From Gemmatimonadota bacterium (GTDB lineage Bacteria > Gemmatimonadota > Gemmatimonadetes > Longimicrobiales > RSA9), in NCBI GenBank assembly GCA_017881445.1, contig JADGQX010000012.1, positions 1 through 38,494 of the forward strand: DNA of 38,494 nucleotides, in the 5' to 3' direction. The notes under the pieces are model-generated. The model saw nothing but the letters and a program-made list of their open reading frames with translations, did no database searches and had not been told where the DNA came from. Positions 1-38,494 of this stretch are shown here, piece after piece. A program made the translations under genes and the position numbers. Numbering within the stretch: the stretch's first letter is position 1; each line of letters begins with the position of its first letter.

Positions 1-451
1 CGCGCAGGTCGCCCAGCGTGAAGCGCAGCTCGCCGGGCAGCGTGCCGAGCCACTCGCGGTTGGCGGCGCTCGTGTTGGCGTAGGTGTAGCGGTAGGACAA
101 CGAGGCGAAGTAATTGTCGCGCGGGTCCGTATATCCGCACTGGCAGTCGTCGAGACCCCGGGCCAGGCTGTCGTCGTAATTGCCGCGGATGACATGAACG
201 CCGGCGTCACGCAGCAGCGGGAAGACGCGGTCGGGGTGGGGGCCGAACGCGCCCAGGTCACCCAGGCAGACGAAGGCTTCGGCCCCGCGGGCACGGGCGT
301 CGTCGAGGGCGGCGGCCAGGGCCAGGTGATTCGAGTACACGCCGCCGAAGACGGCCACGCGTTTGAGGCTGGGGCTGGGGCTGAGGCTGAGGCTGAGGCT
401 GAGCCTGGGGCTGAGGCTGGGGGCGCCCTCGGCGCCCGGGCGCGGATTCAC
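1..451 (-). CDS. Metallophosphoesterase (partial, 3' end outside window)
   Basis: Minus-strand translation ...VAVFGGVYSNHLALAAALDDARARGAEAFVCLGDLGAFGPHPDRVFPLLRDAGVHVIRGNYDDSLA..., with GDLGAFGP and GNYDD motifs of calcineurin-like phosphoesterases. GTG at 451 overlaps the upstream rSAM stop (GTGA); an alternative GTG lies at 358. Confidence 0.75.
   Translation of the reverse strand, partial: MNPRPGAEGAPSLSPRLSLSLSLSPSPSLKRVAVFGGVYSNHLALAAALDDARARGAEAFVCLGDLGAFGPHPDRVFPLLRDAGVHVIRGNYDDSLARGLDDCQCGYTDPRDNYFASLSYRYTYANTSAANREWLGTLPGELRFTLGDLR
366..422. repeat. Hexanucleotide (GAGGCT/GGGGCT)n microsatellite
   Basis: gaggctggggctggggctgaggctgaggctgaggctgagcctggggctgaggctggg read directly. Confidence 0.9.
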
Positions 452-1632
452 GAGTCTCTCGCGGCGGACGAGGGATTGGCGCAGATGGAGCCGCTCTGCC
501 AGCAGGTGTAGCAGGCGGGCTCCGAGAGGGCGGCGGGGCGCGCGGCAGCGCCCGCCAGTGTATCGCCCAGGCGTGCGCCGGGCGAGTCGAGCAGGATGGG
601 GCAGGTCCAGACGCCGCGCGCCGTAACCAGGCGCGCCCGGGTGCAGAGCAGGCGGTCGAGGTCGAAACCGTGCAGCATCTCGTGGGTGACGCGCTCCTCG
701 GGCGCGTAGCCCCGGCTGCGGCTGGCCTCTTCACCCATGTACAATGCTGGCAATATCTTAACGCGTGGGCGCCCGTAGCCGACAGAGCGGAGCAGGCCCT
801 GGAACGCGCCCAGGACCCGATCGCCATCCTCGTCGGGCCAGCTCTGCATGGCGGTGACGATGGGCAGGAAGCCCGCGGCGACCAGGCGCTGGATCCCCTG
901 CACCGCTCGCTGGAAGGCGCCGTCGCCGCGGATGGCGTCGTTGCTCTCGGCAGTGACGCCGTCCAGGCTGATGCGGAGCTCCAGCGAGTAGGGCGAGGCG
1001 GCGGCGGCGCGGGCCAGGGCGTCCACCACGCGCGGCACCAGCAGGGTGCCGTTGCTCAGGACGGTGGCGGGCCCGTAGGCGAGGGCGTCCGCGAGGATGG
1101 GCACCATGTACCGGTGCATGAAGGGCTCCCCGCCGGTGAAGTAGTACTCCTTCACGCCCAGCTCCACCGACTCCTCGAGGGCGGCGGCCACACGGTCGCG
1201 ATCGATGAACCAGAAGCTGTCGTTGTGCGGGTTGCAGGAGATGAAGCAGTGCTTGCACTTCAGGTTGCAGATGGTGCCCGCGACCTGGAACCAGAGCTGG
1301 TCCAGCGCCGTAAGCGGGACCGTGGGTGCTGCGTCGGGGGGCTGCGTGCCGCGCAGGGGCGCGGGTCCAGGCGGAGCGGCGGGCGCGGCGCCGGCAGGAG
1401 GCGCGGCCGAAGCGGCCGACGGCGGCGTGGGGCCGTGAATGAGCGAGTGCCGCGGCAAACGGTTCTCCTGCGGGACGATACGCGAGCGCCACCCGGGGAG
1501 GAGACGCCGTGGCGGCGTCGACCGGCGGGCGGCGCCGGGACCGGGGAATCTTGCGGGCGGCGCCGCCGGGCGCCATGGTCCCTGCGCGCAAGAAACCAGC
1601 CCCGGGTGGGAGCCCCGTCCCCGGCACGGCAC
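448..1632 (-). CDS. Radical SAM protein with C-terminal Cys cluster (true start probably downstream of the ORF start)
   Basis: CNLKCKHCF (CxxxCxxC), YYFTGGEPF, RISLDG, and a C-terminal CPILLDSPG...CYTCWQSGSICAN. The N-terminal ~120 aa are Pro/Ala rich, so the start is uncertain. Confidence 0.8.
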   Translation of the reverse strand: MPCRGRGSHPGLVSCAQGPWRPAAPPARFPGPGAARRSTPPRRLLPGWRSRIVPQENRLPRHSLIHGPTPPSAASAAPPAGAAPAAPPGPAPLRGTQPPDAAPTVPLTALDQLWFQVAGTICNLKCKHCFISCNPHNDSFWFIDRDRVAAALEESVELGVKEYYFTGGEPFMHRYMVPILADALAYGPATVLSNGTLLVPRVVDALARAAAASPYSLELRISLDGVTAESNDAIRGDGAFQRAVQGIQRLVAAGFLPIVTAMQSWPDEDGDRVLGAFQGLLRSVGYGRPRVKILPALYMGEEASRSRGYAPEERVTHEMLHGFDLDRLLCTRARLVTARGVWTCPILLDSPGARLGDTLAGAAARPAALSEPACYTCWQSGSICANPSSAARDS

Positions 1633-1700
1633 TTTCCGGAAGGCGCGTGTCGGCTGGCGGCGCTCACGAGGGGATTGTGCGTCGTGCTCCTTCGGGGGGA

Positions 1701-3110
1701 GTGACCGTGGAACATTACGACATTCTCGCGATCGGCGGCGGCACGGCCGGGCTGGTCACGGCCGCGGGAGCCGCGGGTCTGGGGGCGCGCGCCGCGCTGA
1801 TCGAGCGGGCACGCATGGGCGGGGACTGCCTGTGGTTCGGGTGCGTGCCGTCCAAGGCGCTGCTCGCTTCGGCGCGGGCGGTGCGGGACGCGCGGCGCGC
1901 TGCGCACCTGGGCGTGGCGATGCGCGAGGTGGCCGTGGACTTTCCTCGTGTGATGGCCCGGGTACGGGAGGCGCAGGAGCGGATCCAGCCGCACGACTCG
2001 CCCGAGCGGTTCCGGGAGCTGGGCGTGGAGGTGGTTTCGGGCACCGCCCGCTTCACCAGCGAGGATGTGGTGACGGTGGACGGCCGGCGCATCTCTGCGC
2101 GCCACATCGTGATCGCGACCGGTTCCCGGCCGAGCGTGCCCGCGATCGCGGGGCTCGATTCGGTGCCGTACCTCACCAACGAATCCGTCTTCAACCTGGA
2201 GCAGCTGCCGGCATCGCTGGTAGTCATCGGGGGCGGGCCCATCGGCCTGGAGCTGGGACAGGCGCTGGCACTGCTCGGCTGCGCCGTGACCGTCGTCGAG
2301 GCCTTGCCCCGCATCGCCGCGGAAGAGGACGAGGAGATGGCGGCGCTGCTGCGCGCGACGCTGGAGAGCGACGGCGTCGCCATCCGGACCGGTGCGTCGG
2401 TGTCGAGCGTGGAGCCCGCGGGCTGCGGCGTGGCTTTGTGCGCAGGGGGCGTGCGCCTGGAGGCGGAGCGGCTGCTGCTGGCTACCGGGCGCTCGCCTGC
2501 GGTGGCCGGGCTGGAGCTGGACGCCGCGGGGGTGGAGGCCGGCCCGAACGGCATCGTCGTGGACCGGCGGCTGCGGACCACGGCGTCTCGCATCTGGGCG
2601 GCGGGAGATGTGGTCGGGCCGCTCCGCTTCACGCACGTGGCGGACTACCAGGCGCGGCTGGTGTTGCGCAATGCGCTGTTCCCCTTCTCCCGGTCCGTGG
2701 ACTACGCCGCGGTGCCGCGCGTGATCTACACGGAGCCGGAGCTGGCGCGCATCGGGCTGACGGAAGCGGAAGCACGGGAGCGGCAAGGCGACGATGTGCG
2801 CGTCTGGCGGCGTCCGTTCGCGGACGCGGACCGGGCCATCGCGGACGAGCGCACGGAAGGGATGGTGAAGCTGGTGGCGGATCGGCGGGGGCGGCTGCTG
2901 GGCGCCCACATCCTGGGTCACGGCGCCGGCAGCATGATCGGCCAGCTGGCCCTCGCCATGCGCAACGGCCTGGGCCTGGCCCATATCGCCGAGACGATCC
3001 TGCCCTACCCGACGTACCCCGAGGCGGTCAAGCAGGCGGCGGAGCTGCAGCAGCGGGAGCGGCTGCGCGGGCTGACCGCGCGCATCGTACGCACCCTGGT
3101 CCGGCGCTAG
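1701..3110 (+). CDS. FAD/NAD(P)-dependent disulfide oxidoreductase, mercuric-reductase-like
   Basis: GTG start; YDILAIGGGTAGL, GGDCLWFGCVPSKALL (CxxxxC), VVIGGGPIGLELGQ, AAGDVVG. Confidence 0.88.
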   Translation: MTVEHYDILAIGGGTAGLVTAAGAAGLGARAALIERARMGGDCLWFGCVPSKALLASARAVRDARRAAHLGVAMREVAVDFPRVMARVREAQERIQPHDSPERFRELGVEVVSGTARFTSEDVVTVDGRRISARHIVIATGSRPSVPAIAGLDSVPYLTNESVFNLEQLPASLVVIGGGPIGLELGQALALLGCAVTVVEALPRIAAEEDEEMAALLRATLESDGVAIRTGASVSSVEPAGCGVALCAGGVRLEAERLLLATGRSPAVAGLELDAAGVEAGPNGIVVDRRLRTTASRIWAAGDVVGPLRFTHVADYQARLVLRNALFPFSRSVDYAAVPRVIYTEPELARIGLTEAEARERQGDDVRVWRRPFADADRAIADERTEGMVKLVADRRGRLLGAHILGHGAGSMIGQLALAMRNGLGLAHIAETILPYPTYPEAVKQAAELQQRERLRGLTARIVRTLVRR

Positions 3111-3111
3111 C

Positions 3112-3816
3112 ATGGCCACCACCGAGCCTCGCGTCTCCTTCGTCATCCCCACGCTGGAAGAGGCCGAGCACCTGTTCGGACTGCTGGCCGACCTGCGCGG
3201 CTTCCCCCTGGCGCACGAGGTGATCGTGGCCGATGGCGGCAGTCGCGACGGTACGGCGGCGCGGGCGGCGGCGCTGGGCGCCCGGGTGGTCACGGCGCCG
3301 AAGGGACGTGGGCGACAGCTGCGCCAGGGCGCGGGCGCCGCCCGCGCCGCCGTCCTCTGCTTCCTGCATGCCGACGTGCGCCTGGACGCGGCCGCACTGC
3401 GCGCGCTGGCCGGCGCCGCCGGGCAGGGAGGCGCGTGGGCGCTCCGGTTGCGCATTGCCGCTCCAGGCTGGCGCTTCCGCACGGTGGAGCGCGGCGCCAA
3501 CCTGCGCGCCCGCGCCGGCTTACCCTTCGGTGACCAGGGGTTGCTCCTGCCCCGGACCCTCTACGAGGCCGCGGGCGGGTACGCCGAGCTGCCCATCATG
3601 GAGGACGTGGCGCTGGTACGGACGCTGGCGCGGCTGGGCGAGCCTGTGCGGCTGCTGGGGGCAGCCGCCAGCGTGTCGGCGCGGCGCTGGTGCCGGGACG
3701 GCGTACTGGCGCGGACCGTCCGCAACTGGCTGCTGCTGGCGCGCTTCCTCCTGGGCACGCCCGCCGAGCGGCTCGCCTCCCACTATCCTCCCCACTCGCC
3801 GGGATCCCGTGGCTGA
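3112..3816 (+). CDS. Family 2 glycosyltransferase, TIGR04283 type (rSAM/selenodomain-associated transferase 2)
   Basis: RVSFVIPTLEEAEHL...VIVADGGSRDGT...APKGRGRQLRQGA...FLHADVRLD...GDQGLLLPRTLYEAAGGYAELPIMEDV. Confidence 0.85.
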   Translation: MATTEPRVSFVIPTLEEAEHLFGLLADLRGFPLAHEVIVADGGSRDGTAARAAALGARVVTAPKGRGRQLRQGAGAARAAVLCFLHADVRLDAAALRALAGAAGQGGAWALRLRIAAPGWRFRTVERGANLRARAGLPFGDQGLLLPRTLYEAAGGYAELPIMEDVALVRTLARLGEPVRLLGAAASVSARRWCRDGVLARTVRNWLLLARFLLGTPAERLASHYPPHSPGSRG

Positions 3817-4540
3817 GTTCTCATCGTTGCCCCTCAAGTACCGGGCGTACATGGCCGTGTACCGCTGGCGGCGGATCGATCCCGTGCCGTGGGCGGAGCT
3901 GCGCCGCCCGCTGGCGAGCGCCCGGGTGGCGCTGGTCACCTCCGCCGGCTTCTATCGGCCCGGGATCGACGAGCCCTTCCGCCGGATCACGGGCGGCGAC
4001 TCGAGCTTCCGGGCGCTGCCCGACGACGTGGACCCGCGCTCGCTGGTGCTGGGGCAGATCAGCGATTCCTTCGACCACGGGCCGGCCACGGCGGACCCGA
4101 ACGTCGCCTTCCCGCTGCCGTGGCTGCACCAGATGGCGGCGGCAGGCGAGATCGGGGAGTCCGCGCCCCGGCACCTGAGCTTCAACGGCTCGATCACCGC
4201 CCCGGAGCGCCTGGTCCGGGACACGGGCCCGCGCGCGGCGCAGCTGCTGGTGCAGGACGGCGTGGACGCGGCCGTGCTCGTACCCATATGACCCATGTGC
4301 ACGCAGGCGGTCGCCTTGCTCGCGGGAGTCATGGAATCACGAGGCATTGCCACGGCGTGCGTCGCGCTGGTGAAGCACGTGGCGGAGGCGGTGCGCCCGC
4401 CGCGCGCGCTGGCCGTGCCCTTCCCCTTCGGAGAGGCCCTCGGCCCCGCCGGCGACGCGGCGACGCAGCTGCGCGTGCTGCGCGCGGCGCTGCGCCTGCT
4501 GGAGTCGCCGGGTCCCCCGCCGGTGCTGGAGGACGCATAG
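3809..4540 (+). CDS. GrdB-like selenoprotein B family protein, Sec encoded by UGA at 4289-4291
   Basis: ORF ending at TGA 4289-4291 (...SSLPLKYRAYMAVYRWRRIDPVPW...RHLSFNGSITAPERLVRDTGPRAAQLLVQDGVDAAVLVPI) continues in the same frame as PMCTQAVALLAGVMESRGIATACVAL...VRPPRALAVPFPFG... to TAG at 4540. Combined product VLVPI-U-PMC has the UxxC motif of the family. Confidence 0.85.
4303..4319 (+). promoter_or_regulatory. Candidate bacterial SECIS hairpin
   Basis: GCA GGC [GGUC] GCC (U bulge) UGC; apical GGUC begins 17 nt after the UGA. Confidence 0.7.
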
Positions 4541-4693
4541 CGGCGGGCGAGCCGCGCCGCCCGGGCGCGCGGGCGCAAGGGGGAGCCGCGGGCAGGCGAG
4601 AGGCTCGCATTATGCATTCGGGGGTGCCGCTCAGCCACGCGCAGCGGCGGTGAACGACCGCATAAACACGGCACTGGAACGGGGATTGACCGC

Positions 4694-5905
4694 TTGAAAT
4701 CGAGCCGGCAGCTGACCGGGGCGGCCCAGGCTCCCGCGGGCACCGCGCCACAGATCACGAAGGGAGCGTGGTCCGCCGCGACCGGGAACCAGGAAGGCTC
4801 CCACGATGCCCTGTACCGCCTGCTGGTGGACACGGTCCGGGACTATGCCATCTTCGCGCTGGATCCCGAGGGACGGGTCCTGACCTGGAACAACGGCGCG
4901 GAGCGGATCAAGGGCTACACGGCCAGCGAGATCATCGGGCGCCACTTCTCGGTGTTCTATCCCGCGGACTTGATCGCGAGCGGACACCCGGCCATGGAGC
5001 TGGAGATCGCGGCGCGAGAGGGCCGTTTCGAGGAGGAAGGCTGGCGGGTCCGCAAGGATGGCACCGAGTTCTGGGCCAACGTGGTCATTACCGCGCTCCA
5101 CCAGGCCGACGGTGAGCCGATCGGCTTCGCCAAGGTGACCCGCGACCTGACCGAGCGACGCGCAGCGCAGGAGCGAGCGCTGGAGAACGCGAAGCGCGTG
5201 GCGGAAGTGGAGGCGGCGAACCGGGCCAAGAGCGAGTTCCTCGCCACCATGTCGCACGAGCTGCGCACGCCCTTGAACGCCATCGGCGGGTACGCGGACC
5301 TTTTGCTGGCCGGCGTGCGCGGCCCGCTGGCGCCGACGCAGCGGGAGGACCTGGTCCGGATCCGCCGGAGCCAGCAGCACCTGCTAGGCATCATCAACGA
5401 CCTGCTGAACTTCGGCCGCCTCGAAGCGGGCAGGATCTCCTACCAGATCGCCCGGGTGCCGCTGGTCGAGGTCGCAGAGGCGATCGCGCCCATGGTGGAG
5501 CCGCAGGCGGCCGCACGAGGCGTGGCGGTCGAGGTCGACCCGTGCCAGCCCGACGTCGTCGCCCTGGCCGATCGCGCCAAGGTCGAGCAGATCGCGCTGA
5601 ACCTGCTGGGAAACGCCGTCAAGTTCACGCCCGCCGGCGGCCGGATCAGCGCCGCCTGCTCCGTGGACGGCGAGCGCGTCTACCTGGACGTACGCGACTC
5701 CGGCGTCGGCATCCCGCCGGAGAAGCTGGAAGTCATTTTCGAGCCTTTCGTGCAGCTCAACCGGACGCTGACCACCGGGCTCGAGGGCACCGGTCTCGGC
5801 CTGAGCATCAGCCGGGACCTCGCCCGCGCCATGGGCGGGGACCTCGAGGTCGAGAGCGAGGTGGGCCGCGGCTCCCTCTTCCGGCTCGTGCTGCCGAAGG
5901 CCTGA
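4694..5905 (+). CDS. PAS-domain sensor histidine kinase
   Basis: PAS region DYAIFALDPEGRVLTWNNGAERIKGYTASEIIGRHFSVFYP; H-box FLATMSHELRTPLNAIGGY; N/G boxes NLLGNAVKFTP, GTGLGLSISRDL. TTG start uncertain. Confidence 0.9.
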   Translation: MKSSRQLTGAAQAPAGTAPQITKGAWSAATGNQEGSHDALYRLLVDTVRDYAIFALDPEGRVLTWNNGAERIKGYTASEIIGRHFSVFYPADLIASGHPAMELEIAAREGRFEEEGWRVRKDGTEFWANVVITALHQADGEPIGFAKVTRDLTERRAAQERALENAKRVAEVEAANRAKSEFLATMSHELRTPLNAIGGYADLLLAGVRGPLAPTQREDLVRIRRSQQHLLGIINDLLNFGRLEAGRISYQIARVPLVEVAEAIAPMVEPQAAARGVAVEVDPCQPDVVALADRAKVEQIALNLLGNAVKFTPAGGRISAACSVDGERVYLDVRDSGVGIPPEKLEVIFEPFVQLNRTLTTGLEGTGLGLSISRDLARAMGGDLEVESEVGRGSLFRLVLPKA

Positions 5906-5941
5906 GCCGCCTGCCGGGCGACGACGATGGCTGAATTCCTC

Positions 5942-6352
5942 TCAGGACGCCACCGCCGCCAGCGCCCGCTCCAGTCGCGCCCTCACTTCCGACGCCAACG
6001 CCTCGATCGCGGCGTTGCCCGTAAGCTTCAGCGCCGCCTCCGGGTCCATGGCCGCCACTACGCTCGTCCCGGGCTCGTCCCCCGCGTACACCACCACGTT
6101 GCACGGAAGCAGCAGACCTATGTCCCGCTCCGCCTGCAGCGCCTGGTAGGCATAGGGCGGGTTGCATGCCCCCAGGATCACATAGGGCCGGAAGTCCACG
6201 TCCAGCTTCTTGCGCAGAGTCGCGCGCACGTCGATCTCCGTCAGCACGCCGAACCCTTCCTTCGCCAACTCGGCACGCGTGCGCTCCACCGCCTCCTCGT
6301 ACGGCAGCGGCACGGCCGTGGAGAAGCCGTAGCGTGTAGTTTGCGTCAGCAT
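5942..6352 (-). CDS. DUF302 domain protein
   Basis: MLTQTTRYGFSTAVPLPYEEAVERTRAELAKEGFGVLTEIDVRATLRKKLDVDFRPYVILGACNPPYAYQAL...GLLLPCNVVVY. Confidence 0.88.
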   Translation of the reverse strand: MLTQTTRYGFSTAVPLPYEEAVERTRAELAKEGFGVLTEIDVRATLRKKLDVDFRPYVILGACNPPYAYQALQAERDIGLLLPCNVVVYAGDEPGTSVVAAMDPEAALKLTGNAAIEALASEVRARLERALAAVAS

Positions 6353-6468
6353 GTGGCACTCCGGTGTCCAGGGGGTGCAGATTGAGCCAAGCGACCGGGG
6401 CATAACGCGGACCGTCCGGCCAGGGCCCATTACTATATAACTACAGAGTCGAGAATGGAAGGCGTTGA

Positions 6469-7869
6469 GTGAGCAGGGCGATCGTGGTGATCGGGGCGGG
6501 ACCCGCGGGGATCGCGGCGGCGATAGCGGCGGCGGAGGCAGGGGCGCGAGTGACGCTGGTCTCGGATGAGCCGGCGGGGGGCCGGGCGAACTGGCACAGC
6601 ATGGGGCCGAGCAAGATCTGGCTGGCGGCGGTGGAGGCCTACGAGCAAGCCGTGGGGGCGCTGGCGATGGGTCTGACGGTGGAAGCGGTTCCGCCGCAGG
6701 GGGAGCTGGTGCTGGCGCGGATCCGGGACCTGTCGGCGCGCTGGAGCACGCGGCAGGCGGAAGCGCTGAGCCTGGCGGGGGTGGAGTGGCTGGATGGGTT
6801 TGCGTCCTTCGACGGACCGGGCCAGGTGAAGGTGCAGGACCGGGCGGGATTGGCGACGGAACCGCTTCGGCCGGATGCGGTGATCCTGGCGACGGGATCG
6901 GTGCCGCAGTTCACGGACATCCTGAGGCCGGACGGGGAGCGGGTTCTGGCCACGCGCTTCGCGGGCAAGCTGGAGGAGATACCGCGGGACGTGGTGGTGA
7001 TCGGGGGTGGGGCGACCGGAGCGGAGTTCGCCTACCTGTTCGACTCGCTGGGCGCCGAAGTCACCTGGATGCTGGACGAGCGGGCGGTGCTGCCGGAGTA
7101 TCCGCCGGAGGCATCGGCGCTGCTGGTGGAAGCGCTGGACCGGCGCGGGGTGCGGCGGGTGGTGGGACCGGCGACGCGGGTGGACCGGGGTGGGCGCGGC
7201 GTGGTGGTGATCGGCCAGGACGGCAAGCGCTACGCGGCGCACACGGCGTTCCTGGCCATGGGGCGCGTGCCGGCGCTGACGGGACTGGCGATCGAGACGA
7301 TCGGGCTGGCGCCGCGCTCCGACGGGACGCTCTGGACCGATGGGTACGGCCGCACGGAGGCGGCCGACGTCTATGCCGTGGGCGACGTCGCCGGGCCACC
7401 AATGCTGGCGAATTACGGTGAGGCGCAGGGCCGCGTCGCCGGGCTGCACGCGGCCGGGCTGCCGGTGTCGGGGTTCCGCCCGGAGTGCGTGGTGCACGCG
7501 GTCTACACCTCGCCCCAGATCGCGAAGGTCGGCGACGCCGAGGGCGTGGCCGGCATCGGGCATCCGGGGCGGATCATCCGGGTGCGCGTGCCCTTCCACG
7601 CGGGGCTGCACGCCCTGCTGCACCCCGGGACGGGGTGGCTCGAGCTCGTGCTCGAGCGCCCGGAGGGACGCATCATCGGCGGCTGGGCCGTCGGGCCCAC
7701 CGCCGCCGACTCGCTGGCGCCGATCGCACTCGCCATCCGGCTCCGGGCCACGGCGGAGCAGATGGCCGAAGTCGCGCCCGCGGTCCCAACCGCGAGCGAG
7801 CTGCCGTTCATGGCCGCCCGCGAGGCGGTCCGCGTCAACGGCGACATCGACGCACCCACCCGGCAGTAG
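6469..7869 (+). CDS. Pyridine-nucleotide disulfide oxidoreductase-fold flavoprotein lacking the redox CxxxxC
   Basis: AIVVIGAGPAGIAAAIAAAEAG, GGRANWHSMGPSKIWL at the position of GGxCxxxGCxPSK, VVIGGGATGAEFAYLFDSLG, YAVGDVAGPPMLAN. Confidence 0.85.
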   Translation: MSRAIVVIGAGPAGIAAAIAAAEAGARVTLVSDEPAGGRANWHSMGPSKIWLAAVEAYEQAVGALAMGLTVEAVPPQGELVLARIRDLSARWSTRQAEALSLAGVEWLDGFASFDGPGQVKVQDRAGLATEPLRPDAVILATGSVPQFTDILRPDGERVLATRFAGKLEEIPRDVVVIGGGATGAEFAYLFDSLGAEVTWMLDERAVLPEYPPEASALLVEALDRRGVRRVVGPATRVDRGGRGVVVIGQDGKRYAAHTAFLAMGRVPALTGLAIETIGLAPRSDGTLWTDGYGRTEAADVYAVGDVAGPPMLANYGEAQGRVAGLHAAGLPVSGFRPECVVHAVYTSPQIAKVGDAEGVAGIGHPGRIIRVRVPFHAGLHALLHPGTGWLELVLERPEGRIIGGWAVGPTAADSLAPIALAIRLRATAEQMAEVAPAVPTASELPFMAAREAVRVNGDIDAPTRQ

Positions 7870-8117
7870 ACGACAGGATCGGCTGGCGGCGGCGGAAGGG
7901 CGGAGATTCCCGCGCCGAGGAGTCCGCGCGTTGGGGGGTGCACCGCCGGAGTCGTTGCGCGCGTGGGGGTCGTCGGCGTCAGGTCGTGGGCTCGGGCCGG
8001 GCGGTCCGGGGTGGCGTCCTGTGCGCCGGCTGGGACTTCCTGCGACAGCTGTCCGGGAAGAGGCGGGTGAAGCGTTCTGGCGCAAGGGGTTCGACCGCGC
8101 TCGTCTCTTGCGGGCCG

Positions 8118-8146
8118 GTGTGGACCGGGGGGCCCGTGTGGACCGG
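8118..8146. repeat. Two direct copies of GTGTGGACCGG in the leader of the USP gene
   Basis: GTGTGGACCGG at 8118-8128 and 8136-8146. Confidence 0.6.
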
Positions 8147-8197
8147 ACCGGGAGCGAGACGGAGGGGCTGGGCAGATCCGGGTAAGGGAGCGTCCTG

Positions 8198-9097
8198 ATG
8201 CACAGGATCCTGGTGCCGCTGGACGGGTCGCCGTTCGCGGAGCATGCGCTGGCGCCGGCGGCGGACATCGCGCGGCGGACTGGCGCGCGCCTGGAGCTGG
8301 CGACGGTGTACACCTCGCAGATGCCGGCGTGGCGGACGTCGGGCGCGCCGGTCCACGACCCGCGCATCGACCAGGAGCGGCTGGCGGCGCTGCGGCACTA
8401 TCTGGAGCACGCGGCGGGGCAGGTATCGCACGAGCTGGACGTACCCGCGTCGGCAGTGTTGCTGGAGGGCAAGGCGCCGGATGCGCTGGCGCGGCACATC
8501 GCGGAACGGCGGCCGGCGCTGGTCGTGATGACGACGCACGGTCGGGTGGGACTGAGGCGAGCGTGGCTGGGCAGTGTGGCGGAAGAGCTGATGCAGCGGG
8601 CTGATGCGCCGGTGCTGGTGCTGCGGTCGAGTGAGGAGGGGGGGGAGCCGCAGCGGAGCTTCGCGCCGCGCCGGATCCTGGTGCCACTGGACGGGTCGGA
8701 GCGGGCGGAGCGGGTGATCGAGACGGCGGCGTGGCTGGCGGCGCGGGATGGTGCCCGGTTCCTGCTGCTGCGGATCAAGTCGCGGGCGACGGTGACGCCC
8801 TACCCGACGATCTTCCCGGCGGGCGCGGCGCCGGACGCGGCGGAGGTCTCGAGCGCGGCGGAGGAAGCGCTGCAGCTGGTGAAGCAGCGGCTGTCGAGCC
8901 GGGGCTTCGAGGTGGCGGCCGAAGTGGTGACGGAGCGGGAGGCGGAGCGGGCGATCCTCGCCTCGACGGAGCGGGGGGCGGTGGACCTGATCGCCATGGT
9001 GACGCGGGGGTTCGACGCGGGGCGGATGCGGCTGGGCACGGTGGCAGAGAAGGTGGTACGCTCGACACGGACGCCGGTGCTGCTGCGGCGTGCCTGA
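8198..9097 (+). CDS. Universal stress protein, tandem UspA domains
   Basis: MHRILVPLDGSPFAEHAL...MTTHGRVGLRRAWLGSVAEELM and a second RRILVPLDGSERAERVIE...VTRGFDAGRMRLGTVAEKVVRSTRTPVLL. Confidence 0.92.
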   Translation: MHRILVPLDGSPFAEHALAPAADIARRTGARLELATVYTSQMPAWRTSGAPVHDPRIDQERLAALRHYLEHAAGQVSHELDVPASAVLLEGKAPDALARHIAERRPALVVMTTHGRVGLRRAWLGSVAEELMQRADAPVLVLRSSEEGGEPQRSFAPRRILVPLDGSERAERVIETAAWLAARDGARFLLLRIKSRATVTPYPTIFPAGAAPDAAEVSSAAEEALQLVKQRLSSRGFEVAAEVVTEREAERAILASTERGAVDLIAMVTRGFDAGRMRLGTVAEKVVRSTRTPVLLRRA

Positions 9098-9187
9098 GCG
9101 GCCGGCGTGCCGTCGCGCGGGCGGGAGGCGCGCGGGCGCGGGGCGCGCGACGCCCCGGTCGAGGCGCATACGCAGCCACGGGGGGAC

Positions 9188-9913
9188 ATGGCCGCCGGCC
9201 TGGTAGAACGCTTCCGCGCCGCGCGCCGGGACCCGACGCTGGCCGTGCTGGAGGGGTTCCACGCGCTGAAGCACGCGCTCCGGTTCGGTGCGGAGCTGCT
9301 GGAAGTGGCGTGCGCGGACCCGGAGCGGCTGGCGGCGCTGGCCGCCAGCCTGGCGCCCGAGCTGGTCGAGCGCCTGCGCGCGCTGCCCGCCGTGACACCG
9401 GTGCTGTTCCGGCAACTCTCCCCCACCCCGCCACGGGAGCCGGTCATCGCCATCGCGCGGCGGGCGGTGTGGGATGCGGGTGCGGCGCTGGCGGCCGCGG
9501 GGCCCGCCCCCATCGTGTTCCTGGACAACCCGCGCAACCCGGGGAACATGGGCGCGGTGGTCCGCGTGGCCGCGGCCGCGGGCGCGGCGGGCGTGCTGAC
9601 GACGGGTGAGCACGACCCCTGGACGCCCGCCGCGCTGCGCGGTGCCGCGGGTCTGCACTACGCGCTGCCCGTGGTGCAGGTGTCCGGGCTCCCGGCCGGT
9701 GACCGGCCGCTGGTCGCGCTCCACCCGGAGGGCGTGCCGCTGGAGGCGGGATCGATCCCCGCCCGCGCGGTGCTGGCGTTCGGCTCGGAGCGTAGCGGGC
9801 TGAGCCCCGGGATGCTCGAGCGCGCCGACCTGCGGCTCTCGATCCCCATGCGGGCGGGCGTGTCCAGCCTCAGCCTGGCCACGGCGGTCGCGGTCGCGCT
9901 GTACCGCGCATAG
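9188..9913 (+). CDS. RNA methyltransferase, SpoU/TrmH family
   Basis: PAPIVFLDNPRNPGNMGAVVRVAAAAGAAGV, LAFGSERSGLSPGML, LRLSIPMRAGVSSLSLATAVAVALY. Confidence 0.9.
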   Translation: MAAGLVERFRAARRDPTLAVLEGFHALKHALRFGAELLEVACADPERLAALAASLAPELVERLRALPAVTPVLFRQLSPTPPREPVIAIARRAVWDAGAALAAAGPAPIVFLDNPRNPGNMGAVVRVAAAAGAAGVLTTGEHDPWTPAALRGAAGLHYALPVVQVSGLPAGDRPLVALHPEGVPLEAGSIPARAVLAFGSERSGLSPGMLERADLRLSIPMRAGVSSLSLATAVAVALYRA

Positions 9914-9914
9914 C

Positions 9915-9970
9915 GCCGGGATGCGGCAGCGCCCGCCGGCCAATGCCGGCGGGCGCTGCCGCATCCCGGC
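9915..9970. terminator. 26-bp perfect hairpin between convergent genes
   Basis: GCCGGGATGCGGCAGCGCCCGCCGGC-CAAT-GCCGGCGGGCGCTGCCGCATCCCGGC. Confidence 0.75.
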
Positions 9971-10003
9971 CTCCGCCCACAACCCGGAGCGCAGGTCTCC
10001 GAT

Positions 10004-10732
10004 CTAGTGCTTGGTCGTGCTGTCCTTCCGGGCAGGCGCCATCTCGTGCTTCATGCCGGGCATGCTGTCGTGCTTCATTCCCGGCATTTCGTGCTTCATG
10101 CCCTGCATGCTGTCCATGCCGCCTTCCATGCCGCTCATCTTGCCCATGCCACCCATCATGCCCTGCATCATGCGAGCGTGCTGCAGGCGCATGGCGAAGC
10201 GCACGTTGGCGCGCTGCTCGGGCGTGAGCAGGGCGAGGGCCTGGGATCCCGCGCGAGCGAGGGTGAGCTGCGCCTCGACGGCGTGATTGGCGGCCTCCTT
10301 GAGCTGCGCCTCGAAGCGGGCCAGGTCGGGCGAGTCGCCGGTCTCCAGGGCCTGCATGGCATCATGATGAGCCCGCATGGCGGCCTCGAAGTGGGGTCGG
10401 GCGGCGGCGCGGGCCTGGGCCGCGATGCTCATGATCTGCTGGACCTGGGCGTCGGTCAGGGCAAGGGCCTCGCGCAGGGCGAGCAGATCCTGCGGCCCGT
10501 GCTGAGCCATCATCCCGCCCTGCATTCCGCCCATCATGCCGGCCATCATCCCGGCCATCCCGCCCTGCATGCCGGCCATCTTCGGGGGCATGGGCGGCGC
10601 GGGATTGCGCATTCGGGACCCGGGGGCGGCCGGGGCGGCGGGCGGCGGGGTGGGAGGGGTCTGCTGGGCGGCCAGGGGCGCGGCGGCAACGCCGGCCATG
10701 GCCAGGGTCAGGAAGATCGCATTGGGCCTCAT
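10004..10732 (-). CDS. Secreted Met/His-rich Spy/CpxP-like protein
   Basis: Signal peptide MRPNAIFLTLAMAGVAAAPLAAQ; Met-rich MAGMQGGMAGMMAGMMGGMQGGMMAQH; Spy-like helical core LALTDAQVQQIMSIAAQ...LLTPEQRANV; C-terminal GMKHEMPGMKHDSMPGMKHEM. Confidence 0.8.
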   Translation of the reverse strand: MRPNAIFLTLAMAGVAAAPLAAQQTPPTPPPAAPAAPGSRMRNPAPPMPPKMAGMQGGMAGMMAGMMGGMQGGMMAQHGPQDLLALREALALTDAQVQQIMSIAAQARAAARPHFEAAMRAHHDAMQALETGDSPDLARFEAQLKEAANHAVEAQLTLARAGSQALALLTPEQRANVRFAMRLQHARMMQGMMGGMGKMSGMEGGMDSMQGMKHEMPGMKHDSMPGMKHEMAPARKDSTTKH

Positions 10733-10847
10733 GGGCCCTCCTTTCACCCGGACAGCGGGTCGTGGGGGAACCACGGGCAAGATCGCGGCAGAGGCGAGCG
10801 GCGGCAACGGCAGGACGCGCCGAAATTGTAGTGATTTACCTCACACC

Positions 10848-10868
10848 TGTTCGGCAGCTAGCCGGACA
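10848..10868. promoter_or_regulatory. Inverted repeat in divergent promoter region
   Basis: TGTTCGGC-AGCTA-GCCGGACA (one mismatch) between the divergent Met-rich and Rrf2 genes. Confidence 0.4.
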
Positions 10869-10936
10869 GACCCCGCGTTCCGGGCGGCTTAGCATATCAG
10901 CATGGTGAACTCGATCCGATACGAGGGAGGACCTCG

Positions 10937-11419
10937 GTGATATCTCAAACCGCCGAGCACGCGCTTCGCGCCGTGCTGTACCTGGCGCGGCAACCCGGGC
11001 CGACGCCCGCCGTGGAGATCGCGGCTGCGCTCGGCGCTCCGCCCAACTACCTGTCCAAGACGCTGCACCGGCTGGCGAAGGCCGGCATCGTCGCGGGAAC
11101 GCGGGGTCCGACGGGCGGGTTCCGGCTGACCGTGCCGCCGAACGAGCTCATGCTGTTGCGGGTAGTGGAGGCGTTCGACGAGCCGCGCGGCTCGGGCGTG
11201 TGTCTGCTGGGCGGCCGGCGCTGCAACCCGGCGGAGCCCTGCACCGCGCATCAGCGCTGGACCGCGATCAAGGAGGAGTCCCGGACCGGCCTCGCGCGCA
11301 CGACGCTGGCGGACCTGCTGGAGGGCGAGGCCATTTACGCGGACTACACCACCGGCCGCAACGGCCGCACGTCGGCTCGGTTCGCACGCCCCCTGGAAGA
11401 GCTGCTTCGCGGCGACTGA
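10937..11419 (+). CDS. Rrf2 family transcriptional regulator
   Basis: MISQTAEHALRAVLYLARQPGPTPAVEIAAALGAPPNYLSKTLHRLAKAGIVAGTRGPTGGF; Cys cluster CLLGGRRCNPAEPC. GTG start preceded by gagggagg. Confidence 0.9.
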   Translation: MISQTAEHALRAVLYLARQPGPTPAVEIAAALGAPPNYLSKTLHRLAKAGIVAGTRGPTGGFRLTVPPNELMLLRVVEAFDEPRGSGVCLLGGRRCNPAEPCTAHQRWTAIKEESRTGLARTTLADLLEGEAIYADYTTGRNGRTSARFARPLEELLRGD

Positions 11420-11886
11420 TGCCGACGACCCTCACCGCGACGAGCCTGCGCTGGGTCGGGGTGGAGCGCACCCTGGGCGACGAAGAGATCGGACAGCGTA
11501 TCCGCGAGGCGGGCTGGGCGATGCTCACCGTCCTCGAGGGCAATCAACCGTACGCCGTGCCCATGGCGTACGGCTTCGACGGGCGGCGGTTCTTCGTGGC
11601 CTGCGGGCCGGGGCGGAAGCGGGCCGCGCTCGAGACGTCCCCCATGGTCTGCCTCACCATCGTGGATGCGCCCGACGAGTCGGGCGCCGGCGGAGGGTAC
11701 GTCCTCGTGCTCGGCCGGGCGACGCCGCTCACCTCCGTGTTCTCTCGGGCCCGCGCCGGGCTGCTCATCCTCCTGCGCTTCAGCCGCGGAGGCGTCCCCT
11801 CCCTGGACGAGCTCCGGCGCATGGCCAACGGCAAGGTGTTCCGCATCGAGCCCCACGAGGTGACCGGGCGGGCCATGCCGGGTTGA
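11419..11886 (+). CDS. Pyridoxamine 5'-phosphate oxidase-like FMN-binding protein
   Basis: ATG overlaps the Rrf2 TGA; GWAMLTVLEGNQPYAVPMAYGFDGRRFFVACGPGRKRAALETSPMVCLTIVD. Confidence 0.8.
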   Translation: MPTTLTATSLRWVGVERTLGDEEIGQRIREAGWAMLTVLEGNQPYAVPMAYGFDGRRFFVACGPGRKRAALETSPMVCLTIVDAPDESGAGGGYVLVLGRATPLTSVFSRARAGLLILLRFSRGGVPSLDELRRMANGKVFRIEPHEVTGRAMPG

Positions 11887-11920
11887 CCGGCTCCGGCGGC
11901 GCGGTCGCCCGAATCTGCGC

Positions 11921-11955
11921 AAGGAGGCGGCGCCGCACAGCGGCGCCGCCTCCTT
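11921..11955 (+). terminator. Hairpin terminator
   Basis: AAGGAGGCGGCGCCG-CACAG-CGGCGCCGCCTCCTT, 15-bp perfect stem then CGTTTG. Confidence 0.75.
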
Positions 11956-11981
11956 CGTTTGACGGGTGCGAACGGCAGGGG

Positions 11982-12906
11982 TCAGCGGGCGATGGGCAGG
12001 ACCTTCAGCCGCGGAATCCGCTGCACCAGCACCGGGACAGGGGACGCGCGCACGATCTTGTCGGCGACGCTGCCCAGCAGCAGGCGCGCGGCTCCGCCAC
12101 GCCCGTGGGTGGCCAGCGCGATGATGTCGCACGCGCCCAGCTGCGCCTGCTCCAGGATCCCGGCGGCCGTGCTGGCGTGCACGGCCACCTGCGATTCCGC
12201 CGCCACGCCCTGGCGGGCCGCTACCGACCGGATCCGCTCCAGGTACGCCTCCGGCCCCCCCGTGCGGGGCTCCGCCGCCCCCCGACGCCACCGCCGCCCC
12301 GGACCCCGCCGACGTGAGGGCCTCCGCGCCGGCGGCCGGCTCCACCATGAGGAAGCGGCAGGTGGCGCCCGTGATGCCCGCCAGCCACAGCACGGGGCTC
12401 CAGCACGGCTTCGCCTTCCCGGGAGCCATCCAGCGGAACCAGCACCCGGCAGAAGGGCGCGCCCTCGCCGGGCCGGTCGGGCACAGCCACCGGCTTGACC
12501 AGCAGCAGCGGCACGGAGACCCGCCGGAGCAGCCCGTCGGCGACGCTGCCCAGCCACGCCCGGGCCAGCCCGCCCCGCCCGTGCGTGCTCATCACGATCA
12601 GGTCCGCACCACTGGCGGCGGCGTGCGCTTCCAGCGCCTCCACCACCCGGCCGCGCACCAGCGCGACGCTCGCGGCGACACCTCCCCGCTCCTGAAGCCG
12701 CCGCGCCGCGTCTCTCAGGTAGAGCTCCTCCGCCGCCCGGCCTCGACTGGCACGAGCACGCCTTCCTCGCTCCCGGACTCGGCGCTCGAGTGCACGTGCA
12801 CCAGCTCCAGCTGCGCCCCGGCGCGCCTCGCCAGCGCGGCCGCCAGCTCGAAGGCCTGCTCGCCGAAAGGCGAGCCATCCACCGCCACCATGATCGACCT
12901 GAACAT
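11982..12906 (-). pseudogene. Tandem universal stress protein broken by frameshifts
   Basis: USP fragments in successive different frames: MFRSIMVAVDGSPFGEQAFELAAALARRAG (12906 down), RVVEALEAHAAASGADLIVMSTHGRGGLARAWLGSVADGLLRR...RVLVPLDGSREGEAVLEP, LWLAGITGATCRFLMVEPAAG, LERIRSVAARQGVAAESQV...DIIALATHGRGGAARLLLGSVADKIVRASPVPVLV (to 11982). Confidence 0.75.
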
Positions 12907-12963
12907 GCCGCCTTCCGGGTGGGGAACGGTCGCAGCGCAGGCGCGATGGCGTCCCGACGCGGC

Positions 12964-14901
12964 TCAGGAGACGTCGAGCAGCTCGCGGACGATGCGGGCG
13001 AGGACGTCCGGGGTGAACGGCTTCTGGAGATAGGCGTCGGCGAGGAAGTGCTCGTCGGAGGGGAACTCGTCGGGCACGTAGCCGGACATGAAGAGGATGC
13101 GCGGGGGCGGCACCCGGAGGAGGAGCGCCCTGGCCACTTCGCGGCCACCGAGCTGGGGCATGACCAGGTCGCTCACGAGCAGGTGGAGCGTCCCGGTGAA
13201 CTTGTCGGCGATCTCGAGGGCTTCCACGCCGTTGCGGGCGACCAGCACGTTGTAGCCGCTGCGGCGCAGGACACGGTCCGCGAGGGCCCGGACGGCGTCC
13301 TCGTCCTCGACCAGGAGGATGGTCTCGCGTCCATCGGCAGGAACGGGGGGCGGAGTCACGACCCGCTCGGGGAGGTCGGCATCCTCGGCGGCATCGACAC
13401 GGGGCAGGTAGATCTCGACGCGCGTACCGGCACCGACGGCGGTGTCGATCCAGATGAAGCCCTGGCTCTGCTTGACGATGCCGTAGACCGTGGAGAGGCC
13501 GAGACCGGTGCCCTTGCCCACCTCCTTGGTGGTGAAGAAGGGTTCGAAGGCCCGGGTGCGCACGGCTTCGTCCATGCCGTGCCCGGTGTCGGAAACGGCG
13601 AGCATGACGTAGGGGCCGGGCGGCACGTAGGGGTAGCGTCGCGGATGGTCGGGTCCAATGAAGGCGTTGGCGGTCTCGATGGTGAGGCGTCCGCCGTCGG
13701 GCATGGCATCGCGGGCGTTCAGGGCGAGGTTCATGAGAACCTGCTCGAGCTGGGCGTGATCCGCCTTGACGCTGCCGAGGTCGGGAGCGGGGGTGGCGAC
13801 GAGCTCGACATCTTCGCCGATGAGGCGTCGCAGCATCTCGCCGATGTCGCCCACGACTGCGTTGATGTTGATGACGCGAGGGCGCAGCACCTGCTTGCGG
13901 CTGAAGGCAAGGAGTTGGCGGGTGAGGGCGGCGGCGCGGGCGGCGCCGCGCTTGATCTCGTCCACGTGCAGCCGGCGCGGGTCCTCCTCGGCCATGGAGG
14001 CGGAAAGCAGGTAGATATGGCCGCTCATGGCGGTGAGCAGGTTGTTGAAGTCGTGGGCGACGCCGCCGGCGAGGCGGCCGATGGCTTCGATGCGCTGGAA
14101 CTGCCGGAGCTGCTCCTCGGAGTGCCCGAGGGCCTCCTCGGCGGCCTTGCGCTCGGAGGTGTCGGCCGCGTTGGCGACGATGCCGGCCACGACGGGGTCG
14201 TCGAGATGATTCTCCAGGGTGACGTCGAAGGAGTGCCAGGAGCCGTCGTGGTGGCGGAAGCGCATCCCGGCGGTGGTGCGGGCGTGGGGCGCGGAGGCGA
14301 CGCGCTCGAGCTCGCCGGCGGCGGTCTCCTCGTCCTCGGGGTAAATGAAGTCCTGCAGCCGATGGCCGACGAGGTCCTCGGGGTGGTAGCCCAGCAGCGC
14401 ATGCACCGAGGGCGCCAGGTAGCGCCAGGTGCCGTCGCGCTCCAGCACGCCGACCAGGCCGGAGGCGTTCTCGATGAGCGCCCGGAAGTAGCGGCCGCTG
14501 CTCTGGAGGGTGCGGGTGGCGCGGCGGCTCTCGACCGCATAGCGGAGCGTGCGATCGACCAGGGTGCCGAAGAGCTGGCCCTTGAGCAGGTAGTCGCTGG
14601 CGCCGGCCTTGGCGGCCTTCAGGGCATCGACCTCGCGCGCGGGCCGGGCGAGGGGGACGATGGCCATGTCGGGCGCGGATTCGGCCAGCACGGCTACGCC
14701 GAGGAGTCCGGGGGCATCAGGAGTGTCGAGGTCGAGAACGGCCACGTCGAAGCGCTGCTGCAGCAGCATGGCCTCGGCCTCGGCCAGGGAGCCGGCGCGC
14801 ACGATCTCGCCCTTGCGCGCGGACACCTCCGCGAGCATGGCGGCGAAATCCCGCGCCTCCCGGGCGTCAGGCAGGACGAGGAGAATGCGCTCGAGGGACA
14901 T
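12964..14901 (-). CDS. Hybrid histidine kinase (REC-PAS-HisKA-HATPase-REC)
   Basis: [19 protein letters not shown]...[78 protein letters not shown]...LLVSDLVMP. Confidence 0.9.
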
Positions 14902-15089
14902 TCTCAACCAGGCCGACGGTCGCGCAGCAGGGACGGACGGACCCTGCAAGAATAAGGGCGTGGCCGAACGCACGCGATGGCGGATGGAAGCACGTCGCCC
15001 CGCCGTACGCCTGTCGGCGGGGAGCGTCGGACACGATACTTGTAGGAAGACTCCGTTCGACCAGGTCCCTTCCAGGCGGAGAACCAGCC

Positions 15090-18000
15090 ATGCCGCAGCT
15101 CACGGACCCCCGGCCGCAGGAAGCGAGCAGGGACGGGCCAGCCCGCGAGGCCGCCGTGCCATCCGCGGCGGCCGAGCCGCCGGCCGCGCCCCGGCGCCGG
15201 GGTGCCCGTGCTCCGGGTCCGAGCTCGGCGTTCCGCATGGCCGTGGTGTACACCGTGCTGGGCGTGGCCTGGATCCTGGGATCGGACAAGGTGGTCAGCC
15301 TGGTCTCCTCGGGGGCGAGCCAGACACTGGCGATCAGCCTGATCAAGGGCATCCTGTTCGTGATCGTGAGCGGCGCGGCGGGATTCGTCCTGCTGCGCCG
15401 GGCGGCGGTGCGGGAACAGGCGGCGGAGGACCGGCGCTCGCGCTCGCTGGCCGCCGAGCGGGAGGCGGCGGCGCGCACGGCGGAGCTGCTGGACAGCATC
15501 GGGGAGGGCTTCTTCGCGCTGGACCGCGACGGGCGCTTCGTGCACGTGAACCACCGGGCGGAGAAGCTGCTGCGGCGCCCGGCCGCGGATCTCCTGGGCC
15601 GCGACATCATGGAGGTGTACGCGGAGGAGGCCAGCGCGGCGCTGCTGCAGGCATACCGCAAAGCGATGGCGGCCGGCGTCGCCACCGAGCTGGAGGGGTT
15701 CTACGCGCCGCTCGGTGCGTGGCTGGCCATCCGGCTGTACCCGTCGGCCACCGGGTTGTCGGTCTTCTTCAGTGACGTGTCCGAGCGCCGGCGCGTGGAG
15801 CAGGAGCTGCACCGGACGGCCAGGCAGCTGGACACACTGCTGGAGCAGGCGCCGGTGGGTTTCGCCTTCTTCGACACCGAGCTGCGCTACGTCCGGGTGA
15901 ACCGGCGCCACACCGCCATCCTCGGTGAGTCGCCGGAGAAGCTGATCGGGCGACACGTCACGGAGGCGTTCCCGCTGGTGCCCGGGGTGTCCACCTACCT
16001 GGCCGAAGTGCTGGCCACGGGCGAGGTCATCACGCGCACCGACCGCGTGAGCCTCCCGAGCCGGGACGGCGCCACCGTGGCGCTCTGGGTCAGCTACTAT
16101 CCCGTGCGCGGCGCGGATGGCTCGATCGTGGGTGTGGGCGTCGTGGTGGACGACGTCACGCGGGAACGGGAGACGGAGGAGCGCCTGGAGCGGACGGTCG
16201 CCCTGCTGAGCGCCACCCTCGACAGCACCGAGGACGCGGTCGTGGTGGAGGACCTGGAGCGACGCATCCTGGTGCACAATCGCCGGGCGCGGGAAATGTG
16301 GGGGATAGCCGAGCCCCGGATCGCGGGCACCACCATGCCGGACCTGCGCAAGGCGGTGTTCCCGCTCATGCGGGACCCGCAGGCCTTCGCCGCTCTCTCC
16401 GACCGGCTCGCCGGGCAACGCGATGCTTCCGGCAAGGACGTGGTGGAGCTGAAGGACGGCCGCATCATCGAGCGTCGCTCCGTGCCCCATCGCGTGGGCG
16501 GCGTGATCGCGGGCCGCGTGTGGAGCTACCGGGACGTGACGGAGCAGCGGAAGGCGGAAGCGCGGCTGCGCGAGAGCGAGGGGCGTTTCCGGCTCATGGT
16601 GGAAGGCAGCGAGGAGGTCTTCTTCTATCGCCACGATGTGGACGGGATCTTCCAGTACCTGTCTCCGTCGGTGCGGGCCGTGCTCGGCTACGAGCCGGAG
16701 GAGCTGCTCGGCAGGCACTATACGTCGCTGATCACCGACGAGGCGTCGATGCTGGACGTGGCGCGGCGCACGGCGCGGGCGATCGAGACCGGCGCCCCGG
16801 TCGCGCCCTACAGCGCGACCAACCGGCGCCGTGACGGACGGCTGGTCACGCTCGAGATCACCGAGGTGCCCGTGGTCGCCGGCGGCGGCGTCGTCGGTAT
16901 GCAGGGCTTCGGTCGCGACGTGACGGAACGGCGCCGGCTGGAAGGCGAGCTGCGGCAGGCGCAGAAGATGGAGGCGGTGGGCCGGCTGGCGGGGGGCGTC
17001 GCCCACGACTTCAACAACATCCTGACGGTGGTGACGGGGTGCGCCCACGTCGCCCTGGAGCAGACGCAGGACCCGGAAGTCGCGCGCCTGCTGGGCGAGA
17101 TCGGCGTGGCCGCAGACCGGGCGGCGGGGCTGACGCGCCAGCTCCTGGCCTTCAGCCGCAAGCAGGTGGTCGAGCCCCGGGTGGTGGATCTCAATGCGCT
17201 GCTTCTGCATACGGACTCCATGCTGCGGCGCGTCATCGGCGAGGACGTGACGCTGGAGGTGGTCCCCGCGCGCGTGCCCGCGGCCACCTGGGCGGATCCC
17301 GGGCAGGTGGAGCAGGTGCTGCTGAACCTGGCGGTGAACGCCCGGGATGCCATGCCCCACGGCGGCACGCTGCGCATCTCGATCGCCCGGCAGCAGGTGG
17401 GCTCCCCGCCCGAGGGCATCGAGCCGGGCCCGTTCGCCGTGGTCGAGGTGGTCGACAACGGCGTCGGCATCCCCGAGGACGTGCTGCCGCGGATCTTCGA
17501 GCCCTTCTTCACCACCAAGGAGTTCGGCGCCGGCACGGGACTCGGGCTGGCGACCGTCTATGGCATCCTCCAGCAGACCGGCGGGTGGGTCGAGGTGGAG
17601 AGCACCGCCGGCACGGGCTCCCGCTTCCGCGCCTTCTTCCCCGCGCACGCGGGGGACGCGAACCTGCGCGCCCGCGACCTGGACACCGACAGCGTACCCC
17701 GTGGCAGCGAGCGGATCCTGGTGGTCGAGGACGAGGTGGCCGTGCGCTCCCTGGTGAGGCGGGTCCTGGAGCGACTGGGCTACCACGTGCTCGAGGCCGC
17801 CGACGGCCGCGAAGGGCTGCGCGTCCTGGCTAGCCAGCCCGTGCCCTTCGACCTGATCCTCTCCGACGTGGTCATGCCCGGCATGAGCGGCCCGGAGTTC
17901 CTGGAGCAGTGCCGCGTGCTCTCGCCCCGCTGCCGCCTGGCGCTCATGTCCGGCTACGCCGCCGACCGGCTGCCCGCACCCGTGGGCGGCCACCAGGCCT

Positions 18001-18104
18001 TCCCCTTCATCGAGAAGCCCTTCGAGCCGGCGGCGCTCGGACGCATTGTGCGGGAGCTGCTGGACGGCGACGCCCCACCGGCCGACCCCGGGGCGACCGC
18101 GTAG
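15090..18104 (+). CDS. Membrane-anchored multi-PAS hybrid histidine kinase with C-terminal receiver
   Basis: Two hydrophobic stretches (MAVVYTVLGVAWILG; LIKGILFVIVSGAAGFVLL), several PAS segments, [59 protein letters not shown]...LILSDVVMPGMSG. Confidence 0.9.
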   Translation: MPQLTDPRPQEASRDGPAREAAVPSAAAEPPAAPRRRGARAPGPSSAFRMAVVYTVLGVAWILGSDKVVSLVSSGASQTLAISLIKGILFVIVSGAAGFVLLRRAAVREQAAEDRRSRSLAAEREAAARTAELLDSIGEGFFALDRDGRFVHVNHRAEKLLRRPAADLLGRDIMEVYAEEASAALLQAYRKAMAAGVATELEGFYAPLGAWLAIRLYPSATGLSVFFSDVSERRRVEQELHRTARQLDTLLEQAPVGFAFFDTELRYVRVNRRHTAILGESPEKLIGRHVTEAFPLVPGVSTYLAEVLATGEVITRTDRVSLPSRDGATVALWVSYYPVRGADGSIVGVGVVVDDVTRERETEERLERTVALLSATLDSTEDAVVVEDLERRILVHNRRAREMWGIAEPRIAGTTMPDLRKAVFPLMRDPQAFAALSDRLAGQRDASGKDVVELKDGRIIERRSVPHRVGGVIAGRVWSYRDVTEQRKAEARLRESEGRFRLMVEGSEEVFFYRHDVDGIFQYLSPSVRAVLGYEPEELLGRHYTSLITDEASMLDVARRTARAIETGAPVAPYSATNRRRDGRLVTLEITEVPVVAGGGVVGMQGFGRDVTERRRLEGELRQAQKMEAVGRLAGGVAHDFNNILTVVTGCAHVALEQTQDPEVARLLGEIGVAADRAAGLTRQLLAFSRKQVVEPRVVDLNALLLHTDSMLRRVIGEDVTLEVVPARVPAATWADPGQVEQVLLNLAVNARDAMPHGGTLRISIARQQVGSPPEGIEPGPFAVVEVVDNGVGIPEDVLPRIFEPFFTTKEFGAGTGLGLATVYGILQQTGGWVEVESTAGTGSRFRAFFPAHAGDANLRARDLDTDSVPRGSERILVVEDEVAVRSLVRRVLERLGYHVLEAADGREGLRVLASQPVPFDLILSDVVMPGMSGPEFLEQCRVLSPRCRLALMSGYAADRLPAPVGGHQAFPFIEKPFEPAALGRIVRELLDGDAPPADPGATA

Positions 18105-18191
18105 CTGCGCGCGCGGCCGCCCTTGCCTGCACCTTCGACGGCGACCCAATCTTCCGGGTCAAGCTCGCATTCCCGTGAAAGGGCCGATCCC

Positions 18192-20261
18192 ATGATCCGA
18201 CGCGATGCCGCGCGCGCCCTGCGCGTGCTCCCGCTGCTCTGGTTGCCGCTGGCCTCCGCGCTGCAGGCGCAGGCACCGAAAGCGGGGCCAGCACCCCGCG
18301 CCATGACCGCCCGCGACCTCTGGTCCATGGGCCGGGTGGGGGCCCCTGCCCTCTCCCCCGATGGCCGCCGCGTCGCCTACGCGGTCACGCGCTACGACCT
18401 CGACAGCTACAAGAGCAGGACGGACATCTGGATCGTGCCGGTGGCCGGCGGCGAGCCGGTGCAGGTGACGTCGGCGACGTCGTCCAGCAGCCAGCCGGCC
18501 TGGTCCCCCGACGGCCATACCCTGGCCTTCATCTCGGGCCGCGGCGGCAACGGCCCGCAGGTCTACCTGCTCCCCCTGGACGGGGGCGAGGCGCGGGCAC
18601 TGACCTCGGTGCTGGGCGGAGCCGATGGCCCGGTCTGGTCGCCCGACGGCAAGAGCATCGCCTTCGCCAGCTCGGTCTGGCCGGCCGGCGACGCCGCCGC
18701 GGACCGGCTGAAGCAGCTCTCGGAGAGCAAGAGCCAGGCGCGCATCTACGACGAGCTCATGTTCCGCCACTGGGACGAGTGGACCAGCGGGCAGCGCAGC
18801 CATGTGTTCGTGGCCGACGTGGCCACGGGCGGAGCCCGCGACGTCACGCCCGGGCCCTACGACACCCCGCCCATCGCGCTCGCCGGGTTCCAGGAGTACG
18901 CCTTCTCGCCCGACGGCAAGGAGATGGCATTCTCCCGCAACACGGACGTGCCCACCTCCGTGGGCACGGGCAACGACGTCTGGACGGTGGCACTGGATGG
19001 AGCCGCGCCCCCCAGGCGCCTGACCGAGAGCAAGGCCAACGACGTCTCGCCCCAGTACTCGCCGGATGGGCGCTACATCGCATACCTGGCCATGGCCCGC
19101 CCGGGCTTCGAGGCGGACCTGGCGCAGATCGCGGTGGTCGACCGCCGGACGGGCGAGCGACGCATCCTGGCCCCGTCGCTCGACCGGCCCGTCGCGTTCT
19201 TCGCCTGGTCCGCCGACTCGAAGACCGTGTACTTCCTGGCCCAGGACGAGCTGCTGAGCCGGGCCTATCGCGTCCCGGCGGCCGGCGGCGAGGCGACGCC
19301 GCTGACCGAGGGGACCTTCAACAGCGCCCTGGCCGTGGCGCCCGACGGCCGCACCATGGTCGTCGCCCGCCAGTCGGTGAAGCTGCCGGTGGAGCTGTTC
19401 GCGCTGGACGGCGCCGGGAAGACGCTGCGCCAGCTCACGCACGTGAACGACACGCTGCTGTCGCAGCTCGCCCTCTTGCCCGCGGAGCCGTTCTGGTTCG
19501 AGGGCGCCGCCGGCGCGCGTGTCGAGGGCTTCATCGTCCGGCCGCCCGATTTCGACCCGGCCCGGAAGTACCCCGTCGTCTACCTGGTGCACGGCGGACC
19601 GCAGGGTGCCTGGGAAGACTCCTGGAGCTATCGCTGGAACCCCGCCATGTTCGCGGCGCCCGGCTACGTGGCCGTGCTGGTCAACTTCCACGGCAGCACC
19701 GGCTACGGTCAGAAGTTCACCGACGAGATCAGCGGCGACTGGGGCGGCGAGCCCTTCGACGACCTGATGAAAGGGCTCGACGCCGCGCTGCAGAAGTACC
19801 CGTTCCTCGACCGCTCCCGCATGGTCGCCGCGGGCGCCTCCTACGGCGGCTACATGATGAACTGGTTCGAGGGGCACACGGACCGGTTCCGCGCCATCAT
19901 CAACCACGACGGCATGTTCAACACGTTCAGCGCCTACGCCTCCACTGAGGAGCTGTGGTTCCCCGAGTGGGAGTTCAGGGGCATGCCCTGGAGCAACCGG
20001 GACCTCTACGAGAAGTGGAATCCGGCCAACTTCGTCCAGAACTTCAAGACACCCATGCTGGTGATCCACGGCGGCCTGGACTTCCGCCTCCCCCTGGAGC
20101 AGGGGCTGGAGGCGTTCACCACGCTGCGCCGCCGGGGCATCCGCGCCCGCCTGCTCTACTTCCCCGACGAGGGCCACTGGGTGCTGAAGCCCCAGAACGC
20201 CATGGTCTGGTGGGACACCATGTACGGGTGGATGAGAGAGTATATGGGGCCGGCGAGCTGA
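18192..20261 (+). CDS. S9 family peptidase (prolyl oligopeptidase type), secreted
   Basis: Signal-like N-term; WD40-like beta propeller repeats (SPDGRRVAYAV, SPDGHTLAFIS); catalytic GASYGGYMMNWFEGHTDRF; PMLVIHGGLDFRLPLEQG; PDEGHWV. Confidence 0.92.
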   Translation: MIRRDAARALRVLPLLWLPLASALQAQAPKAGPAPRAMTARDLWSMGRVGAPALSPDGRRVAYAVTRYDLDSYKSRTDIWIVPVAGGEPVQVTSATSSSSQPAWSPDGHTLAFISGRGGNGPQVYLLPLDGGEARALTSVLGGADGPVWSPDGKSIAFASSVWPAGDAAADRLKQLSESKSQARIYDELMFRHWDEWTSGQRSHVFVADVATGGARDVTPGPYDTPPIALAGFQEYAFSPDGKEMAFSRNTDVPTSVGTGNDVWTVALDGAAPPRRLTESKANDVSPQYSPDGRYIAYLAMARPGFEADLAQIAVVDRRTGERRILAPSLDRPVAFFAWSADSKTVYFLAQDELLSRAYRVPAAGGEATPLTEGTFNSALAVAPDGRTMVVARQSVKLPVELFALDGAGKTLRQLTHVNDTLLSQLALLPAEPFWFEGAAGARVEGFIVRPPDFDPARKYPVVYLVHGGPQGAWEDSWSYRWNPAMFAAPGYVAVLVNFHGSTGYGQKFTDEISGDWGGEPFDDLMKGLDAALQKYPFLDRSRMVAAGASYGGYMMNWFEGHTDRFRAIINHDGMFNTFSAYASTEELWFPEWEFRGMPWSNRDLYEKWNPANFVQNFKTPMLVIHGGLDFRLPLEQGLEAFTTLRRRGIRARLLYFPDEGHWVLKPQNAMVWWDTMYGWMREYMGPAS

Positions 20262-20336
20262 GGCCGAGGCTGAGGCTGAGGGGCGTGGCACGCGGCGCGG
20301 TCATTCCGCCACGTCCCTCGCAGGGCAACGAAACTT

Positions 20337-20534
20337 CATCTCACGCAGAGCCGCAGAGCCGCAGAGAGGCGCGCGGCGGCCGAGGGCCGCCGGCGTTTCC
20401 TCGGACAACGACGCGGTCTCTGGATCATGTTGTTGTTAAACAACAAAACCCGGATTCCTGTCGCGCCGCGAGGCCGGCGCCGCCCGCGGACCGCGCCGGA
20501 CCGGCTGCAGTTCTCTGCGGCTCCGTGTGAGATG
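20337..20534. repeat. ~200-bp intergenic element with 22-bp terminal inverted repeats
   Basis: CATCTCACGCAGAGCCGCAGAG (20337-20358) versus CTCTGCGGCTCCGTGTGAGATG (20513-20534); 20/22 complementary. Confidence 0.65.
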
Positions 20535-20562
20535 CTGTTGTTGTTGCCGTTGTCGTTGACGG

Positions 20563-22032
20563 TCAGGCGCCCGGTGTCAGCTCGGCCGCTACGGCGGCCT
20601 GGACCACGGCGAGCAGGCGGTCGACGTCGGACTCGGTCGCCCGGGGGTTGACGACGCAGGCGCGCAGCCAGAAGCGGCCGCCCATCACGGTGCTGGACAG
20701 GAAAGCCTCGCCTCCGAGCTGGACGCGGGAGAGCACGGCGCGGTTCAACCGGTCCAGCGCTTCGCCATCGTCGCCCAGCGCGGGCGGCGCGGCGCGGAAG
20801 CACACGATGCTCAGCCCCTGGGGCTCCCAGAGCACGAGGGCGGGCGCCTGCCGCACGCCGGCGGCCAGCCGCCGCGCCAGGGCCATGTCGTGGGCCAGCA
20901 GCTCGCGGTAACCCTCCAGCCCGAAATAGCGCAGCGCCAGCCACACCTTGAGCGCGCGGAAGGGGCGGGTCTGCTCGGTGCCGAACTCGCTGAACCAGGG
21001 CGGGCCCTGGACGCCGTGCTCGTCGCCGTCGGTGCGCAGGTAGGGCGGTACCAGGCTGAAGGCGTCGCGCAGCCCGGCGGCGTCCTTCACCAGCACGAGC
21101 CCGGCGTCCACGGGGACGTACAGCCACTTGTGCGGGTCCAGCGCGACGCTGTCCGCCCGCGCCATGGGCGCCAGCTCCGGGCGCAGCTCCTCCAGCATCA
21201 CCGCCGGACCGCCGTACGCGCCATCCACGTGCAGCCAAACGTCGTGACGCGCGCAGACGTCGGCCAGCGCGTCCAGCGGATCGATCGCGCCGGTGTTCAC
21301 GCTGCCGGCGCTGGCCACCACCGCCACGGGCAGGCGGCCATCCGCCAGATCCTCCGCCAACATGGTGTCCAGGGCGTCCGCCCGCAGCCGCAGCCTCTCG
21401 TCTCCCGGCACGTGGCGGATGCTGGCGCTGCCCAGGCCCAGCAGCTCCACCGCCTTCTGGTGGCAGCCGTGCGCCTCGCTCCCCAGGTACACGGTCAGCC
21501 GCGGCGAGTCGCCGCGGCCCTGCAGGCCAGAGGCGCGCACGTCCCAGCCCACGTGGCCACAGGCCCGGTGGCGCGCCGCCGCCAGCGAGATCAGCGCCGC
21601 GGTGGACGTGCCGCTCACCAGCAGCCCCGCCGAGCCCTCCGGGAATCCCAGCAGCCGCCGGAACCAGCCCACGACCTCGTGCTCCAGGGCGACGGCGCCG
21701 TGGTTGCCGCCGGCCACGCTCGGGTTCATGGCCGCCGCGAGCGCGGCCCCGAAAACACCCACCACCGCCGGGGGCGAGTTCACCCAGCCGTAGAAACGCG
21801 GATGGCCATTGCCGAAGGGATAGGGCGCGATCTCCCGGGCGAACTCGTCCAGCAACGTGTCCACGGGCTGCCCCCGCTCCGGCAGGGCGCTCGACTGCGC
21901 CCGCGCCAGCCGGTCCGGCGGCAGCGGCCGGAACACGGGCTCGTCCGGCAGATTCGAGAGATGCTCGGCCACGAGGTCCGCCACGCGGTAGCCCACCCGC
22001 CGGATCTCTTCCGCCGTCCAGGTGAAGTCCAT
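20563..22032 (-). CDS. Pyridoxal-dependent (group II) amino-acid decarboxylase
   Basis: ARFYGWVNSPP-type N-term, LLVSGTSTAALISLAAAR, WLHVDGAYGG, SVALDPHKWLYVPVDAGLVLVKD (PLP Lys). Confidence 0.92.
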   Translation of the reverse strand: MDFTWTAEEIRRVGYRVADLVAEHLSNLPDEPVFRPLPPDRLARAQSSALPERGQPVDTLLDEFAREIAPYPFGNGHPRFYGWVNSPPAVVGVFGAALAAAMNPSVAGGNHGAVALEHEVVGWFRRLLGFPEGSAGLLVSGTSTAALISLAAARHRACGHVGWDVRASGLQGRGDSPRLTVYLGSEAHGCHQKAVELLGLGSASIRHVPGDERLRLRADALDTMLAEDLADGRLPVAVVASAGSVNTGAIDPLDALADVCARHDVWLHVDGAYGGPAVMLEELRPELAPMARADSVALDPHKWLYVPVDAGLVLVKDAAGLRDAFSLVPPYLRTDGDEHGVQGPPWFSEFGTEQTRPFRALKVWLALRYFGLEGYRELLAHDMALARRLAAGVRQAPALVLWEPQGLSIVCFRAAPPALGDDGEALDRLNRAVLSRVQLGGEAFLSSTVMGGRFWLRACVVNPRATESDVDRLLAVVQAAVAAELTPGA

Positions 22033-22115
22033 CTTCCACCTCCCCGCGGGACACCTCCCCGCTATCGATCGCAGGGATCCTAATGCGTGGAGGGGCGGAC
22101 CACCACAGACACGCG

Positions 22116-22185
22116 CAGACGCAGGCGCAGGCGCAGACGTTCACGGGAACGGGCCCGTAAACGTCTGCGCCTGCGCCTGCGTCTG
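22116..22185. repeat. Long perfect palindrome built of hexanucleotide repeats
   Basis: CAGACGCAGGCGCAGGCGCAGACGTT (22116-22141) ... AACGTCTGCGCCTGCGCCTGCGTCTG (22160-22185), 26-bp perfect stem; loop contains ACGGG...CCCGT. Confidence 0.9.
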
Positions 22186-22213
22186 TGTCGTGAATCTGCG
22201 GGGAGGTTTCCAG

Positions 22214-22846
22214 TCAGCCGGCGGTTTCCACCTCGAAGCGGCAGCGGGGGCGATCGCCGTGCTCGCAGAACTGGCGCACGGGCGCGTCCACGGCGCCCGC
22301 GAGCACGCCCTCCAGGAACGAGCAGACCCGCGGCTCCTCCGCCACCGCCGTCGCCAGCGGGCAGGCATGGCCGGTGATCACCACCTTCGTGCCCTCCCGC
22401 GTCATGTCCGCCTCGGCACCGATCGCCTCCATGAGCGGCAGCAGTCCGCCCAGCCGCTCCAGCGGACCCGCGCCCGTGACGCCCGCATTCGCGCCCGCCC
22501 GCCGACCGATCGCCCGCAGCGCGTCCGCGAGTGCGTCCTCGCCCAGCCGCTCCCGCAGCTCCCCCACCAGCTCGCTCACCATGAACGCGTACGCCTTCGG
22601 GAACAGCGACTCCGCCTCCACCGTCAGCCGGTAGACGTGCGCGGGCTTGCCGATCGCCCGCCGCACGCCCTCCTGCTCCACCAGCCCGTCCCGCTCCAGC
22701 CCCGCCAGGTGCGCGCGCACCGCGTTGTCCGTCAGACCGACTTCGTCCGCCAGCTCGTTTACGGTGCGGCTGCCCCGCCGCAGCAGCCCCACGATGCGGC
22801 CGCGCGTGCTCGCCAGGAACCGTTCGTTCCAGCGCGTTCGTGCCAT
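22214..22846 (-). CDS. ArsR/SufR-like winged-helix regulator with C-terminal Cys residues
   Basis: RIVGLLRRGSRTVNELADEVGLTDNAVRAHLAGLERDGLVEQEGVRRAIGKPAHVYRL; C-term GHACPLATAVAEEPRVCSFLEGVLAGAVDAPVRQFCEHGDRPRCRFEVE. Confidence 0.82.
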   Translation of the reverse strand: MARTRWNERFLASTRGRIVGLLRRGSRTVNELADEVGLTDNAVRAHLAGLERDGLVEQEGVRRAIGKPAHVYRLTVEAESLFPKAYAFMVSELVGELRERLGEDALADALRAIGRRAGANAGVTGAGPLERLGGLLPLMEAIGAEADMTREGTKVVITGHACPLATAVAEEPRVCSFLEGVLAGAVDAPVRQFCEHGDRPRCRFEVETAG

Positions 22847-23072
22847 TGTTTTCCTCCCGGGTATGCATGAAGGCTAGTGGCGGGCGGCCCCTTTGTCAAT
22901 TGTTTACTGAAGATTGTGCCGAAACCGCGGCCATTTCCACCATTTCACCATTGTTTATTTGACAAACTCCGGCCGGGGTGTCATGGTTCACGCGCGGCTG
23001 TCACTGGCGGCAGCGCGCGTAGCCGACCGGGGCGTCGGCGCGCTGCGAACCTCGAGGGGAGAACGGTGCTTC

Positions 23073-23654
23073 ATGGACAAGCGATTCGGGCGGGGCCTCA
23101 CGCTGGCGCTGCTGGCGCTACTGGGTGCGGGTGCGGGGGCGGGGGCGGGGGCGGGGCTGCGGGCGCAGGCTGCGGGCGCGACGAAGGCGGCGCCGGCGTT
23201 GTCGGACCCGCAGGTGGCGCACGTGGCGGTGACGGCGAACACGATCGACGTGGGCATGGGGAAGCTGGCGCTGGAGCGGGCGCGGGGCGCGGCGGTGCGC
23301 TCGTTCGCGCGGACGATGATCCGCGACCACACGGCGGTGAACGCGAAGGCGGGCGCGCTGGCGGCGCGCCTGCACGTCACGCCCCTGGACAACGACGTGA
23401 GCGCGAGCCTGCAGAAGTCGGCAGGCGAGGCGCGGGCGAAGCTGTCGACGCTGCGCGGTCGCGCCTTCGACCGGGCCTACATCGACCGGGAGGTGAGCTA
23501 CCACCAGGGCATGCTGGATGCGATCGACAAGGTGCTCATCCCGTCGGCGCAGAACGCCGAGCTGAAGCAGCTCCTGGTGGACGTGCGGCCGGCGATCGCG
23601 GAGCACCTGGCGCACGCCAGGCAGCTGCAGGCGCAGCTCGCGGGTGGGCGGTGA
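23073..23654 (+). CDS. Secreted DUF4142 protein
   Basis: Signal peptide MDKRFGRGLTLALLALLGAGAGAGAGAGLRAQAAG; TANTIDVGMGKLALERARGAAVRSFARTMIRDHTAVN. Confidence 0.88.
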   Translation: MDKRFGRGLTLALLALLGAGAGAGAGAGLRAQAAGATKAAPALSDPQVAHVAVTANTIDVGMGKLALERARGAAVRSFARTMIRDHTAVNAKAGALAARLHVTPLDNDVSASLQKSAGEARAKLSTLRGRAFDRAYIDREVSYHQGMLDAIDKVLIPSAQNAELKQLLVDVRPAIAEHLAHARQLQAQLAGGR

Positions 23655-23974
23655 CGGGGCCAGGCGCTCGCCGGCGCAGGTGGGCGCCGGCTCTGGCGCT
23701 GCTGGCGCTGGCGGCGTTCTCGCCGGCGCCGCGGCGCCACCTGGTACAGGTGCGGGGGATGCAGTACGCGCCGGCCGCGCTCGAGGTGGCGGCGGGCGAC
23801 ACGGTGGTGTGGCAGAACACGGACATCGTGCCGCACACGGTGACGTCGAAGGGCTGGAACTCGGGCCCGATCGCGGCCGGAGCGTCGTGGAAGAAGGTGA
23901 TGCGGGCGCGGGGCGTCGTCGCCTACCACTGCACGTTCCATCCGACGATGGTGGGGACGGTCACGGTGCGCTGA
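23651..23974 (+). CDS. Cupredoxin/plastocyanin-like copper protein
   Basis: GTG overlapping the DUF4142 TGA; MQYAPAALEVAAGDTVVWQNTDIVPHTVTSKGWNSGPIAAGASW...VVAYHCTFHPTMVGTVTV (His, Cys, His, Met ligands). Confidence 0.87.
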   Translation: MTGPGARRRRWAPALALLALAAFSPAPRRHLVQVRGMQYAPAALEVAAGDTVVWQNTDIVPHTVTSKGWNSGPIAAGASWKKVMRARGVVAYHCTFHPTMVGTVTVR

Positions 23975-23996
23975 CGGACGGCGTCGCCGGGCCCGC

Positions 23997-24025
23997 TTGA
24001 CAGGAATCGCGCGATAGGCAATCAT
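23997..24025 (+). promoter_or_regulatory. Sigma-70-type promoter upstream of the attenuator leader
   Basis: TTGACA (23997-24002), 17-nt spacer, AATCAT (24020-24025). Confidence 0.6.
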
Positions 24026-24032
24026 TTAGACC

Positions 24033-24122
24033 ATGATGACGAGCGCCACCCGCTATTACGCCTACGCCTTTACCTACGCGACCCGTTCCACGGGACGCGC
24101 GCGGAGGCGCAGGCACGCATAG
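24033..24122 (+). CDS. Tyrosine-rich attenuator leader peptide
   Basis: ATG ATG ACG AGC GCC ACC CGC TAT TAC GCC TAC GCC TTT ACC TAC GCG ACC CGT TCC ACG GGA ... TAG = [29 protein letters not shown]; 4 Tyr + 1 Phe in 8 codons. Confidence 0.8.
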
Positions 24123-24145
24123 CGGCGAGCCTCGCACAGACCGGG

Positions 24146-24182
24146 CGGCCCGTGGAGCGATCCACGGGCCGTTTTTCTTTTT
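24146..24182 (+). terminator. Intrinsic terminator (attenuator)
   Basis: CGGCCCGTGGA-GCGA-TCCACGGGCCG followed by TTTTTCTTTTT. Confidence 0.93.
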
Positions 24183-24202
24183 ACCCCCAGGGCAGGTGCC
24201 GC

Positions 24203-25243
24203 ATGATCATCGTCGTCAGGCCGGACGCGACCGAGGCGCAGCTGGACCACATCCGCGAGCGGGTGGAGGCACGCGGTCTGCGCACCCACGTCGTCAAGGG
24301 CGAGCAACGGGCGATCGTCGGCTGCGTGGGCGACGACTCTCTGCTGGGCGAGGCGGCTTTGCTGTCGCTGCCGGGCGTGGAGTCGGTGACGCCGCTGCTG
24401 AAGCCGTACAAGCTGGCGTCGCGGGAGTTCTCCTCGTCTCCGACCGTGATCCGGCTGGGCAAGTGGGCGACGGTGGGCGGCCCCTCGGTGCTGGTGATCG
24501 CGGGCCCCTGCGCCGTGGAGGGCAGGGAGATGCTGCTGGAGACGGCGGAGGCGGTCTCGGCGGCCGGTGCCGGTGCGCTGCGCGGGGGCGCGTTCAAGCC
24601 GCGGACCTCGCCTTACGTCTTCCAGGGGCTGGGCGTGGAGGCGCTGGAGTTGCTGGCGGAGGCCCGGGCGATCACGGGGCTGCCGGTGGTGACCGAGGTC
24701 ATGGACACGCGCCAGGTGGAGCTGGTGGCGGAGCATGCCGACGTGCTGCAGATCGGCGCGCGCAACATGCAGAACTACGCGCTGCTCTCGGAGGTCGGCA
24801 CGGTGCAGCGGCCGGTGCTGCTGAAGCGGGGGCTGTCGGCGACGCTGCAGGAGCTGCTGCTGGCGGCGGAGCACATCATGTCGCGCGGCAACCGGGACGT
24901 GATCCTGTGCGAGCGCGGGATCCGCACCTTCGAGACGGCGACGCGCAACACGCTGGACGTGGGCGCGATCCCCTGGCTCAAGTCCCAGACGCACCTGCCG
25001 GTGATCGTGGACCCGAGCCACGCGGCCGGGCGCGCGGACCTGGTGGCGCCGCTCGCCTACGCCGCCGTGGCCGCGGGGGCCGACGGGCTCATCGTCGAGG
25101 TGCACCCCCGTCCCGAGGAGGCGCTATCGGACGGCGACCAGTCGCTGACGTTCGACGCGTTCGCCGACATGATGGCGCACCTGAACCTGTTCGCCCGCGC
25201 CGCCGGTCGCACGGTCGGCCGCACGCTGGAGAGTGTCGCATGA
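24203..25243 (+). CDS. aroF: 3-deoxy-7-phosphoheptulonate (DAHP) synthase
   Basis: [44 protein letters not shown]...[21 protein letters not shown]...[17 protein letters not shown]...[47 protein letters not shown]. Confidence 0.93.
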
Positions 25244-25620
25244 CCGACCTGACGACGCGGCTCCTGGACCGCACGCGCGCCAGCGCCTGCACCATCACGC
25301 CCCTGGAGAGCGACCGCATGACCACACCCGCCCGCCCACCGGCCGACCCCCGCCGTGACCTGGCCGCGCTGCGCCAGGAGATCGAGTCGGTGGACGCCCG
25401 CATCGTACAACTCATCGCCGAGCGCACGGCGCTGGCGCACCGCATCGGCGAGGTCAAGCGCGCGGCCGGCCAGCCCATGCTCGACCCCGCGCGGGAGGCC
25501 GCCGTAGTGCGCCGGGCCGGGCTCCTGGCCCGCGACGCCGGCGTCGCCCAGGAGGACGTGCGCGAGATCTTCTGGCACCTCATCGGCCTCTCCCGCCGGG
25601 CGCAGGAAGGCAAGAGCTGA
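25240..25620 (+). CDS. AroQ-class chorismate mutase
   Basis: [57 protein letters not shown] overlap with aroF; alternative start at 25318. Confidence 0.88.
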
Positions 25621-26525
25621 TGGCGGGCGCGCCCGCCAACCCCGACTTTGCCCCCAGCGGCGCCCCGGCCCGGGCCGCCGCCCCGCACACGGCCGCCGTG
25701 ATCGGCCTCGGCCTCATCGGGGGCTCCATCGCCCGGGACCTGGCCGCGGCGGGCGTGCGCGTGCTGGGCTGCGACCGCGACGACTCCACGCTGGAGGCGG
25801 CCATTGCCTCCGGCGTGGTAGCGGACTCGCTGGGCCCCCCGGTCGGGCCCGCCTGGGGCGGCGTAGCCGAGGCCGACTGGGTGATCCTGGCGGTGCCGGT
25901 GGACGCGGCCCCGGCGCTGCTGCTGTCACTGGCGCCCGCCCTGGGTGGCGCCCAGCTCGTCACCGACGTGGGCAGCACCAAGTCCGCCATCACGGCGGCG
26001 GCCGAGGGGCTGGGTCTGGGCCCGCGCTTCGTGGGCTCGCACCCCTTTGCCGGCGACCACCGCTCCGGCTGGGCGGCGTCCGCCGCCGGCCTCTTCCGCG
26101 GCGCCCGCGCCTACCTGACTCCCTGCCCTTCCACGGGCGACGTCGCCCTGCACGCCGCCCGCCGGCTCTGGGGCCTGTGCGGGGCCACGGTCGAGCTGAT
26201 CGACGCTGCCGCGCACGACCGGCTGATGGCCTGGGCCAGCCACCTGCCGCAGGTCGCCTCCAGCGCGCTGGCGCTGGCGCTGGCCGATGCGGGCATCCCC
26301 CCCGCCGCCCTCGGCCGCGGCGGCCACGATGCCACGCGCCTCGCCGCCGGCTCGCCCGAGGTGTGGACCGGGATCGCGCTGGAGAACGCGGCGGAGCTGG
26401 CGGTGGCGCTGGAGGCGTTGGAGGGACGGCTGGGCGAGTTGCGCGAGGCGCTCAAGCGGCGAGACGCGGCGGCAATTCACGCGCTGCTTGCAGCCGCGAC
26501 TGCGTGGTCGGGGGAAGGCGGGTGA
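25620..26525 (+). CDS. tyrA: Prephenate dehydrogenase
   Basis: AAVIGLGLIGGSIARDLAAAGVRVLGCDRD...VTDVGSTKSAI...FVGSHPFAGDHRSGWAAS; overlaps preceding stop. Confidence 0.9.
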   Translation: MAGAPANPDFAPSGAPARAAAPHTAAVIGLGLIGGSIARDLAAAGVRVLGCDRDDSTLEAAIASGVVADSLGPPVGPAWGGVAEADWVILAVPVDAAPALLLSLAPALGGAQLVTDVGSTKSAITAAAEGLGLGPRFVGSHPFAGDHRSGWAASAAGLFRGARAYLTPCPSTGDVALHAARRLWGLCGATVELIDAAAHDRLMAWASHLPQVASSALALALADAGIPPAALGRGGHDATRLAAGSPEVWTGIALENAAELAVALEALEGRLGELREALKRRDAAAIHALLAAATAWSGEGG

Positions 26526-26598
26526 GGCGGGTCGGGAGCGCAAGGCTCCCGGAGGTTCTCGCCAGGATCAGCCGAGCACGCGCCCGGGGTGCCGGTCT

Positions 26599-26943
26599 TC
26601 AGGCGCTCCTGCGTCGCGCCGAAACCACCCGGAGCGTGGCCTGGTTGCGGGCGCGCGGCTTGGGCCGCACGACGATCTCGACGTCGTTGCCCAGAGCGTT
26701 GAGGAAGCGCGTGAGGCGCTCAATGGAGTAGCCGGACACCTTCCCGCGCACCAGCGCCGACACCTTCGGCTGATCCAGCCCGAGGATCTCGGCCGCCTGA
26801 GCCTGCGTGAGTCCGCGATCCTCGATGGTACGGCTGATCTGAAACGCCAGATCCGTCTTCGCCAGCAGCTGCTCGGCGTTCGGAAGGCCGAGGTCCGCGA
26901 AGATGTTGTCACTCCCGACCTTGTACTCAAGCTCGTCGCTCAC
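26599..26943 (-). CDS. XRE family HTH protein (HigA-like)
   Basis: VSDELEYKVGSDNIFADLGLPNAEQLLAKTDLAFQISRTIEDRGLTQAQAAEILGLDQPKVSALVRGKVSGYSIERLTRFLNALGNDVEIVV; RBS ggaggaagg before GTG. Confidence 0.85.
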   Translation of the reverse strand: MSDELEYKVGSDNIFADLGLPNAEQLLAKTDLAFQISRTIEDRGLTQAQAAEILGLDQPKVSALVRGKVSGYSIERLTRFLNALGNDVEIVVRPKPRARNQATLRVVSARRRSA

Positions 26944-27052
26944 CTTCCTCCTCCTCGGTCGTTTCGCAATATGCCCGGATCTGGCATGTTTGTCCAGCCC
27001 TGTCGCCTCCAGTTTGGAGGTGCGCCGAGCTCCCGCAGTGAAGACTCTGGGG

Positions 27053-27322
27053 TCAGGCTGCGCGAAGTGGTCGCAGATCGGACGGCGACGGTCGGCCGAG
27101 GCCCAGCTCGTCAAAGGCGCGATTGATCTCGTCCACCGTCACCTCGCACGGGGAGACGATCTCGATTCCGAGCGCCGACCCATCCGCAGCGTAATCGACG
27201 AGGAGGTCCGGGCCGATCTCGCGTGTCCGCACGCTCTTCTGACCCGGCCTTGCGGCAAGGTAGATACACGCGGCGAAGGGCTTGCCCTTGCGATAGGTCA
27301 CCTGAATCGAGAAGGCGCTCAT
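27053..27322 (-). CDS. DUF2283-like protein
   Basis: MSAFSIQVTYRKGKPFAACIYLAARPGQKSVRTREIGPDLLVDYAADGSALGIEIVSPCEVTVDEINRAFDELGL. Confidence 0.75.
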   Translation of the reverse strand: MSAFSIQVTYRKGKPFAACIYLAARPGQKSVRTREIGPDLLVDYAADGSALGIEIVSPCEVTVDEINRAFDELGLGRPSPSDLRPLRAA

Positions 27323-27783
27323 GGCAGGTGCGCGCCGGCGTCGCCTGCTCCGAACCACTCGGCGCGCGGAAAGGTCCGTACCAGCCCCAGCAGGTACACC
27401 GCCGCCGCGCCCAGCAGCAGCGGCTTCGTCCCCACCAGCAGGAAGAACACGCCGGCGAGGAGGGCCGGCGCCTCCACCAGCGCCCACGCGATGACCAGGC
27501 TGCCCTGCACCTGGCCCAGCGTCGCCGGCGAGGGAGGCCTGGCCGCGTCGCCCTCGATCGCCCGCAGCGCCCGCCCGCGGAACGCGAGCGAGCCCGCGAC
27601 CCCCGCCAGCGCCGCCGCTGCCCAGATGTAGAGCGCCGCCCCTGGCGAGAATGCCCGCGGCGAGAGCCCGGTCTCCCCCCCGTTCGTCAGGAACCACCCG
27701 ATCGCCCAGAAGAGCACCACGCCCGCCGGCATGGCGGCCGCGATCATGCGCGCCGTGCGGAGTGCCACCTGGCTCTGCTCCAT
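27319..27783 (-). CDS. Hypothetical membrane protein (about four hydrophobic segments)
   Basis: MEQSQVALRTARMIAAAMPAGVVLFWAIGWFL...ALYIWAAAALAGVAGSLAF...LVIAWALVEAPALLAGVFFLLVG; stop overlaps the DUF2283 ATG. Confidence 0.75.
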   Translation of the reverse strand: MEQSQVALRTARMIAAAMPAGVVLFWAIGWFLTNGGETGLSPRAFSPGAALYIWAAAALAGVAGSLAFRGRALRAIEGDAARPPSPATLGQVQGSLVIAWALVEAPALLAGVFFLLVGTKPLLLGAAAVYLLGLVRTFPRAEWFGAGDAGAHLP

Positions 27784-27820
27784 CGGTCCTCCTCGTCGGG
27801 GGTTAGGCGCGTCGCGGACG

Positions 27821-28690
27821 TCAGGTCCCGCGTTCCGCCGGATCGAAGCGGTAGTCGACGACGTCGCACACCGGCTCGTAGCCGATGCGCCGATAGATGG
27901 AGTTCGACGTCGGGTTGGAAAGGTCCGTGTAGAGGAAGCAGAAACGTCGCCCGGCGTCCAGGATCCGTCGGCTCAGCGCCGCCACGCACGCCGACGCGTA
28001 CCCTCGCCCGCGCCACTCCGGCGGCGTGTACACGTAGCCGACGCGGCTCCCGTTCGGCGTGTCTCCGCTCGACGCCGCCATCGAGCGCGCGCCCTGGTCG
28101 TCCCAGAGCAGGATCCGCCCGCCCGCCACCAGCTCGCGTGTCCGCTCCTCGTTCGCCGCCACGCCCGCTTCCGCGCTGAACGCGGCCACCCACGAGGCGA
28201 CGGTGCCCAGGTCGGCGTCCGTCGCCGGCCGCGCGATCCCGGGCGCCGGACGCTCCGGCGCGATCACTCGCTCGAGCTGGTAGATCCGCTCCCGCATCGC
28301 GGGGCGCCCCTCCCGGACGACGACGCCCCGCAGCTCGCTCCACGCCTCCGCCAGCGCCGCCGCCTCCGGATCCGGCCCCAGCACGCCGCGCAACTCCTCG
28401 TACACGCCCGCCACGTCCCGCGCCAGCGGCCGCGCCACCTCCGCCGGCAGTCGCGTGATCAGCAGGTTGAACGGCGGCGTCCGGAACGCGCACCCCAGGA
28501 TCTCGCGCCCCCGCTCGATGGTGGCGAGGTAGATCGGCGGCTCGAACCCGACGCTGGACTTCTCCAGCCGCGCCGCCAGGGCGAGCATGAGGTTGTGCTC
28601 CGCCTCGCGCTCCAGCAGCCACGCGTCCGCCCGCCGGCGGAACGCGCCGAGGGAGGCGTGGCGGTGGATGAGGACGGGGGCGGTCGTCAT
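27821..28690 (-). CDS. GNAT family N-acetyltransferase
   Basis: VGYVYTPPEWRGRGYASACVAALSRRILDAGRRFCFLYTDLSNPTSNSIYRRIGYEPVCDVVDYRF. Confidence 0.88.
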   Translation of the reverse strand: MTTAPVLIHRHASLGAFRRRADAWLLEREAEHNLMLALAARLEKSSVGFEPPIYLATIERGREILGCAFRTPPFNLLITRLPAEVARPLARDVAGVYEELRGVLGPDPEAAALAEAWSELRGVVVREGRPAMRERIYQLERVIAPERPAPGIARPATDADLGTVASWVAAFSAEAGVAANEERTRELVAGGRILLWDDQGARSMAASSGDTPNGSRVGYVYTPPEWRGRGYASACVAALSRRILDAGRRFCFLYTDLSNPTSNSIYRRIGYEPVCDVVDYRFDPAERGT

Positions 28691-28734
28691 CGGCAGGGCG
28701 CAAGGGCAGATAGTCGCAGGGAGCCGGCTACGTA

Positions 28735-28790
28735 GCTCGGCGCAGCCGAGCGCAGCGGGTGTCCCCGCTGGGACAAGGGCGCGCAGCGCC
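28735..28790. repeat. Three tandem intergenic hairpins
   Basis: GCTCGGC-GCA-GCCGAGC (28735-28751), CAGCGGG-TGTC-CCCGCTG (28753-28770), GGCGC-GCA-GCGCC (28778-28790). Confidence 0.75.
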
Positions 28791-28824
28791 AGCACAGTGA
28801 ACGTGATCCACGCTGTTGTTCGTT

Positions 28825-29952
28825 TCAATCAACTTCCTGATCCACCGCCTTTAGCAGATGCTGCTCATAGGCGGAGAGCCAGAACGTACCGAGATGGTCC
28901 TTTGCTTCCATCTGCCGGGTCCATTTCCAGTGCCGCTGCAGATAGGCAAGCAGCGCCGTCCGGTAAACAGTTGAGGCTAACGCGAGAAGCGGCGGCGCTG
29001 GGTCAGGCCCGAAGGGCCGCAGCAGGGCCCGCGAAACCTGGTCTCCGTGGACGAACTTACTTCGAGCTTCGTAGAGGTGATCGTAGACCTTGGCGACCAG
29101 CTTCGCGCCGCGGTACTTGATCTTTGGGCGACGATGCTCAACGACCCGGTATCTCCTGGAGTCCAGCAGCGGGTTCATGTCCCAGACGAACTGCTCGACA
29201 AGAGCATGGCCGTCAAGGCGCCGAACGTTTCGATCTGACGGGGCTGCAAGGATCTCGATCGCGTTCACCCAGAGAACGGTTCCGACGCCGACCTCGTGGA
29301 TCGAACTGTAGTTCCTGGACCTCATGGACGCAGCCATGTACGCTAGTTCGAGCGACCGGAAGAGCGTCCTCCCTGCCGCGACGTTCCGGCCATTTCGATA
29401 GGTGTCGAGCCACGCCTTCCCGAGCCAGACTGCGAGTCTCTCATCTGAGAAAATGTACTCGGCTACGGGCAGGCCATGCTCGAGCGTGAACACCATGTCT
29501 TCAACGGGAGCGGCGAAGCTCTGCAGCGCTGGAGTCAGGATGTCTACGTGTGATCCGTCCACTGCCACTTCAGCGGCATGATGATCGAACGATTCCGTCC
29601 AACTAGCCCCCTGCCAACCTCCGTTCGCCCGCACGTGGCATACACATGCCATCGCAACGGCATTGCGAAACGCAATCACTGGCTCGGCCCTTTTGCCGAA
29701 GCTGTCCAGCCAACGGCGGTGCGCCACCAATAGCGTCGGATCATGCGGACGTGAGTACTCGGTCAGGAACCGGCTGAGCAGTGTTGAGGCCGCTGGTGAC
29801 CACTCGCAGTAGGCTTGCACACGCGGATCATCGCGGGCCACCAACGCCATACCGGTCAGGCCGAGGGTCAGGCCAACGTCGTTCACTGCCTGGGCCTTGA
29901 TTTTCAGGCTTGGAATGATGAACACAACGATCCAATCGGGCCTGGTCATCAA
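28825..29952 (-). CDS. Hypothetical protein with C-terminal Apea-like HEPN motif
   Basis: MMTRPDWIVVFIIPSLKIKAQAV... with VYDHLYEARSKFVHGDQVSRALL (RxxxxH) near the C-terminus; codon usage visibly less GC-biased than neighbours. Confidence 0.65.
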   Translation of the reverse strand: MMTRPDWIVVFIIPSLKIKAQAVNDVGLTLGLTGMALVARDDPRVQAYCEWSPAASTLLSRFLTEYSRPHDPTLLVAHRRWLDSFGKRAEPVIAFRNAVAMACVCHVRANGGWQGASWTESFDHHAAEVAVDGSHVDILTPALQSFAAPVEDMVFTLEHGLPVAEYIFSDERLAVWLGKAWLDTYRNGRNVAAGRTLFRSLELAYMAASMRSRNYSSIHEVGVGTVLWVNAIEILAAPSDRNVRRLDGHALVEQFVWDMNPLLDSRRYRVVEHRRPKIKYRGAKLVAKVYDHLYEARSKFVHGDQVSRALLRPFGPDPAPPLLALASTVYRTALLAYLQRHWKWTRQMEAKDHLGTFWLSAYEQHLLKAVDQEVD

Positions 29953-30028
29953 CGCCCCATTGCCAGGGGACCAAATGGCGCCTGAGGTTCCAGGTGTTCA
30001 CTGCACCCCGGAGCCGCGCGTCAGCGTG

Positions 30029-30063
30029 GCGCAGCGGGTGTCCGCGAAGCGGCCAGCGGCCGC
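30029..30063. repeat. Structured extragenic repeat sharing GCGCAGCGGGTGTCC with 28750-28764
   Basis: Exact 15-mer at 30029-30043; adjacent hairpin GCGGCC-AGC-GGCCGC (30049-30063). Confidence 0.7.
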
Positions 30064-30149
30064 AGGTCGCGCAGCGTGAGCGCTCGTGTCAGGCGCTGCG
30101 GGGGCGTCTCCTGCCCACGGCCAGTCGTGCCTGCGTTACCTGGCAACGC

Positions 30150-30446
30150 CTACTGATCCGGACGCGCGCGCGGGGAAATCAGGTACATCCGTACCGCGCT
30201 CGCGAGGATGGCGGCCAGGGCAGCCCCCAGCACGAGCACGTTGTGTACGATCAGGTCTCCATCCGCGAAACGAGCGCCCCGAAATAGCCAGAAGACCCGG
30301 GTGGCGGCCGGCTGCAGCGCGAGAACGATTACGCCCCCGAGGATCGCAACCTCATACTGAGAATACTTGCTGCCCCATGCGCCCATTGCGCCCTCTTCGT
30401 CGAGAGAAACAGCCGTCTCAGCTATCGCGCCAATATGCAGCCCCAT
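30150..30446 (-). CDS. Small predicted membrane protein (two hydrophobic segments)
   Basis: YEVAILGGVIVLALQPAATRVFWLF and LIVHNVLVLGAALAAILASAVRMYLI. Confidence 0.45.
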   Translation of the reverse strand: MGLHIGAIAETAVSLDEEGAMGAWGSKYSQYEVAILGGVIVLALQPAATRVFWLFRGARFADGDLIVHNVLVLGAALAAILASAVRMYLISPRARPDQ

Positions 30447-30570
30447 GCACCTGGTAACCTATACCTGCACTGCGCGACACGTAACCAAGGTGTACGCGAC
30501 CGGGCCGAACTGTCCCCGCAGGGGGGCGCCGCATTGGCCCAGGCTCACCGGCCGCGCGACCGGCCAGCCC

Positions 30571-31035
30571 TCACCTCGTCCGCCCACCCGTGTATGCGTC
30601 CACCACCGTCCGCTCCATGTGCCTGTCAGGGTGGGCCATGGGCGCATAGCCGACCCGGGCGTACAGCGGGTGGGCGTCGCGGGTGGCCAGGGACCAGCGG
30701 CGCAGGCCCTGGAGGTCGGGGTGGCGGTCGATGGCGTCGAGGAGCCAGCGGGCAAGGCCGCGGCGGCGGTAGGGCTCGAGGACGAAGACGTCGCAGAGCC
30801 AGGCGAAGGTGGCGCGGTCGGAGACGACGCGGGCGAAGGCGACCTGGGCAGGGCCGTCGAAGATGCCGAAGCAGAGGGAGTTGGCGAGCGAGCGGGCGAC
30901 GAGGTCGAGGGGGATGCCGCGCGCCCAGTAGGACTCCTGGGAGAGGTAGCGATGTATGGCGCTCACGTCCATGCGCGCCGGGTCCGACGTCAGCGTCAGG
31001 TCGCCGCGGGACTCCTCGATGTTGGGTTGGGACAC
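30571..31035 (-). CDS. GNAT family N-acetyltransferase
   Basis: GTG start, SQPNIEESRGDLTLTSDPARMDVSAIHRYLSQESYWARGI...FAWLCDVFVLEPYRRRGLARWLLDAI...YARVGYAPM. Confidence 0.88.
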   Translation of the reverse strand: MSQPNIEESRGDLTLTSDPARMDVSAIHRYLSQESYWARGIPLDLVARSLANSLCFGIFDGPAQVAFARVVSDRATFAWLCDVFVLEPYRRRGLARWLLDAIDRHPDLQGLRRWSLATRDAHPLYARVGYAPMAHPDRHMERTVVDAYTGGRTR

Positions 31036-31073
31036 GGCTCCTCCTGGGCGTTTCGGGACGCGGCGCCGGCGGG

Positions 31074-31438
31074 TCAGACGCGCTCCCCCCCCGGCTCGTA
31101 CCCCTTCCCCACCTCGCACCACCTCCCTCTTCGGTACCCGCAGTCCCTGCACTTCGGCCCGGCCTCAGTCCGGTAGTCCCCCGAGCCGATGCGCGCGACC
31201 GCGTCGCGGGCGGCGGCGAGCGCGCGCTCCAGCACGGGCGCGCTGACGTCCACCTCCTGCACGTGCCCCGGCTCCAGGAAGACCAGCCGGCCGCTGGCCA
31301 CCGTTCCGGACGCCGCGGCCCGCGCCGCGGCATGGAGCTGGACCCTGGACCTGGGGCGCGTACTGCTCGACCAGGGTGCGTAGCCGCTGGGCGTCGTGGA
31401 TGGCATTGGTCTTCCAGTCCACGATGTGCCAGGCGCCG
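31074..31438 (-). pseudogene. Truncated, frameshifted duplicate of the 3' end of the AddA-like gene
   Basis: Aligns to 35185-35542 with no gaps except a 7-bp tandem duplication (CTGGACC x2 at 31338-31351); about 39 mismatches over 358 bp by hand count. Encodes AWHIVDWKTNAIHD in one frame and ...AAARAAASGTVASGRLVFLEPGHVQEVDVSAPVLERALAAARDAVARIGSGDYRTEAGPKCRDCGYRRGRWCEVGKG in another. Confidence 0.92.
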
Positions 31439-31486
31439 CTCCAGGGCGGTTGGTTACAGCCGTCTACTTCAGTTCCACGGGCGTCC

Positions 31487-34400
31487 TCACGGAGCTCGCC
31501 TGGTGTACTGGTTGGGCGCACCGGGCGTGGGCACGCTGCCGGCGACCTGGGCGCCGCTGTCATGCGTCCGGGTCAAAGCAGTGGTCAGGGTGATGCCGCT
31601 GCCCGAGACCTGTGCGCCGGCCTCGTGCGCACTGGTGAGCGGCGCGGCGACGGTGATCGTGGCGCCGCCCGGGGCGCCGCCAAAGCCGCCAAAGCCTCTG
31701 CGGATCGCGATGGAGGCGATGACCGCCGTCTCCTGGTTCGCGCCGCTGCCGATGGTGATCGTCTGCCCGGAGTTGAAGCCCATCGCGCCGGCGACAGGGA
31801 TAGCCGTCGCGCCCACGCTGGTGGCGGTGTCCACCGTGGAGGCGCCTGGCGTGCCAACCGTCGCGATGACGGCGGTCTCGAGGTTCGCGCCCGGGTCGAT
31901 CAGGATCTTCTGGCCGGCGGCGAAGTCCGCCACGCTGGAGACCTTGATATTGTTCGCGCCGACGGCCGCAGCGGCCGACAGGGAGGCGGCGGCCTGCAAC
32001 AGGAAGTCGGTGCAGTTGCTGTCGGTGTCGAGGCCGTCCGGGAAGCGGCCCGCGCTCCGGTTGGGCGCGGCCGCGGCCGGCCCGCCTCGCCCGCCGAATC
32101 CGAAGCCTCCCCTGCCCGCGCCGGGCGCAGGTACGCTGCAGCCGCTGCGCCCTGCTCCGGAGGTCGCCTGGTCGCCCTCGGCGGCCCATGGGTCGACGAG
32201 GCCGCCGTAGTTGAGGCCGTCGACGACCCGGCCCGCCGCGTCACGCAGCACCATGTTGCCGGCGCCGCCGAGGGCGGGGCCCCCGAACCAACGGTTTGGC
32301 ACCGGCGTCCCTGGGTAGCCCGCGGTCGTGACCTTGGCGTCACGCACGACCGCGTCGATCGGGTGGTCCATGGCCAGGGGCTGGTCCAGCGTGATGCCGG
32401 TACCGAGCGGCTGGACGGGCTCGTTGCTCGAGTGGGTAAAGGCCGTCGCCGGCTGGAAGCTGATCCCGGTTCCCCGGGCGCTGAAGGGGATGTTGGCCGC
32501 ATGGTTGAACCGCAGCGGGGCGGCCAGGCCGAGGCCCGTACCGTGAGCGACCACATCCTCGCGGTCGAGATGCGCCCTGGCGAGGGCCGGCGTGAAATCG
32601 ACGCCGGTGCCGCTGGGACTTGAGGCGCCGACGGCGGTGATCGTGACCGTTTCCAGGTTGGCGGGGGTGCCGACGCTCATCTTGTCGCCCACGGTGAAGC
32701 CGGTCAGGTTGCCGCGCGCCCGCAGGGCGATCCTGGTCGCGCCGGCGCTCGCATTGGCCGAAAGCGTCGCACGGCCGGCCTGCGTGCCCACACTCGCGAC
32801 CGTGACGGTCTCGATGCCGTGGCCGACGCTGGCAATGTCCAGCCGGATCCTGTCGCCGACCGAGATGTTGGCGACCGATGTCACCTTGATGTTGCTGTCG
32901 CCCGCTTTTGCGTCCACCGCCAGCCAGGCCTGCGTGCCCGGCTTGCCGACCGCGGTGACCGTGACCACCTCGTATCTCTCCACGGACTTCGCGACGGTGG
33001 GGTAGGTGGCGCCGTGGCCGATGCCCATCTTCTGGCCCACTTCGAACCCGGCCACGCTCGCGACCGGCACGTTGGTCGAGCCGGCCGGGATCGTGATCAC
33101 CGGACCGTCGGGGAGCGGCTGCCACACCGTCGTCGTGCTGGCTGCGCCTGGACGACCTCCGCCGAACGGCGACTCGGGCGCCCCGGACGCCGCCGCCGTG
33201 CCGAGCTTCGCGATCCTGCGGGTTTCCAGGGCCGCGCCCGTGCCGATCTCGATCGCATCGCCGACCGACATGTCGGTCGTGCTCCTGACGTGAATGGCGG
33301 CGTCACCCTTGTGCGCGGGAACCGCCAGCCCGGAGTTGGACAGGCCGAGCAGGTAGAAGCCACGAGCCGCGAGCTTCGTCCCCGCCGGGATCTTCACCGA
33401 CGAGAAGATCGCCTGCTGGGTCGGATGCTGGGTCAGGGTCCAGCCCGAGATGTCGACGGCACTGCCGCCGGCGTTGTAGAGCTCGATGAACGAGTCCGTC
33501 GAGTTGTTGGGAGACCCGGCGCTGACGCGGAACTCGTTGATCTTGACCGGCTGGACGTTCCGCACCTTTTCGGTCGTCGTTTCGGATCGGCTCTGGCCGC
33601 CCCTCGCGCTCGTCCAGGAGACGTTGCCGACCAGGTCGCCGTTGAAGGCCGCCGGTCCCGACGTGACCTTGAAGGGCGCGCTCACGCTGGCGCCCGGCGC
33701 GACCGGGCTGGCGAACGTCTTCGACGAGCCGGTGGAGCCTGCGACCACGGAGGTCCAGCCCGCGGGCACGGAAATGCTCAACCGGACGCCCGTCGCGGGC
33801 GCCCCCGTTGTATTCGTGAAGGTCACGGTGCTGTTCTGCGAGGAGCCCGGCGAGAACGTCTGCAGTCCCGGCGGGGTGGCCGTCGCCGACGCCGGCGCCA
33901 GGGTCAGGCGCGCCACGTCGTACCCGGCGGCCACGACATTGGCCTGGATCCGCTGGTTGGTCTCCTGCGTCGGGAAGGTGCCCGCGGCCGTCATCGCGCC
34001 TTCATAGAAGGTGCCCTGGGAACCGTTGCTGTTGTCGCCGCCGTTGCCCAGGAGGATCGCCCCCTGCTTGCGCATCGGGTCATAGGTGTGGTCGACGCGC
34101 GGGCCGTCGAACATGATCGACAGGCCGCCCTTCTGCGCATCGCCGCCCATGGATCTCCAGTGGTGCGCTTCGCCGTCGGCCGTGGCAGTCACGAAGCGCC
34201 AGGTGATGTTCGGCAGCTGTGCGCAGAGCTTGGAGCCGTCCGGGTTGACACAGCCCACCAGGTTGTTCTCCTGGTCGGTCATGATCCACGGGCCGGGCGG
34301 GTTGCCGTGATACCAGACCCCGATATTGCCGAAGAACGTGGTCTCCATGGTGCCGTTACCGTCATCGCGGCTGTCGGTCTCGGCGTTGCCGTAGTCGTAG

Positions 34401-35008
34401 CAGCAGCCAGAATTGTAGTGATGGCCGCTGACGACCCAGTACTGCCCCTCCGCCTGGTCGTCCACAGCGGTGCCCTTCGCATCATTCCAGCGCAGCCCCA
34501 TGCCCGGCTCGATGAAGACGCCGTAGGCCTTGTGGCCCATGATCGTGATCGGTGCCATGTCGGCGATCGGGACGTTGTTGAACCCACCCATGGCCGGGCC
34601 GCTGAATCCGCCGCGAGGCGCCTGGACGAGGTGGTTGCCCCGGCCGGACTGGTCGTAGATGGTCGTGATCCAGCAGTACGTGTGGGCGCAGAAAGCGTCC
34701 TGCGCGGCCGCGTCCGCGTATCCGCCCGCATCCGGCACCAGCGCCGCCACGGGCTGGACCACGCCGATGTCCCGGGTCTTGCCGTCCGATTGACGCATGA
34801 CCTGGTAGAGCGGGCCGTTGTAGGAGGCGTACAGCGCGCGCGTCGTGCTGTGGGCGGCCGTGCAGGGCGTGCCCGCTGCGGCGTAGATGTCGCACGGGCC
34901 CTGCGGCCGGGGCGGAGCCGTCCCGGCCGGTGCGGCCATCGTCAACGTGCCGGCTATCAGCGTGAGAGCCAGTGCGAGCATCGACACGATCGCGCTCCTC
35001 GTTTTCAT
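31487..35008 (-). CDS. Secreted GH54 alpha-L-arabinofuranosidase with NEW3-like, lamin-tail and surface-repeat modules
   Basis: Signal peptide; GPCDIYAAAGTPCTAAHSTTRALYASYNGPLYQVMRQSDGKTRDI...TIYDQSGRGNHLVQAP...GCCYDYGNAETDS...ILLGNGGDNSNGSQGTFYEGAMT; then VTFTNTTGAPATGVRLSISVPAGW; then VKINEFRVSAG...DSFIELYNAGGSAVDISGWTL; then repeats with VGDxIxIGxGAxxET. Confidence 0.87.
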   Translation of the reverse strand: MKTRSAIVSMLALALTLIAGTLTMAAPAGTAPPRPQGPCDIYAAAGTPCTAAHSTTRALYASYNGPLYQVMRQSDGKTRDIGVVQPVAALVPDAGGYADAAAQDAFCAHTYCWITTIYDQSGRGNHLVQAPRGGFSGPAMGGFNNVPIADMAPITIMGHKAYGVFIEPGMGLRWNDAKGTAVDDQAEGQYWVVSGHHYNSGCCYDYGNAETDSRDDGNGTMETTFFGNIGVWYHGNPPGPWIMTDQENNLVGCVNPDGSKLCAQLPNITWRFVTATADGEAHHWRSMGGDAQKGGLSIMFDGPRVDHTYDPMRKQGAILLGNGGDNSNGSQGTFYEGAMTAAGTFPTQETNQRIQANVVAAGYDVARLTLAPASATATPPGLQTFSPGSSQNSTVTFTNTTGAPATGVRLSISVPAGWTSVVAGSTGSSKTFASPVAPGASVSAPFKVTSGPAAFNGDLVGNVSWTSARGGQSRSETTTEKVRNVQPVKINEFRVSAGSPNNSTDSFIELYNAGGSAVDISGWTLTQHPTQQAIFSSVKIPAGTKLAARGFYLLGLSNSGLAVPAHKGDAAIHVRSTTDMSVGDAIEIGTGAALETRRIAKLGTAAASGAPESPFGGGRPGAASTTTVWQPLPDGPVITIPAGSTNVPVASVAGFEVGQKMGIGHGATYPTVAKSVERYEVVTVTAVGKPGTQAWLAVDAKAGDSNIKVTSVANISVGDRIRLDIASVGHGIETVTVASVGTQAGRATLSANASAGATRIALRARGNLTGFTVGDKMSVGTPANLETVTITAVGASSPSGTGVDFTPALARAHLDREDVVAHGTGLGLAAPLRFNHAANIPFSARGTGISFQPATAFTHSSNEPVQPLGTGITLDQPLAMDHPIDAVVRDAKVTTAGYPGTPVPNRWFGGPALGGAGNMVLRDAAGRVVDGLNYGGLVDPWAAEGDQATSGAGRSGCSVPAPGAGRGGFGFGGRGGPAAAAPNRSAGRFPDGLDTDSNCTDFLLQAAASLSAAAAVGANNIKVSSVADFAAGQKILIDPGANLETAVIATVGTPGASTVDTATSVGATAIPVAGAMGFNSGQTITIGSGANQETAVIASIAIRRGFGGFGGAPGGATITVAAPLTSAHEAGAQVSGSGITLTTALTRTHDSGAQVAGSVPTPGAPNQYTRRAP

Positions 35009-35184
35009 GGTTGTCCTGTTAGCCTTGCCGTGGCCCTAACGTGCGGTGCGGCGGGGCAGGAGGCAACGCCGCCGCAGGACATGGAAAACAGGTTGGGACT
35101 GACAAGCCTCCCGGATCTGCCCTGCCGTGCGCCATGTAACAACATGTACGGGACCGGCCTGAGCTGCTCCCGGGCGGGAACGGG

Positions 35185-38100
35185 TCAGGTCCTCTCCGAC
35201 CCCGGCTCGAACCCCTTCCCCACCTCGCACCACCTCCCCCTTCGGTACCCGCAGTCCCGGCACTTCGGGCCGGCCTCGGTGCGGTAGTCGCCGGCGCCGA
35301 TGCGGGCTACCGCGTCGCGGGCCGCGGCCAGCGCGCGCTCCAGCACGGGCGCGCTGACGTCCACCTCCTGCACGTGGCCCGGCTCCAGGAAGACGAGCCG
35401 GCCGCTGGCCACGGTGCCGGAGGCGGCGGCCCGGGCGGCGGCGTAGAGCTGGACCTGGGGCGCGTACTGTTGGACCAGGGTGCGCAGGCGTGAGTCGTCG
35501 TGGATGGCGTTGGTCTTCCAGTCGACGATGTGCCAGGCGCCGGTCTCGTCCTGGAAGGCCAGGTCCACGATGCCGTGCAGGACGGTCCGGGCGCCGCCGG
35601 GCAATGCCAGCGGCACGTAGAAGGCCACCTCTCGCAGGAGCGTGCCCCCGGCCGCGCGGATCTCGGCGGCCAGTGGTGAGCGCAGCGCCCGGCCGATCAT
35701 GGCGACGGCGGCGGCCGGGATCCCGGGCATCTGCGCCTGTAGCCGGTCCAGCTCGGCCGCGGGGTCGGCGCGGAAGTCGGCGCGGGCGAGCGCCTCGTGC
35801 ACCAGGTTGCCCAGGTCGGCAGCGCCGCTCGCCGCGCCGGCGGCGGGCGCCCGCGCCGGGAACTCGGGCAGCCCCAGCTCCGAGAAGCGGTAGACCAGGG
35901 GGCAGCGGATGAACCCGGTCAGGCGGGTGATCGCGATCTGCGCCACGGCGGGCTGGGCGATGACCAGCGGCCGGACGGCGGCGTCGAAGCCCGAGGGCGC
36001 GCCGTCGCCGATCGGGCGGCCGGCGGCCAAAGCGCGCCGGTGCAGCTCGAGCAGCGAGCGGCTGCGGTCGGCCAGGCGCGGTGACGGGTCCACCTCGCGT
36101 ACCCATTCGACCCGGACCACGGCCTCGCCCCAGGGCTTCTCCTCGACGCCGGTCCCCAGGGCGGCACCGATCTCGAGCTGGCAACGGATCCAGGGCAGCG
36201 GCCTGTGCTTCCACTCGCCCGCAGCCGCGCCCGCGCCGGCGATGCCCGAGAGGACGAGCAGCTCGCGGGCGCGCGTCGTCGCCACGTAGAGCAGGCGCTT
36301 GCCCTCCTCGGAGGCGCGCCTGGCCATCTCCTCCCGCGCCTGGCGCGCCAGCAGCGGCCGGTACCAGTCGCCGTCGCGGGCCACGGCCAGGAAGGGCGTG
36401 CCGTCCGGGCCCACGCCCGAGGCGTCGGGCGAGCGCCAGTAGTCGGCGAACAGGTCCGCCACGAAGACGACGGGCCACTCCAGCCCCTTGGCGCGGTGCA
36501 CGGTGGTGATGGTGACCGCGGGCTCGCCCGGCTCGGCCAGCGGCGCCTCGGGGTTGTCCTGCAGGTAGCGGGCGACGCGCCGGGCCCGCAGCAGGAACGC
36601 GCGCAGCGTCATGGGCCCGGAGGCGCGCGCCAGCGCGACCAGGCGCTGCACGTTGGCCGCGCGGGCGCGCCCGTGGTCGTCGGCGAAAACCCGGGCGCCG
36701 TAGTCGGTGCGCTCGATCAGGCGGCGCAGCAGCGAGTCAGGCGAGGCGGCGTCGCGGTCGTGGCGCAGGGCGTCCACGGTGGCCAGGAAGCGGTCCAGCC
36801 GCTGGCGAGCAGCAGGCGCCAGCGACGCCGCGCGCAGCACCGGCCAGTAGGGCTTCTTCGAGGAGGCCCGGGCGATGCGCAGCGCGACCAGGGCGTCGTC
36901 GTCCAGCCCGCAGAGCGGCGAGCGCAGCGCGGACAGCAGCGCCAGGTCGTCCAGCGGGTTCTCGACGACGGCCAGGCCGTTGAGCAGGTCCTTCACCTCG
37001 AGGCCGTCGAAGAAACCCGTGCCGCCCACGGTCACGAAGGGGATGCCGCAGTCGCGGAAGACCCGCTGCAGCGCCTCCACCGTGGCGCCGCGCACGCTGC
37101 GCAGCAGCACGGCCGCGTCGCCCCAGTGGAACGGCCGCGTGGCCTTCGACTCGGGGTCGAACACCGGGACCCGCTCATCCGCCAGGCGCTGCAGCCGCTG
37201 TGCGATCCAGCGCGCCTCCCGCTCCCGGGCCTGGTCGGCGGGCTCGCTGCGGTCGGCGTCGTCCGGGTCAGGCCGCTGCTCGACCACGCAGCACTCGACC
37301 CGCGCCAGCCCCTCGGCGGCCGGCGGGTAGGGCAGCTCCGCCCGCAGGGGAGCGGCGCGCAGGAGCGCGTCCTCCCGCCAGAGCACCTCGCCGGCGGCGT
37401 TCACCGCCGCCAGCACCTCCGCGCGCGAGCGGAAGTTCTGCTCCAGCCCCGTGGTGTTGCCGCCGGCGGCCCCGGTGATGTCCCGGAACAGCTCGACGTC
37501 GCAGCCGCGGAAACCGTAGATGGCCTGGCGGGCGTCGCCCACCACGAAGAAGGTGCTGTCCCCGTCGTCCCCCCAGAGCCGCTCCCGCAGGATGCGGTAC
37601 TGCAGGGGGTTGGTGTCCTGGGCCTCGTCCAGCAGGATCTCGGCGAACTGGCGGCGGTAGTGCTCCAGCACGGTAGGCCGCTGCAGCAGCGCCAGCGCGC
37701 GCAGCTGCAGGTCCTCGTAGTCGAACAGGCGACGCGCCGCCTTGTGCGCCTCGTACTCCCGCCACAGCCGGGCGGCCCAGCGCTGCACCAGGGCGACCCG
37801 GCGAGCCGACTCCGCCTCGGCCGCACGGTCCGCCTCCAGGTCGCGCCTGCGGAAGTCGTCCGCGATGAGCCGGGCCGGCTCCAGCCGCTCCTTCCACTCG
37901 TCCTTTTCCGGCCCACGGAAGTGGGCGTAGAAGCCGATGCACTGCCAGAGCTCGGTCGCCGTCGCCGGGTCCCACTGCGGGTCCTCCGGCTGCAGCGAGG
38001 CGACCAGCCGGCACAGCTGCGCGTAGCGCTGCCCCGACACGCCCCCGACATACTCCGGCGTCGTGAGGCCGGCGACGTCGCCCAGCAGCTCCAGCATCCT

Positions 38101-38494
38101 GGCCCAGCGCTCGGCGGCCCAGGCGTCGAAGGCGGCGGCGGCCGACGCCGCGGCGCCGGCGGGCGTCTCCGCCTCCAGCTCCTCGGGCGTGCCGCCCCGC
38201 TCGCGCGTCTTCTCGACCACGGCCGCGACCAGCTCGAAGAGCGCCCGGGCGTCCGGCTCCTGGCCCTGGCCGTATTCCGTGTCCAGGGGCGCGAACTCCG
38301 GGTCGTCGCAGAGCAGCTCCAGGGCGTCGTCGAAGAAGAGCGCCCGCTCCACGTCGTCGATGATGCCGAAGCCGGGGTCCACGCCCGCTTCCACGGCCCA
38401 CTCCCGCAGCATGCGGGCGCAGAAGCCGTGGATGGTGGAGATGTGGGCGACTTCGGCGTCCCGGCGAGCCTGGTCCATCCCCAGCAGGCGGAAC
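35185..38494 (-). CDS. AddA/UvrD-like helicase with C-terminal PD-(D/E)XK nuclease (partial, 5' end outside window)
   Basis: ISTIHGFCARMLREWA, EILLDEAQDTNPLQYRIL, VVGDARQAIYGFRGCD, TTVHRAKGLEWPVVFV, WHIVDWKTNAIHD; Cys at FIRCPLVYRF and KCRDCGYRRGRWCE. Confidence 0.92.
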   Translation of the reverse strand, partial: FRLLGMDQARRDAEVAHISTIHGFCARMLREWAVEAGVDPGFGIIDDVERALFFDDALELLCDDPEFAPLDTEYGQGQEPDARALFELVAAVVEKTRERGGTPEELEAETPAGAAASAAAAFDAWAAERWARMLELLGDVAGLTTPEYVGGVSGQRYAQLCRLVASLQPEDPQWDPATATELWQCIGFYAHFRGPEKDEWKERLEPARLIADDFRRRDLEADRAAEAESARRVALVQRWAARLWREYEAHKAARRLFDYEDLQLRALALLQRPTVLEHYRRQFAEILLDEAQDTNPLQYRILRERLWGDDGDSTFFVVGDARQAIYGFRGCDVELFRDITGAAGGNTTGLEQNFRSRAEVLAAVNAAGEVLWREDALLRAAPLRAELPYPPAAEGLARVECCVVEQRPDPDDADRSEPADQAREREARWIAQRLQRLADERVPVFDPESKATRPFHWGDAAVLLRSVRGATVEALQRVFRDCGIPFVTVGGTGFFDGLEVKDLLNGLAVVENPLDDLALLSALRSPLCGLDDDALVALRIARASSKKPYWPVLRAASLAPAARQRLDRFLATVDALRHDRDAASPDSLLRRLIERTDYGARVFADDHGRARAANVQRLVALARASGPMTLRAFLLRARRVARYLQDNPEAPLAEPGEPAVTITTVHRAKGLEWPVVFVADLFADYWRSPDASGVGPDGTPFLAVARDGDWYRPLLARQAREEMARRASEEGKRLLYVATTRARELLVLSGIAGAGAAAGEWKHRPLPWIRCQLEIGAALGTGVEEKPWGEAVVRVEWVREVDPSPRLADRSRSLLELHRRALAAGRPIGDGAPSGFDAAVRPLVIAQPAVAQIAITRLTGFIRCPLVYRFSELGLPEFPARAPAAGAASGAADLGNLVHEALARADFRADPAAELDRLQAQMPGIPAAAVAMIGRALRSPLAAEIRAAGGTLLREVAFYVPLALPGGARTVLHGIVDLAFQDETGAWHIVDWKTNAIHDDSRLRTLVQQYAPQVQLYAAARAAASGTVASGRLVFLEPGHVQEVDVSAPVLERALAAARDAVARIGAGDYRTEAGPKCRDCGYRRGRWCEVGKGFEPGSERT

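Follow-up and report, generated by a model that had tools for sequence, protein, structure and literature searches.

Diverged direct repeats of the addA 3' end around a GH54 gene in a Gemmatimonadota bacterium: a probable scar of homologous recombination between related lineages

How does a single metabolic gene come to lie between two copies of the end of a DNA-repair gene? The question is raised by contig JADGQX010000012.1 of a Gemmatimonadota bacterium (assembly GCA_017881445.1), on which a gene for a GH54-type alpha-L-arabinofuranosidase is bordered on one side by addA, a helicase-nuclease gene, and on the other by a broken second copy of the 3' end of addA (Table 1). The window analysed here is the entire contig of 38,494 bases, and addA runs past its edge, which leaves the first part of the gene and the neighbour upstream out of view. 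The best explanation, with a probability of roughly 0.6, is that two diverged forms of this locus recombined by a RecA-type homologous mechanism and left a scar.

Table 1. Coordinates of the features of the locus in the window.
Feature	Position	Strand	Basis
Element X', homolog of X, far side of GNAT	30465..30516	.	alignment
GNAT acetyltransferase	30571..31035	-	Pfam PF13508, PF00583
Distal repeat copy: addA 3' remnant, 5'-truncated, frameshifted (pseudogene)	31074..31441	-	repeat detection, alignment
Frameshift of the remnant: 7-bp tandem duplication, CTGGACC twice on the + strand	31338..31351	-	alignment and sequence
Novel junction: 45-nt spacer from GH54 stop to remnant start	31442..31486	.	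addA homology ends at 31441/35545
GH54-type alpha-L-arabinofuranosidase with lamin-tail and NEW3 domains, 1173 aa	31487..35008	-	Pfam PF09206 (404.6 bits), PF00932, PF10633
Element X, intergenic, 13-68 nt past the stop of intact addA	35117..35171	.	homologous to 30465-30516
Proximal repeat copy: 3' 361 nt of intact addA	35185..35545	-	repeat detection and alignment
addA helicase-nuclease subunit, 5' end cut by contig end, frame of 1102 codons	35185..38494	-	Pfam UvrD-helicase, UvrD_C, PDDEXK_1

The sequence-only reading of this DNA had proposed that the addA 3' end is repeated in the same orientation on both sides of GH54, and this was confirmed by repeat search and self-comparison. The two copies differ by 40 mismatches over 361 bp and by the single 7-bp tandem duplication in the distal copy, and both are terminated by the stop codon (TGA on the minus strand); the earlier counts, 39 mismatches and five changes in 89 residues after the frameshift, agree with ours within counting. 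In the self-comparison, 31070-31441 against 35181-35545 is the strongest repeat of the whole contig (372 nt, 87.4% identity including the gap, E 2e-130), and the longest direct repeat within 27000-38494 consists of segments of 275 nt and 97 nt, each 89% identical and offset by 7 nt. Mismatches are spread along the full 361 bp, and the longest identical run, 47 nt, lies inside the coding region. The spacer between remnant and GH54 shows no homology with the sequence downstream of other GH54 genes. Direct repeats of a segment of a resident gene around inserted DNA are expected of a single-crossover footprint, and they are present here.

The identity of both genes rests on their domains. UvrD/Rep helicase domains and a C-terminal PD-(D/E)XK nuclease in a single chain mark the flanking gene as AddA (by Pfam, with the 5' end beyond the contig), while the match to the NCBIfam equivalog TIGR02785 (addA) reaches 295 bits, below its cut-off. 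The last residues of the nuclease domain read CxxCGYRRGRWC; an RCP motif lies upstream, there is a weak Cas4 match, and the AddA C-terminus may bear an iron-sulfur cluster, a feature that is usual in AddB rather than AddA. The GH54 assignment follows from a match to the PF09206 catalytic domain over positions 1-314 of 315, and the N-terminus of the protein resembles a signal peptide. GH54 is the sole recognisable gene in the interval between the repeat copies, and the long antisense frames there have no Pfam match.

Are the two copies a gene and its debris, or the descendants of two genes? Judged from the pattern of their differences, they most likely evolved separately as working genes, with truncation coming late. 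Mismatches fall 8, 6 and 26 times on codon positions 1, 2 and 3, and only nine residues are replaced in 120 codons; the codon-aware estimates (dN 0.051, dS 0.371, dN/dS 0.14) bear out the earlier proposal that both copies diverged while functional. There are 27 synonymous and 13 replacement differences, transversions (29) exceed transitions (11), and half of the differences (20/40) are C/G exchanges, mostly at third positions, as expected of functional genes in a GC-rich genome. The scarcity of replacements rejects a local duplicate that was already truncated when it arose: in such a fragment about 59% of the changes should be replacements, against the 13/40 observed (P 6.5e-4 or less, site-count test), and no more than about 14% of the divergence can be put down to neutral decay. 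A simulation that kept the observed change spectrum also rejected fully neutral divergence (0/3000 runs); its half-neutral case gave 0.295 when all other changes were taken as synonymous, a deliberately generous setting with little power, and the rejection of truncation at birth rests mainly on the site-count test rather than on this simulation. Therefore, most of the divergence dates from the time when both copies were functional, and a recent local duplication is disfavoured, as the sequence-only reading had held.

The direction of change points the same way. When the replacements were polarised with an orphan addA end from another genome of the same order (G147) as outgroup, the intact copy and the remnant each proved to carry some of them, which is the pattern of two independently evolving genes; the remnant has lost the tyrosine of the QxxxY nuclease motif. 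By codon likelihood the intact copy is the more host-like of the two, although a decaying remnant would score worse too. Of the two readings of the copies, as xenologs or as old paralogs, the former is the more likely.

Homology extends past addA itself. Element X, just downstream of intact addA, recurs as X' past the GNAT gene with about 75% identity over 55 bp, and its alignment score of 38 stands against maxima of 30 in 1000 dinucleotide-preserving shuffles and 28 in 104 contig windows; no third copy was seen in the contig or in the other loci compared. The divergence of X and X', about 25%, is of the same order as the dS of the addA copies. Because X recurs beyond GNAT, the sequences on either side of GH54 appear to be alternative forms of a single locus, addA-X-GH54 and addA-GNAT-X', between which GNAT is an indel. 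A weaker alternative is that X and X' are a regulatory motif common to the upstream regions of two genes; the element contains a small imperfect palindrome. Translation of GNAT probably begins with GTG at 31035, preceded by an AGGAGG Shine-Dalgarno sequence, 38 nt past the remnant stop on the same strand, and this arrangement fits its being the old neighbour: it was probably the original downstream neighbour of the remnant's addA copy. Homologs of GNAT elsewhere in the class lack an adjacent addA. Two minus-strand frames next to GNAT, 28825-29952 and 30150-30446, have a third-position GC of 0.71 compared with about 0.90 and no Pfam match, and are possibly foreign genes. Farther on, 26599-27114 (minus strand) holds a gene of the HTH_37 type (HigA-like antitoxin), which weakly matches the PADLOC candidate PDC-M64C.

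From these observations we infer an origin of the two locus versions in two lineages and a crossover between them. Starting from addA-X-GH54 and addA-GNAT-X', a donor fragment from a related lineage, with GH54 and the 3' end of an addA on it, would have joined the resident chromosome through addA homology, with one crossover within addA and the other end joined without homology at 31442-31486. The outcome would be a full-length addA, then GH54, then a dead 361-bp addA remnant still followed by GNAT, its former neighbour. Two routes may lead there: either the fragment circularises and then integrates by a single (Campbell-type) crossover, or it enters by homology-facilitated illegitimate recombination, with one homologous and one illegitimate junction, and takes the place of resident DNA. 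With a single crossover, a mosaic switch is expected within the repeat; with the illegitimate route, a pure donor copy next to GH54. A search for such a switch found no point in the repeat where the polarity of codon differences changes once for all. The closest full-length addA among the genomes compared has about 37% amino acid identity, and these genomes showed neither an empty site nor an arrangement like that of the donor.

Both routes have precedents. The geometry, as had been suggested from the sequence, fits single-crossover integration: among 60 analysed recombinants in Escherichia coli, 56 had a gene-end duplication, which measured 109-950 bp in the 14 that were sequenced (PMC3240628). 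Campbell-type integration of a circularised fragment, as in that study, and the present locus share a direct repeat of a few hundred bp of a gene end around the insert, an insert that lacks a recombinase, and a non-homologous junction at the truncated copy; in contrast, the case described here is natural, its copies are 11% diverged and its crossover point is not resolvable. Homology-facilitated illegitimate recombination in Streptococcus pneumoniae, Acinetobacter baylyi and Pseudomonas stutzeri likewise combines one homologous with one illegitimate junction, and with the illegitimate end located in resident addA, a 3' remnant of the resident gene would be left behind. Its usual product is an insertion together with a similar-sized deletion of resident DNA, and 3-10 bp of microhomology is expected at the illegitimate junction. 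A literature search for natural cases of this geometry found nothing useful. The mechanism looks ordinary, and not like a new kind of mobile element.

If this recombination between related lineages took place, the locus is a readable natural case of a single metabolic gene entering a chromosome by plain homology, with no mobile element; its entry site adjoins a DNA-repair gene, and the relative age of the scar can be estimated. It would also caution that a gene fragment beside a full copy is not necessarily a recent local duplication. Known principles remain unchanged.

The main rival keeps the whole history within one lineage. A full-length addA, or addA with X, would have been duplicated long ago, both copies would have stayed functional, and a recent deletion would have removed the 5' part of the distal one, GH54 lying in between. 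The tandem orientation agrees with such a duplication, the selection pattern needs only two functional copies and not two lineages, and X and X' would simply belong to the duplicated unit. On the other hand, two functional addA copies would have had to remain side by side until dS reached 0.37, and the class genomes with the same addA type (G317, G320 and G399) show a single full-length copy each. We regard this history as possible, while falling well short of probable. A chimera of two strains or species, joined by the assembler at 31442-31486, is unlikely. The draft assembly comprises 420 contigs with 3.98% estimated contamination, and the 89% identity of the copies is typical of congeners sharing one sample. 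Yet the window contains no N, and the assembly has a single rpoB and, elsewhere, no near-duplicate of 12000-31060 (19 kb), addA, GH54 or GNAT. The frameshift in the remnant is expected of a dead copy, and the longest word common to the copies, 47 nt, is inside the repeat and away from the junction, so a graph assembler would have had no word to switch on there.

The earlier reading had also offered an integrative element that inserts specifically at the 3' end of addA while restoring the gene, its cargo here being GH54; this alternative was not supported. An order of full gene, cargo and 3' remnant is what such an element would leave, and G147, from the same order, also carries an orphan addA 3' end. 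The same arrangement of an intact gene on one side and a 3' remnant on the other is known from genomic islands and ICEs inserted at the 3' termini of genes; they restore the gene and encode an integrase, and their att cores are short and nearly identical. Here, by contrast, neither integrase nor att core is present. The interval contains only GH54, no integrase, transposase or other recombinase was recognised on either strand, and the long repeat is 11% diverged over its entire length, 40 mismatches in 361 bp being unlike the core of a site-specific crossover. No tRNA and no viral-contig relative were found, and the G147 remnant has no intact addA beside it in its genome. A site-specific element is disfavoured because of the missing recombinase together with the long diverged repeat, and we consider it extremely improbable.

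The distribution of this addA type is patchy: full-length relatives (33-37% amino acid identity) turned up only in the three class genomes named above, all from another family, and no close relative of this addA was found in other genomes of the window's own family. The genus is represented in the comparison set by the source genome alone, and a DNA search matched only itself. In G147, the orphan end lies at L077 (G147:C362) 1780-2231 on the plus strand; it is 5'-truncated, with 124 codons in frame, about 50% amino acid identity to the window AddA and apparent frameshifts further upstream. No helicase part was found upstream of it, nor a full-length addA of the same type in that genome. A match to the addA end in G145 was dropped as a further orphan, as it appears to sit at a contig end. 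Orphan addA ends occur elsewhere too, yet two cases do not make a pattern. Across the class, repeated gain and loss of a patchy addA might leave orphan ends, as at this locus and in G147, on which unrelated cargo genes could later land by homology without a recombinase, making the addA 3' end a recurrent anchor for recombination; this is a long shot. Searches for AddA found none in viral contigs and only partial, distant UvrD-type matches in plasmids.

Outside the source genome and G011, of the same family, no GH54 turned up in the order, ten further genomes of the family included, and this absence makes it an accessory gene. Among viral contigs the search returned no GH54, and among plasmids only distant relatives. 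The same genome has a second GH54 gene, on contig C111, with 70% amino acid identity to the window copy, and G011 has two, at 71-74%. A recent duplication of the C111 gene did not give rise to the window gene: the C111 gene has a nearer relative in one of the G011 genes (82%). Beside the C111 and G011 genes neither addA-like sequence nor a shared flank was found, and these loci do not lie between comparable repeats, with one exception: at L073 (G011:C397), a 62-bp direct repeat with 81% identity (7193-7254 and 9385-9446) ends just upstream of GH54.
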